The notes under the pieces were generated by a model. That model was not told the DNA's origin. It saw only the letters and a program-made list of their open reading frames with translations, and did no database searches. From positions 2,714,501-2,778,500 of the forward strand of contig NC_087073.1 of NCBI RefSeq assembly GCF_026151205.1: 64,000 nt of DNA, read 5' to 3'. Made by a program: the position numbers and the translations under genes. Below, piece after piece: positions 1 through 64,000 of this stretch. This stretch comes from Bolinopsis microptera. Its lineage: Eukaryota > Ctenophora > Tentaculata > Lobata > Bolinopsidae. Position 1 is the stretch's first letter. The number at the start of each line of letters is the position of its first letter.

Positions 1-634
1 GATGGCTGTCTGATCGAGTGTGAAATATAAAATCATGAACTCAAAATGTTTATCTAACGTCATCAATGGAGAGATTCTAACTTTCATAATAAAGAAATTG
101 ATTATTCTTCACAATACCACATTCATGATATTGAAACTTCAAGAAGCTCTCATTTGGTGGATATACTCAATATTTTCATCAAACTGTGGGAAAACTACAA
201 GTTTGCGATAGTACAACTTTTACAAAAAGATTATATGTCTACTATGTCTAATGTCTATGAGCAGAGATAAATGCATATTTCAGTGGCACAAAAAAATTCT
301 GATGCACGAATTCGAAGAAATGCTACGATATAAGAGGCAGCAGTTAAGAAACTTTAAGATTCAACATCACAGTATTACACACTGGCTTAAATACAAGCAT
401 TAAAATGAAAAGCTTGAATAAGCATGATTGTATAATGTATACATACCAATTTATTTTAGCATAATTTGTCAACTACACAATCAGACCTTAACAAATTTCA
501 TATTAGAGATTCGATAGCTGAGATCAAGCAAGCAAGTAACTGAATTATAAGACGTAAACTATAATCAGAAACATGAACCAGACAAATTATGAAAGGTCAC
601 TTTCACCTACTTATATATTTAATACTAGTTTCCT

Positions 635-640
<6 letters not shown>
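1..640. other. AT-rich intergenic, no gene seen
   Basis: I see no convincing coding exon, RNA gene or repeat structure here. The one short plus-strand open frame near the left edge has no recognisable composition or splice context and is treated as chance. Confidence 0.5.
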
Positions 641-642
<2 letters not shown>

Positions 643-676
<34 letters not shown>

Positions 677-800
677 GGGACCCCCAACCCATGTAGCTGA
701 GACACCTCACAGCAAGTAGACCAAAGTGGCTCTTGCTTGTGAAAGGTGTATCAACTACCCGCCGAGGCGGTGGGTTGGGAGTCCCCCCTGGGATCATTTC
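643..800. repeat. poly-A run plus short inverted-repeat element
   Basis: A run of 31 A (643-673) is followed by a G/C-rich segment whose ends are roughly complementary (GGGGGACCCCCAACCCA near 675 and TGGGTTGGGAGTCCCCC near 771). The segment lies just downstream of the minus-strand mobile-element fragment at 866-1301, so it may be that element's 3' region or an independent MITE. The family is not identified. Confidence 0.45.
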
Positions 801-865
801 GTCCGTAAAATTTTACACAATATAAAAGCTACAATAAATTATCTATACAATTTACATAAACAAAC

Positions 866-1301
866 TTAAGAGAGCTCAAAGCTCGTCTTCTGAGGAATGA
901 GATTGAAGGATACGTCATCCAGTCCAAGGTGCTGGGCTTTTTGTCTTCCTCTGATTCCCCTGAGTGCTATGAGTGTGCTTTGTAGCAGATCAAACCTGAA
1001 TCGTGTTCTGATGTGATTTTTGACCTGGCTCTTAGCTTCTTTATTGTGGTCAGCTATCCTTTCAGAAATACGATCTACAAACACAGTGCAGAGTGGGCCC
1101 ATACCTCCGGATGTTGTAAAGACTAGTGGGACAAAGGACCCCTTCTCTGACTGAAGTACTCTCTCCTCATAGAGATCTTTCTTCTCTTTCTCATGCGCAC
1201 TGTAGATTTTATCTAGTGGCTTAAATGTATTTGAGTCACAATTCGGATGAGTGACCCTGATGTCAAAGAATGTTCTTTCGAATGGTGCATACAGTCCAAC
1301 A
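866..1301 (-). pseudogene. Mobile-element protein C-terminal fragment, copy 1
   Basis: This fragment of about 145 residues is clearly related to the plus-strand fragment at 3713-4153. Shared blocks are ERxFxDxRV near the start, a central HExxKKxLxxxR segment, GxFxPxVxxTxGGMG, and a C-terminal RxRFDLLxxTxIALRGxRG. From memory, this region recurs at the C-terminus of proteins from repetitive elements in cnidarian and other invertebrate genomes. Its function is not known to me. The frame is cut upstream by a 340-bp hAT-type MITE (1302-1641), whose 8-bp target duplication lies in the coding sequence; a few more related codons may continue beyond 1650. No ORF with a polymerase domain accompanies it, so it is a truncated relic. 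Confidence 0.6.
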
Positions 1302-1526
1302 CAGTGGCGTAACAACCGCCCCTGCTAACCCTGCTAGCAGGGGGGCGGCACCTTAGGGGGGCGGCATTTTCCTGGATTGTAGGTCTGATTTCACGGAAAA
1401 AGCGCCTTATTGGTGTACTACCCTGTCGAATTTAGCGTTCAGTCGACGTGAAAAAAATATTTGGGGTTCCATTGTTGCTTCAGGGGGCGGCAAAAAGGTG
1501 TAGGGGGCGGCAAAAAAAGTACCCGA

Positions 1527-1561
<35 letters not shown>

Positions 1562-1641
1562 GACACAAAATTTTAGGGGCGGAAAAGGGGCGGCAAATTT
1601 CAATCAGCAGGGGGGCGGCACAAAGTAACGTTACGCCACTG
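1302..1641. mobile_element. hAT-type MITE with 8-bp target duplication
   Basis: The termini are CAGTGGCGTAAC on the left and TTACGCCACTG on the right, an imperfect inverted repeat of the CAGNG type expected for hAT elements. The octamer GTCCAACA directly flanks both ends (1294-1301 and 1642-1649). The interior carries G-rich GGGGGCGGCA motifs several times and a T-run of about 30. There is no coding capacity. It inserted into the mobile-element fragment on its left, so it is younger than that copy. Confidence 0.88.
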
Positions 1642-1835
1642 GTCCAACAGCTGCTCCTCTAAATTAGTATAACTTTGAACTTCTAACAACTGAATAAAAA
1701 TGAGGGAGCTAACAAAATAATTACTGTACAAAAATGATCTTTTAGTATCGATGATAGTAAGAACAAAGGTAGCACAAGTAGAATCAGGACGGATACTTGA
1801 TCATGTGAAAAGCAACAATAATAAGCTTGTCTGTG

Positions 1836-1991
1836 CTGAAGGGTACCCTTATTAAATTCCAGATCACTTAGCAGATTTTCTCCTCATTGAATGATAAATG
1901 TTTGATCGGAGGATAAATTCATTTCAAATGACGAAGGACCCAACACTGCCGGCTGCCAAAAGATCTGGAATCTTGTAGGGGTACCCTTCAG
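1836..1991. repeat. Short inverted-repeat element (hairpin MITE)
   Basis: The left end CTGAAGGGTACCC and the right end GGGTACCCTTCAG are complementary, and complementarity continues inward through an ATTCCAGAT/ATCTGGAAT block. The whole is about 156 bp. I could not find a clear target-site duplication. Confidence 0.55.
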
Positions 1992-2018
1992 GTACCTTTA
2001 ATACAGATTAATACACTG

Positions 2019-2084
2019 TTATGTAGACCTAAAGTTATGTAGACCTAAAGACTGTAGCACTGCACAGTTTTTAGGTCTACATAA
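2019..2084. repeat. Hairpin: TTATGTAGACCTAAA stem
   Basis: TTATGTAGACCTAAAG occurs twice in tandem and is followed by the complementary TTTAGGTCTACATAA about 20 bases on, so it could form a stem of about 15 bp. Function unknown. Confidence 0.5.
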
Positions 2085-2883
2085 GTATTGTATATATAAT
2101 AAGAACTATTCAGTGACTATGATGAGGAACTCAATTCTGTTAAGAATAATTTCATGGTAGCGCTCGATTTTTCTCGCCGATTTTTTGAATACGCGGCGGC
2201 GCGAAAAATTTATTTTTGAATCGCTTTAAAAACTTGTTTTAGTAATGTTAAAATATAAAATAACATTACCAAACAGCAATCAGATATAAAGATTTTTTGG
2301 GTAATTTTTCTCAAAGGAGATGTAGGAGCCAAATTAATTTTTACGCGCAAAAAAACTTTTTTAAAGATTTTTTGAAAATTTGACGAAGTAACATTGCATT
2401 GTCAATTTGGTTATTTCATTGATATCAGCATGTACAGCGTATCAAAAATATTAATTATTAGCAACCAGAATATAAACCTTTTATTTAAATTTATTCATTG
2501 AAATTTCCAAAAACATCAAAAACGGTTTTTTCGAATTAGAATCGTATCAGTGGTCAAAAATACGTTTTTAAAGATGTTCATGTTGACGGATGCTGCTTTA
2601 ATCTCGAGGCTACGAATTAGCGCGCGCCGCGCCGGGTAAATATATCAACAATGGACACATATTAAATTAGGTTGTGCTCTGGGTATCGAGCAAAAAATCC
2701 CCGGCCCCGCGGGCCCCGTAACAGCTTTTACTGTATATATTGACAAAAATCTGTTGAGAGTAATTCAGTTTCGAATTGAAAAATTATTGTACCACGTTGT
2801 GACCCCCACGGTGGTTTCACTACCCCTGTAGAGTTTCTACGATACAGGGGAGCCGCGCACTCGTGCGCGGCGGGTCATATTGT
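2085..2883. other. Intergenic repeat-like DNA, no gene seen
   Basis: No exon is supported. The stretch includes GC-rich palindromes, for example CCCCTGTA...TACAGGGG and CCGCGCACTCGTGCGCGG around 2823-2870, that look like decayed transposon ends. Confidence 0.4.
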
Positions 2884-3430
2884 CAAGAAAACAACAATTT
2901 CAAGAAAACAACAATTTTATTTAGTATCAATTAAAGCAGACAAAAATATATTTCATATAATATATATAACTAGCACGAACTTTAGATCAGATATCTTAGG
3001 GGACTTGGAGTAGCAAGAGATTGACTAAAAGGTATATAACTTTTACAAAGATACGTCGAGAAGAATCCAGGGTGATACAGGATCGGAGAGTGCAGACCAA
3101 AAGTTTACGCACCCACCTTTGCCTCCTGAGTTCTTGGTTGGGTAGAAATTTATGCAAACTTGGTCGTTTATACTCCAAGTCCCTTTCTTAAAAGAAGTAG
3201 TATTAACTATGTCTAGAGTTAGCTTCGTTCAATAATAACAATATCAATATAATCAATATCAATACCAGATAAACCTACCGAATAGATTATTAAATATCAA
3301 TTAATTCATTCCGATAAAAAATTTTATAGATTCAGATATTTAACTTATCTAAAAACATTACAACAAATGTTTAAAAAGCGCCCAAAATCGATTTGAAAGA
3401 TTTTCTGTCTATAGTACAATCATGAGTATT
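2884..3430. repeat. Dispersed repeat R1, copy 1
   Basis: This stretch of about 550 bp is similar along its whole length to 21463-22012. Both begin with a duplicated CAAGAAAACAACAATTT tract, share the block TTAGGGGACTTGGAGTAGCA, and end near AATCATGA. The same (CAAGAAAACAACAA) start appears again at about 46139 inside another element. The size and the repeated simple tail suggest a SINE or the 3' end of a longer retroelement; the class is not established. Confidence 0.65.
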
Positions 3431-3555
3431 GTAGCGCGATGCGTTACTGTGCCACGCCGCGCACTCAATGAGGCTTCTCACAGCGACATTGGCTAGATCG
3501 GCGAGATGCGCTACTTTGCCGCGCCGAGCTGCCCTGAATTGACATCGTCAATTAA
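3431..3555. repeat. Repeat R2, copy 1 (flanks mobile-element fragment)
   Basis: GTAGCGCGATGCGTTACTGTG starts both this copy and the copy at 4511-4594, and both end in GAATTGACATCGTCAATTAA, itself a small hairpin. Copy 1 has an extra segment of about 40 bp in the middle. The two copies are direct repeats about 1.1 kb apart that bracket the mobile-element fragment at 3713-4153. Confidence 0.7.
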
Positions 3556-3692
3556 AGAAACTGCACTGCTAACTGCTGTTAACTGCTGCTATAACTGCTG
3601 CTAACTGCTGCTATAACTGCTGCTAACTGCTACTAACTGCTGCTAACTGCTGCAAACTAGAACTGCTGCTGTCGCGCGCGCCGTTAGCAGCA
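3556..3692. repeat. AACTGCTGCT tandem repeat
   Basis: The short motif AACTGCTGCT/TAACTGCTGCT is repeated about ten times with small variations. It is non-coding low-complexity sequence between repeat R2 and the mobile-element fragment. Confidence 0.8.
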
Positions 3693-3712
3693 GTTAAAAA
3701 AAGCATTTTTTT

Positions 3713-4153
3713 TTGCTATTTTTTTTGCATTTTTTTTGTGTATGGAACCCATTGGAAAGGGCATTTTTAGATGTAAGAGTATTTCATGCTCAAGCTCCTT
3801 CCAATAAGGCTCTTGGATCTCCAACCACTATGTACAATAGCCACGAGAGACAGAAAAAGAATTTACACAATAAAAGGATTGTAGAAGTCGAACATGGGAC
3901 GTTTACACCGATAGTCCTATCAACCACTGGGGGTATGGGAAGGGAAGCTAATAAGTTCTTCAAGAAGTTAGCGGATAAACTATCTAGGAAATCAGGCCAA
4001 CGATATAGTGAGGCAATGACATTTATTAGGAAGAGAGTAAGATTTGACCTATTGAGAACAACAATCATAGCTCTTAGAGGAGAGAGAGGGTTTAAAAGTA
4101 GTAGTGCAATAAAAATAGCAGAATTAGATATAAATTTGGAGCCAGTTCTTTAA
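3713..4153 (+). pseudogene. Mobile-element protein C-terminal fragment, copy 2
   Basis: About 135 residues of real similarity start near 3743 (WNPLERAFLDVRV) and run to the stop at 4153. It shares with 866-1301 the ERAFxDVRV, HExxKKxLxxxR, GxFxPIVxSTxGGMG and RFDLLRTTIIALRGERG blocks. Upstream of the similarity the reading frame runs through T-rich sequence, so the fragment is 5'-truncated. The 3' flank to about 4300 is T-rich. Nothing indicates host function; it is most likely the tail of a retroelement or transposon polyprotein. Confidence 0.6.
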
Positions 4154-4510
4154 ACTGGCTTACTTATACTACTTAAAGGGTGTTCAAGGGTTTTCTATTG
4201 AATTTATATTGAATTTTATATAGGGTAATTGTTATATTATGTGTATATTGTTTGAATAATTTTTATTTTTTAATATTTTTTTTTGCTACTGGCTTAACAA
4301 ATTCATGGGACGCAATAATATAGTTGGTATGCAAAGCATTTCGAAATTAGATAAATAAATACAAATTAAGCCTTTTCAGTCACATGCTATGCAAATGCAT
4401 GTTTTAAACTTTGGCAAATAAATCAAAGCCTGACATTTAATTGTGTGTTTCCCTTTGTGTCTAAATGCAATGTAAAGTAAATTAACTTTTCTTTTTTTGG
4501 TGCAGCACTT

Positions 4511-4594
4511 GTAGCGCGATGCGTTACTGTGCTAGATCGGCGAGATGCGCTACTGTGCCGCGCCGAGCTGCCATGAATTGACATCGTCAATTAA
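4511..4594. repeat. Repeat R2, copy 2
   Basis: Direct repeat of 3431-3555 lacking the middle of about 40 bp. It also ends in the GAATTGACATCGTCAATTAA hairpin. Confidence 0.7.
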
Positions 4595-5840
4595 GTGCAG
4601 CACCTACTGACTTGACTCGAAAGAGCAAGCGACTCAATAATACCAAAGAGTCCTACTGAGTCTATCCTAAGATAGGTATATTGGAAGTCGTGAAAAGCCC
4701 ACGGCGGCATGTTGCAGGTATAGGGTCTCTAGAGGAGCTGTCCATATACCGCATAAAGAGTATAGAAGTAAGATTCTTTTATTGACACTAATGCTGCCTC
4801 GCGAGGTGCAATGCGGACAGACATAAGCCCTGGAAGAACCAGCAAAACCTGACAAGGATTCTCACCCTGTAAAGTAAATTAACTGTATTCATGTACTGTG
4901 TCAGCAGGAAGTTTACATCATTCTCTATCTTGAGTAAGAAGATGAGCTGGAACGAATTTTTGTTAAAGTTGTACGCAGTAAATGCGTGCTTGTAGATGCA
5001 TGCACCAAATATTGCGAAAACGCCTGCATACGTATTAAATTGGATGTGCTTTTGGCGGAGATGTAACCTGGGCCTTTGGCTTATCATAATTTAATTTGAC
5101 AGAAGCTAAAGGAAGGCAGCTCAAAAGGCCCAGTGCACTATCGACAAGATCAAGGACTCTAGTGCCAATATTGACTTTTCCGAACTCCTTTTCACCGATT
5201 GGCCCTGTGTGATCTCAGTGGTCCCAGTGAGCTGCACCCTACTGCTAAACGTCACATGATGATTTGTGTTTTAATGCTTATTAATTTAAACGATTATCCA
5301 GTTGATATAAAATATGACTTTTACTGTGGCCACAATGTGTGCCCCCATATGGAGAATAGAGCCCACGATGGCCACAGGTATCAGATCTCCAAGAGTCCAG
5401 ACAGGCGTTAACATAGTGCTATACTTTGCTAGATACTATATTTTAATGTTGAGTAGAGACAATTCGCATTCATTCAATGAAAAACTTGGGCTTAAAAATT
5501 ACAAGCTGCTTCACAATCGTTAACTATGAAGGCATCGACTTGTTTTCAAATTTGACAGAGACAAATGCACTTCTGTTTCATATTTTTTACTGTATTAAGC
5601 AATTGATTTATTGTAAACTTTGCCATCTTTCTCCTTTGCATTGTGGGGTGAGAACCCCCTGCCACCTCTACAAAAATACCTGAAATCTCCAATATACCAA
5701 TAAGTCTTGCAGAACTAAGGACAAGGGGAACTTCTGGATCCACCTTAACTGGTTGGATGTTTTTCAGTTTTTAAAAAATTGTTCAAACTTCTGAATGGTC
5801 CATTATATTGAAAATATCGCTTAATTTAATTTTATGCAAA
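4595..5840. other. Intergenic, no supported gene
   Basis: Several short open frames exist on both strands, but none has recognisable domains or consistent splice borders. The last part is presumably the promoter and 5' leader region of the DPY30-motif gene. A T-rich tract ending in TTTTCAG directly before its ATG would fit a 3' splice site of a 5'UTR intron. Confidence 0.4.
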
Positions 5841-5854
5841 TCTAGGTTTTCAGC

Positions 5855-6505
5855 ATGTCAGTTGTCGAATCGGACTACTTAAAAAGGTGGATTGGTGCCC
5901 CAATTACTGATGCTTTAACAGAAGTTGCTTTGAAACGACCTGCTGACCCGATAGAGTATATTGCACTTTGGCTGCTTAAATATAAAGAAAACGAAGTTGT
6001 AAAAGCCGCGGTAGGTCTAAGTAGTAATTGTGTATGAAAACTATTTTCGGGTGAATTTCATCATTTATTATACCGCTTTTATCAAATAAATCGTCTGTGA
6101 ATATATTTAGAGTTAATTGACAATTATTAAACTCTACAGGAAGCATCCAATGCAGAGAGATTATCTATCGAGAAAAAGAAGTTAGATGAAGAGGCTAAGA
6201 AGAAAGCTGAGCTGGAAGAAGAACAAAGAAGGATTGCGGCAGAGAATGCTGCCAAAAAGTGAGATGTTGCAATATTGATTTTGAATTATTATGTGTGCTA
6301 ATAGTCTTATATAAAAAATGTTTATTTAGCCGTTAAAGTTGATATAGGCAGATACATAAATAAATTCAATATTATAGGTGACTAAATCACATTCTAATGT
6401 ATATTGTACAGCTCCAATTGATTTTTAAAAAACTATCATTTCAGGGCTGAAATCGAGAAAGCTTTAGCAGAACAAGCCAAACAAACAGAAGCTGCAGCTG
6501 TATAG
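5855..6505 (+). CDS. DPY30-motif protein (DYDC-like), 3 exons
   Basis: Three exons (5855-6010, 6140-6258, 6445-6505) join across GT-AG introns into a 111-residue protein. Residues about 7-46 form a Dpy-30 motif: YLKRWIGAPITDAL, then EVALKRPADPIEYIALWLL, including the RPxDPIEYxAxWLxKYKxN signature of the DYDC subgroup. The rest (about 53-111) is a highly charged Lys/Glu/Ala-rich helix, probably a coiled coil. In the family, the motif forms a dimeric four-helix bundle that docks amphipathic helices of partners. DYDC-type proteins are associated with cilia and sperm flagella, whereas DPY30 itself serves SET1/MLL complexes. The order, DPY30 motif then coiled coil, favours the DYDC type. An AATAAA-like signal lies near 6648. 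The gene is co-oriented with the next two genes. Confidence 0.85.
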
Positions 6506-6848
6506 CCATTTAGCCAGCAATCAGTGTTACCAGTAACACACTTCTTTTGTCACTTCAACATGCTGATCAGAGCAACTTCTCATTTTGGACAGTTCAACAT
6601 TTAACAATACGAACATCTATTAGTTACTGTTGTATAAAGATTGTAAATAATAAATGAGAATGAACCACCTTATTCTAATGTATCCTCTTCACTTGGTGCG
6701 GTTACAACCAGATTAACTGGGATTCTTAGGGGAAGACAAACTGTAACTGAGACAAATTTTATTTTTCCATACATGATGGTTTTGTTTTACTCTAAACATG
6801 TGTTATTAGACTGTAATCTAGTTTTGCAATAAGTGAAGTTAAAACAGG

Positions 6849-8135
6849 ATGCAAAACATTTGGGCATCTAGCAATATAAGAATATGTTATAGTGCTCCTG
6901 CATTCTGCAAATATATAGACTTATATAAAAATTACAAATGTAAGCACTATACTTCACTAGAGATGATCCCAACTGACGTGTTAAGTGATTTACTTACTCA
7001 TCTGTCTCTACTTGATCTCATGGAATGTTCCGGAGTATGTCTGAGTTGGAGAGATTCTGCACTTCATGAAATATTCAGGAGAACTAACCAGTCTTTATCT
7101 GATATGATTAGAAAACACAAGAATCTCAACAAGTCTATCCTACTGAAAACACTTTCTAAGACTAACAAGAAATTCTCCGCGAAAGCTCTCTTCCAAAAGA
7201 TAAGATTTGACTCAGCCCTTATCTCGGGAGATACATCTAAGCTTACTTTTGCAAGTGACTTCGATCTGTACCCTTCGTTGTGTATGTCAATGAGGTGGTA
7301 CTCGTTCCCAATAAATTTGAAACCAAAAGATCTGACAGAGTACAGATGGTGTCTCACTACCCCTCTTTTCTCTCAAAAACAGAAAGAGAAGCAGAAAGAG
7401 AAAGGTAAAAACAAACGAGACACTCCCAGACAGTTTTGTGTGTCACGTGGTTCTCGATTCCACATTCCATGGTCGGACAGGGCGGCTCCTGTAATAGTGG
7501 ACAAACTCATCTCAATTTACAACATAGGAACAACAGTTATAGCGGTGTGGAACGATTATAGAACCGTAGCATTTATCGTACACTCTCAACCTTTATCACT
7601 GAGATTACTGGCGAATTGCTTCCATCTCAAACTCCCTAAGAAGACAATTAGTCAAAGTGAAGGGTTGGAAAGTTTCGGGATCACTGCTCAATTAACATTA
7701 CGGAACTTTAAACGTGTGTTTGTTCACGAAGTTTTCAACAATTTGTTCTACGAGGAAGACAATGTTCTCCGGGGCTGGGACAAACTTGTTTTGCAGAATA
7801 TATCCCTGGAGAAGGGTTTCAGTTTGCTCTGGAAGAGTGATTACTTTAAAGGCAAGATACCTGGATGCTGTATAGTTGAGTTAGTTTTAAAACACAGTAA
7901 GACTTTTACACCTGATAATTTGTGGGATGTAAGTAAGTATTCCTTGTCTCAATTATGCAAGTTAGAACCACTGCCTGATCAGTATAAAGATAAAATGCCC
8001 TTCGATTATAGCCCGGACAGTAGTTTTGTCTTCAAAGCTAGCAACAAATTACTTTCTGTTGAGATAATTCTTTGTTTTGATGAGTTTAGGGATGAGCTTA
8101 TTTTTCATGATATGAGTATTTCCATTGCTAAGTAA
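6849..8135 (+). CDS. F-box protein, single exon, 428 aa
   Basis: This is an uninterrupted frame of 428 codons. An F-box lies at about residues 39-80: IPTDVLSDLLTHLSLLDLME, then CSGVCLSWRDSALHEIF, with the usual Leu/Pro-rich first helix and a conserved Trp. The F-box normally begins near the N-terminus, so the internal Met39 (ATG at 6963) may be the real start; the preceding 38 codons lack family features. F-box proteins bind SKP1 and recruit substrates to SCF ubiquitin ligases. The C-terminal 340 residues show no WD40 or leucine-rich repeat pattern that I can recognise, so the substrate is unknown. A Lys/Glu-rich insert sits around residues 174-192. It is intronless, unlike both neighbours, so an old retrocopy is possible. 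Confidence 0.8.
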   Translation: MQNIWASSNIRICYSAPAFCKYIDLYKNYKCKHYTSLEMIPTDVLSDLLTHLSLLDLMECSGVCLSWRDSALHEIFRRTNQSLSDMIRKHKNLNKSILLKTLSKTNKKFSAKALFQKIRFDSALISGDTSKLTFASDFDLYPSLCMSMRWYSFPINLKPKDLTEYRWCLTTPLFSQKQKEKQKEKGKNKRDTPRQFCVSRGSRFHIPWSDRAAPVIVDKLISIYNIGTTVIAVWNDYRTVAFIVHSQPLSLRLLANCFHLKLPKKTISQSEGLESFGITAQLTLRNFKRVFVHEVFNNLFYEEDNVLRGWDKLVLQNISLEKGFSLLWKSDYFKGKIPGCCIVELVLKHSKTFTPDNLWDVSKYSLSQLCKLEPLPDQYKDKMPFDYSPDSSFVFKASNKLLSVEIILCFDEFRDELIFHDMSISIAK

Positions 8136-8314
8136 AAAAACTGTAAATATTTATCACACTCATTATTGTTTTATTGTATTCTAATAGAAAGTTGCAATGA
8201 TTTATATTGTGCGTCCGTCCATATTCCTATCTATAACTTATTATTACATTTACAAGAAGTTGATTAAAGTTAAATATTAATTATCTGAAGCTGAGGTAAT
8301 GTTTGTTAGATGTG

Positions 8315-11300
8315 ATGAGTAAAGGTAAAGCTACACGCTCCTCTACCGCCACCTCCTCCACCCCTGCCCCAGCTCCCACTATTTCTAATGACATCCTTAC
8401 TGGACGCTTCACTGAGCACGAGTGGTAATTCCTTCTTGTCATTTTCATTTTAACGCTATCGTATTTATTGTATTGTGTAAAGATAAGAAATTAAATGGCT
8501 GAGAAATTAATTTTAGATTACAGTGAGCTAAAGCTGATTTCTAGATATTGCTAACTAAATATTTCTAGATATTGTTTACTAAATATTACTAGATATTGTT
8601 AACTAAATTCAACAGGAAATAGTCTTGTGCTCGAGAACACTGCCACCAAACAGTATTTATGCCTTGTATTATAAGCTATAACTTGTTCATTACAGGAACA
8701 CCCTGACGGATGTGGAGGATGGAGAGGAACTAGTATTTGACCTGATGGAGACGGTTGTTAACGGCGTGCTGAATGTTATTCATGAGAAACACATGGAAAC
8801 AAACCTCATTCCTTTCTCTCTAGACTGGGCTGAAAATATCATGGTAAACATTACACATTTTACACATATCATGGTAAACATTACACATTTTACACATATC
8901 ATGATAAACATTACACATTTTACACATATCATGGTAAACATTACACATTTTACACATATCATGGTAAATATTACACATTTTTAGTGACTAAAAATATTTA
9001 CCCAAATAATTATTTAAAATTTAGTTTAGTAGAGATGATGCACTCCAAAATACTATGTACTTATGAAACATTGCATTTGTTCAGGAGAAGCTAATTGACT
9101 GGCAGTTCCTTACACACGACTCCGGGGAGAGTAAGAGTGAAGCTAATAACTGGCTACCGGACCAAGGTACTTACCTCTGTAGTCTGTACTTACCTCTGTA
9201 GTCTGTACTTACCTCTGTCGTCTTAAGTCAGCATTCTTTTAAATTTCTCAAAACATAAATTCCTTGATTAAAATTATTAGTATTTTTGTTTTTATTCTAA
9301 ATTTAAAAGCAGAATATTAACAGAAGCAGCACGTGTACCACTAGACTCGTGGGGTCGAGGTTGTGTTCCGAGTAGAATAATCGAGGAGATAATTGAAGAG
9401 CAAGACAACACCTCAACGGTAGAACTGGTTAAACAGATGGACACTGACTCTCTGCAGCATGAGTATGTTACCAACTCTATACGGACCTTTATTTTGATTA
9501 TCTGTTTATTTTATTTTGTTATGTGAGCTCCTTAAAGTAACATGATAAATTTTCTAATAATTATTTTATAAGCAGGAGTAGTGGAGAGGAAACTTCAGAC
9601 CGTGAGGACCTAGAGAGTATCAAGAGGAACCCCGACCTTCACAAGCTCAACCAAGTAAGCCTGCATCCTGTGAAACTTTAGTCACAGTTCCAGTCAATAT
9701 ATTGAACGAACTTGCTTGTACGTGATCTGAAATCATTTTTACTTGGGAGGACTGGTGCATGTTTATTACTCATTTTAACATGGTCACTCTCTTTTTTAGC
9801 TACGTGAACAGTTGAAGTACTACAAGATAAGTCTAGATGACATCGCAACCCTGGAAAAGATAGACAAGCCCTCAGATACACTTCATCTTCTTTATCAAGT
9901 ACTGGGAGTTATCCAGGACCAGCCTGATAAAGACTATGAGTACAGTGTGGCGGTAGCTAATCTAGAAAAAACCAAGAAGTTCATCGAGACGTTCGGACCA
10001 CGCCCCTTATCAGAATCTACTATGGCTCTACTTAAACCGTGCGTTCATCATCACTATTATTATTATAAAACTAAATAACTAAATACAGCAAACACGAGAA
10101 ATACATCAAGTGGTCTAGTAGTCACGCATTCTTCATACTAATCCATACTACTCTGTTATGTGCCATGTGAACCAGATTGTCAAAATCAGTCAATCTTAAA
10201 ATTGTATTACTATTTCTCTTTGAAAGGTCCTTTATTAACAGATCATACAAATTGGTGCGATGAGCTCCTACTCTTCCTTTATAGTCCTTACACAAATCTG
10301 AATGATAGGTAGGCAGGGGTGCTTTCACCACTCCTTAATACATGTAACGTGCCCAAACATTTCTAGCCTCCGCGATCCTCTCAGTCAGCGGTCTCACTTT
10401 ACACCGTTTATAAAAGTTCTCGTTACCGATGACATTGGGCCAGAAGATCTTCAGGGTCTGTCTAAGATGTTTTCTCTGAAGGAGTCTAGATCTTTCTTAG
10501 GGGCCGCGCAACAGCTACAGTTATATAATAGGACGGATGTTACCAAGGCTTCGTATAGTCTGAGCTTTCTATACTCACTGATCTTAACACTGCTGTCAAG
10601 TCAGAGGTTCTTGTAGGTATAGAATGCCACGTTAGCCTTGTTGTATCTGTTGGTAATGTCCTTTTCTGAGCATAGCTTGGAACTTCTTACAAATACCCTA
10701 TAATTTCTCTCCTATTTTGTTATAACATTTCCCCAGTTTGTTATACAGATTTTCCCCAGTTTGTTATAAAGATGTCCCCCAGCTTGTTATAAAGATGTCC
10801 CCATCTTGTTATAAAGATGTCCCCCAGCTTGTTATAAAGTTGTCCCCTAGTTTGGTATAAAGATGTCCCAGCTTGTTATAAAGATGTCCCCCAGCTTGTT
10901 ATAAAGATGTCCCCTAGTTTGGTATAAAGATGTCCCAGCTTGTTATATTGATGTCCCCCAGATTGTTATAAAGATGTCCCCAGCTTGTTATAAAGATATC
11001 CCCCAGTTTGTTATAAAGATGTCCCCCAGCTTGTTATAAAGATGTCCCCCAGCTTGTTATAAAGATGTCCCCCAGTTTGTTATAAAGATGTCCCCCAGCT
11101 TGTTATAAAGTTGTCCCCTAGTTTGGTATAAAGATGTCCCAGCTTGTTATATTGATGTCCCCCAGATTGTTATAAAGATGTCCCCAGCTTGTTATAAAGA
11201 TATCCCCCAGTTTGTTATAAAGATGTCCCCCAGCTTGTTATAAAGATGTCCCCCAGCTTGTTATAAAGATGTCCCCCAGTTTGTTATAAAGATGTCCCCC

Positions 11301-14300
11301 AGATTGTTATAAAGATGTCCCCAGCTTGTTATAAAGATGTCCCCCAGTTTGTTATAAAGATGTCCCCCAGCTTGTTATAAAGATGTCCCCCAGCTTGTTA
11401 TAAAGATGTCCCCCAGTTTGTTATAAAGATGTCCCCCAGCTTGTTATAAAGATGTCCCCTAGTTTGGTATAAAGATGTCCCAGCTTGTTATATTGATGTC
11501 CCCCAGATTGTTATAAAGATGTCCCCAGCTTGTTATAAAGATGTCCCCCAGTTTGTTATAAAGATGTCCCCCAGGTACATGGATAACATAATCCTACACC
11601 CTGATCACGTGACTCAGTTAGCGAGTCCAGCAACTCGTGGTTTATCTACTTGGTTGCACACTGCCTACACTTATCAGACTCTTTGTAACGTTCTCAACGT
11701 GGAAACTAGTATTGACTTCAGGTTACCGGACACTATTTACATTTTCTTATTATCTGTTGTTAACATTAGTTTTATTGCTGCATTCCCACAAGTTTTCTGT
11801 AAGAATTGCTTGACGATCTGAGATTGTAAATTAGGCAAATTGCAACAGTGATATTTTTGTAATTTTCATACTTTTAATCTCCGATTCAGATAAATTATTT
11901 CGTACTCACCATTTCTAACATTGCTAATTACAATAATTACAATTGTCAGGATTCTTAAGAGCAGTATAATAGAACTAAAGAGTCTTTCTAAGCCACCTGT
12001 TTATGTGAAAGATGTCATGTGTGCAGTTATTACACTTCTTCATGGCAAGTTCATGTGAGTTTTATCTAGTAAAGATAGCAGATTTCGTTGCTCAACCTTT
12101 TTATGAAGAAACGGTTCCACGGAATTCGGATTGCAATAAACTCACATTCGCGTAGTTGATTACCAAAACATCATGAAAATGTGGATTTCATCGATAATTG
12201 TGAACTTGTTTCAGAAAGGACTACACACAAGCACAGAAGGGGTTCGCAGACCAATCCAAATTGCTGGACCATTTGGACTCATTCGACTGTACGAAACTTA
12301 GTCAGAAGTTTATTGCAAAGTTTAAGAAAGAGTTCATGACTCATACCACCGCTGAATTGAAGTGTGTCAACGTGGGGTGTAGTTTTCTCTACCAGTGGTG
12401 TGAAGATCAGGTAAAACCATTAAAATTCTTACAATCTAGTGATATTTACGATAGTATCTACGCTACAAATTTTAAAACGTGAATACTTTAACATTAACAG
12501 TAATTGTCTTGTCATTACAACCATTTCTATTCTTATCTTCTACCTGTATCTGTTGATGCTTTAATTATTATTGTCCTCAGATTACTGATTTACAAATCCT
12601 GTTGACTTTCTTGTGTGGTTGCTTAAATCAAATAATCGCAGATATACGGCAGTGGGTCAATAATTGTTCGACCTCCCGAGAAACCAAAACAGAGGAAAGT
12701 CAGAAGAAGGATTAAAGTGATCGAACATGAACCGGTAATGTGGGACATGAAAAAGTCAACCATTCTCGCTGTTATTATATCTGTTATCTTAAAATAAAGT
12801 TTGCAATATCTTATGTTGATTACATTAACTGAAATATTGTACTTAGCATTTAAATAACTGGTGTTATAGTTCCATCATTAGATGATTCATGTATAATGGA
12901 GCCGCTCCGAAATTTTATTGGGGTATGAATACTTTTTTCATTGTATAACGATACTTATCTTTCAGGAAGAAGAAGAGATGAGTCAGATTTCCGAATTAGG
13001 CTCTGGCTCAATGAATAACATGATGCCCCACCAATCAGCGGCTATCGTTAAAGTAATATAATCTTTACTTTGTGTAACTCCATCGTTCACTATTATTGAT
13101 ATGTTGTCATTGCCATCATATGTTTCAGTATAAACAGTGCGACCCTAATTTTAAATTTAATAACTTCACATTTAAACCTAACGATAGAGTCTACTGGTAT
13201 TGCTAGTTTTGTTCGCCGTTGTCATGGTAACAAACGCTAATTTACATTTAAAGTTTATATTGTCATCGTTAAAAACGCGCGCTCTGTGTATATTATGTTG
13301 CGCGCGCATTAAATGCTTCGCTTTTGCCTTATAGCACCATATCAGCCAGATTGTACTGTTATTATTATTACTGATTATATCACTGATTTAGAAAATTGAA
13401 ACTAAGTTTACTTGTTTTTATAAGAACTTCTATCAGGCACAGCAAGGGAGACCCCCTGGCAAGAAAGAAGTGCAGTATGACGATAAGGGAAATGTTGTCT
13501 CTGTTCTGAAGATTAAGAAATTACCGACAAACAGGTACACTGGATTTTCCCTAGAAAAGCGTATTTTGATTTCAAGGTCAAACTAGTTGTTTAATTGCTA
13601 CCAAAATGGCATTTCATTTGAATCGAATAATATTTTTCTTCTCAGGGTAAAAACTACTTACGAGATACTCGACTCGTCAACGTTGACCAGTAAGAAGAAC
13701 AAATTAAAGCCTTTGAAAGGTGCACCATCGGTAAGAATATGATATATTTGAGTAGAGTTATCGTTTGTTTCATCCGCTGCGAGGTTGCAAATATTTATAT
13801 TGATCAACAGGAGTTCTTCGTTAATTTCTTCGTTATCAAACCCTATTTTGACATCACACAGTTTTGTTATGTTTCACGTTTTTGTTAAATCCGGATTGGA
13901 GTGTTGTTTATGAGTCGCATAGTTGCAATGTATTCTTGTGTAAATTTGTATTGATCCCGTTTGATGTGACAAGGAATTAAGAAAAATGCTCTTATCAGGA
14001 AAGGAATTTACTCAACGTTTCAATGTTACAACATCGTATTCATTATCTCAAATTATTTTTTATAATACAGTAGTGTTGAAAGTATTAAAACAGTTTTAAT
14101 AATTTTTCGTTCTTGTTCTTTCAACCATTTTTATACTCTTAAAGCAATGGATGGAAAAAAATTGTAGAGATTTCTAAAAAGTGTTTCTAAAAACAACACT
14201 CTCAGATTAAACGAGGTGGGAGTACGAGTTTTCTGTACGAAACCCAGGATCACACTCCCGTACCCCCGAGCTTCGTAAGTAGGGGACCATGACCTCGTAC

Positions 14301-14546
14301 CTCCTTGCTTCTTAACCCTATTAATTAACACCATTTTCGTTTGATCCCCATTTTATCTGATATTAATTTATTCCCGGTCTAATGAACAATGAACATGACC
14401 AATATTTACAGGTGGACGCAGTAACAGCTTCTCCCGGGGTAGTTATCAAGCAGGGCTCTAAAATTAAGCGTGGCCCAGACAGCGTTGTTCTCAGCCCGAT
14501 AGAGCAGAATAACTTATCTCGTTTCCAGAATGTTCTCACCTCCTAA
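8315..14546 (+). CDS. C2orf81-like protein with dynein-stalk-like middle, 15 exons
   Basis: Fifteen exons join in frame with GT-AG borders: 8315-8424, 8696-8843, 9085-9166, 9324-9462, 9576-9654, 9800-10038, 10367-10606, 11575-11721, 11950-12054, 12215-12410, 12642-12734, 12966-13052, 13437-13534, 13646-13730 and 14412-14546. They give about 660 residues. Exons 1-4 (DILTGRFTEHEWNTL, then EDGEELVFDLMETV, IDWQFLTHDSGES, LDSWGRGCVPSR) and the last exons (YDDKGNVVSVLKI, SPGVVIKQGSKIKRGP) resemble the poorly characterised C2orf81 family. Exons 6-10 resemble the dynein heavy-chain stalk region: IIELKSLSKPPVYVKDVMCAV, then a KDYTQAQKGFADQSKLLDHL segment, then VNVGCSFLYQWCEDQ. A weaker, earlier copy covers exons 6-8. 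The region lacks AAA motor motifs. The similarity is judged by eye. Axonemal association is an inference. Confidence 0.72.
8838..8984 (+). repeat. 30-bp tandem repeat spanning exon-2 splice donor
   Basis: Five units of 30 bp start at 8838, 8868, 8898, 8928 and 8958, each beginning ATCATGGTAAACATTACAC or a close variant. The ATG|GTAAAC junction in unit 1 is the exon-2 donor. Units 2, 4 and 5 keep a donor-like ATGGTAAA; unit 3 has ATGATAAA. Because the unit length is a multiple of three, the frame stays open through all five. Confidence 0.9.
9167..9223 (+). repeat. 19-bp tandem repeat starting at exon-3 donor
   Basis: Three units of GTACTTACCTCTGTAGTCT begin exactly at the GT of the exon-3 splice donor, so alternative donors at 19-bp spacing exist. 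The third unit has one substitution. Confidence 0.9.
10730..11574 (+). repeat. 23-bp intronic minisatellite ending at exon-8 acceptor
   Basis: About 36 units of roughly 23 bp (TTGTTATAAAGATGTCCCCC followed by AGC) fill most of the intron between exons 7 and 8. Variant units (GTTTGGTATAAAG, GTTATATTGATG) recur as blocks, showing higher-order duplication. The final TGTCCCCCAG of the array is the exon-8 splice acceptor, and nearly every unit contains the same acceptor-like CCCCCAG. Confidence 0.93.
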
Positions 14547-15214
14547 TATACATTCTTAGAGACCACACACTTACTATTTAAGTCGCCAAGTAAAGTCGGA
14601 AAAGTACTGTTTAATGAATCAACCGAGATTACTGAAAGACGCAAAACCTTTTTCTCTTCTTCTATGACACAACTATACTTGTGGTCGATTTTAATATGAA
14701 AATCATTTCACTTACAGAGTTAGTTGAAAAATGAAAAGTCGAATATTTTAAGCAGTCAGAGCTGTGTAGACCTCTTACAGAGTGTTCGGGCTTAAATTTT
14801 TATTTGTGTCTAGTTTAATTTATATTGTACAAAGTTGTTGCAATAGTGTTAGGTAAGTTCGTTTTATCAAATTTTATATCATTTGTCTTGTCTGTTTATT
14901 ATTAAATAATGAATACAAAGATAGTATTTTTTACTAAGCACCAGAATAGAGAATGGTGACAAAAATCTATGTTTCCGGTAAAATGATAAACTTATGGTAT
15001 CACTGATCATCAATGGTTTCTAAAAGTACCTACTGTACTGCATGCAATTGATAATACAAATAAGCCGGAAAGAACGACCATCTGCATCAGTATAGACAAG
15101 TGTACTCATCTCCGCCGTATTGCTTCGATATGCAATAATATAAACGCAACGTTATTACGGGTGATTGGCGCCACGTCGATCTCACTTCAAATAACACCCG
15201 TTACTTTGATTGCC
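14547..15214. other. 3' flank of the C2orf81-like gene, no gene seen
   Basis: The region is AT-rich with T-rich stretches. It presumably holds the 3'UTR (a possible polyadenylation region lies around 14900) and then unassigned intergenic DNA. Confidence 0.4.
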
Positions 15215-15258
15215 TAACCCTAATCCTAACCTTAACCGGTAACCCTAACCCTAACCAA
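15215..15258. repeat. Interstitial telomere-like TAACCC repeats
   Basis: About seven degenerate units of (C)TAACCC, the complement of the metazoan telomere repeat TTAGGG, occur in tandem (for example GGTAACCCTAACCCTAACC). The array is short and sits inside transposon-rich DNA. Confidence 0.75.
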
Positions 15259-15603
15259 TGACGAGACTGGGGTGGGTCCATTTTAGTGTTTAATTTCTCA
15301 CCCTGACGTAGAGCCGTGAGCCGGCTAGCCGACGGCAATCGGCTGGCTAAGAGAAAAAATCGGCTGGCTAGCCGGCTAAGCCGGCTAAAACTGGGAATGG
15401 GATTACCAGATCCTAATATCAGATATTGTACCAAAAATTTTTATTTTGCTAATATTACTATTTAATGTATTAAAATTGATTGGCTTATTATATACTTTAT
15501 GTTTCTTTATACTTTATGTCGATTTTAAGGGCAAAACTTGAAATGGAAGGTAACAAGTGATACAATTTCATAACTTCAATAATAATAAGTTAGTCAATAA
15601 TAA

Positions 15604-16097
15604 GGGGTCGTTCACATATTACGTAATCAGCCGAGGGGGGAGGGGGGTTTCCAAATGCTTACGGTTGATTACGGGGGGGGGGGGGGGGGGGGTTTGGTCG
15701 TTGATTGCGTAATCAACATTTTCTTTTTTACCCTCTAGAATAATAACAATTTGATATTTTAATTCAAATTCCACTCAATTTCACTCTGATAGTGATAAAA
15801 TTTAGAAATTGATCGAATATCCGGCTATAATAGTAAGTAGTTTAGAAGTTGCTTGGCCGGATATCATAACAATGATTTCGGCTCATCATGATAGCATGAT
15901 CAGGGTAGCATGAAACGTAGAGAAAAGTGTTTTCTAGGAAAAAAGTCAAGGGGGGGAGGGGGGGTCAGGCCATGATTACGTAATATTGCTGTCAGGAGGG
16001 GGGGGGGGGGGTTGGGACTTGATTACGGTTGATTACGGAAGGGGGGAGGGGGGTAAAAATTGCTAAAATATTGATTACGTAATATGTGAACGACCCC
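15604..16097. mobile_element. Nested MITE, TAA target duplication (Harbinger-like)
   Basis: The ends GGGGTCGTTCACATATTACG and CGTAATATGTGAACGACCCC are perfect inverses, flanked by TAA on both sides (15601-15603 and 16098-16100). A 3-bp TWA-type target duplication suggests the PIF/Harbinger superfamily. The interior has long G-runs (20 G at 15673-15692). It inserted into the hAT relic. Related copies lie at 16650-17062, at 17596-17640 (truncated) and, as interior sequence only, at about 60012-60090. Confidence 0.85.
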
Positions 16098-16112
16098 TAA
16101 GTTAGGAAATTC

Positions 16113-16364
16113 TCACTGGTCAGAGTCAATCTCTAATTTACTTATAAAACTTAACAAAAGATCTCTGTTACGATTAATGAGCAAAATGGCTTTTAAATTG
16201 TCTGATGAGATCTTTGATCTCCTCTTGTTTACAGTTAGCCCTGCTGCTGACCATGTTCTTTCCACATCAGCAGCGGATGCAGGAACCGAAAATATAGCGC
16301 ATGCTAATTTTGAAAGAAGGGGCAATGTATCACTACGACATTTCCAAAATCTAAGAGTGTCCAT
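16113..16364 (-). pseudogene. hAT transposase C-terminal dimerisation fragment
   Basis: About 80 residues contain the hallmark of the hAT dimerisation region: a LPLLSKLACAIFSVPASAAD block followed by VERTWSAAGLTVNKRRSKIS and a short helix LKAILLINRNRDLL. The N-terminal BED finger and the catalytic core are absent. It lies inside the 8-bp-duplicated hAT relic. Confidence 0.85.
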
Positions 16365-16649
16365 CTTGGACAGAAATTTTTAGGGCACTGCAAGGCCTCA
16401 TATACTTTAATTTCGTCTTTAAGACGATCCGTCTGACGGTTCTGAAATTTATGAAATTTATCTCTAAAGTCGATCATGGTATAATTTGTTACATGCCGTC
16501 TAGATTCCCGGGCTGAAGTAGAGATAAGTGATAACTACTGAAAATGTGTTAGCCGATCGGCTAGCCGATGGCAATCGGCTGGCTAAGCCGGCAATTTTAA
16601 TCGGCTGGCTAAGCCGGCTTAGCCGGCTAGCTCACGCCTCTACCCTGAC

Positions 16650-17062
16650 GGCGTTCACATATTACGTGATCAAAATTTTAGCAATTTATACACCCTCCCC
16701 CCCCCCCCCCCCCCCCCCCCCGCCGTAATCAACCGTAATCAAGACGCCACCCCCCCCCCACCCCCCCCTCCTAGCTCCTGACAGCAATAATAATATTACA
16801 TAATCATGGCCTCACCCCCCCCCCCTTGACTTTTTTCCTTCGAAAAAACTTTTCTCTCCGTTTCATGCTACCCTGATCATGCTATCATGATATTGATGAT
16901 CACCTTCCAAACTACTTACTTTAACAGGCAGGTACCCGATCCATTCCTCAATTTTATCACTATTTAAGAGTGAAATTTGGTAATCAACCGTAATCATTCG
17001 GGAACTACCTCTACTCCCCCCTCTACTCCCCCCTCTGCTGATAACACAATATGTGAACGTCT
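16650..17062. mobile_element. Second copy of the TTCACATATTACG MITE
   Basis: The left end GCGTTCACATATTACGTGATC and the right end ATATGTGAACGTC are imperfect inverses, with C-runs inside matching in reverse the G-runs of the copy at 15604-16097. The hAT relic inserted precisely beside its left edge. Confidence 0.7.
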
Positions 17063-17595
17063 CCTTATATATATTAACTTTAATTAGGACGTTCGGCAAA
17101 TAAAATAGGTAGGGATGGTTTTGGAATTTCGGACAAATCCGGACAGGGGGATCGGAGGGGGTGGTTTCTGAAAATCACTATTATTACTCTGTAAGTTTAG
17201 ATCCCTGTATTATGCTGTATTTTTAACGAGAAGTCGATTCCCAGAGCAGCTCACGAGAGCCGAGACACAACTCGCATATTTTAAATTCTCCTACTGCCTT
17301 AAAACTTATTCGATTGGATGGCTACTTAAATACTTAAATTTAACTGTGATAAGCCTAAATAAACATTCTCGACACTAAATGTATTATTGTTTATTTTAAG
17401 TAACTACACATTTTATTAACAATGAATCTGAGTTGGTTATATTTGTACTCTTAAAAGTAGCTGGAAATCCGGATGTCCGGGGGAGGGGGTGGTTTTGAAA
17501 ATTCGGACACACCCGGACTACGGCCACGGGGGGATGATCGGAGGGGGTGGTCTGAAAATCTGCGATTTTGGCGGACGCCTACTCCTAAGTAAAGG
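17063..17595. other. G-rich repeat-like stretch, no gene seen
   Basis: Two related segments near 17125-17165 and 17460-17560 share GATCGGAGGGGGTGGT and nearby CCGGA motifs. They look like the ends of another decayed element. No coding sequence is recognisable. Confidence 0.45.
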
Positions 17596-17639
17596 GGTTG
17601 TTCACATATTACGTAACCAGCTGAGTAGAGGGCCGGGGG

Positions 17640-17800
17640 TTTCCAAGTGATTGGCCAAAAGGCAGTTATTCCAACTTTAAATAAATTTAGCAGTCAGCGC
17701 AACCAAACGCTCTACGACAATTCGTTTGCAGTAATTGGACCTCAATTGTGGAACTTAATCTCACCGCAAACATGCATACTAATTAGAGACATGATCTGAA
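17640..17800 (+). pseudogene. LINE reverse-transcriptase 3' fragment
   Basis: In one plus-strand frame the sequence reads NQTLYDNSFAVIGPQLWNLI, matching the conserved (R)xSxYxNSFAxxGPxLWNxLP motif near the C-terminus of many jockey/CR1-type ORF2 proteins. It starts abruptly after a truncated MITE copy (17596-17640) and is a dead 5'-truncated copy. Confidence 0.65.
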
Positions 17801-18730
17801 CTGTTACTAGCTACTTTGTATACGTAATATTTCCAATTTGAGATATGACCTGAGCTGAACTCTACCATATTTTATTTTCATTTGATGTCGAAAAATTGGA
17901 CAATAGTTTAAATGTTTAAATATAAATAACTGATATCCATATATATCCACCAGCGTGCGCTTTTTCGCATAGCGGGCTCTCACCAGCCCCCTGTCAAAGG
18001 GCCCGATATCTCTACAGCCCGCTCATGATATAGCCCGCTAACAAGTGACATTTAATTTGACCAGTAGCAATATAGCCCGGAGTTCTCTAAAATATTTTCA
18101 GTTTCTGTATCGTCTCCATGTGAAATTCCATAAGACAACAACTTACAAGTTACTTAGAACTATAGTTGAAACCGGTTTAATTCATTAACGATGAATTCAA
18201 TTGCAATAATCGTACAGTGAGCTAATTAGTGTAGTTTCTGTTTCTAAATTCCCACGGCAATATGCAGTGGATGTAAAGAATGTATCAACTGTAAACTCTG
18301 ATCGCTCACCCTCTATCGGACGCTATATATATCAGTTGTCACGCAGTTTGCCATGATTGGCTCATAATTAACACGTGACACTGACACACTGTTACTATGG
18401 TTACCAAATTCGTGGAGACGTCCAGACTAAATTCTAAGCCGGTGATCTCTATTATAGTATCGATAATTGTTTTGTGTTTACCATTTCAGTTGTGTTTACC
18501 ATTTTCATTTCACTAGTTCAGTCGATAAATCTTGAAATGTAGGCCGAAATTTTACGTGTTATTCTATTGTGTTCCCGAAAGATATTTTGCCCTGTTTTTG
18601 TTTTGAAACTGCCATGATAATTGATGTTATGAATTTGATCTTTAACTTTCATATTAAATGTCCATGATCAGACTGTGATCTCGAGCTCTCTGGGTTACTA
18701 CTTTTAAGTGTCCAGCCACTCAGTAGCTGC
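17801..18730. other. Intergenic, no supported gene
   Basis: AT-rich sequence with a few GC-rich imperfect repeats of the type AGCCCGCT (17960-18080). No exons are supported. Confidence 0.4.
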
Positions 18731-18734
18731 TACA

Positions 18735-19051
18735 GAAACTGTAGTAACTGGTTACCCGGGTAACCCTGGTTACCCAGGTAACTGACATGATAATGACAAC
18801 TAACTTGGTAGTAGAGGGCTCTGTGGCGACTGGTGGTGCTTGTTCTGGTTCCAGGGAGGGAGAGGGGAGAGAGGTAGAGAAGTATAGAGGAAGAGTAGGA
18901 GAGAAAGAGAGGGAGAGGAGGAGAGAGGGAGATAAAGAGAGAGAGGGATAGAGGGAGAGAGGGACGTAAGGAGAGTGGGAGAAGGAGAAAGGAAGATAGG
19001 GAGAGAGTGGGATAGAGGGATAGAGGGAGAGAAGGAGAGAGGGAGAGAGGC
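18735..19051. repeat. GGTTACC palindromes and purine-rich (GAGAGG)n tract
   Basis: A cluster of GGTTACCCGGGTAACC-type palindromes (about 18749-18782) is followed by about 200 bp of almost uninterrupted A/G sequence on the plus strand, rich in GAGAGGGA. The open frame on the minus strand is a by-product of the simple sequence. Confidence 0.85.
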
Positions 19052-19440
19052 CTATATTTTGATCGTTTACATTAAAATATGTACCTGAAACAATGAGCTG
19101 AAACATTGTTTGATAGCAGCCGGTTTTTCGTTCTATAGTCAGTCATTTTGGCCTGTTTTACATCTTAAACCAAAAGCAACATGATTTTTTCGTAACTTTC
19201 TGAAATCTTGTACATTAATTTGCTGTGATTGTTGCAAACTGAAGCTTCGTGATAAACGCCCGCTGATGGATATACACGATATCATTCCTCGCCTCGAGGG
19301 CGGAACTATCGTATTAGAAACATGTTGAAAGTAAAAGTGAAACTAAATTAAAAACGGATCTCTTGAAGAAACTAAAGTAAAAACTAATATCTGTAAGAAA
19401 AAGCTCACGCTGGTGGATATAATCCACATCACCTCGACCC

Positions 19441-19573
19441 GCGGGCGGAAAAATCGTATAGCACTCGGGCCCGATGGGCCCTCCGTGCTATACGAAAATA
19501 TGTCCTCCTCGGGCTAGCGCCCTCGGGGACATATGAAATATTGCACGCGCGTGCAATATTTTGTTCCGCCCGC
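19441..19573. repeat. Three consecutive hairpins inside an outer stem
   Basis: The outer stem pairs GCGGGCGGA (19441-19449) with TCCGCCCGC (19565-19573). Inside lie three perfect or near-perfect hairpins in a row: ATCGTATAGCAC with its complement (about 19452-19495), ATATGTCC with GGACATAT (19498-19534), and ATATTGCACGC with GCGTGCAATAT (19538-19559). The shape would be a cloverleaf-like cruciform. A related but shorter sequence containing CGAGGGCGGAACTATCG lies near 19288-19312. It is probably a non-autonomous DNA element. Confidence 0.75.
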
Positions 19574-19625
19574 GAGTCTCCGGTGATATGTATATATTTG
19601 GTTGACGATGTCAACCCATCGATAT

Positions 19626-19650
19626 CGTTGCTCTGCGAAGCAGAGCAACG
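19626..19650. repeat. Perfect short hairpin
   Basis: CGTTGCTCTGC and GCAGAGCAACG are separated by GAA, forming an 11-bp stem with a 3-nt loop close to the multi-hairpin element. Confidence 0.7.
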
Positions 19651-19657
19651 ATCGACG

Positions 19658-21460
19658 AAGCAAGAATGCTAGTTCGCGCGGCGCGTCGAAGTGGCGAAGT
19701 CCTCCGATGTATATATATACTCTCCTGTATGTAATGTAGGCTGTGATATGACTGGTGCAGCTTGTTACAGCTTGTTAGTGTACGGCTAGCATGATCCTGT
19801 CCTCAAATAGTCAATCACTTATCGATGGATCAGATCTCAATGGACCAAATCAGCATTATATTAGAACTGTGGGAGCAACGTCACAAGATTACCCGTGAGT
19901 TGGACAGATGTCGCCAAAAACGACTCCTATCTGACAGCGGCTCTTGTCCGAGACCGCTAATTCGACTGTCGGACAAATGTCGCCCAATCAAATCTATGGT
20001 AGGTAATACAATGTGACTCATGGTAAAATCTACCATCCATTTAATTTCGTATAATGATTCAATCTCTTTGCAATCATGTTCAACATTAAACATCAAAATT
20101 TATACAACAATATAACGGATATAATATCGGGAGCCAAGTCTGCATGGTAGCACCAAGCACCCAAAACATAATAAGAATTCTGTATCGTATTATATGAAGT
20201 ACTAAACAAAAGCTTAAACGACAAGTACGAAACAAAATGTATAATAGCGGAAAGAGATATACATGCGCGACGCACACGATTTATTAGCTCGATTCTTGGT
20301 ATAGTAAAGTACACAACCTTCACATAAAAGCAGTGTAAAATGTGCGCGCGCGACAATCACGTGATAATTTGTGAAGGAGCACATGTATGCGGCGCGGAGG
20401 TTAATCATTAATGCATGTTTTGCTTTGTGACACCACAAAAAACCAAACTACCCACTATACCCATTCTCAAATCCTACCACTTCTAACCATTTTATGATTT
20501 TTTCCGATCCATGACAAAAGAGTCAAGGACAAGGGTTAGCAAACGAGTTTTTTGTATATGGTAGCTTTGCGACCGTGCGTGCGTGCGTGCAACCGTACGT
20601 ACAAACGTGCCCTCGCGCACTGTTATCGCCCACGTGACTACCTAATTGTTGGCGCGCGGCGCTGAACTGACCAAGTACATTATTTGTTATTAATTTCACC
20701 ATTACATGTACCATTACATGTACATATCCCATGCTAAGCACTAATTTAAGTAAAATACAATTTTTATTTTCCACATATTGAATTATAAATATCCGATAAT
20801 TCGGTAATAATCATTAAAAGTTGCTTTGTCATTTGTAAAATCAAAAACGAAAAGCCGTACGTTGAACGCGCGCGTCATTTTTTCTGCAGCTGCCTAGCTT
20901 GTAGGCGCTAACATCAAAGCCGCCTCGCGCGCCTAGTGCTGGGGTGCATTCTCATTGACAATTAAACTTGGTCAAAGATATTTATATACAATTCCTAAAT
21001 TAATTCAATAATCATGTTAATATGAGTATTCAACACTACTCGACAACAAATATTTGCCGGCCCATCGCACATCGACGATTCAGTCGCCGAAACAAAAATC
21101 AAATGTTTGCTTTTTTGTTTTTCGTTTCGGGAACTGTTTGAACTCAGTACTATATCCGACTTATAATCATACCCTGTAATGGTTAAAAAACAAAGTAAAA
21201 AGATTTTCCTCGATGGTATGGGCCGGCATTCGCAACCGCGAAACGTTTTGAGTACGACAAACGATGACACCACCACCAGCCCTTAATTGATAAGTCCATG
21301 GGTGACGGGATTGGGGATAAAGTTAAAGTAAGATGTGTAATTTCATATTGCCTATCACCTATCACCTAAGTTACTTTGCATATACTGCTTCTAGTTACAC
21401 GATAGCGATCTTAGTTCCCAATATAATAACGTGTGACCCAACAGAAGGGATTGTGGAAGG
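19658..21460. other. Intergenic, no supported gene
   Basis: Short open frames on both strands lack recognisable composition. CG-alternating microsatellite-like pieces occur (GTGCGTGCGTGC near 20575; GCGCGCGCG near 20344 and 20867). No RNA gene was recognised. Confidence 0.4.
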
Positions 21461-21462
21461 AC

Positions 21463-22012
21463 ACAAGAAAACAACAATTTTTTTTTCAAGAAAACAACAA
21501 TTTTATTTAGTATCAATTAAAGCAAACATAAATATATTTTATATATAACTAGCAGGACCTTTTTACCAGATATCTTAGGGGACTTGGAGTAGCAAGAGAA
21601 TGGATAGAAGGTATATACCTAATACAAAAATACGTCAAAAAGAATTCAGGGTGATACAGGATCGGAGAGTGCAGACCGTAAAGTTTACGCACCCACCCTT
21701 GCCTCCTAAATTCTTGGTTGGGTAGGCATTTATGCGAACTTGGTCGTTTATACTCCAAGTCCCTTTGTTAAAAATTAATAAAATTTATCTCAGGAGTTAA
21801 CTTTATTCAACAATAATAATATCAATATCAATTTATCGCATAAATTTAACTATCGAATACAGGTTTGATTATCGAATATAGGTTCGATTATCAAATATAG
21901 GTTCGATCTGATATAAATTTGTAAAATAAAATATTTAATTATTAAAAACATTACATCAAGTGGTTAAAAATGGATCTGAAAGCTTATCAGCTTATAGTTC
22001 AATCATGATAGT
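21463..22012. repeat. Dispersed repeat R1, copy 2
   Basis: Full-length relative of 2884-3430 in the same orientation, starting with two CAAGAAAACAACAATTT-like tracts. It abuts the 3' end of the minus-strand LINE. Confidence 0.65.
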
Positions 22013-22047
22013 AATATTAGGTGTGTGCTGCTGCATGTGCAATTTAA

Positions 22048-23706
22048 TTACTGCAATTTAAAATTGGTTGGAGTCCAGGTATCTTTTAAGTCAGCTGCCT
22101 GTGATTGTACTAATAGTGCTTTGGTTCTCAATTTTATCAAGTTAATGGAAGTTTCTAGGCAATTGCTTGAAGTTAAAATTTTTTTATGAACTGTGTTCCA
22201 AAGCTTGGCTGCATTAAACAAAAAGGTATTTGATTTATTTAGAAGAATAACAGTTAGACTCGTTGCACGGTTTGAAATGTTGATGGCCTCATAAAGGGAG
22301 TAGGGGCAGTGGTACTTGATAATCTTAGAGAATTCTAAAATGCAGTGATATTTGTACAAGTTTTGAGCCGTTAGAATTTTTAGTCTATTAAAAATGGGTT
22401 TTGTATGCTCCTTTTCAAAGTGTTTATGGTCTAATTTTTGCATACCATACGGTCTAGTACGTGCACATGTTGATTGTTTATCTAAATATGAGTCGAGATC
22501 ACCAAAAAGGATCCTTACACAGTGCTTCTGTGTGATAAAAAGACTGTCATTTGATCGTTCTTTAAGGACAACGCCCCAAACACTTATACCATAACTGAGA
22601 TGTGATTCAAAAAGAGCGTTATATATTTTCAAATATAGTTCACCAGGTATCGAGTGTCGAATTCTACAGATTGCACCAGTCATGGACCGAAGTTTTTTAC
22701 GAATGTAGTGCATATGGGCAGCCCAGTTTAACTTACTATCTATAACAATACCTAGGAATTTGGTATCCTTGACTTTGGTAATAACCTTACCATCGATGAA
22801 TATTGACCTAGACTCATCTAGCAGGTTAGCAAATGGTCTGGTCCTTGCACAGGTCTCATCATATTCAGAAGCAGGTTTAAAATGGATGTAGCAACATTTA
22901 GACATATTGATATGGAGTAGATTACATTTCATGTAAATCGACACATGTTTAAGAACTAAGTTTGCTTTTTTGTATGTTGCTTCTCTAGATGGTCCTGATA
23001 TAAAGATATTAGTGTCATCAGCATAAAGTACAAATTTCACCTCACTCTCAGAAAAACAGTTCACTATATCGTTCATATACAGTAGGAAGAGTAACGGCCC
23101 TAGAATTGACCCCTGTGGTACCCCAAATTTCACATCCAATGTTTCTGATGGTACATCGTTATACATAACATACTGCTTTCTGTTAGTCAAATAGCTTTTA
23201 AGTAAGGTAAGTGCTGTGCCCCTAATACCATAGGAGTTTAATTTGCTTAGAAGAATGTTGTGGTCAAGGGTGTCGAAGGCTTTGCTTAAGTCAATGAATA
23301 TTCCTAAGACATGTTTATTGCCAGCTAGAGTCTTTGTAACGGAGTCTATAGATTTGTGTAGAGCATGAGTGGTGGAATGACCTTTTCTAAATCCAAACTG
23401 TGAGTCTGTCAGTACACCTTTAGATGTGAAGAAATTATAGAGCCGTTTGTAAATGATCTTCTCGAAAATTTTTCCAAATAAAGGTAATATTGATACAGGC
23501 CGATAGTTTTCAATACATTCCTTATTGTCTTTCTTGTAAATAGGAATAACTTTACCAGTTTTAAAAATACTCGGGAATGTACCACTTTGTATACATGTGT
23601 TGTAAAGCCTGGCCAAGGTACCAGCTATGAGCTTTGATGATTTCTTTACAACAATTATTGGTATGTCACTCGCCTTGCCATTTTGAAAATCTTTGATCAC
23701 CTCAAT
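22048..23706 (-). pseudogene. LINE ORF2, reverse-transcriptase half
   Basis: This is the C-terminal half of the LINE ORF2, about 550 residues after the insertion point. Conserved reverse-transcriptase blocks appear in order: NGKASD, then FKTGKVIPIYKK, NYRPVSILP, FGFRKGHSTTHAL, FIDLSKAFDTLDH with a catalytic Asp, GVPQGSILGPLLF, and the YADD box at about 23025-23014. A typical LINE C-terminal region follows. The open frame runs leftward from inside the palindromic element's terminus, but those extra codons belong to the inserted DNA. This half has no internal stops. It is separated from its endonuclease half (33173-34918) by 9.46 kb, and is inactive as it stands. Confidence 0.9.
23701..23706. 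repeat. Left target-site duplication CTCAAT
   Basis: CTCAAT occurs immediately outside the left terminus of the palindromic element and again immediately outside its right terminus (33167-33172). Both copies fall on codon borders of the interrupted LINE ORF2. Confidence 0.9.
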
Positions 23707-24516
23707 AGTAGTATATATACATACACCTGGCCCCCAATCACCTAGGTGTGAACTGCCCCCGGGGCCTCCCCGGGCTGAGCTGCCCCCGGGAGCTGCCCCG
23801 GGGAGCTGAGGGACTGCCCCGGGGAGCTGAGGGACTGCCTCGGGGAGCTGGGGAACTGCCCCGGGAACCAGGGGCAATCGCAACAACAATCACCACAGCA
23901 ATAGCCCGGGAGGCGGGAACTCGCCCGGACAGACCCCTCCCCCGGGCTGATCCGAGTTTGAACAGAGGTCGACTGTGCACACACCTATTGCATTTAGAAC
24001 GGTGACAGGCACCACACTGAGCTGCGGTGAACACCGATGCAGTGTTGCTGATGATTCTGGGCCTTCCCCGAACTCCCCCGGAACGAGCTCCCCGTGAGCC
24101 AGGTGTGAAATCTCCTCGGAACGGCCCCGGGGACCCTCGAGAGATTAATCGTTCATTTGTTGTTGAGTTCGATTGTTTAGTTTCACACCTTACTCTCGAA
24201 CTGGAACAAGACATCTCAGATGAAAGTATAATTTTATTTTGTAGTGAATATTTTGTCCACGGGGCACACAAAACTGTCCCGGGCCCTTGTTCCTAAGTGC
24301 GAACTCCGCGAGTCTGGTGTGATCTTTCTTAGAGCACGAGAACTTTTATTGCAATAGATCCCTCGGTGTGAACCCGACCCTCCCAGAGCAATAGTTCCCG
24401 CAATTTGCAGCAAGTACTTGCTACAGCAAAATCTACACAATCATATTTCAACTTACCCTCCCGATCTCCGCGTGATCACTCCCGGAATTATTATGTTTAT
24501 CATCATTTCATATGTG

Positions 24517-24864
24517 TTATCTTTGAAACAGCAATCTACGACACGGCGAGACCAATTTTTGTTTACACTTGATGTCTAGTAATGCTACATAGTATTTCAC
24601 AAGTCCGTTTTTTATTTTCAACTTGAACTCGAGCTCTGGACACACAGAACTAGTAGCAACAATTGACGCTGCATTATTATTTTGAGGTGCGACAATTGTT
24701 TGAAGAGAGGATTTCATAAATGTATCATGAGACCGTGATATATGTTGAATATTGTCAAACCTGCTCCCCCGTATTACGCCTGATTTACTTGAAATTCGTT
24801 TACCAATTTTGTAAACATGATTATTTGTTGTTTTTTTGAAGAGAAGTGACTGAAAAGGTGCCAA
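24517..24864 (-). CDS. Hypothetical 115-aa protein in left arm
   Basis: This open frame of 115 codons is rich in Lys, Ser and Asn. It has an exact counterpart at 32009-32356 in the other arm. It reads toward the nearby element terminus. I recognise no domain, and splicing to other exons is possible. Because the arms are nearly identical, conservation between the two copies does not prove coding. Its direction is opposite to that of the zinc-finger gene in the same arm, leaving about 630 bp between them that could serve as a divergent promoter region. Confidence 0.35.
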   Translation of the reverse strand: MAPFQSLLFKKTTNNHVYKIGKRISSKSGVIRGSRFDNIQHISRSHDTFMKSSLQTIVAPQNNNAASIVATSSVCPELEFKLKIKNGLVKYYVALLDIKCKQKLVSPCRRLLFQR

Positions 24865-25493
24865 TTTTTCAATTCTGGGACTTGCAACAAAACGTTAGTT
24901 TGTCAGGTGAGTCAGTCATAATGTTAAACTTGAAGAGTAGCGGTTGAAACATGTATATACAATTTTTAATTGTTGAGTATTCTACGTATTCCAACAACAT
25001 CTTGTTTTTCTTCATTTTGCTAATTCCGGGAAGCATTAATTTTACGCTTCCATCATATTGTAAGATTTAAAATTGAGTAATTATAGGACTGTCAAATATT
25101 GCTACCAAATTTACAGGGGTCAATAACAGATAGTGATCCAATCACGTGACCGTTAATCCTTTCACGATACAGTATTACTCCTTACGGACATAAACCATGT
25201 AGTGAAACTCACAGCTAGGAGCTCTACGTTTGAGACTCTGGCTAGGGAGAACTATGATATCCACCTTCACGAGATGCATGCCACACCAGCTAATTACAGA
25301 TTAAAGCAAATCCCAGCTACAGTTTTCAGTTTATTCAACCGAATCCGTTTTCCCTTTTGAATTATATGATGATTTAGTAACAGTGCTAATTTTTCATAAA
25401 TCATCACGTAAAACATTGCAGTGTCTAGAACTGGTGACGATGCAACAAGACTGAACAATATCAAAACAACATTCAAGCAAAATTGAGCGATGT

Positions 25494-26204
25494 TTGAGTA
25501 AATTGCTGAACAGTCCCCAAGTATATAAAGAGAACAAGGTTGGAAATTCATTTCAATCAGAGATGTCGGTGTTTTGTCCTCTCTGCGATAAACAATTCGC
25601 AAACAAGCAAAGTCTGTCCTCACACAAAAGTCGGTATCATCGGAAGAAGGGAGAATCACACACAAGTTCTATCAACCACCCACCGTCAAAAGCTTATGTG
25701 ACTGGTGTAAAAAGGGATAATCCTGAATATTCAGACGCTGATACAACAATATCTGAAGAAGATTATCAAGACAGTTCTAACTCTGAAGTAGCAAGTGTTG
25801 ATGATGAGTCAAAAACAGAATCTGATCATATGACAAGTAGAGATAAGCTAGACTCTGACTCCCTGTGGCCACAAAAATGTAAGCGGAAAGGAGAACCAAT
25901 CAAACAAATAAACAAAAAGGTGAAGATGTCGAAATTTATTAAAACTTTAGACGTTCTGTCACAAAGAAAGTTATGTAAGGAGGAAGACAAATGTTTTGAC
26001 TTTTTATCCTCTTACATAATGAAAAATGAAGTGTTTGAGACATTGAAGCAGCGACTCAATAACTCTAGGCAAGACATGGCCACCGTTTTAAGTTTGGAAG
26101 AACGAGCTTTATTGGATGCAGTAATTACAACTACAAGTCTATCTGATGTCAACAAGCTAATGAACGAGAATAAAAAAATCGTCAGTAAGATTCTTGAACT
26201 TTAA
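25494..26204 (+). CDS. C2H2 zinc-finger protein of the palindromic element, left copy
   Basis: The frame of about 236 codons reads toward the element centre; the likely start is the Met opening MSKLLNSPQ or the later one in MSVFCPLC. One classical C2H2 finger lies at about residues 27-49 (CPLCDKQFANKQSLSSHKSRYH). An acidic, Ser-rich linker follows (TTISEEDYQDSSNSEVASVD), then a basic patch KRKGEPIKQINKKVKMSK and a C-terminal helical domain. A single finger plus basic and helical regions suggests a DNA-binding accessory or regulatory protein of the element, by inference only. The last residues differ from the right-arm copy because of a one-base length difference in an A-run near 26173: this copy ends IVSKILEL, the other is shorter. 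Confidence 0.65.
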   Translation: MSKLLNSPQVYKENKVGNSFQSEMSVFCPLCDKQFANKQSLSSHKSRYHRKKGESHTSSINHPPSKAYVTGVKRDNPEYSDADTTISEEDYQDSSNSEVASVDDESKTESDHMTSRDKLDSDSLWPQKCKRKGEPIKQINKKVKMSKFIKTLDVLSQRKLCKEEDKCFDFLSSYIMKNEVFETLKQRLNNSRQDMATVLSLEERALLDAVITTTSLSDVNKLMNENKKIVSKILEL

Positions 26205-27728
26205 CCGTTGTTAACTATTGTTAAGTTTAATAATGAACATATAGTTGTTGAATATTTTGGATCAAATTGACACTGTGTTGAATATTACAGTACACATGTT
26301 ACTGCATGTTGTTGAAATTATAATTATATTTCTGGATTTAAAAGTATGATTGATATTGTACTCAAGGTTGTACACAATTTTAAATAAACTGGTGGTGTTT
26401 TTGCGTTGATCTTTAATCCAGCACAAGAGCTGTAGTACCATCCGCAGGCCATCCACCTCTTTTGGGGTCAATATCTTTTCATAGTTAGGTTTCGACTCTA
26501 GTAAACAAACCTATCCACTAATGATGATACAGACAAAGTTACTAACCTGTTTAACAGCCCTAGGCCTACCCTACTGCCAGCTCAATACTGTATCTTTTTG
26601 GTGTAGGGTAATTGTATAGAACCATAGACAGTATTTTTTTTGGTGTTGATCCAGCATGAGAGCTTAAGTGAACAATGAGGAGGTTCATGTAACCCTTTTC
26701 TTGTGACGACCACCGATGTAGTGTTGATGATCTCCTTTGTATGGTCATGATTCAAGAGGATCAGGTGTTCAATGTAATGACATTTCTGTATACTACCCAA
26801 CTGTTGGCGATCACTGCTTCTTGTGTGATCCTCATTCACACGACTGTTACAACTCCAAGTGACATGCAACAACACATTTGTAGGATGCTCTCAAGACACA
26901 TGCTACTGCACTGTTAAATTGCTGATAGGCGATTGTAAGGACGATTGTTCACGTAAATACGACGTCTGGGATGACAGAAGAAGAGTGGACCCCTGTAGAT
27001 CCATCTGGGGACCGTCATTGCTGTGGTGATTGTTGTTGTGATTATTTGTGAAGATGTGATCCTCCGATATGATGTCCCTGCTTGCTCCTGCCTCTTGATA
27101 CTGGCTGTGATACCCCCTGGTCAGATCGGCAAGCTTTTTATTCCTTTGGTATCATTAATTGCACGGTTTTTCATGGCTACCTTTGGAAATGCTTATGGCC
27201 TCCAGAAATTTAAACATGCTCATGATTTTTATACAACAGTGGAATCATGAGTTTGGGTATTTTACTCCAAAAGGATAGATTATCAAGGATTTTCATAGAT
27301 TTTCAGGATTATCAAGGATATCAAGATTATCAAGGATTTTCATAGATTTTATAGATATATCACAATCGAAAGAGTCATCAGAGATGACAGACTTTTCTGA
27401 GAAAGCAGTGTTTTGAAAATTTAGTTCGGGACTTCCCAGACTTCCCAGGCTTCCACTGGCGGGCCCTGCGCAGAGAATGAGGGGGGCGCAGAAGGGAAAT
27501 CACGGGATGTCTGGGAAGTCTACTGTCACACCTATCATTATTATCATTTGCCTATCATTATTATCATTCACCTATAATTATTATCATCTGTCTTTCATTA
27601 TTTGAAATTTTTTATCATTATTACCACTTATTTAATATTTAGTGAATAAACAATTAAAACGAACTGTTACTATAAATTGTAATATGTGAAAATTACTTTA
27701 AACTCTGTTATCCCTCTAGGGAAGGAAA

Positions 27729-28304
27729 CTAATAAATATCAATTACATTTAGAAAACGACCATTACTGGCTATCCAACCAATAACAAAGTAACTGTCACC
27801 AACTTTTAATTCAGGGATGATTTTGAACACTAAGTTGCTTTCAAAAATAACTGGTGTAAAAGTTTTATGTCCATCAGCAAAATATAATTCAAGTCTGTAA
27901 CCCTTTGAGCTCTCGTACTTCTTTAAAGTATACGATACAAGTTTCATTTGTGCATTAACTCTCTTCGAATGTTCAGCTTCTGATATAGCACTACACCCCA
28001 AACACTCAATTCTCTGTGCATTCATAGCTTCCAACGAAGAGTAGCACACTGGACAATTGTCTATTTCAGCAGGTATCATGTTGATGAGTTGAGGGAAGTT
28101 ATTCTTGAAGGAATACTGTACTTCAACCTCCTCGCCTATCTTGAAAGGTTCCATCGTTGCTTTCTTTAGAAGTAATGAATCCCAAACGTTGAACTTCAAA
28201 TGTTTTGTTTTAAACGGTATATTTGTAGTAACTGTTAACCTCGTATACCCTCTTTCTACTGGTCGAACTTCTGATATAAACCCGTAACAGTTGAAGAAAG
28301 CCAT
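27729..28304 (-). CDS. OB-fold/zinc-ribbon-like protein, 191 aa
   Basis: The protein opens with a beta-rich stretch (VERGYTRLTVTTNIPFKTKHLKFNVWD) split into short strands, then FKIGEEVEVQYSF at residues 54-66, a pattern typical of OB-fold barrels. A CPVC (84-87) and CLGC (101-104) pair could bind one zinc ion. A second beta-rich segment ends with LKVGDSYFVIGWI and a C-terminal NVIDIY. OB folds with an embedded zinc ribbon occur in RPA70-type single-strand DNA-binding proteins, so a replication or recombination role is a reasonable inference. Other OB proteins cannot be excluded. It is intact, intronless and reads in the same direction as its neighbour. Confidence 0.55.
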   Translation of the reverse strand: MAFFNCYGFISEVRPVERGYTRLTVTTNIPFKTKHLKFNVWDSLLLKKATMEPFKIGEEVEVQYSFKNNFPQLINMIPAEIDNCPVCYSSLEAMNAQRIECLGCSAISEAEHSKRVNAQMKLVSYTLKKYESSKGYRLELYFADGHKTFTPVIFESNLVFKIIPELKVGDSYFVIGWIASNGRFLNVIDIY

Positions 28305-28574
28305 TTTGAAACGTAGTTGCCGATGTAAAACAAGAAATGAGTTCCAACATTGTTGTATCGAGCTTATAGTTATAGTGTTATACTTATTCTTTAGGTAAGT
28401 TACTGGTTAACACTTTAAGACCCTGTCCAGTGTTCGCATATATTTGTTGTCATTAATTATGGTTGTGATATCCGACAAATACTTTTCATGATGTAGTGTA
28501 TCCAAAACTACATTTTCAAATCAATAAAATTATTTAAAATTATGTGATCATATGAAAAGTATTAATATTTCAGT

Positions 28575-29162
28575 TTAAGGATTATCCTCTTTTATTTTGA
28601 GAACCTGGTTACAATCAAGTTCTGTACTAACATACACATTATTATTGGATGACTGAATAAGCTGTTTTAATATGCTAAATCCCTTAGTTTTAGATTCAAG
28701 CAATACTCCTGCTGTAAACGTTAAAATAAAAAAATAGAAATAATTTACATCTGACTCCAAATTGTAAACAGGAGTGGCAGGAGGTTCAATGTCTATAGCA
28801 GTGATTATTGGAGAAATAAATGTGAAGTGTTCAAATTCAGTTTGTTGAATTTCTCCATTATATCTCTGTAACAACATATCAACTTCATCGATTTTGAATC
28901 CTTTCCAGGAGAATAGAAAGCTATCCCTCTCTATAGTCGCGTTAAAGAGTGAAAACATCTTCCCATGATCGCGATTCAAATGTAAAAACAATGTTTTGTC
29001 TTCACGGTACAAGTGTGCTGTTTTATTGACCCCCTCAAAGAAGAAGTAGTCTTGTGTTTTGTTTGAATTAACTGGAAATTCAATGACGAAGGCCAGTGAA
29101 GAAACTACACTAAATAAAAAATTAAAGTTCATGATTGAAAGGGGGAGGGGGTAAGACTTCAT
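28575..29162 (-). CDS. Predicted secreted/membrane glycoprotein, 195 aa
   Basis: The likely start is Met11 (ATG at 29132), giving a classical signal peptide (MNFNFLFSVVSSLAFVIEF). The presumed extracellular part of about 110 residues has three N-glycosylation sequons (NKT at 34, NKT at 46, NAT at 74) and few cysteines. A hydrophobic span at about 141-155 (YFYFFILTFTAGVLL) is followed by a tail of about 40 residues with Lys and Asn, so a type I membrane topology is predicted. I recognise no family. A membrane glycoprotein is unusual cargo for a DNA transposon and may point to a virus-like ancestry, which is speculative. Confidence 0.55.
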   Translation of the reverse strand: MKSYPLPLSIMNFNFLFSVVSSLAFVIEFPVNSNKTQDYFFFEGVNKTAHLYREDKTLFLHLNRDHGKMFSLFNATIERDSFLFSWKGFKIDEVDMLLQRYNGEIQQTEFEHFTFISPIITAIDIEPPATPVYNLESDVNYFYFFILTFTAGVLLESKTKGFSILKQLIQSSNNNVYVSTELDCNQVLKIKEDNP

Positions 29163-30683
29163 TGCTTTTATACCCTTATGGAACGATGTGTTACGATGTC
29201 ATATTAAGTAAACATATCCCGAGCAAGTTTAATTGAATCCCTGGTTATTGTAAATGGGTTGAAAATTTCAAATAATGAAAGACAAATGATAATAATTATA
29301 GGTGAATGATAATAATGATAGGCAAATGATAATAATGATAGGTGTGACAGTAGACTTCCCAGACATCCCGTGATTTCCCTTCTGCGCCCCCCTCATTCTC
29401 TGCGCAGGGCCCGCCAGTGGAAGCCTGGGAAGTCTGGGAAGTCCCGAACTAAATTTTCAAAACACTGCTTTCTCAGAAAAGTCTGTCATCTCTGATGACT
29501 CTTTCGATTGTGATATATCTATAAAATCTATGAAAATCCTTGATAATCTTGATATCCTTGATAATCCTGAAAATCTATGAAAATCCTTGATAATCTATCC
29601 TTTTGGAGTAAAATACCCAAACTCATGATTCCACTGTTGTATAAAAATCATGAGCATGTTTAAATTTCTGGAGGCCATAAGCATTTCCAAAGGTAGCCAT
29701 GAAAAACCGTGCAATTAATGATACCAAAGGAATAAAAAGCTTGCCGATCTGACCAGGGGGTATCACAGCCAGTATCAAGAGGCAGGAGCAAGCAGGGACA
29801 TCATATCGGAGGATCACATCTTCACAAATAATCACAACAACAATCACCACAGCAATGACGGTCCCCAGATGGATCTACAGGGGTCCACTCTTCTTCTGTC
29901 ATCCCAGACGTCGTATTTACGTGAACAATCGTCCTTACAATCGCCTATCAGCAATTTAACAGTGCAGTAGCATGTGTCTTGAGAGCATCCTACAAATGTG
30001 TTGTTGCATGTCACTTGGAGTTGTAACAGTCGTGTGAATGAGGATCACACAAGAAGCAGTGATCGCCAACAGTTGGGTAGTATACAGAAATGTCATTACA
30101 TTGAACACCTGATCCTCTTGAATCATGACCATACAAAGGAGATCATCAACACTACATCGGTGGTCGTCACAAGAAAAGGGTTACATGAACCTCCTCATTG
30201 TTCACTTAAGCTCTCATGCTGGATCAACACCAAAAAAATACTGTCTATGGTTCTATACAATTACCCTACACCAAAAAGATACAGTATTGAGCTGGCAGTA
30301 GGGTAGGCCTAGGGCTGTTAAACAGGTTAGTAACTTTGTCTGTATCATCATTAGTGGATAGGTTTGTTTACTAGAGTCGAAACCTAACTATGAAAAGATA
30401 TTGACCCCAAAAGAGGTGGATGGCCTGCGGATGGTACTACAGCTCTTGTGCTGGATTAAAGATCAACGCAAAAACACCACCAGTTTATTTAAAATTGTGT
30501 ACAACCTTGAGTACAATATCAATCATACTTTTAAATCCAGAAATATAATTATAATTTCAACAACATGCAGTAACATGTGTACTGTAATATTCAACACAGT
30601 GTCAATTTGATCCAAAATATTCAACAACTATATGTTCATTATTAAACTTAACAATAGTTAACAACGGTTAAAGTTCAAGAATC

Positions 30684-31379
30684 TTACTGACGATTTTTTT
30701 TATTCTCGTTCATTAGCTTGTTGACATCAGATAGACTTGTAGTTGTAATTACTGCATCCAATAAAGCTCGTTCTTCCAAACTTAAAACGGTGGCCATGTC
30801 TTGCCTAGAGTTATTGAGTCGCTGCTTCAATGTCTCAAACACTTCATTTTTCATTATGTAAGAGGATAAAAAGTCAAAACATTTGTCTTCCTCCTTACAT
30901 AACTTTCTTTGTGACAGAACGTCTAAAGTTTTAATAAATTTCGACATCTTCACCTTTTTGTTTATTTGTTTGATTGGTACTCCTTTCCGCTTACATTTTT
31001 GTGGCCACAGGGAGTCAGAGTCTAGCTTATCTCTACTTGTCATATGATCAGATTCTGTTTTTGACTCATCATCAACACTTGCTACTTCAGAGTTAGAACT
31101 GTCTTGATAATCTTCTTCAGATATTGTTGTATCAGCGTCTGAATATTCAGGATTATCCCTTTTTACACCAGTCACATAAGCTTTTGACGGTGGGTGGTTG
31201 ATAGAACTTGTGTGTGATTCTCCCTTCTTCCGATGATACCGACTTTTGTGTGAGGACAGACTTTGCTTGTTTGCGAATTGTTTATCGCAGAGAGGACAAA
31301 ACACCGACATCTCTGATTGAAATGAATTTCCAACCTTGTTCTCTTTATATACTTGGGGACTGTTCAGCAATTTACTCAA
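30684..31379 (-). CDS. C2H2 zinc-finger protein of the palindromic element, right copy
   Basis: Inverted duplicate of the left-arm gene, with the same finger, acidic linker and basic patch. It has one visible residue change (Val for Glu after KRKG) and a frameshift near the end: an A-run one base longer replaces the last residues, so this copy ends NENKKNRQ, five residues shorter. The loss is small and at the extreme C-terminus. Whether both copies are expressed is unknown. Confidence 0.6.
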   Translation of the reverse strand: MSKLLNSPQVYKENKVGNSFQSEMSVFCPLCDKQFANKQSLSSHKSRYHRKKGESHTSSINHPPSKAYVTGVKRDNPEYSDADTTISEEDYQDSSNSEVASVDDESKTESDHMTSRDKLDSDSLWPQKCKRKGVPIKQINKKVKMSKFIKTLDVLSQRKLCKEEDKCFDFLSSYIMKNEVFETLKQRLNNSRQDMATVLSLEERALLDAVITTTSLSDVNKLMNENKKNRQ

Positions 31380-32008
31380 ACATCGCTCAATTTTGCTTGA
31401 ATGTTGTTTTGATATTGTTCAGTCTTGTTGCATCGTCACCAGTTCTAGACACTGCAATGTTTTACGTGATGATTTATGAAAAATTAGCACTGTTACTAAA
31501 TCATCATATAATTCAAAAGGGAAAACGGATTCGGTTGAATAAACTGAAAACTGTAGCTGGGATTTGCTTTAATCTGTAATTAGCTGGTGTGGCATGCATC
31601 TCGTGAAGGTGGATATCATAGTTCTCCCTAGCCAGAGTCTCAAACGTAGAGCTCCTAGCTGTGAGTTTCACTACATGGTTTATGTCCGTAAGGAGTAATA
31701 CTGTATCGTGAAAGGATTAACGGTCACGTGATTGGATCACTATCTGTTATTGACCCCTGTAAATTTGGTAGCAATATTTGACAGTCCTATAATTACTCAA
31801 TTTTAAATCTTACAATATGATGGAAGCGTAAAATTAATGCTTCCCGGAATTAGCAAAATGAAGAAAAACAAGATGTTGTTGGAATACGTAGAATACTCAA
31901 CAATTAAAAATTGTATATACATGTTTCAACCGCTACTCTTCAAGTTTAACATTATGACTGACTCACCTGACAAACTAACGTTTTGTTGCAAGTCCCAGAA
32001 TTGAAAAA

Positions 32009-32356
32009 TTGGCACCTTTTCAGTCACTTCTCTTCAAAAAAACAACAAATAATCATGTTTACAAAATTGGTAAACGAATTTCAAGTAAATCAGGCGTAAT
32101 ACGGGGGAGCAGGTTTGACAATATTCAACATATATCACGGTCTCATGATACATTTATGAAATCCTCTCTTCAAACAATTGTCGCACCTCAAAATAATAAT
32201 GCAGCGTCAATTGTTGCTACTAGTTCTGTGTGTCCAGAGCTCGAGTTCAAGTTGAAAATAAAAAACGGACTTGTGAAATACTATGTAGCATTACTAGACA
32301 TCAAGTGTAAACAAAAATTGGTCTCGCCGTGTCGTAGATTGCTGTTTCAAAGATAA
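32009..32356 (+). CDS. Hypothetical 115-aa protein in right arm
   Basis: Exact inverted counterpart of 24517-24864. No domain is recognised. See the left copy for what can be said. Confidence 0.35.
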   Translation: MAPFQSLLFKKTTNNHVYKIGKRISSKSGVIRGSRFDNIQHISRSHDTFMKSSLQTIVAPQNNNAASIVATSSVCPELEFKLKIKNGLVKYYVALLDIKCKQKLVSPCRRLLFQR

Positions 32357-33166
32357 CACATATGAAATGATGATAAACATAATAATTCCGGGAGTGATCA
32401 CGCGGAGATCGGGAGGGTAAGTTGAAATATGATTGTGTAGATTTTGCTGTAGCAAGTACTTGCTGCAAATTGCGGGAACTATTGCTCTGGGAGGGTCGGG
32501 TTCACACCGAGGGATCTATTGCAATAAAAGTTCTCGTGCTCTAAGAAAGATCACACCAGACTCGCGGAGTTCGCACTTAGGAACAAGGGCCCGGGACAGT
32601 TTTGTGTGCCCCGTGGACAAAATATTCACTACAAAATAAAATTATACTTTCATCTGAGATGTCTTGTTCCAGTTCGAGAGTAAGGTGTGAAACTAAACAA
32701 TCGAACTCAACAACAAATGAACGATTAATCTCTCGAGGGTCCCCGGGGCCGTTCCGAGGAGATTTCACACCTGGCTCACGGGGAGCTCGTTCCGGGGGAG
32801 TTCGGGGAAGGCCCAGAATCATCAGCAACACTGCATCGGTGTTCACCGCAGCTCAGTGTGGTGCCTGTCACCGTTCTAAATGCAATAGGTGTGTGCACAG
32901 TCGACCTCTGTTCAAACTCGGATCAGCCCGGGGGAGGGGTCTGTCCGGGCGAGTTCCCGCCTCCCGGGCTATTGCTGTGGTGATTGTTGTTGCGATTGCC
33001 CCTGGTTCCCGGGGCAGTTCCCCAGCTCCCCGAGGCAGTCCCTCAGCTCCCCGGGGCAGTCCCTCAGCTCCCCGGGGCAGCTCCCGGGGGCAGCTCAGCC
33101 CGGGGAGGCCCCGGGGGCAGTTCACACCTAGGTGATTGGGGGCCAGGTGTATGTATATATACTACT

Positions 33167-33172
33167 CTCAAT
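33167..33172. repeat. Right target-site duplication CTCAAT
   Basis: Second copy of the 6-bp duplication that flanks the palindromic element, at the start of the LINE endonuclease half. Confidence 0.9.
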
Positions 33173-34918
33173 GATCTCGTCTTTATTAGTTTCTTCTAGA
33201 TAAATGGAGTCAGATACTGAATTTGACATGAACTGAGCAAATGATTCCATTGGTTCCAGAGAAATACTATTGTTCGTCAGTACATTTTTATTGAGATTAC
33301 TTGCAAGAGATGTAAAATATTCACAAAATTTGTTAGCAATTATTCGTCTGCAGGTAACTCTCTGACCGTTTATGACAAAATCGTCCTTACATCGAGACAT
33401 AGTTTTACCACGGAGTTCATTAATAACTTCCCACGTCTTTTTCGAGTTCATGCTGTATTTTTCGAATTTTCTAGTGTAGCACATAGCCTTTGCCATATTT
33501 ATTGAGCTTTTGAGAAACTTGTCGAATTCCTTGTAGCAAATGTGCTTATTCGGATCCCCGTCAGGTAATTTTAATGTACAAGTCTTTTTCCATTCGAAAT
33601 ACAATCTAGCTTTCTTCTCGATGGAATTAATTAGGCCCTGGGTAATCCAAGGGTTGGTTATGCTATTACGTTTAGTGGTTCTTGGAGTTAGAAGTTTGCA
33701 AGACAAGTCTATTTTTTCTTGAAATAGCTGCATAAAAGAGTCAAATGTGTCACAACTGTAGTGGAACCTATCTAAATCGTTTTCTATTTCAAGACAGAGC
33801 TTCTCTAGGTTAGCATTACTATAGTCATAGTGTATAGTAATTTTGTCTGGTGAATCAGATAGTGACACAGAGTCGGGGGAAAGCTTAACAAAAGTGAATA
33901 TAGGGTGGTGATGGGAGATCTTGTCAGATATGACACCAGAGATAAGGGATTGGTCTAATACATTGGTGTGGATATTGTCAATACAAGTCCTGGAGCAACC
34001 AGGCATATGGTGAGTTGGCACTGATATGGCTGGTATAAAGCCATTGTTAAATATTATTTCTTGGAATTTGTCCTCTGATGAAGATGGGTGGTTTAAAATG
34101 TTAACATTGAAATCCCCAAGGATATATACCTTCTTGCCATTCAGTTTAGAGAGAATACGTTCATATGCTTTGTTAAACAGTTCAAGTGATGCGTTTGGAG
34201 GACGGTAGATAACCCCTACAACGGTTGGGTCTTTCATACTGGTGATAGATACAAACAGTGATTCTATGTGCTCATTACAGAGAGATAATCCAGTAATCTT
34301 ATTAAAGTTTAGAGAGTTTTTCAGGTAAAGACAAACTCCTGATCCTTTAGCCTTGAACTGGTTTTTGTCTTGACAGAAATAACGGGATTGGTAACACGAG
34401 GAGTATCCACTGAGCTGATATAGTGTTCCATTGTCAGCATCAGTGTTTGTTTCTGCAAGACCAATAACAGAAAACTTGTGGTTTATACTAGACTGCTCAA
34501 CTGCAAAGTTGTCAAAGTTTGTTGCATTCCCATCAATGTTGAAGAATAAAGTGGACATATATTCGACTGAATTTCCAGGCAGGGTGGTGGCATTCAACTC
34601 TGTTATGGAGAATGTTTTGCAGTTTTCAAGAATTTTTGAGCTGTTGTAGATAGATTCAATATAATTAACTGGCTCATCATCAATAAGGCCGTTGTTAGCA
34701 AAGTGGGGAGCTTGGTAGAAAGGGTTGTATCGAATAATATCGTTGGCTTCAATACAGACTTTGCAGTATATTTCATCTCGAAATTTGACTATGTTGTCAT
34801 TAGTTTTGCATTTTTTGTGCATTATTTTGTCACACATCTGACAAATTATGAAAGGGTGTCCAGCTCGTACAGGTTTATTGCAGCAGCAGCAAATTTCGCA
34901 TATCAATTTAACTATCAT
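33173..34918 (-). pseudogene. LINE ORF2, PHD finger and endonuclease half
   Basis: The ATG at 34918 overlaps the ORF1 stop (ATGA). Residues 7-55 form a PHD/treble-clef-like Cys/His cluster (CEICCCC, CQMCDKIMHKKC, CKVC). An APE-type endonuclease follows: Glu156 in GLAETNTD, VVGVIYRPPNAS, Asp269/Asn271 in ILGDFNVNIL, and Asp332 with His336-338 in SDKISHHHP. A linker of about 200 residues leads to the reverse transcriptase, which lies at 22048-23706 beyond the insertion. All endonuclease catalytic positions are present, so this was a recently active sequence. The frame is broken only by the palindromic element. Confidence 0.88.
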
Positions 34919-36891
34919 GACTGTAATATAGATCTACGTGGTCGTGGGGAAAATCTGCCTCTATCTTTGTTATTAACAACATCACTGAATGATCTCCCGT
35001 CAACAGGGCTACCAAATATCTTGTGAGCAAAAGCCCGGGAGAGTTTGAATATACCGTTTGATCCAAGGTGAAGTGGGTCATCCGGCTTCTTATATCTACA
35101 AAACTGCTGATTCAGCAGACCATCTTCGTCAACAAAGCTATTAAAATCTAATGTACCTATTCTAGAATTGGTATCACAGTATCCAAATAAAAACCTGTTA
35201 AACTCCATAGCCCTTTCGTTCAGCAAGGAGGACCTAGTTGGCAATATAGGTGAAACAATTATTTTAGCGTAAGGGCACAATTCACTTATAGTCTTGAGCT
35301 TTTTGTTCAGCTCATTTGCCCAATATTTAACATTCCCCCCATCATTCTTGATGTTGTTTACTCCACAATGAACTATAATGTTTTTATAACCTACACAAAG
35401 GGTAGGATCTAGCTTATCTATGGTGAAGCATTCTATTCTTCTTCCAGGCAAGCGGTGTCCAAATGTTCCTTTTCCAGACCCAAATCGGAGGTACCGGGTA
35501 TTGGAGTCACCAATAATCAGTGTCGCATTGGTGCTACTGCTTATGTATCGGAAGGTGATACTATATCGTAGGTGTCTCTTTTCCGTGCTTTTATCAATTC
35601 TGTGGTCCCAGTGAAACTGAGACTGTTTGCTCATAACATAGAGACTGCATCCCTCTACTGTCTCTACAATCTCCCCTTCAAGATCACTTTTTTTTGTGAA
35701 CTTGACAGAGCATTCTCCTCCTAAGGATACTGTAAAGATGGAACTATCATGGACCAGTGACTGTTCGTTATCAGAGTGCTTAGGAAGGAAGCTGTTCTCG
35801 TCGGTGTATCGGTTTATCAGGCACTGGTTAGTCACTGATCCTGGGTGCTGATCTTTTATTTTAGAGGCTAGCTCAGCAAGAACCTCAGGGAGTTCTGTTG
35901 ATTTGGGCTTTGCAGCTTTAGCTCCAGGGTAGTCGTACGGTTCGCCAAAGCTCAGAACGTCATGGCCATTCTCTGAGTTTCCATCAAAGGCTTCCTTCTG
36001 TTGATTAAGGAAAACCAGCAGCTTAGTGTTTAAGTCTGTGTCTATGAAGTCCGGGACATACGACACAATGTGCTTGGACTTGGAATCCTCTGCACTTGCA
36101 TGCTTCTGCGCATCCAGAAGGAGCTGTTCATTGACTGTCTCAGATGCTGCTGGTGACCCTATGTTAAAAGGTGGCATGGGAAGGTCAGGAGTGGACACAT
36201 TTGATGATCTACTGTTTTTAAAACAGTTGATGTCTAGTTTTAGTTCAGCGAGCTTTGTGTTGATGGAGTCAAGAGTCCTAAGATGGCTATCATTGTCTTT
36301 CAAGTTTTTAATGGACGTCTGAATGGCTTCTAAGGACTTGTGTATGGAGCTTTCGTCTGAGGTAGTATGACCCATTAGAATGCTGGAGGGAGCTGACAAG
36401 TAGGAAGGGGACTTAGCATCGTCACATTTCTTGCCACTCACTACAGCACAAACATTTTCAGCAAGCCCAAGCAAGGATAGGAGACCCTCTGCAAGGGTGA
36501 TTTTGTTAAGAGAAGAACAACCCTTAACCATGGATGGTGTAATGATTGCAAATTTGTTGATATCAATTTTGAGAATGCTACAAATGTTCAGCTTGATTAT
36601 GTCTATCTCTGAGCGTAGGCTCTGCGAATGGGTCAACAGAAAGTTGTCGAGGGGGGCAGACCCATTTGAGAAGAAACTTAGAAGGCTACTACAATTTTTA
36701 TGTTCTGTTGATTCGTGGTATTCTGAAAGAATTATTTTTTCAACGTCCTTCAGTACTTCGTCAATATCTCCAATGACGGTAGGAGTGTTGGATGTAGTCT
36801 GGTCCGGAACCGTGGTAGAAGGAGTCTGGTCCGGAACAGGTTGAAGAGTCTCACCATTTTCTGGGCGAGTGTCAGTGGGGGTTTCCATCAT
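34915..36891 (-). CDS. LINE ORF1 with AlkB-like dioxygenase and SGNH hydrolase domains
   Basis: The frame extends to 37035, but the most probable start is the double Met at 36891, giving about 658 residues. Residue numbers here count from 37035. A Thr/Pro-rich N-terminus and a helical region come first. At about 340-500 there is an AlkB-like Fe(II)/2-oxoglutarate fold with His420-x-Asp422 (PKHSDNE), His478 (HWDHRI) and Arg490...Arg496 (RYSITFR). At about 505-675 there is an SGNH/GDSL esterase with GDSN (509-512), GVNN (558-561) and DPLH (653-656). The esterase is known in CR1/L2-type ORF1 proteins; the added AlkB-like domain is unusual. The C-terminus is basic (RGRFSPRPRRS), probably RNA-binding. 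The frame is intact. Confidence 0.85.
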   Translation of the reverse strand: MMETPTDTRPENGETLQPVPDQTPSTTVPDQTTSNTPTVIGDIDEVLKDVEKIILSEYHESTEHKNCSSLLSFFSNGSAPLDNFLLTHSQSLRSEIDIIKLNICSILKIDINKFAIITPSMVKGCSSLNKITLAEGLLSLLGLAENVCAVVSGKKCDDAKSPSYLSAPSSILMGHTTSDESSIHKSLEAIQTSIKNLKDNDSHLRTLDSINTKLAELKLDINCFKNSRSSNVSTPDLPMPPFNIGSPAASETVNEQLLLDAQKHASAEDSKSKHIVSYVPDFIDTDLNTKLLVFLNQQKEAFDGNSENGHDVLSFGEPYDYPGAKAAKPKSTELPEVLAELASKIKDQHPGSVTNQCLINRYTDENSFLPKHSDNEQSLVHDSSIFTVSLGGECSVKFTKKSDLEGEIVETVEGCSLYVMSKQSQFHWDHRIDKSTEKRHLRYSITFRYISSSTNATLIIGDSNTRYLRFGSGKGTFGHRLPGRRIECFTIDKLDPTLCVGYKNIIVHCGVNNIKNDGGNVKYWANELNKKLKTISELCPYAKIIVSPILPTRSSLLNERAMEFNRFLFGYCDTNSRIGTLDFNSFVDEDGLLNQQFCRYKKPDDPLHLGSNGIFKLSRAFAHKIFGSPVDGRSFSDVVNNKDRGRFSPRPRRSILQS

Positions 36892-37140
36892 GGTGAAGAG
36901 GCAATGGGGGTACCAGGCAGACCAGGGGGCACCTTCACGTCCAACTAGCACACTCACTGAAAAGAAGGAAGAGCAGAAAGCAGTTTGAAATGTTCTGTTG
37001 TGGAAAACAATGAAAGTGTAAACTGGATTAGTCAAAATGATTCAAAAGATTGATTGAAAAATTGAACAGACTGACGGACTACGACACATGGGACAAGAGA
37101 GTGGGTGAGTATGAAAAATATGAGGTGGTTGGACTGGCAA

Positions 37141-37860
37141 GCCCTATCATTTAATCAGAATACATTATTATATATATAATCCATAAGCCATACATGTCAG
37201 CCTGTTCTTGGAGCACAGCCCCAAAAGTTATCAGAAGTGATGTTCAAGTTTTAAGTTTAAAATTCTTTCAACACTATCTACACATTAATCAGGGTTGTCC
37301 AATTGTCCAATTGTGGATTGTGGTGTGAATGGAGTTATACATTGCCAAACAGAAACATTATTCACTACAACTACTTAACTTCTTAACAGGTTAAGAGTGC
37401 CAGTCTTCTGTTTCAGCACCCCCTGGACCATCATAGTACCCCCGATGCAGTTGACTTTAGCAAGCCATGGACATATTGGACATCCTCAAATTATTTGTTA
37501 TATAGTAGTGTTGAAAGTATTAAAACGTACATTTTTCATTAACATGTGCCCTGATTACCTCCTCCGTTGAGCTACTATACGGGGAACGTTGATCGCCAGT
37601 CTGTAGTCAGATCGTTAATAAATTTTACTTTAAAATTGGTTGCCGGGCGATGGTGTCAGTGAGAGACGTTAAGTTAGGTTAAGGTTTTTTTTTTACATAT
37701 TTGATAGATTTACAGATCTGGCTTGACAAAAATTTTCAGAAAAAATCATGTTCGCGGGAAGCAAAAATCCGATGAGTTTTTTAGGGGGGAGGGGTAGGGG
37801 GTTGAGGGGGGTTGGGAAGGGTTGTCACATGACGAGAAATTTTTTGCAAAAATTAAACAA
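37141..37860. other. Intergenic, no supported gene
   Basis: The region lies between the LINE 5' end and the start of the large minisatellite. No exon is recognised. The G-rich stretch near 37780-37822 is simple sequence. Confidence 0.4.
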
Positions 37861-37894
37861 TCTTTATTTGTTTGATATTATTCACCCCTGTTGC

Positions 37895-40800
37895 CTAGAG
37901 TGGTGGGTCTGCACTTGAGAAGAGTGAGTCTGGCCGCTAGAATGGTGGGTCTGCAATCTGGAATTGGGTCTGGCAACCAGAATGGTGGGTCTGCAATCTA
38001 GAAGTGGGTCTGGCAACCAGAATGATGGGTCTCTACCCTTAAAGAGTGGTCTGTTAACCAGAATTGTGGGTCTACACCCTTGAAGAGTGGGTCTAACAAC
38101 CAGAATGGTGGGTCTGCACTTGAGAAGAGTGGTTCTTTCGGCTGGAATGGTGGGTCTGCATTCGAGAATAATGAGTCTTCACTCTCTAGAAGAGTGGGTC
38201 CGGCAACCAGAGTGGTGGGTCTGCACTTGAGAAGCGTGGGTCTGGCCGCTAAATGGTGAGTCTGCACCCTTTAAGAGTGGGTCTGACAACCAGAGTGGTG
38301 GGTCTGGACTTGAGAAGAGTGGGTCTGGCAGCTGGAATGGTAAGTCTGCAATCTAGAAGTTGGTCTGGCAACCAGAATGGTGGGTGTACGTATACCCTTG
38401 AAGAGTGGGTCTGACAACCAGAGTGATGGGTCTGTACCCTTGAAGAGTGGGTCTGACAACCAGGGTGGTGGGTCTACACTTGAGAAGAGTTGGTCTGGCA
38501 GCTAGAATGGTGGGTCTGCGATCTAGAAGTTGGTCTGGCAACCAGAATGGTGGGTGTACGTACACCCTTGAAGAGTGGGTCTGACAACCCGAGTGGTGGA
38601 TCTGGACTTGAGAAGAGTGGGTCTGGCAGCTGGAATGTTGGGTCTGCAATCTAGAAGTGGGTCCGGCAACCAGACTGGTGGGTGTACGTACACCCTTGAA
38701 GAGTGGGTCTGACAACCAGAGTGATGGGTCTGTACCCTTGAAGAGTGGGTCTGACAACCAGGGTGGTGGGTCTACACTTGAGAAGAGTTGGTCTAGCAGC
38801 TAGAATGGTGGGTCTGCGATCTAAAAGTGGGTCTTGCAACCAGAATGGTGGGTTTGCTTTCTTGAAGAGTGGGTCTGACAACCCGAGTGGTGGGTCTGGA
38901 CTTGAGAACAGTGGGTCTGGCAGCTGGAATGGTGGGTCTGCAATCTAGAAGTGGGTCCGGCAACCAGACTGGTGGGTGTACGTACACCCTTGAAGAGTGG
39001 GTCTGACAACCAGAGTGGTGGGTCTGCACTTGAGAAGAGTGGGTCTGGCAGCTAGAATGGTGGGTCTGCAATCTAGAAGTGGGTCTGGCAGTTAGAATGG
39101 TGGGTCTGCAATCTAGATGTGGGTCTGGCAACATGAATGGTGGGTCTGCACCCTTCAGGCTTAAAGAGTGGGTCTGACAACCAGTGGTAGATCTGGACTT
39201 GAGAAGTGTGGGTCTGGCAGCTGGAATGGTGGGTCTGCAATCTAGAAGTTGGTCTGGCAACTAGAATGGTGGGTCTGCACCCTTCAGGCTTCAAGAGTGG
39301 GTCTGACAACCAGAGTGGTAGATCTGCACTTGAGAAGAGTGGGTCTGGCAGCTGGAATGGTGGGTCTGCAATCTAGAAGTTGGTCTTGCAACCAGAATGG
39401 TGGGTTTGCTTTCTTGAAGAGTGGGTCTGACAACCCGAGTGGTGGGTCTGGACTTGAGAAGAGTGGGTCTGGCAGCTGGAATGGTGGGTCTGCAATCTAG
39501 AAGTGGGTCCGGCAACCAGACTGGTGGGTGTATGTACACCCTTGAAGAGTGGGTCTGACAACCAGAGTGGTGGGTCTACACTTGAGAAGAGTTGGTCTAG
39601 CAGCTAGAATGGTGGGTCTGCGATCTAAAAGTGGGTCTTGCAACCAGAATGGTGGGTTTGCTTTCTTGAAGAGTGGGTCTGACAACCCGAGTGGTGGGTC
39701 TGGACTTGAGAAGAGTGGGTCTGGCAGCTGGAATGGTGGGTCTGCAATCTAGAAGTGGGTCCGGCAACCAGACTGGTGGGTGTACGTACACCCTTGAAGA
39801 GTGGGTCTGACAACCAGAGTGGTGGGTCTGCACTTGAGAAGAGTGGGTCTGGCAGCTAGAATGGTGGGTCTGCAATCTAGAAGTGGGTCTGGCAGTTAGA
39901 ATGGTGGGTCTGCAATCTAGATGTGGGTCTGGCAACATGAATGGTGGGTCTGCACCCTTCAGGCTTAAAGAGTGGGTCTGACAACCAGTGGTAGATCTGG
40001 ACTTGAGAAGTGTGGGTCTGGCAGCTGGAATGGTGGGTCTGCAATCTAGAAGTTGGTCTGGCAACTAGAATGGTGGGTCTGCACCCTTCAGGCTTCAAGA
40101 GTGGGTCTGACAACCAGAGTGGTAGATCTGCACTTGAGAAGAGTGGGTCTGGCAGCTGGAATGGTGGGTCTGCAATCTAGAAGTTGGTCTTGCAACCAGA
40201 ATGGTGGGTGTACGTACACCCTTGAAGAGTGGGTCTGACAACCAGAGTGGTGGGTCTGGACTTGAGAAGAGTGGGTCTGGCAGCTGGAATGGTGGGTCTG
40301 CAATCTAGAAGTTGGTCTGGCAACCAGAATGGTGGGTGTATGTACACCCTTGAAGAGTGAGTCTGACAACCCGAGTGGTGGGTCTACACTTGAGAAGAGT
40401 TGGTCTGGCGGCTAGAATGGTAGGTCTGCGATCTAAAAGTGGGTCTTGCAGCCAGAATGGTGGATCTGCACTTGAGAAGAGTGGGTCTGTCAGCTGGAAT
40501 GGTGGGTCTGCAATCTATAAGTGAGTCTTGCAGCTAGAATAGTGGGTCTGAAATCTAGAAGTGGGTCTTGCAACATGAATGTGGGTCTGCACCCTTAAAG
40601 AGTGGGTCTGGCAATCAGAATGGTACGTCTACACTCTATAAGAGGTGGATTTTCGCCCTAGAAGGGTGAGTCTGGAAACCAGAAAGGTGGGTCTACAATC
40701 TGGAATAGTGGGTCTGGCAACCAGAATTGCGGGTCTGCATTCTAGAATAGTGGATCTTCACTCTAGAAGAGTGGGCCTGGCAACCAGAATGGTAAGTCTA

Positions 40801-41727
40801 CACTCTGTCAACCAGATTTGGGGGTCTATAAACTAGAATATAGGAGATATGGCTACCAGAATTGTGGGTTTGGACAACCCGAATGGTGGGTCTTCACTCT
40901 AGAATAATAGGTCTGGTGGGTCTACACTTTAGAAGAGTGGGTCTGGCAACTAGAATGGTGTGTCTGCAATCTATAAGAGTGGGTCTGGCAACCAGAATAG
41001 TGGGTCTGCAATCAAGGGAATCAAGATGAGTGAGTCTGGCAATCAGAATGGTGGGTCTGCACCTTAGGGTAGTGGGTCTGGAAACAAGAATGGTGGGTCA
41101 GAATTCTTGAATAGTGGGTCTTCACTCTAGCTAAGAGTGGGTCTGGCAACAAGAATGGTGGGTAAGAATTCTAGAATAGTGGGTCTTCACTCTAGAAGAG
41201 TGGGTCTGGCAACCAGAATGGTAAGTCTACACTCTGTCAAGTGTCAACCAGAATTGGGGGTCTAAACTAGAATATAGGATATATGGCAACCAGAATTGTG
41301 CGTCTGGAGTCTAGAGTCTAGAATAGTGGGTCCGGCAACCCGAAAGGTGGGTCTTCACTCAAGAATAGTGGGTCTGGCAATCGGAATGGTGCGTCTACAC
41401 TCTAGAAGAGTGGGGCTGCCAACCAGAATGGTAGGTCTTCGTCTTAGAAGAGTGGGTCTGGCAGCTAGAATGGTGGGTCTGCATTTTAGAATAGTGGGTC
41501 TTGACTCTATACCTACTAGAAGAGTGGGTCTCCTCTCTAGAAGAGTGAATCTGGCAACCAGAATGGTAATTCTTCACTCTGTCAACCAGAATTGGGGGTC
41601 TATGAACTAGAATATAGGAGATATGACAACCAGTCTGGACTCTAGAATAGTGGGTCTGGCAACCAAAATGTTGAGTCTGCACTCTAATAGAGTGGGTCTG
41701 GCAACTAGAATGCAGACACGTAGCCAA
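37895..41727. repeat. 3.8-kb minisatellite, GGGTCTGGCAACCAGAATGG family
   Basis: Units of about 30-40 bp are built from GTGGGTCTGGCAACCAGAAT, GGTGGGTCTGCACTTGAGAA and similar variants, tandem for nearly 4 kb. A higher-order period of 804 bp is visible: 38745-39260 recurs almost unchanged at 39549-40064. Units become more diverged toward the right end. The many long open frames here on both strands are repeat artefacts, since the units rarely contain stops. Confidence 0.95.
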
Positions 41728-41924
41728 GGGGAAGACCCCCGGAAAAAATTGAACCCAAAAAAAAGAAGCCCCCTAGTCCCCATGGTCGCCTGGTAAGTGG
41801 GCTGTGTTTATGACTGTTTGATTAAACGACACGACAGGCAATCGACTTTAGCATTTCGTAAATTATTCCCAAATCCCACTATACAATATGTACTTATTCC
41901 ATTCAATGTGACAAGTACTGAGTT

Positions 41925-42965
41925 CCCCCTAGCCCCCAACTTTGTATTATTGTGATGTCTGAAATTACAAATTTCTAATGCCAAATGTCATCTGAAACAC
42001 CCTATTTCTCAAAAAGTTTCCGGGGGCTGCATCCCCAACTTTGTATTATCGCCGTCCTACAAATTTCTTTAATGCCTAATGAGTAATGTCGTCTAAAACA
42101 AATAATTTCTAAAACTTATCTTGGGGGCTGCGCCCCCCCCCCCTCCCAGGCCCCCAACCCCCCAACTTTATATTATTGTGATGTCTGATTATTACTGCGA
42201 CCCCAGCCCACCAACCTTGTATTATTGTAATGTCTGATTATTGCTGTCCCACAAATGTCGTCTGGAACACCCTATTTCTCAAAAATTTTCCGAAGGCCAG
42301 TGCTGCGCCTGCCTAGCCCTCCAACTTTGTGATGTCTGATTATTACTGTCCTACAAATTTCTTTAATGCTAAATGTCGTCTAAAACACATTATTTCTCAA
42401 AAATTTTCTGATTGGCTGCGCCCCCCCCTCCCTAGCCAACCAACTTTATATTATTGTGATGTCTGATTATTACTGCCCTACTAATTTCTTTAATGCCTAA
42501 TGTCGTCTGAATCACCCTATTTCTCAAAATTTTTCGGGGGGTGCGCCCCCCCCCCCCCCCCCCCCCTAGCCTCCCAACTTTGTATTATTGTGATGTCTGA
42601 TTATTACTGTCCTACAAATTTCTTTAATGCTAAATGTCGTCTAAAATACATTATTTCTCAAAAATGTTCTGGGGGTTGCGCCCCCCAGCCCACCAACCTT
42701 GTATTATTGTAATGTCTGATTATTGCTGTCGTACAAATGTCGTCTGGAACACCCTATTTCTCAAAAATTTTCCGAAGGCCAGGGCTGCGCCCCCCTAGCC
42801 CCCCAACTTTGTATTATTGTGATGTCTGATTATTACTGTCCTACAAATTTCTTTAATGCCAAATGTCGTCTAAAACACATAATTTCTCAAAAATTTTCTA
42901 ATTTTGGGGGGCTGCGCCTTCCCCCCTCCCTAGCCAACCAAAGGAGCTTTGCCCCGGCTACGTGT
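41925..42965. repeat. Tandem repeat of about 160-180 bp with C-runs
   Basis: Roughly seven units carry GTATTATTGTGATGTCTGAT, CCTACAAATTTCTTTAATGC, TTTCTCAAAAATTTTC and GGGGGCTGCGCCCCCC in order. The GGGGGCTGCGCCCCC block is a hairpin, and some units have long C-runs (for example 42547-42567). No coding function is likely. Confidence 0.9.
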
Positions 42966-43688
42966 CGTGTCGGGCTACGTGCCCAGAATCGAAAAAACTT
43001 AATCTTTAAATGAATAACGGAACCTTCATTATGAAGCTACGAGATGATAATATAATTGGGAGGCAAAGTGGTTATCGGGCTTGGGGCTCATGATGCGCAA
43101 AATTTGGCCGCTGTCGAGTGGGTCTGCCTAAAATTCACAGATCTAGCTATGGGTCTGAGACATTTGTAAAAAAAAACCTAACTGTTAGGTGAACATTGGT
43201 ACAAAAATATAATAATATAGCAGTTTATCTCAAAGTTAAAATCACTATTTGTTAAAGCATACTAACATACAAACAGTTCTATTCAAAAGATGAAAGAACA
43301 AAGTCCGAGAGCAGAGAGAAGATTTGGATATACACGCATATGTGGGGCTTAAATTTGGTATTAGTAATTTTAGGGTTCGACCGAAAATGTTGGTCGGTTG
43401 GTTAATAGGGAGCAGTCACTGTCATTAGAATTATCAGAATAGGAGCAACAATTTGAATATAATTGGACATATTGTGTATTGTGGCCCAGAAATCAGTGAA
43501 ACCTAGAATGGCGGTAAAATGCTACCGCGCCTTGTTATGCGCGCTAACATACTAGCTGCTGAAATTGAAAACATACTATTATTATTTTGAGTTACTATTA
43601 CTATTTTACACAGATCCGTTTCCGCGGGTGTCATGAGCAGTCAGGTTGCATAAAGTATAAACAATAAGCAATAAGCATATGGTTACAT
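42966..43688. other. Intergenic, no supported gene
   Basis: No exon, RNA gene or clear repeat is seen, apart from short GC-rich segments near the following inverted repeat. Confidence 0.4.
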
Positions 43689-43992
43689 TGACCATTGTTA
43701 ATGGTCTGGCCCGGCGCGCGCTACTTCGTAGCACGTGCCATTTCGAGAAGAAAGCGGCGCGCGCTACTTCGAAGAAATTTAGACGAGTAACATCCGTCAA
43801 ATGGTTACATTACATAGAAATATACACGATTTTCAAATTCAATATGGAATTATATTAACTTGGTGGCGCTCGGCTTGTCACTTTGACGGATGTTACTCGT
43901 CTAAATTTCTTCGAAGTAGCGCGCGCCGCTTTCTTCTCGATGGCAAGTGCTACGAAGTAGCGCGCGCCAGGCCAAATCATTAGCAATGGTCA
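43689..43992. repeat. 110-bp inverted repeat with 83-bp spacer
   Basis: The arm 43689-43800 is complementary to 43884-43992 with few mismatches. Both contain GGCGCGCGCTACTTCGAAG and TTTAGACGAGTAACATCCGTC (given in the left-arm orientation). It could form a long hairpin and is probably a MITE. Parts of the flank (TGGTGGCGCTCGGCTTGTCA) recur near 46675. Confidence 0.8.
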
Positions 43993-45050
43993 ACCTGTCA
44001 CTCCGCCATATCTGCATGCTTATAATTAACAGTAAAAACTGTGAACTGGGGTCCCCAGGTTGTATGGAATATAATAAAATACGCCATCATATAAATCGGG
44101 AAATTGAGCGGCCATCCACAAAAAAACGGCCGCATTTCTTGCATCATTTCTCACCATCTTATGATTTTTTAAGAAAAATAAGTCGATGGAAAAAATTAAT
44201 TTAGCTGCGGTCTACCGAAAAAAGTGATTGCAAGAAAAATTATATTTGATGCGCACGCGCGGCGCGGCCCAGTAGTTGGTAGTACAGAATTGCGCTACAA
44301 ATAATTTAAAATTGTAACCTACTATATAGGTTACAATTAGCATACCAAAACGCGCACCGAATTGCAGACTCTTCGATTGTCTAGATATAGAAACAAATAT
44401 TTTGTAGTATCATCGTATCACCGTATATATAAGGTTTACAAGGTTTACAAGGTTTACAAGGTTTACAAAAAATAGATCTATATTACAGTGAGATAATGTC
44501 AGATCAGCATAGCTAAAGGTCAAAGTCCGAAATCCAAATAGAAAATCCGTTACCATTAAGGTGTTTGATGAGTGTAAAGAAAAAGTGAAAATGAAGGGGC
44601 TGTGGAGGAATATAATATAATACCCGTTAATACTTAATACTATAAATTTATTCATCTAGAACCATTAGTTTTCGCGCCACTCAATATGCGGGCGCGCTTG
44701 TTTCACAAGCGCGAGAGGCGAGCGAGCGCCACTGCAAGCGCAAGGGCTCTGGATAGATCAAATAAATTTAGATAAATGATAAAGCGTCACTATTATATCA
44801 TGAATAACTAGTTTATAATATAGAACAAAGATCGTGTATCAATACATGATTATGTGATGTGAGAGCTGTAGTAAACAACTGCGACTTGTCATTGTAATGG
44901 GTTAGAACAATTTTACATGACCTGATTGCTGATTAATGATTGACCAATTGAACGAAATCATTCATTTTTGAGGTATCGTAAAAATAAAAAGATGAGTTAT
45001 CAGCATCAGATGAGTTATCAGCATCAGGAGATTCGACACATTAAAGAGGA
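43993..45050. other. Intergenic with a short GGTTTACAA tandem
   Basis: No gene is supported. Four tandem AGGTTTACA units lie at about 44430-44468. A doubled GATGAGTTATCAGCATCA occurs near 44991-45027, just left of the next element. Confidence 0.5.
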
Positions 45051-45058
45051 ATATTTAG

Positions 45059-46582
45059 TAGGCTATCCATTTTCGGTAAAATTATTAGTAGCAATGAATT
45101 GTGCTCTGCCAATTGCAACACTTAAAATTTGATTGTGCTCTGCCAATTGCATCACTTGATTTAATTGAATGTATATATATACTGTTTGACATATTTTTCT
45201 TTAAGAAAAAAAAAATCCATTATCGGTATGAAATCTTTTATCTAGATAAACAGATAAAGATTTAGGTTTTATCTAGATAAAACCGATAAAACCGATAATT
45301 TTCCTGCTGAAGGCCAAAGCCAAAATGTTTTCCAAATTTCGCAAAAACTAATTGTCGACTTTTATTACTGTTTACCAGTAATCTTGCTAAAGTACCATTT
45401 CCTTTCTTTTGAAAATATTAGAGCATCAGTTTTCTTCTCCGGGGAGCAGAAGTGCACCAGTTTTCTTCAAAACAGTAGACCAACTGTTTTCTTCTCCTAA
45501 GAACAGTAGTGTACCAGTTCTCTTCAAAACAGTAGACCAACGGTTTCCTTCTCCTAAGAACAATAACGCACTAGTTCTCTTCAAAACAGTAGACCCCACC
45601 GGTTTTCTTTACCTGAGAACACTGAACAGTAACGCACTAGTTCTCTTCAAAACAGTAGACCACTGGTTTCCTTCTCCTGAGAACAGTAACGCACTAGTTC
45701 TCTTCAAAACAGTAGACCACTGGTTTCCTTCTCCTGAGAACAGTAACGCACTAGTTCTCTTCAAAACAGTAGACCACCGGTTTTCTTCTCCTGAGAACAG
45801 TTACGCAATAGTTCTCTTCAAAACAGTCTAGACCAAAGGTTTCCTTCTCCTGAGAACAGTAGTGCACCAAATACCAATTCTCCTCGAAACAGTAAAGCAT
45901 TTAAAGTGATTCAGTGAACCGTTTTCTTATCCTGTCGATAACTTGAAGCAACAGATTCCTTCTCCTGAAGACAATGTTTCACGCCCAGAACACTTACGGA
46001 ATTCAATTGAGTGCCCTGCCGGCATTTTTGACTCTTGTTAACAGTAACCTGATCGTTCCTGTCTCCAGAATGGTTGTAAGGTAAAACGCCAGCACCCTCA
46101 AGAGAACAATGTCAATAACCTTCTCTGGATTTCTACAGTCAAGAAAACAACAAATTCAAGAAAACAACAAATTTTTTTTATTTAAATCAATTATAGCAAC
46201 AATTTTAAAAACTTTAAAGTTCTTCTATTACCATGGAATATACTACGGGTATGGTGACTTGGGCTATTGAGTTGTTAATACAGTTCATAAAGTTCTACAG
46301 TTCCATAGGTATACAAATGTAAATAAACCTCTTAAGCTCACATCTAAGTAAACTACCTCTTCTATCATACTAGAAGACGTTTGGGACTGTTTCTTGGATT
46401 ACTTGGGAAGGCAAAAACACTAATATTTCTTTACAATTTTACGGTATTGTGGCAGTATTTTCGGTAATATCTAGTGAATTTTTATACCGATAAAAATATG
46501 TTTTATCTAGATAAACAGATAACTTTTTTAAACGAATTATCGGAAATAATTATCGGTTACGATTATCGGAGTGGATAGCCTA
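45059..46582. mobile_element. 1.5-kb TIR element with 8-bp target duplication (hAT-like)
   Basis: The ends TAGGCTATCCATTTTCGG and CGGAGTGGATAGCCTA are inverted, and ATATTTAG flanks both sides (45051-45058 and 46583-46590). Subterminal GATAAAACCGATAA-type repeats and TTTATCTAGATAAA palindromes lie near both ends. There is no transposase. The interior holds a 57-bp tandem repeat and a CAAGAAAACAACAA tract shared with repeat R1. The 8-bp duplication favours a hAT-type non-autonomous element. Confidence 0.82.
45409..45900 (+). repeat. 57-bp tandem repeat with open 19-aa periodic frame
   Basis: About seven units contain GTTCTCTTCAAAACAGTAGA and TTTCCTTCTCCTGAGAACAG. The unit length of 57 bp keeps a plus-strand frame open, with a 19-residue period (NALVLFKTVDHWFPSPENS), for 140 codons. 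It lies wholly within the TIR element. A protein role is doubtful. Confidence 0.85.
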
Positions 46583-46779
46583 ATATTTAGTCATTAGCGC
46601 GAAATGAACTAGCGACAGCTGCAAGTTGTAATGAGTTACATGCAGGTGGGTGAGTCACATGATCAATTTAACTGGGTGGCGCTCAGCCTGTCATTCCACC
46701 TTATCTCTATTCGGTTTATGAACATAATAGCCTGGGGTCCCCATGTAAGATCTCTTTTACATCACCAGTGATATATCTA

Positions 46780-46959
46780 GAGTATAGATGGAATATACCA
46801 CAGTATTCATATTCTTGTGCTCAGAAAGGTCATATCTCATTACATATAAGGACTCACACTGGAGAGAAACCCTTCAAGTGTAAGGAATGTTCATATACTC
46901 GCTCTGATAAATCAAGTCTTGTCAGACATCAACGTACTCACACGGGAGAAAAACTCTAA
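46780..46959 (+). pseudogene. Zinc-finger array unit 0, 5'-truncated
   Basis: Only the last two fingers of the family remain (a partial [15 protein letters not shown] finger and [20 protein letters not shown]), ending in HTGEKL and stop as in all other units. The following sequence to about 47,560 is the standard array spacer. The N-terminal exon is missing, so this is the left edge of the array. Confidence 0.85.
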
Positions 46960-47569
46960 AATTGCCAGGAATGTTATCATATAACAACTTTTTTACTTGT
47001 TCTGATCAGTCACACTTTATTAGATACCAGCGTATTCACGGGTAAAGAATGTCAGTTTACTTCCACTTTTATATTATTAGTTTAACAACAACGAGGTATG
47101 ATCTATGGTTGCATTTAAAGTTTAGAAATAATCTCCACAAATGTTTAGAGCTATGTTTGAAATGAATTTTTCTGATTTTTAAATGAAAGAATTTTGCAGT
47201 TTGTTGCACAAATAAGTAAGGAATTAATTATAATCTTTGATATATTATTAGATATATCTAACCATTAATTGAATCCCACTGATTTTGTCTTGTCTCAATA
47301 GTAGAAATTAGTAAATGTATCGTTTTTCCACAATCTATATTATTTGTTATTTTTATAATATGACTATGATATGACATTTATTAACTGCATTATAGCTGCA
47401 TGGTACTGATATAATATAGATATCTGAGGGCCGAGGGGGTCTAATTATTATAATTTAATAATATTCCATTTATTTATACCCACTGGTAATTAAAGATTTG
47501 GTTATTTGAATTTGGAAAGTTTGTCTATTTTTATTTTATTAATCAGTTACTAATGCAGGAAAGTTTGTC
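46960..47569 (+). repeat. Array spacer, first copy (3' and 5' flanks of the zinc-finger units)
   Basis: This spacer of about 600 bp recurs after each zinc-finger gene (48554-49117, 49844-50427, 51571-52176, 53158-53772, 54832-55357, 57820 onward). It begins with a decayed extra finger just after the stop and contains TTGAATCCCACTGATTTTGT. It ends in ATCAGTTACTAATGCAG a few bases before the next ATG, which resembles a 3' splice site. Confidence 0.85.
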
Positions 47570-48553
47570 ATGTTAACACGGATTAAAAGATCCACAACAG
47601 TTGCTGATAAAGAAAGAAGTAACAGAAATTTAATTTCGATCAAAAAGGAAATAAAAACTGAACAGGAGGAACAGGAGGATGTGACTAGAATATCACATGG
47701 TTTCATTTGTCCGAAATGTGAAGCTCACTTCCTCTATGATGATTTCTTTGTGGAACATATCAGAGAACATCATGATGAAAAAATCAATGATATGTCTACT
47801 AGAAATTTCTTGTTAAATTCTTTACGATCATCAGACAGGTTGGGCAAAGAAAGTACTTCTCCTGTTGAGAGTGCTTTTAAATGTGACGATTGTTCTTATA
47901 CCTGTACTGAGAACAGTAATCTTGTGAAACATTTACGTATTCACACGGGAGAGAAATCCTACGAATGCCAGGAATGTTCATATTGTAGTGCTCAGAAAGG
48001 TGATCTCAAGAAACATATGAGGACTCACACGGGAGAGAAACCCTACAAGTGTAAGGAATGTTCATATTGTAGTGCTCAGAAAGGTGATCTCAAGAAACAT
48101 ATGAGGACTCACACGGGAGAGAAACCCTACAAGTGTAAGGAATGTTCGTTTCATAGTGCTCAGAAAGGTGATCTCAAGAAACATATGAGGACTCACACGG
48201 GAGAGAAACCCTACGAGTGTAAGGAATGTTCATATACTTTCTCTGTTAAATCAAGTCTTATCAGACACCAACGTACTCACACGGGAGAGAAACCCTACAA
48301 GTGTAACCGATGTTCATATTGTAGTGCTCGGAAAGGTGATCTCATTAAACATATGAGGACTCACACGGGAGAGAAACCCTACAAGTGTAAGGAATGTTCA
48401 TATTCTTGTGCTCAGAAAGGTCAGCTCTCATTACATTATATAAGGACTCACACTGGAGAGAAACCCTTCAAGTGTAAGGAATGTTCATATACTTGCTCTG
48501 ATAAATCAAGTCTTGTCAGACATCAACGTACTCACACGGGAGAAAAACTCTAA
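47570..48553 (+). CDS. C2H2 zinc-finger protein, array unit 1 (327 aa)
   Basis: The N-terminal leader MLTRIKRSTTVADKE is followed by [12 protein letters not shown], which holds two overlapping SUMO-acceptor consensus sites (IKKE, IKTE). An isolated finger (FICPKCEAHF...HIREHH) follows, then a linker and eight fingers joined mainly by TGEKP linkers, nine in all. Fingers have the form C-x2-C-x12-H-x3-H with a CSYxC start. Recurrent recognition helices are QKGDLKK (three times), VKSSLIR, RKGDLIK, QKGQLSL and DKSSLVR. One finger has an extra Tyr between the zinc histidines (LHYIRTH). A nuclear sequence-specific DNA-binding protein is expected; the target is unknown. Confidence 0.88.
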   Translation: MLTRIKRSTTVADKERSNRNLISIKKEIKTEQEEQEDVTRISHGFICPKCEAHFLYDDFFVEHIREHHDEKINDMSTRNFLLNSLRSSDRLGKESTSPVESAFKCDDCSYTCTENSNLVKHLRIHTGEKSYECQECSYCSAQKGDLKKHMRTHTGEKPYKCKECSYCSAQKGDLKKHMRTHTGEKPYKCKECSFHSAQKGDLKKHMRTHTGEKPYECKECSYTFSVKSSLIRHQRTHTGEKPYKCNRCSYCSARKGDLIKHMRTHTGEKPYKCKECSYSCAQKGQLSLHYIRTHTGEKPFKCKECSYTCSDKSSLVRHQRTHTGEKL

Positions 48554-49117
48554 ATTTGTCAGGAATGTTCTCATATAACAACTTTTATACTTGTTCTGAT
48601 CAGTCACACTTTATTAGATACCAGCGTATTCACGGGTAAAGAATGTCAGTTTACTTCCACTTTTATATTATTAGTTGAACAACAACGAGGTATGATCTAT
48701 GGTTGCATTTAAAGTGTAGAAATAATCTCCACCAATGTTTAGAGCTATGTTTGAAATGAATTTTTCAGATTTTTAAATGAAAGAATTTTGCAGTTTGTTG
48801 CACAAATAAGTAAGGAATTAATCATAATCTTTGATATATTATTAGATATATCTAACCATTAATTGAATCCCACTGATTTTGTCTTGTCTCAATAGTAGAA
48901 ATTAGTAAATGACGTATCGTTTTTCCACAATCTATATTATTTGTTATTTTTATAATATGACTATGATATGACATTTATTAACTGCATTATAGCTGCATGG
49001 TACTGATATAATATAGATATCTGAGGGCCCGAGGGGGTCTATTGGAATTATATAGACATTTGGAAAGTTTGTCTATTTTTATTTTATTAATCAGTTATTA
49101 ATGCAGGAAAGTTTGTC

Positions 49118-49843
49118 ATGTTAACACGGAGTAAAAGATCCACAACAGTTGCTGATAAAGAAAGAAGTAACAGCAATTTAATTTCGATCAAAAAGGAAAT
49201 AAAAACTGAACAGGAGGAGGTGATTAGAATATCACATGGTTTTATTTGTCCGAAATGTGAAGCTCACTTCCTCTATGATGAGTTCTTTGTGGAACATATC
49301 AGAGAACATCATGATGAAAACATCAATGATATGTCCTCTAGAAATGTCTTGTTAAATTCTTTACGATCATCAGACAGGTTTGGCAAAGAAAATACTTCTG
49401 TTGGGAAAGCTTTTGAATGTGACGATTGTTCTTATACATGTACTGAGAACAGTGATCTTGTGAAACATTTACGTATTCACACGGGAGAGAAATCCTACGA
49501 GTGCCAGGAATGTTCATATTGTAGTGCTCAGAAAAGTGATCTGAAGAAACATATGAGGACTCACACGGGTGTAAGGAATGTTCATATACTTTCTCTGTTA
49601 AATCAAGACTTATCAGACACCAACGTACTCACACGGGAGAGAAACCCTACAAGTGTAACCGATGTTCATATTGTAGTGCTCGGAAAGGTGATCTCAAGGT
49701 ACATATTAGGACTCACACGGGAGAGAAACCCTTCAAGTGTAAGGAATGTTCATATACTTGCTCTGATAAATCAAGTCTTGTCAGACATCAACGTACTCAC
49801 ACGGGAGAAAAACTCTAAATTTGCCAGGAATGTTCTCATATGA
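49118..49843 (+). pseudogene. Zinc-finger array unit 2, frameshifted
   Basis: The leader, isolated finger and two further fingers are normal. Around 49570 the linker loses 16 bases (ACACGGG joins directly to TGTAAGG), so the frame shifts after HMRTHTG. Downstream fingers are still present in another frame, but the predicted protein continues with unrelated residues to 49843. It may yield a truncated three-finger protein or nothing. Its finger-coding region is also shorter than in its neighbours (about four fingers after the shift). Confidence 0.85.
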
Positions 49844-50427
49844 CAATTTGTATACTTGTTCTGATCAGTCACACTTTATTAGATATCAGCGCATTCACGG
49901 GTAAAGAATGTCAGTTTACTTCCACTTTTATATTATTAGTTGAACAACAACGAGGTATGATCTATGGTTGCATTTAAAGTTTAGAAATAATCTCCACAAA
50001 TGTTTAGAGCTATGTTTGAAATGGATTTTTCTGTTTTTTAAATGAAAGAATTTTGCAGTTTGTTGCACAAATAAGTAAGGAATTAATTATAATCTTTGAT
50101 ATATTATTAGATATATCTAACCATTAATTGAATCCCACTGATTTTGTCTTGTCTCAATAGTAGAAATTAGTAAATGTATCGTTTTTCCACATTCTATATT
50201 ATTTGTTATTTTTATAATATGACTATGATATGACATTTATTAACTGCATTATAGCTGCATGGTACTGATATAATATAGATATCTGAGGGCCGAGGGGGTC
50301 TAATTATTATAATTTAATAATATTCCATTTATTTATACCCACTGGTAATTAAAGATTTGGTTATTTGAATTTGGAAAGTTTGTCTATTTTAATTCATTAA
50401 TCAGTTACTAATGCAGGAAAGTTTGCC

Positions 50428-51570
50428 ATGTTAACACGGAGTAAAAGATTCTCAACAGCTGCTGATAAAGAAAACAGTAACATAAATTTAATTCCGATCA
50501 AAAAGGAAATAAAAACCGAGCAGGAGGAGGTGACTGGAATATCACATGGTTTCATTTGTCCGCAATGTGAAGCTCACTTCCTTTATGATGAGTTCTTTGT
50601 GGAACATATCAGAGAACATCATGGTGAAACGATCAATGATATGTCTACTAAAGATGTCCTGTTAAACTCTTTACGATCATCAGACAGGTTGGGCAAAGAA
50701 AATACTTCTCTTGTTGGGAAAGCTTTTAAATGTGACGATTGTTCTTATACCTGTAATGAGAACAGTGATCTTGTGAAACATTTTAAATGCATTCACACGG
50801 GAGAGAAACCCTACAAGTGTAACCAATGTTCATATTCTTGCTCTGATAAATCAAGTCTTATTATACACAATCGTACTCACACGAGAGAGAAACCTTACAA
50901 GTGTAAGGAATGTTCATATTATAGTGCTCAGAAAGGTGATCTCAAGAAACATATGAGGACTCACACAGGAGAGAAACCCTACAAGTGCAACGAATGTTCG
51001 TATTCTAGTGCTCAGAAATGTTCGCTCACAGCGCATATAAGGACTCACACCGGAGAGAAACCCTACAAGTGTAAGGAATGTTCATATTGTAGTGCTCAGA
51101 AAGGTGATCTCAAGAGACATATGAGGACTCACACGGGAGAGAAACCCTACAAGTGTAATGAATGTTCATATACTTCCTCTGTTAAATCAAATCTTATTAC
51201 ACACCAACGTACTCACATGGGAGAGAAACCCTACAAGTGTAACCAATGTTCGTTTTGTAGTGCTCGGAAAGGTGATCTCACATTACATATTAGGACACAC
51301 ACGGGAGAGAAACCCTACAAGTGTAATGAATGTTCATATACTTGCTCTGTTCAATCTAATCTTATTATACACCAACGTACTCACACGGGAGAGAAACCCT
51401 ACAAGTGTAAGGAATGTTCATATTCGTGTGCTCAGAAAGGTCATCTCTCATTACATATAAGGACTCACACTGGAGAGAAACCCTACAAGTGTAAGGAATG
51501 TTCATATACTTGCTCTGTTAAATCAAGTCTTGTCAGACATCAACGTACTCATACGGGAGAGAAACTCTAA
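50428..51570 (+). CDS. C2H2 zinc-finger protein, array unit 3 (380 aa)
   Basis: The longest member, with eleven fingers. Leader MLTRSKRFSTAADKE, SUMO-like IKKEIKTEQ, the isolated [10 protein letters not shown] finger, a [15 protein letters not shown] finger with one extra residue between the histidines, then nine regular fingers. Helices in order include DKSSLII, QKGDLKK, QKCSLTA, QKGDLKR, VKSNLIT, RKGDLTL, VQSNLII, QKGHLSL and VKSSLVR. It is intact and single-exon over the coding part. The QKCSLTA and VQSNLII helices are unique in the array. Confidence 0.9.
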   Translation: MLTRSKRFSTAADKENSNINLIPIKKEIKTEQEEVTGISHGFICPQCEAHFLYDEFFVEHIREHHGETINDMSTKDVLLNSLRSSDRLGKENTSLVGKAFKCDDCSYTCNENSDLVKHFKCIHTGEKPYKCNQCSYSCSDKSSLIIHNRTHTREKPYKCKECSYYSAQKGDLKKHMRTHTGEKPYKCNECSYSSAQKCSLTAHIRTHTGEKPYKCKECSYCSAQKGDLKRHMRTHTGEKPYKCNECSYTSSVKSNLITHQRTHMGEKPYKCNQCSFCSARKGDLTLHIRTHTGEKPYKCNECSYTCSVQSNLIIHQRTHTGEKPYKCKECSYSCAQKGHLSLHIRTHTGEKPYKCKECSYTCSVKSSLVRHQRTHTGEKL

Positions 51571-52176
51571 AATTGCCAGGAATGTTCTTATATAACAACT
51601 TTTATACTTGTTCTGATCAGTCACACTTTATTAGATACCAGCGTATTCACGGGTAAAGAATGTCAGTTTACTTCCACTTTTATATTATTAGTTGAACAAC
51701 AACGAGGTATGATCTATGGTTGCATTTAAAGTTTAGAAATAATCTCCACCAATGTTTAGAGCTATGTTTGAAATGAATTTTTCTGATTTTTAAATGAAAG
51801 AATTTTGCAGTTTGTTGCACAAATAAGTAAGGAATTAATCATAATCTTTGATATATTATTAGATATATCTAAACATTAATTGAATCCCACTGATTTTGTC
51901 TTGTCTCAATAGTAGAAATTAGTAAATGTATCGTTTTTCCACAATCTATATTATTTGTTATTTTTATAATATGACTATGATATGACATTTATTAACTGCA
52001 TTATAGCTGCATGGTACTGATAGAATATAGATATCTGAGGGGGTCTAATTATTATAATTTAAAATAATAAATTCCATTTATTTATACCCACTGGTAATTA
52101 AAGATTTGGTTATTTGAATTTGAAAAGTTTGTGTATTTTAATTCATTAATCAGTTACTAATGCAGGTAAGATAGTC

Positions 52177-53157
52177 ATGTTAACACGGAGTAAAAGATCC
52201 TCAACAGCTGCTGATAAAGAAAACAGTAACATAAATTTAATTCCGATCAAAAAGGAAATAAAAACCGAGCAGAAGGAGGTGACTGGAATATCACATGGTT
52301 TCCTTTGTCCGCAATGTGAAGCTCACTTCCTTTATGATGAGTTCTTTGTGGAACATATCAGAGAACATCATGGTGAAACGATCAATGATATGTCTACTAA
52401 AGATGTCCTGTTAAACTCTTTACGATCATCAGAGAGGTTAGGGAAAGAAAATACTTCTCTTGTTGGGAAAGCTTTTAAATGTGACGATTGTTCTTATACC
52501 TGTAATGAGAACAGTGATCTTGTGAAACATTTTAAATGCATTCACACGGGAGAGAAACCCTACAAGTGTAAGGAATGTTCATATAATTGCTCTATTAAAT
52601 CACATCTTGTCAGACACCAACGTACTCATATGGGAGAGAAACCCCACAAGTGTAACCAATGTTCATTTTGTAGTGCTCGGAAAGGTGATCTCATTAGACA
52701 TATAAGGATTCACACAGGAGAGAAACCCTACAAGTGCAACGAATGTTCATATACTTGCTCTAATAAATCAAGTCTTATTATACACCAACGTTCTCATACG
52801 GGAGAGAAACTCTACAAGTGTAAGGAATGTTCATATTCTTGCTCTGTTAAATCACGTCTTGTCATACACCACCGTACTCATACGGGAGAGAAACCCTACA
52901 AGTGTAAGGAATGTTCATATTGTAGTGCTCAGAAAGGTGATCTCAAGAGACATATGAGGACTCACACGGGAGAGAAACCCTACAAGTGTAAGGAATGTTC
53001 ATATTCTTGTGCTCAGAAAGCTAAAGGTCATCTCTCATTACATATAAGGACTCACACTGGAGAGAAACCCTTCAAGTGTAAGGAATGTTCATATACTTGC
53101 TCTGATAAATCAAGTCTTGTCAGACATCAACGTACTCACACGGGAGAGAAACTCTAA
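52177..53157 (+). CDS. C2H2 zinc-finger protein, array unit 4 (326 aa)
   Basis: Nine fingers. After the leader and two N-terminal fingers the helices are IKSHLVR, RKGDLIR, NKSSLII, VKSRLVI, QKGDLKR, QKAKGHLSL and DKSSLVR. The QKAKGHLSL finger carries a two-residue insertion, from a 6-bp duplication, inside the recognition helix; this probably breaks that finger. Otherwise it is intact and very similar to unit 5. Confidence 0.88.
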   Translation: MLTRSKRSSTAADKENSNINLIPIKKEIKTEQKEVTGISHGFLCPQCEAHFLYDEFFVEHIREHHGETINDMSTKDVLLNSLRSSERLGKENTSLVGKAFKCDDCSYTCNENSDLVKHFKCIHTGEKPYKCKECSYNCSIKSHLVRHQRTHMGEKPHKCNQCSFCSARKGDLIRHIRIHTGEKPYKCNECSYTCSNKSSLIIHQRSHTGEKLYKCKECSYSCSVKSRLVIHHRTHTGEKPYKCKECSYCSAQKGDLKRHMRTHTGEKPYKCKECSYSCAQKAKGHLSLHIRTHTGEKPFKCKECSYTCSDKSSLVRHQRTHTGEKL

Positions 53158-53772
53158 ATTTGCCAGGAATGTTCTCATATAACAACTTCTATACTTGTTC
53201 TGATCAGTCACACTTTATTAGATACCAGCGTATTCACGGGTAAAGAATGACAGTTTACTTCCACTTTTATATCATTAGTTGAACAGCAACGAGATATGAT
53301 CTATGGTTGCATTTAAAGTTTTATTTAGAAATAATCTCCACCAATGTTTAGAGCTATGTTTGAAATGAATTTTTCTGATTTTTAAATGAAAGAATTTTGC
53401 AGTTTGTTGCACAAATAAGTAAGGAATTAATTATAATCTTTGATATATTATTAGATATATCTAACCATTAATTGAATCCCACTGATTTTGTCTTGTCTCA
53501 ATAGTAGAAATTAGTAAATGTATCGTTTTTCCACAATCTATATTATTTGTTATTTTTATAATATGACTATGATATGACATTTATTAACTGCATTATAGCT
53601 GCATGGTACTGATATAATATAGATATCTGAGGGCCGAGGGGGTCTTATTATTATAATTTAATAATATTCCATTTATTTATACCCATTGGTAATTAAAGAT
53701 TTGGTTATTTGAATTTGGAAAGTTTGTCTATTTTTATTTTATTAATCAGTTACTAATGCAGGAAAGTTTGCC

Positions 53773-54831
53773 ATGTTAACACGGAGTAAAAGATCCTCAG
53801 CAGCTGCTGATAAAGAAAACAGTAACATAAATTTAATTCCGATCAAAAAGGAAATAAAAACCGAGCAGGAGGAGGTGACTGGAATATCACATGGTTTCAT
53901 TTGTCCGCAATGTAAAGCTCACTTCCTTTATGATGAGTTCTTTGTGGAACATATCAGAGAACATCATGGTGAAACGATCAATGATATGTCTACTAAAGAT
54001 GTCCTGTTAAACTCTTTACGATCATCAGATAGGTTAGGGAAAGAAAATACTTCTCTTGTTGGGAAAGCTTTTAAATGTGACGATTGTTCTTATACCTGTA
54101 ATGAGAACAGTGATCTTGTGAAACATTTTAAATGCATTCACACGGGAGAGAAACCCTACAAGTGTAAGGAATGTTCATATAATTGCTCTATTAAATCACA
54201 TCTTGTCAGACACCAACGTACTCATACGGGAGAGAAACCCCACAAGTGTAACCAATGTTCATTTTGTAGTGCTCGGAAAGGTGATCTCATTAGACATATA
54301 AGGATTCACACAGGAGAGAAACCCTACAAGTGCAACGAATGTTCATATACTTGCTCTAATAAATCAAGTCTTATTATACACCAACGTTCTCACACGGGAG
54401 AGAAACTCTACAAGTGTAAGGAATGTTCATATACTTGCTCTGTTAAATCACGTCTTGTCAGACACCACCGAACTCACACGGGAGAGAAACCCTACAAGTG
54501 TAAGGAATGTTCATATTCTTGCTCTGTTAAATCACGTCTTGTCATACACCACCGAACTCACACGGGAGAGAAACCCTACAAGTGTAAGGAATGTTCATAT
54601 TCTTGTGCTCAGAAAGGTCATCTTTCATTACATATAAGGACTCACACTGGAGAGAAACCCTTCAAGTGTAAGGAATGTTCATATACTTGCTCTGATAAAT
54701 CAAGTCTTGTCAGACATCAACGTACTCATACGGGAGAGAAACCCTACAAGTGCAAGGAATGTTCATATACTTGCTCTGTTAAATCAAGTCTTGTCAGACA
54801 TCAACGTACTCACACGGGAGAGAAACTCTAA
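53773..54831 (+). CDS. C2H2 zinc-finger protein, array unit 5 (352 aa)
   Basis: Ten fingers. In the isolated finger Glu is replaced by Lys (FICPQCKAHF). Later helices are IKSHLVR, RKGDLIR, NKSSLII, VKSRLVR, VKSRLVI, QKGHLSL, DKSSLVR and VKSSLVR. It shares its first five finger modules with unit 4 and adds a duplicated VKSR module and a terminal VKSSLVR finger, the signature of unequal exchange between units. Confidence 0.9.
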   Translation: MLTRSKRSSAAADKENSNINLIPIKKEIKTEQEEVTGISHGFICPQCKAHFLYDEFFVEHIREHHGETINDMSTKDVLLNSLRSSDRLGKENTSLVGKAFKCDDCSYTCNENSDLVKHFKCIHTGEKPYKCKECSYNCSIKSHLVRHQRTHTGEKPHKCNQCSFCSARKGDLIRHIRIHTGEKPYKCNECSYTCSNKSSLIIHQRSHTGEKLYKCKECSYTCSVKSRLVRHHRTHTGEKPYKCKECSYSCSVKSRLVIHHRTHTGEKPYKCKECSYSCAQKGHLSLHIRTHTGEKPFKCKECSYTCSDKSSLVRHQRTHTGEKPYKCKECSYTCSVKSSLVRHQRTHTGEKL

Positions 54832-55357
54832 ATTTGCCAGGAATGTTCTCATATAACAACTTTTATACTTGTTCTGATCAGTCACACTTTATTAGATACC
54901 AGCGTATTCACGGGTAAAGAATGACAGTTTACTTCCACTTTTATATCATTAGTTGAACAGCAACGAGATATGATCTATGGTTGCATTTAAAGTTTAGAAA
55001 TAATCTCCACCAATGTTTAGAGCTATGTTTGAAATGAATTTTTCTGATTTTTAAATGAAAGAATTTTGCAGTTTGTTGCACAAATAAGTAAGGAATTAAT
55101 CATAATCTTTGATATATTATTAGATATATCTAACCATTAATTGAATCCCACTGATTTTGTCTTGTCTCAATAGTAGAAATTAGTAAATGTATCGTTTTTC
55201 CACAATCTATATTATTTGTTATTTTTATAATATGACTATGATATGACATTTATTAACTGCATTATAGCTGCATGGTACTGATATAATATAGATATCTGAG
55301 GGCCGAGGGGGTCTAATTATTATAATTTAATAATATTCCATTTATTTATACCCACTG

Positions 55358-56677
55358 ATTTGATTTGAAACTTTTACAAAATAGCAAATATACAAATGTA
55401 CAGCAAATCGAACAAACATATAAAATGGGCCGAAATGTATAAATGCTATAAAGCGTGGGTCAGTGAAACAAGTACAGAGGACAACTTTCAAAACAGGAGT
55501 TTTATGGCCGCCCAAAGTCTCAATAACATCACCTCCACCTAGTAATAAAATTATGAAATATGAAAAGTGTGAAACAATCAAATAATAAAATATTCAAATT
55601 ATATAGTTGTCTCTCAAATACAGATAACGTCTGAAAATTCTTAAAATACTCATCACTCCTTCATATACTGATCAGTGTCCGAGAGACATGAATAACTCAT
55701 GATGACTTCTTATCACGGCTACATACCTTCCCGTACCGGATGTAGTGGTCGAGATGAGTCTGTTCAGCCCTTTTCTTCTTCAGGTCAGTGACCAGATGCT
55801 TCCTTGTTGCTCGTTCTTCGCTGGATCTGTCTGGACATATCCATACATCTTTGTGCGTCTCCCTCAGTCTCCCTGTTTTCATCAGAATCTGATGAACCGC
55901 TGTTGAGCTTGGGACGGTGATCTTGACTGGTCGGATAGTCGTACTACCTGGCCTCTTCCAACCGACTCTAGTCGCTTCGAAGCGAGGTTTCTCCCCGATC
56001 TCCTCTAAAACTGCGGTAACTAGCGCTGGAAGCTGTTCTTCCTCCTCTTCTTTCAGCCCAAACACGATCAGGTTCTTGCTCCTGTCCTCCTCTGCAGCCA
56101 CACTCTTCATCACCTTCTTCAGGATTTTACTGTTGCAGACCGTACCACTTGCACTGTTCCGTTGAACAGCTGCACTATAGTTCTGAATCCCTGACTCCAC
56201 CGTTGTTTGCACTGTCTCCTCAACAGACGTCTTAAGCAACTGTAGTTGTTCGTCCTTCTGCATCAGCAGCTGGCTCTGCAGTCTGATCACCTTTTCTTTG
56301 TCTGCTAGTGCTTCCGTCTTGAAGCACTCGATGATCTCCTTCAAGAGATACATCTGACTATTCTGCCGACGAACAAGGTCCACTGCATTCACAATCCAGC
56401 CAGACAGAGTCTGTTTATCCTTAGTCTTGATCTTTTCACGACTGTCGTAGTCAATTTCACTGTAGTCCATATGCAGGTCTTTTCCTAACTGACTGGACCA
56501 GCGTGCAACACAGCCTTCCACATCTTCCTGTTGATCATAGTTGAACTCCTTAATCAACTCCTGGGATCGGGTCAAAGTAGGGTCATCCGCCATAGTGTAC
56601 TTGTATAGTAATGTACAAGTACACACGCAAAGGTAAACTACGCGGTAACAGCAAACTGACGCGGTAACAGCAAACTG
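55358..56677 (-). mobile_element. ORF1-only non-LTR element inserted in the array
   Basis: The standard array spacer is interrupted at ACCCACTG and resumes at ACTGGTAATTAAAG, giving a possible 4-bp ACTG duplication. The insert of about 1.32 kb contains one minus-strand ORF and, at its 5' side (56641-56677), two tandem copies of CGCGGTAACAGCAAACTG. The other end, on the minus strand, finishes with CAAATCAAAT. There is no reverse transcriptase, so it would need a partner LINE. Confidence 0.78.
55697..56626 (-). CDS. LINE ORF1-type protein with coiled coil and RRM-like domain (309 aa)
   Basis: The likely start is Met12 (MADDPTLTRS). A long coiled coil (about residues 90-150, LLKEIIECFKTEALADKE through LQSQLLMQKDEQLQLL) precedes an RRM-like segment (RSKNLIVFGLKEEEEEQL) and a basic ATRVGWKRPGS / RPVKITVPSSTAV / VWICPDRSSEERATRKH region. 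This matches the ORF1 layout of many invertebrate L1- and jockey-type elements, whose product coats element RNA as a trimer. The frame is intact although no ORF2 follows. Confidence 0.8.
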   Translation of the reverse strand: MCTCTLLYKYTMADDPTLTRSQELIKEFNYDQQEDVEGCVARWSSQLGKDLHMDYSEIDYDSREKIKTKDKQTLSGWIVNAVDLVRRQNSQMYLLKEIIECFKTEALADKEKVIRLQSQLLMQKDEQLQLLKTSVEETVQTTVESGIQNYSAAVQRNSASGTVCNSKILKKVMKSVAAEEDRSKNLIVFGLKEEEEEQLPALVTAVLEEIGEKPRFEATRVGWKRPGSTTIRPVKITVPSSTAVHQILMKTGRLRETHKDVWICPDRSSEERATRKHLVTDLKKKRAEQTHLDHYIRYGKVCSRDKKSS

Positions 56678-56760
56678 GTAATTAAAGATTTGGTTATTTG
56701 AATTTGGAAATTTTGTGTATTTTAATTCATTAATCAGTTACTAATGCAGGTAAGATAGTC

Positions 56761-57819
56761 ATGTTAACACGGAGTAAAAGATCCTCAACAGCTGCTGATA
56801 AAGAAAACAGTAACATAAATTTAATTCCAATCAAAAAGGAAATAAAAACCGAGCAGGAGGAGGTGACTGGAATATCACATGGTTTCATTTGTCCGCAATG
56901 TGAAGCTCACTTCCTTTATGATGAGTTCTTTGTGGAACATATCAGAGAACATCATGGTGAAACAATCAATGATATGTCTACTAAAGATGTCCTGTTAAAC
57001 TCTTTACGATCATCAGATAGGTTAGGGAAAGAAAATACTTCTCTTGTTGGGAAAGCTTTTAAATGTGACAATTGTTCTTATACATGTACTGAGAACAGTG
57101 ATCTTGTGAAACATTTACGTATTCACACGGGAGAGAAACCCTACAAGTGTAACCAATGTTCATATACTTGCTCTGATAAATCAAGTCTTATTATACACCA
57201 ACGTACTCACACGGGAGAGAAACCTTACAAGTGTAAGGAATGTTCATATACTTGCTCTTTTAAATCACGTCTTGTCAGACACCAACGTACTCATACGAGA
57301 GAGAAACCCTACAAGTGTAACCAATGTTCATTTTGTAGTGCTCGGAAAGGTGATCTCATTAGACATATGAGGATTCACACAGGAGAGAAACCCTACAAGT
57401 GTAATGAATGTTCATATTGTAGTGCTCAGAAAGGTGATCTCAAGAAACATTATATGAGGACTCACACGGGAGAGAAACCCTACAAGTGTAATGAATGTTC
57501 ATATACTTCCTCTGATAAATCAAATCTTATTACACACCAACGTACTCACACTGGAGAAAAACCCTACAGGTGTAAGGAATGTTCGTATTCTAGTGCTCAG
57601 AAAGGTGATCTCAAGAAACATATAAGGACTCACACGGGAGAAAACCCCTACAAGTGTAAGGAATGTTCATATACTTTCTCTGTTAAATCAAGTCTTATTA
57701 TACACCAACGGACTCACACGGGAGAGAAACCCAACAAGTGTAAGGAATGTTCATATGCTTGCTCTGATAAATCACGTCTTGTCAGACACCACCGTACTCA
57801 CACAAGAGAGAAACTCTAA
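56761..57819 (+). CDS. C2H2 zinc-finger protein, array unit 6 (352 aa)
   Basis: Ten fingers. After the leader, SUMO-like motif, isolated finger and [14 protein letters not shown] finger, the helices are DKSSLII, FKSRLVR, RKGDLIR, QKGDLKK (followed by LKKHYMRTH with an extra Tyr), DKSNLIT, QKGDLKK, VKSSLII and DKSRLVR. It is the last intact member. One linker reads TGENP and the protein ends HTREKL. Its 3' flank is split by the poly-G-ended element. Confidence 0.9.
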
Positions 57820-57993
57820 AATTGCCAGGAATGTTCTTATACAACTTTTATACTTGTATTGTTCTGATCAGTCACACTTTATTAGATACCAGCGTATTCA
57901 CGGGTAAAGAATGTCAGTTTACTTCCACTTTTCTATTATTAGTTCAACAACGAGGTATGATCAATGATTGCATTTATTGTTTAGAAATAATCT

Positions 57994-57994
<1 letters not shown>

Positions 57995-58054
<60 letters not shown>

Positions 58055-58770
58055 ACCATATTAAAGTATATTAAAGTATATCCCCGGGTCAAAATCGGAA
58101 AAAATCCTACATTTTAATATACTTTAATATGTATATTAATTATTATTAGGTATACCTACAATTAGAAGATTTATATTCTTCGTTAAGATTTACATGATGA
58201 ACTATATTTTTCACTCAGATTCGCAAGATAAGCCTGTTTTAGGACTAGTACATGAATTTCCATCCAGATTGGTCAAAAATTGGCTGAGCTATGAGCTTTA
58301 AAAAGTATGCCCATATTTGGGCATACGCTTTTGCCCAAATTCGCTTTTGACCAAATTCGATAAAATTTCAATATTTTTTAATGAGACTAACTCTATGTGA
58401 AAGATATAACTCAGTGTTTGTTGAATATAGTGGATACTAAGTAAAAAGACCTCCATGAACAAAATTGGGAAAATTGCACATAATATCTTAATATCTCGGT
58501 TTGGAATACTAGCCAAAATGACTTCATTAAAATTGAAATAACTCCATCAGTTTTCAATATTTTTTCAAGAACTTTTTGGAATAGATTAAGATTGCATTTC
58601 AAGCTTATTTTGGGCAACAATTTTTGAAGTAGGCCTCCAAGGAGATAGGGATATTAAAGTATATTGTAGGTATATTAAAGTATATTAAAGTATATCCCCG
58701 GGTCAAAATCGGGAAAAATCCTACATTTTAATATACTTTAATATGGTTGGCCCCCCCCCCCCCCCCCCCC
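57995..58770. mobile_element. Small element with poly-G/poly-C ends in ZF unit 6 flank
   Basis: A run of 58 G (57995-58052) followed by CAACCATATTAAAGTATATT mirrors a right end of AATATACTTTAATATGGTTGG followed by 20 C (58751-58770). AATCTC occurs on both sides (57989-57994 and 58771-58776), and the array spacer continues on the right, so the insertion is precise. Each end also contains a direct copy of TATATCCCCGGGTCAAAATCGG flanked by ATTAAAGTATAT palindromes. No coding sequence is present. The class is unknown. Confidence 0.75.
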
Positions 58771-58917
58771 AATCTCCACAAATGTTTGACATGATGTTTT
58801 CTGATTAAAATAAAATAATTTGCGGTTTGATGCCCAAATAAATGAGGAATTAATCTTAGTCTTTGATATATATCTAACCAATAATTGAATCCCACTGATT
58901 TTGTCTTGTCTCAATCA

Positions 58918-59092
58918 GGGGGGAGGGGGCTGGGGGGATTTTAGAATTTGTCAAAAGACCCACCACCCTCTTCGCGGTACAAACTGTTTTTTCGGACAAT
59001 AATTAAGACACCCACCCCTTTTGCCGGCTTTTTTGGTACTAACTGTTGAGAAACTTTAAACAGGTCATTAAACATTGGGAAATGGCAATATG

Positions 59093-59121
<29 letters not shown>
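58918..59121. mobile_element. Second G-run-bounded insertion, ends the array
   Basis: The array spacer stops at GTCTCAATCA, where GGGGGGAGGGGG begins. A sequence of about 200 bp follows, and it ends with a run of 30 G (59092-59121). No clear inverted repeat or target duplication is visible, so the assignment as an insertion is tentative. Confidence 0.4.
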
Positions 59122-59123
<2 letters not shown>

Positions 59124-60440
59124 ATATATACCCACTATTTAGTAGACCTCGCAACCCATTCCCAATTCCCATAGTTGGAATTTGAGATTTTGCCGGATAT
59201 TTCTTTAAAAATATTTATTTCTAAAATCTTGAAATGCATATTTTTCGTCACATTTTAGAATTAAAAAGCTTTTGACTGGGTGCGGACTTTGAAAAATCGA
59301 AAAAAATGAATACTTTTACTCAGCAGTGTTTAAACTAGTCATCCCAGAAAATAACTTGAAAACTAGGTTAGTAGAGGTAGCTTATGCTTGATAATAAATC
59401 GTGAATACTCATGTATATAACTTAGAAAATGATACTTAAATATGTTAGAATCTAACATTACATTATAGGATCAAAATAGATTATATCGATAACGTTTTTC
59501 AACTTCATTTAAAGACAGTTTAGACAGTTTTTAGAAGGGCTTTGAAAGATCTAAGGATTGAGCTGATGAGATGGTATCAGGCAGACGATTGTAGATATTT
59601 TGTAGATTGTAGATATTTTGTCAATCTTCTATTGTATTTGCAGGTTAATATACACAAATTAATTCAGTGACTGTTATTACATTTGTAACTTATCAATACT
59701 GCAAATCTTGTGCATTTGTTAAATAAAGGAAGAATTTAGAAATCAGAATTGATGAGTGATGACACCATGACCATATTTGGTCATCTGTGGTATTTATTTA
59801 CCTATAAAATATTATTTAATGTAAAATTAACCTGTCTGAATGCTTAGTATGGGTAAAAGATGCCAGTAGAAGATGGAGAAGACTCTTAGAAAATGCGGCA
59901 GTTCTTCTGGGAGTAGCTCAAACAGTAAGTAAAAGAACTTATCAATCAATTTGTTCATCACTTTTGATCTCACATTTACCATATTGATATGTTAATATAA
60001 TAAGGAATTTGGCTGTTGATTACGCAATACAAATTTTTTCTTTACCCTCTAGAATAATAACAATTTGACAATATTTTAATTTAAATTATATATACAGTTT
60101 TCAATATGTAGTTTTCAATGCGTTCGACTGGCATCCTTAGTGCTAATGCTAGTTTTCTGGAAAACCAAAGATAAATTTTATAATTATAAAATCTTATTGA
60201 GAAGCTAAGGTTGCTAGGCAAACAGATTGAAAATTTCCAAATAAGTATAATTAAGGGTCGTCTACATATAACTCCTACCCATGCAGGAGTACACGTAAAC
60301 CACTAACTTGATATTACATTAACTTGCATCTTAATAATATCTTAATATGTAGTTAGAACTAATTAGACAACTTATTCATTAAAATTCATAAGATCTCTGT
60401 CTACAATTATTCCGACTAACTAACATTAAAGAGATGCAGC
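59122..60440. other. Intergenic, no supported gene
   Basis: AT-rich. The stretch around 60012-60090 (TTGATTACGCAATAC, then ACCCTCTAGAATAATAACAA) matches the interior of the MITE at 15604-16097. A matching outer end, AAGGGTCGTCTACATATAAC, is near 60252, so a degraded MITE copy may span 60005-60270. Confidence 0.45.
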
Positions 60441-60442
60441 AG

Positions 60443-60640
60443 GAGTAAACAGGGGGGTACCCCCAGTAAACAGGGGGTGACCCCAGTAAACAGGGGGTGA
60501 CCCCAGTAAACAGGGGGTGACCCCAGTAAACAGGGGGTAACCCCAGTAAACAGGGAGTAACCCCAGTAAATAGGGGGGGTACTCCCCAGTAAATAGGGGT
60601 GTACTCCCCAGTAAACAGTGGGGGTACCCCCCAGTAAACA
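60443..60640. repeat. 20-bp minisatellite CCCCAGTAAACAGGGGGTGA
   Basis: About ten units in tandem with small variations. Each unit pairs internally (CCCC...GGGG). The minus-strand open frame here is a repeat artefact. Confidence 0.92.
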
Positions 60641-60889
60641 TGCTCTACAACTTCCTTATGTTTACCAGTTTAAGCTTGGCACCAAAGATAAAGTATAGTA
60701 AAGTAAGTAAAGTAAAAATTATGACATAACATCATCACTAATGTCTACAAAGTGTCATCGCACTACATGGAAAAATATACAGTAACTATTTCTCCATCAA
60801 ATTTAAAAGTAAATCATATCCAAGCTACTAAATAATTCCTTTCACCACACTTGGAAAGATATTATGATTATGCAACTGAAATTTCCTGA

Positions 60890-61555
60890 CCATATCACCA
60901 TCTCCGTATTAACTCAAGGAATATTGAGTTTGTTGACTCAAATATAAAACTCAAATTTTTACATTCTGTAACTGGAAAGGTGAAGGGTAGTAAAATTCGG
61001 GATAAAATGTACGACGCTATCTGCCCAAACGAGCTGTCCCCATTACGTCAATGGGTTATTGACCTAAATAATCAACCAATAGAATGGGTGGTCGTTCTAA
61101 GCAACCTATTTTTCTTAGTATCTAAAAATTATAAGTTGATTCAATTTCAGTACAAACTTCTAATGAGGATCACGACGTGTAGATACATGAGACACAAAAT
61201 GAAAATTGTTACAGATACTCCCATGTGTAGCCTGTGTAACACATACTTAGAAACAATTCCTCATATCTATCTCCATTGTATCCACACAAATAGCTTCATC
61301 ACAATACTTGAAGACTTTATCAAAAGGAAAATCGATAGAAATTACAAAGACCCCAATAAAATTAATTTTATAGTTTGTAATCACACTTCACAAATTATAA
61401 ATTATTTTAATATTGTTGCCAAATGGTACATTAGCAAAAGATTTCAGGCAGGGGACATGCCGATCTGGCAGGGGTATATCAAACTTCTTAAACTTTCACT
61501 TACAGGAGACAAAATAGGTCACAAAAGTTCTATTGTGTCGATCTTGGCCGATTAG
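60890..61555 (+). pseudogene. LINE (L1/Tx1-like) ORF2 C-terminal fragment
   Basis: About 215 residues follow an in-frame stop near 60890. A helical stretch (YKLIQFQYKLLMRITTCRYM) precedes a zinc knuckle (CSLCNTYLETIPHIYLHC) of the C-x2-C-x(n)-H-x4-C type that closes many L1- and Tx1-type ORF2 proteins, then a short tail with WYISKRFQ. The polymerase domain is absent, so it is 5'-truncated. The 3'UTR runs to an A-rich tract near 62025-62060. Confidence 0.78.
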
Positions 61556-62060
61556 GGCAATTTGTCCACCCCATTTATATTGCTGTCTTTGTTATTTAAT
61601 TATCAATGGTTAGTGTTACTATCTTACAGTAATATTAGCTGTTTTTTGTAGTACATGCCCTGCTTCCTTCCATTCCTAAACTACCTTACAAGCTCTTCCT
61701 CTTTTACACCCTTTTCACTCACTTCATTTCACTCATTCACTTCATATCTTATTATCACAGTATCTGCCAAAACCAACATGGCCCATGTGGAAACTGGAAG
61801 GGGGCCTTGACGTTGTTTACCACTTGGCCCTGCATCCCAAGCTGACGGTCGGCCTCCACTCTCTAAAAACATACCTTCAGTGAAGGCAGATGGTCAACAA
61901 ATAGCGATGCTAGAGCTTGGTGTGAACAAATCTTGACCTACTTTCACACCTTGGGGACGACTCTCGCAAATGCGAGAGTAATGACCCCGGGGAGGGCCCC
62001 ATTGGTTTTAGTAGGTTGCATATTTAAAAAAAAATAATAATAAATAAATTTTAAAAAAAA
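61556..62060 (+). other. 3'UTR and A-rich tail of the L1/Tx1-like LINE
   Basis: Pyrimidine-rich sequence leads to ACTGGAAGGGGGCCTTGACG, a CTCGCAAATGCGAG hairpin, and then an A-rich stretch near 62023. This organisation is expected for a non-LTR 3' end on the plus strand. Confidence 0.6.
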
Positions 62061-62123
62061 TTTAAAAGTAATAATTTATCAAATATTAATCATAAATAAC
62101 AACATCATTAAAAATTTTTTAAT

Positions 62124-62650
62124 TTATTCATACTTCCCAGTGGAGTAAAGATTTATAAAACGTTTCTTTGCTACATAAGGATGAAACCAAAGATAATCAT
62201 TGTGTTTTTCCTTATTACTGACATAATTGGTACCTTCAATTCTTGTTAAAACTTCTTTCGAAACATTCCAAAAATGAAAGTCATTAACAAAACATTTAGA
62301 AATCATATCCTTTTTAAAACTTTCCAATCCAATTTTAAAACTCAAAACTGTCAAGCAGTTCTTTACCTCCGAAGGGAGTTTGTTCCAACAAGAACACTGA
62401 AGATTCTTGACTTTTGTCACACTCTTACTACATCTATTGGATGAAACCAGATTAAGACCTGATCTGCTTGGTCTGAACAAGTCTGAACCATAATCAGTCA
62501 AACCATTAATAACCTTAAAAGTTTCAATAAGGTCCCCACGTATTCGCCGCTCTGCCAGCGTTTTCAAATTAAGGATTTCCAGTCTACGGCTGTAAGGAAT
62601 AGTACCAACCTCATCAATCAGACATTTTGACTTTATTCGCGAGTTTGGTC
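62124..62650 (-). pseudogene. LINE (CR1/jockey-like) reverse-transcriptase C-terminal fragment
   Basis: The minus-strand frame is open from about 62650 and reads YSRRLEILNLKTLAERRIRG followed by DLIETFKVINGL. This is the highly conserved block after the polymerase domain in CR1/jockey-type ORF2 proteins. SWNKLPSEV-type residues (CWNKLPSEVKNCLTVLSFK) come later. An upstream stop and the loss of the polymerase show 5' truncation. It differs in sequence from the 22-37 kb LINE, so it belongs to another family. Confidence 0.8.
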
Positions 62651-63277
62651 ACGAAGATGCTTTAAGTAGAGATGAGGATTTCTAGTTTTTAGGGGATTTC
62701 TAGTTTTAAGATGGTATTCTTTCTTTAGGGGGCATAATGCTTAATCTATGTATTTCTTTTTTTTTCCAAAAAAAGTGCTCATCTGAATTAGCTTAGGAGT
62801 AATTTGAAGAAAGGCGTTCCTATGCCGTCAATTATCTCCTTCGCTGCTCAGAAGAGCGAAATAGCTTCACCGAAGATATGCGTCAACGTAATTCAAATGC
62901 ACGAAACTTAAATAATTGTTTTATCAATTTGGTGAGAACCTCGCGAATAATTCCAAATTAAGGTCTAACGGCTAACGGCCCTGATTTCAAACCAAATTTA
63001 GAATGTTTCGACGATTTGTTTACCGATTCAAAAGCTCTTTGCACAATTATGACGGTTCACTATAGTTGACTTATAATTTAATTTTAATAGGTAGTTAGGT
63101 CAAATTAATAGGAATAAATTTTCTCCCATAAAGTAATTTTTGGTTAAATCTACTTAAATTGGTCCACCGAGCAAAGGAGTTTTAATTTAATTTTCCGATG
63201 TGCGTAATCTCAGAACCAATTTAAACTGGACTGTGAACACATAAACATTACAATGCACTAATTTGTTGAATTTTCAG
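62651..63277. other. Possible upstream part of the 3'-edge gene
   Basis: An ATG at 62822 opens 22 codons (MPSIISFAAQKSEIASPKIC and two more) up to a GTAATT donor-like site. This could be a first exon of the gene that follows, but its phase does not join directly to the exon at 63278, so an exon would be missing. Confidence 0.2.
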
Positions 63278-63970
63278 ATCACCTCGATATAAACACGTTA
63301 CCGTTTGTGATACCTAAAGCCTATCAGATAGCGGTGAGTACATTCTTTAAACTTTGTCCTATTGATAAATTGATACGTGTTACCCCTTCTCTTTTGGTAT
63401 AATTTGTTGAACTTGACAGACAGTGCAGTAGGTACAATGATAACTCAGCTTTGCTTCATCATTCGGTGAAATTAGCCAAACTGTACTAGTAGCACGCATT
63501 TCTTACTGTAACTCTGTAATTGTATCTTCAAATTAGAATGATTTAAGAGCAAATTGTAATCTGATACCAGTCATACAAATCCTAATTACAAAGAATATGT
63601 AAATCGCAAAACTAACACGAGACTATTTCAGAAATCTCGAATACCGGAACTCGACTATCATTTGGACATTCACAGATTTAATGTAGGTATTACGAGCGAG
63701 AAGTTCAACTAATAAATTTGTTCCTAAAATAGAATTTACACCTTATTGCAAACGCATTGCAACTCACTCTTTACTGTATACTATTAGACGAGTGCATGTT
63801 ATTACACAAGGAAGTAACATTCATGGTGTGAGATGAGTTCATGAGATGTATAATATTACGATGGTACCACATCTAAAGTGTCAATTGAGCAATGATATGA
63901 GAAATTCTAATTACGATCCTGACAGGAAATCGTTTATTTTGTAAAGGGTCTACCACAAGCTGAGATTTGA
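63278..63970 (+). CDS. 3' exons of an unidentified gene (partial)
   Basis: Three short exons with good GT-AG borders join in frame: 63278-63333 (ending before GTGAGT), 63632-63682 (ending before GTAGGT) and 63926-63970 (ending in TGA). They read HLDINTLPFVIPKAYQIA, KSRIPELDYHLDIHRFN and EIVYFVKGLPQAEI. Each acceptor has a T-rich tract and CAG. Three tiny exons keeping one frame is better than chance but is not proof. I do not recognise the product. The 5' exons are not identified. Confidence 0.45.
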
Positions 63971-64000
63971 AGTGAAAACAGCGCACACGCGCGTTATTAC

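What the first reader, a model, noticed from the sequence alone, without database searches (positions are those of the whole stretch)
23707..33166. A 9.46-kb near-perfect palindromic mobile element of unassigned class
The arms of 3,905 bp each are inverted and almost identical, bounded by AGTAGTATATATAC termini and flanked by an exact 6-bp target duplication (CTCAAT) inside a LINE ORF. More than 80% of the element is terminal inverted repeat, yet the unique centre carries intact genes. No transposase, integrase or polymerase is visible. Six-base duplications and AG termini hint at Polinton/Maverick kinship, but none of the hallmark genes is present. It may be a parasite of Polintons or a new superfamily.
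Basis: partly seen in the sequence, partly recalled or inferred. Interest (0 to 1): 0.92.

Follow-up and report, generated by a model that had tools for sequence, protein, structure and literature searches.

The report
Palindromic hitchhiker of Polinton virus-like transposons
This is a mobile DNA element that is almost a perfect mirror image of itself; no gene for its own movement was found in it, but it carries the end sequences of Polintons, large virus-like transposons, so it most likely travels on their machinery as a self-complementary satellite.

Summary
The element (23707-33166) has 3,905-bp arms differing by 2 substitutions and 2 one-base indels, a CTCAAT duplication, and joining its flanks gives an unbroken 1,134-aa LINE frame. 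Four more palindromic copies, one interrupted, each have their own 6-bp duplication, so an artefact is very unlikely.

It is Polinton-derived. Its ends fit the (AGT)2 Polinton motif. Its outer ~720 bp is shared with a degraded Polinton keeping polymerase, integrase and protease remnants. Both centre genes have Polinton relatives. No polymerase, integrase, protease or capsid gene was detected in it.

It belongs to a larger set. Its arm gene, a C2H2 zinc-finger protein, gave 88 stronger rows forming 35 inverted pairs; the three such loci read outside its subfamily are palindromes with AGTAG ends and 6-bp duplications. Arms change together: in 106 of 121 variable columns both arms agree in all four copies compared.

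Best reading: trans-mobilised, self-complementary Polinton satellites, like snap-back defective genomes. Mobilisation is inferred, not shown.

The parts
23701..23706 (.). target-site duplication, left copy (CTCAAT)
33167..33172 (.). target-site duplication, right copy (CTCAAT)
23707..27611 (+). left arm of the palindrome (3,905 bp)
29262..33166 (-). right arm of the palindrome (3,905 bp)
23707..24430 (+). outer part of left arm, homologous to element ends at L016, L017, L018 (both ends) and L022; of these only L016 and L018 showed Polinton coding matches
   Evidence: 76-92% identity to the 5 ends tested, two of them (L017, L018 left) only over its first 414 bp; coding matches
32443..33166 (-). 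outer part of right arm, mirror of 23707-24430
23788..23865 (+). G+C-rich 21-bp tandem repeat in the left terminus
33008..33085 (-). mirror 21-bp tandem repeat in the right terminus
25563..26204 (+). arm gene, left copy: 213-aa protein with one N-terminal C2H2 finger and a conserved C-terminal part
30684..31310 (-). arm gene, right copy, frameshifted close to its 3' end
27612..29261 (.). unique centre
27729..28304 (-). 191-aa candidate single-strand-DNA-binding protein (mostly beta model with four invariant cysteines), 52.5% identical to a Polinton gene product; the binding role is inferred
28437..28517 (-). 27-codon vestige similar to the end of the gene that lies beside the relative of the 191-aa gene in Polinton L028
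   Evidence: 52% identity, E 2.6e-4
28575..29162 (-). 195-aa protein, putatively membrane-bound (my reading, not tested), 36% and 75.5% identical to two Polinton gene products
33167..34918 (-). 5' part of the interrupted LINE ORF (endonuclease); includes the second CTCAAT
22048..23706 (-). 3' part of the interrupted LINE ORF (reverse transcriptase)

Best explanation
A non-autonomous, self-complementary satellite of Polintons. Its ends carry the Polinton recognition and replication sequences, so a Polinton elsewhere in the genome supplies the DNA polymerase for linear, end-primed copying and the integrase for insertion with a 6-bp stagger. It first arose by copy-back (snap-back) synthesis on a displaced Polinton strand, giving a molecule whose two halves are copies of one end. 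Each later round passes through a single strand that folds into a hairpin with a 3.9-kb stem and is copied from itself, so both arms are renewed together. The zinc-finger gene kept in both arms is an active part of the satellite's cycle, most likely by binding its ends. Shown: architecture, duplications, shared termini, Polinton relatives of the centre genes, arms changing in concert, related palindromes. Inferred: help in trans, the replication route, the origin by copy-back, the zinc-finger role.
For: Duplications: of ten elements whose two ends were read, nine have perfect 6-bp duplications (window, L009, L010, L011, L013/L014, L018; L033/L034, L035, L037, read off); the tenth, L019, lacks its right tip and shows none. 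Ends AGTAGT (AGTAGA in the L033 type) against the published (AGT)2 Maverick motif and 6-bp duplications (PMC8097293 passages). Outer ~720 bp shared (174 bp at 85%, 344 bp at 91%) with the right end of C11:10486100-10504926, which has a polymerase frame (PHROG DNA polymerase, E 2e-6), an rve integrase piece (E 8.6e-6, below the Pfam cut-off) and protease and putative capsid matches; shared also with both ends of L018, which has a polymerase piece. The L033-type end, with 3 mismatches in 28, lies at both ends of C1:8045654-8064101 (18.4 kb), which holds broken integrase pieces. Centre proteins match Polinton L027/L028 at 52.5% and 36% and L029 at 75.5%. Concert: 106 of 121 columns, 86 of them separating the window copy from the rest and 20 on other branches; in the C1 copy the same 2.1-kb insertion interrupts both arms at one place. 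35 inverted pairs among 88 rows, no same-strand neighbours among them. In one subfamily 13 of 16 arm pairs score within 0.2 bits, shuffle mean 1.07, maximum 6 in 2,000. Zinc-finger dN/dS between four palindrome types 0.34-0.44; centre genes, window against C8, 12 of 20 changes synonymous (P 0.0002).
Against: No movement, extrachromosomal form or particle is shown. The Polinton sharing the window element's ends is degraded and its left end was not found; the C1 counterpart's integrase frames carry stops. Within the window subfamily the zinc-finger gene shows no constraint (2 of 12 changes synonymous; dN/dS 1.2-1.3). Gene conversion between arms after insertion could also produce concerted arms. 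Homology of the satellite zinc-finger protein to Polinton proteins is only weak. Pfam finds no polymerase domain in the C11 frames. 18 of the 88 zinc-finger rows are unpaired; L038, one of these, shows no inverted repeat of 150 bp or more in the 9.9 kb read, and one weak fragment (C13:4364709) lies on the same strand as its neighbour. The C9, C3 and C8 copies are close to each other, so most of the concert evidence is one comparison.
Confidence: 0.75

Rival explanations
1. An ordinary internal-deletion derivative of a Polinton whose terminal repeats expanded passively by ectopic recombination and gene conversion, as proposed for Galileo. The mirror build has no role in movement and the genes are passengers.
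For: The Galileo paper proposes repeat expansion by recombination and says expansion was also reported for Polinton inverted repeats (PMC3573991 passages). L018/L019 are deletion-type relatives with related ends and a polymerase piece. No constraint on the zinc-finger gene within the window subfamily. A 2.1-kb insertion present in both arms of the C1 copy is as well explained by conversion as by replication.
Against: The same gene recurs in inverted pairs at 35 loci, with dN/dS 0.34-0.44 between palindrome types. The centre genes look constrained between copies. L037 is a palindrome with no detected spacer.
Confidence: 0.19
2. A separate autonomous superfamily in which the zinc-finger protein itself acts at the ends, and similarity to Polintons is borrowed.
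For: The zinc-finger protein is the only gene detected in all four palindrome types examined and is conserved between them.
Against: One C2H2 finger and no catalytic family match; Polinton-type ends and 6-bp duplications; ends shared with polymerase- and integrase-bearing elements.
Confidence: 0.05
3. Assembly artefact (fold-back chimaera).
For: Long palindromes are a known chimaera type (recalled).
Against: Five palindromic loci of this subfamily, each with its own 6-bp duplication, and an in-frame empty site; the window copy differs from the others by about 3% while its arms agree.
Confidence: 0.01

Closest known systems
Polinton/Maverick elements
   Same: (AGT)2-type end motif, 6-bp duplications, related terminal sequence, two centre genes with Polinton relatives
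   Different: No polymerase, integrase, protease or capsid gene detected; 9.46 kb against 12.7-24.6 kb and terminal repeats of 3,905 bp against 46-1,447 bp for intact vertebrate Mavericks (PMC8097293 passages)
Snap-back (self-complementary) defective genomes of adeno-associated virus
   Same: Half-genome mirrored on itself, symmetric and asymmetric forms, either end can be the one duplicated; replicates with helper functions (PMC8235507 passages)
   Different: Parvovirus, not Polinton; the elements here are inherited insertions with 6-bp duplications
Galileo and Foldback-like transposons
   Same: Very long terminal inverted repeats, copies made only of repeats (PMC3573991 passages)
   Different: 7-bp duplications and a P-element-type transposase there; 6-bp duplications and Polinton-type ends here
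Adenovirus incomplete-particle genomes with one end duplicated at the other (recalled, no paper seen)
   Same: End-primed linear replication and loss of one end in favour of a mirrored copy
   Different: Transient products, not heritable insertions

Membership tests
Polinton/Maverick | 6-bp target-site duplication | tested here: met
   CTCAAT; different perfect duplications in 8 related elements, none at L019, which lacks its right tip
Polinton/Maverick | (AGT)2 or (AG)3 terminal motif | tested here: met
   AGTAGTATATATAC against the motif in PMC8097293
[quoted passage not shown]
   no tblastn match in the window with three Polinton polymerase pieces
Polinton/Maverick | retroviral-type integrase | tested here: not met
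   no tblastn match in the window and none in its interval among the 96 genome-wide matches
Polinton/Maverick | adenovirus-type protease and capsid proteins | tested here: not met
   no tblastn match in the window; the genome-wide capsid search did not complete
Polinton/Maverick | terminal repeats of 46-1,447 bp and total 12.7-24.6 kb (vertebrate intact elements) | tested here: not met
   3,905 bp and 9,460 bp; ranges
Non-autonomous derivative of a Polinton | shares terminal sequence with an element coding for polymerase and integrase | tested here: met
   L015/L016, degraded and one end only; for the L033 type C1:8045654-8064101, both ends, broken integrase pieces, polymerase not tested
Non-autonomous derivative of a Polinton | mobilised in trans by Polinton proteins | not testable with these tools
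   needs experiment
Galileo/Foldback (P superfamily) | 7-bp duplications and P-type transposase | tested here: not met
   6-bp duplications; no Pfam transposase match in the three proteins scanned
Snap-back defective genome | single-stranded or hairpin intermediate seen | not testable with these tools
   only inherited copies are visible

The most novel reading that the evidence does not exclude
A long-lived lineage of inherited satellite elements that parasitise Polintons, whose genome is a self-complementary palindrome and which encodes its own zinc-finger end-binding or replication factor; it stands to Polintons as snap-back defective genomes stand to viruses, but is heritable and has diversified into several subfamilies.
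Probability: 0.45. Interest if true: 0.85.

Novelty: new variant of a known kind. Interest (0 to 1): 0.7.

Why it matters
Mavericks are virus-like elements whose particles have not been observed (PMC8097293, abstract start), and their replication is inferred from that of relatives. A heritable, multi-copy set of mirror-image satellites whose arms change together would be a genomic record of how Polinton ends are copied, and would show that Polintons have genetic parasites of the defective-genome kind inside the germ line. It predicts hairpin or linear extrachromosomal forms that can be looked for directly.

Tried and rejected
Rejected: assembly artefact (five loci, each with its own duplication; in-frame empty site). 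Rejected: Galileo/Foldback membership (wrong duplication length, no transposase match). Not sustained: that locus L038 shows the satellite zinc-finger gene as a native Polinton gene. L038 has that gene near a single-strand-binding-type gene and no inverted repeat of 150 bp or more, but spacing against the C9:6175240 copy suggests an insertion, so I do not use it as proof either way. A first arm comparison ran past the arm ends in three copies and gave false within-element differences of 1.7-2.0%; it was redone with true arm ends.

Led nowhere: viral-contig scans with the zinc-finger and single-strand-binding alignments (217 and 5 pattern matches, none confirmed); phage records; PDB sequence searches (none or only weak unrelated matches); PHROGs for the three element proteins (only weak matches to families of unknown function). 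The 5.8-billion-protein search gave 8, 12 and 4 relatives, all unnamed. Literature: ten searches. In the rows listed I saw no title or abstract start about palindromic or non-autonomous Polintons, but several lists were partial: 20 of 44; 20 of 26; 15 of 20; 10 of 63; 12 of 13; some searches listed all they found (8, 9, 0, 10, 1). Passages, not whole texts, were seen of PMC8097293, PMC2836005, PMC6431247, PMC3573991 and PMC8235507. One of these says that expansion of Polinton inverted repeats has been reported; that source was not seen. Subscription papers, Repbase and Dfam were not searchable, so absence from print is not shown. The fold of the 191-aa protein was predicted with moderate confidence (pLDDT 76.7, pTM 0.50) but the fold library did not complete, so the OB-fold label is my reading. 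The zinc-finger structure job was never accepted.
Full report
Setting.

Observation. The inverted repeat is as described: arms 23707-27611 and 29262-33166, 1,650 bp between them. The arms differ by two substitutions and two one-base indels. Both ends read AGTAGTATATATAC, with CTCAAT on both sides. The element splits a LINE: joining the flanks and removing one CTCAAT gives 1,134 codons with no internal stop, endonuclease part to reverse-transcriptase part. The insertion is therefore precise and the interrupted frame is otherwise still open.

Content. Each arm holds a gene for a 213-aa protein with one C2H2 finger at its N terminus (Pfam zinc-finger matches, all below their curated cut-offs). 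The right-arm copy is frameshifted near its end by a one-base length difference in an A run. The centre encodes a 191-aa and a 195-aa protein, both on the minus strand. tblastn with polymerase pieces, integrase, protease and putative capsid proteins of one Polinton found nothing in the window.

Other copies. Searching the host genome with the outer 1 kb gave 54 matches (a lower bound by the tool's own note). I fetched surroundings. Four more loci are palindromic members of the same subfamily: C9:11008525-11017595 (duplication CATCTC), C3:10809991-10819071 (CATACC), C8:4793556-4802562 (AACGAC) and C1:22023559-22041277 (ACGTGA, interrupted by other DNA). C7:7228344 onward shows one arm only in the 10 kb read. 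L018 (C5) is a 7.1-kb relative with related ends, its own duplication CTCCCC, no large palindrome, and a polymerase piece. L019 is a second copy with the same left flank, so probably a segmental duplicate; its right tip is missing and no duplication is seen there. At L012, L016, L017, L020, L022 and L025 only one end was read and duplications were not testable.

Arms change in concert. For the four complete copies (window, C9, C3, C8) the alignment of eight arms has 121 gap-free variable columns; in 106 both arms agree within every element while elements differ. Of the 106, 86 separate the window copy from the other three, 10 separate window and C8 from C9 and C3, 8 are private to one other copy and 2 have three states; in the other 15 the arms of a single element differ. 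Arms within an element differ by 0.05-0.25%, the window copy differs from the others by 2.7-3.1%, C8 from C9 and C3 by about 0.7%, and C9 from C3 by 0.11-0.19%, so most of the signal is one comparison. In the C1 copy a 2.1-kb insertion absent from the window element lies at the same place in both arms, inside the zinc-finger gene; the two arms there align at 99.0% over 4,770 columns, whereas a 4.1-kb insertion further out is in one arm only. Changes, including an insertion, have thus passed from one arm to the other, either during replication or by conversion after insertion.

A wider set. With the arm protein as query the genome gave 128 rows (150 of 163 candidates were scored). Of the 88 rows of 122 bits or more, 70 fall into 35 pairs of opposite strand within 9 kb, 18 are unpaired, and no two neighbours within 9 kb share a strand. 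Among the 40 weaker rows, several are further pieces of the same genes; three loci (C9:6712557, C4:8128949, C11:8115958) give opposite-strand partners to otherwise unpaired rows, and one fragment (C13:4364709) lies on the same strand 3.6 kb from a strong row. Thirty of the 35 pairs point outward and five inward; the five are the window subfamily. Of 29 pairs with both arms above 200 bits, 18 have scores within 0.2 bits and the largest difference is 30.3. In the subfamily scoring 200-218 bits it is 13 of 16, against a mean of 1.07 and maximum of 6 in 2,000 shuffles; equal scores are only a proxy for equal sequence. Three outward-pointing loci were read: C3:5321661-5329357 (arms about 3.4 kb, spacer 936 bp, duplication TCATCA), C2:16850743-16856667 (arms about 2.5 kb, spacer about 0.8 kb, CGTAGG) and C21:62595-68713 (6.1 kb, no detected spacer, AATTTG). 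Their ends are AGTAGATGG, AGTAGTGTAAG and AGTAGTGTAAG. L038, an unpaired zinc-finger locus, has no inverted repeat of 150 bp or more in the 9.9 kb read.

Link to Polintons. Published intact vertebrate Mavericks have 6-bp duplications, (AG)3 or (AGT)2 end motifs, 46-1,447-bp terminal repeats and sizes of 12.7-24.6 kb (PMC8097293 passages). In this genome L027/L028 (C11:6939000-6958800) holds a Polinton: integrase with rve and chromo domains (E 1.9e-12 and 4.2e-13), adenovirus-type protease (E 1.5e-6), polymerase pieces and putative capsid genes (the polymerase and capsid labels there are my reading, and Pfam did not match its putative capsid protein). It also carries relatives of the window's 191-aa protein (52.5% identity) and 195-aa protein (36%). 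Polinton locus L029 has a relative of the 195-aa protein at 75.5%. A 27-codon vestige beside the 191-aa gene matches the gene that neighbours its relative in L028. So the centre looks like a rearranged piece of Polinton.

Shared ends. The right end of C11:10486100-10504926 matches the window element's outer ~720 bp (174 bp at 85% and 344 bp at 91%; the window has extra G+C-rich sequence between). The locus carries an 865-aa open frame matching a PHROG DNA polymerase family (E 2e-6), an rve integrase piece (E 8.6e-6, below the Pfam cut-off), and protease and putative capsid matches. It is degraded, its left end was not found, and Pfam does not recognise its polymerase frames. For the C3:5321661 type, the terminal 28-mer occurs with 3 mismatches at both ends, in opposite orientation, of C1:8045654-8064101 (18.4 kb), which contains integrase matches with internal stops at 8050293-8051326 and a 191-aa-type gene. 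Two palindrome types thus each have a Polinton-like counterpart with related ends; neither counterpart is shown to be intact. No counterpart was found for the AGTAGTGTAAG type.

Selection. The arm gene differs between the four palindrome types read with dN/dS of 0.34-0.44 (the L038 comparisons, 0.35-0.48, are left out because its context is unsettled). Within the window subfamily it shows no constraint (2 of 12 changes synonymous). The two centre genes together, window against C8 copy, have 12 of 20 changes synonymous, against about 21% expected (P 0.0002); this is the strongest of the comparisons made, which are not independent (window-C9 195-aa gene 6 of 13, P 0.038; window-C3 191-aa gene 5 of 8, P 0.015). 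The 195-aa gene against its L029 relative gives 0.22. The genes are therefore probably not mere debris, although for the arm gene the sign is only between subfamilies.

The 191-aa protein. The AlphaFold model (pLDDT 76.7, pTM 0.50) is mostly beta, in two halves joined by a low-confidence stretch that carries four invariant cysteines. I read it as two OB-like barrels, hence single-strand-DNA binding, but the fold search did not complete.

Mechanism. Most likely a Polinton supplies polymerase and integrase in trans. A displaced Polinton strand that snapped back and copied itself would give the first mirror-image molecule, and variable spacers (none detected to 1,650 bp) are what fold-back points at different places would leave. 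Inward- and outward-facing forms of the arm gene would follow if different end segments were mirrored. AAV snap-back genomes show symmetric and asymmetric forms and either end duplicated (PMC8235507 passages). In later rounds the single strand is its own template, which keeps the arms alike. Help in trans, the hairpin step and the role of the zinc-finger protein are inference.

Verdict. The class is not new in its ends, but mirror-image Polinton satellites with a conserved zinc-finger gene, three further loci read and 35 inverted-pair loci counted in one genome, are a variant that I did not see in the rows listed by ten paper searches.

Noticed in passing
34915-37035: LINE-associated 706-aa ORF holds a 2OG-Fe(II) oxygenase (AlkB-like) domain, E 5e-17, and a GDSL lipase match below its cut-off; an unusual pairing in a LINE.
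   Followed up: no
47570-57819: Cluster of C2H2 zinc-finger genes made of 84-bp finger repeats.
   Followed up: no
37895-41567: 3.7-kb tandem array with 21/42/128-bp periods, G-rich on the + strand with strong GC skew.
   Followed up: no
57995-58052: Run of 58 G.
   Followed up: no
L012:1050-4852: A 3.8-kb near-perfect palindrome (97.6%) inside another element that shares the window element's outermost ~96 bp; its ends do not begin with AGTAG and no zinc-finger gene was detected in it.
   Followed up: partly
L013:6250-8402 and L014:4263-6404: A 2.1-kb insertion at the same place in both arms of the C1 copy, flanked by a 9-bp overlap of the arm sequence; what it is was not examined.
   Followed up: partly
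L038:3036-8715: Relatives of the single-strand-binding-type and satellite zinc-finger genes about 4.4 kb apart; the spacing to the integrase differs by about 11.5 kb from the C9:6175240 copy, suggesting a satellite nested in a Polinton.
   Followed up: partly
G000 genome: Several Polinton groups by integrase identity to the L027 query (98-100%, 85%, 56-64%, 34-36%), some with open integrase frames and identical copies.
   Followed up: no
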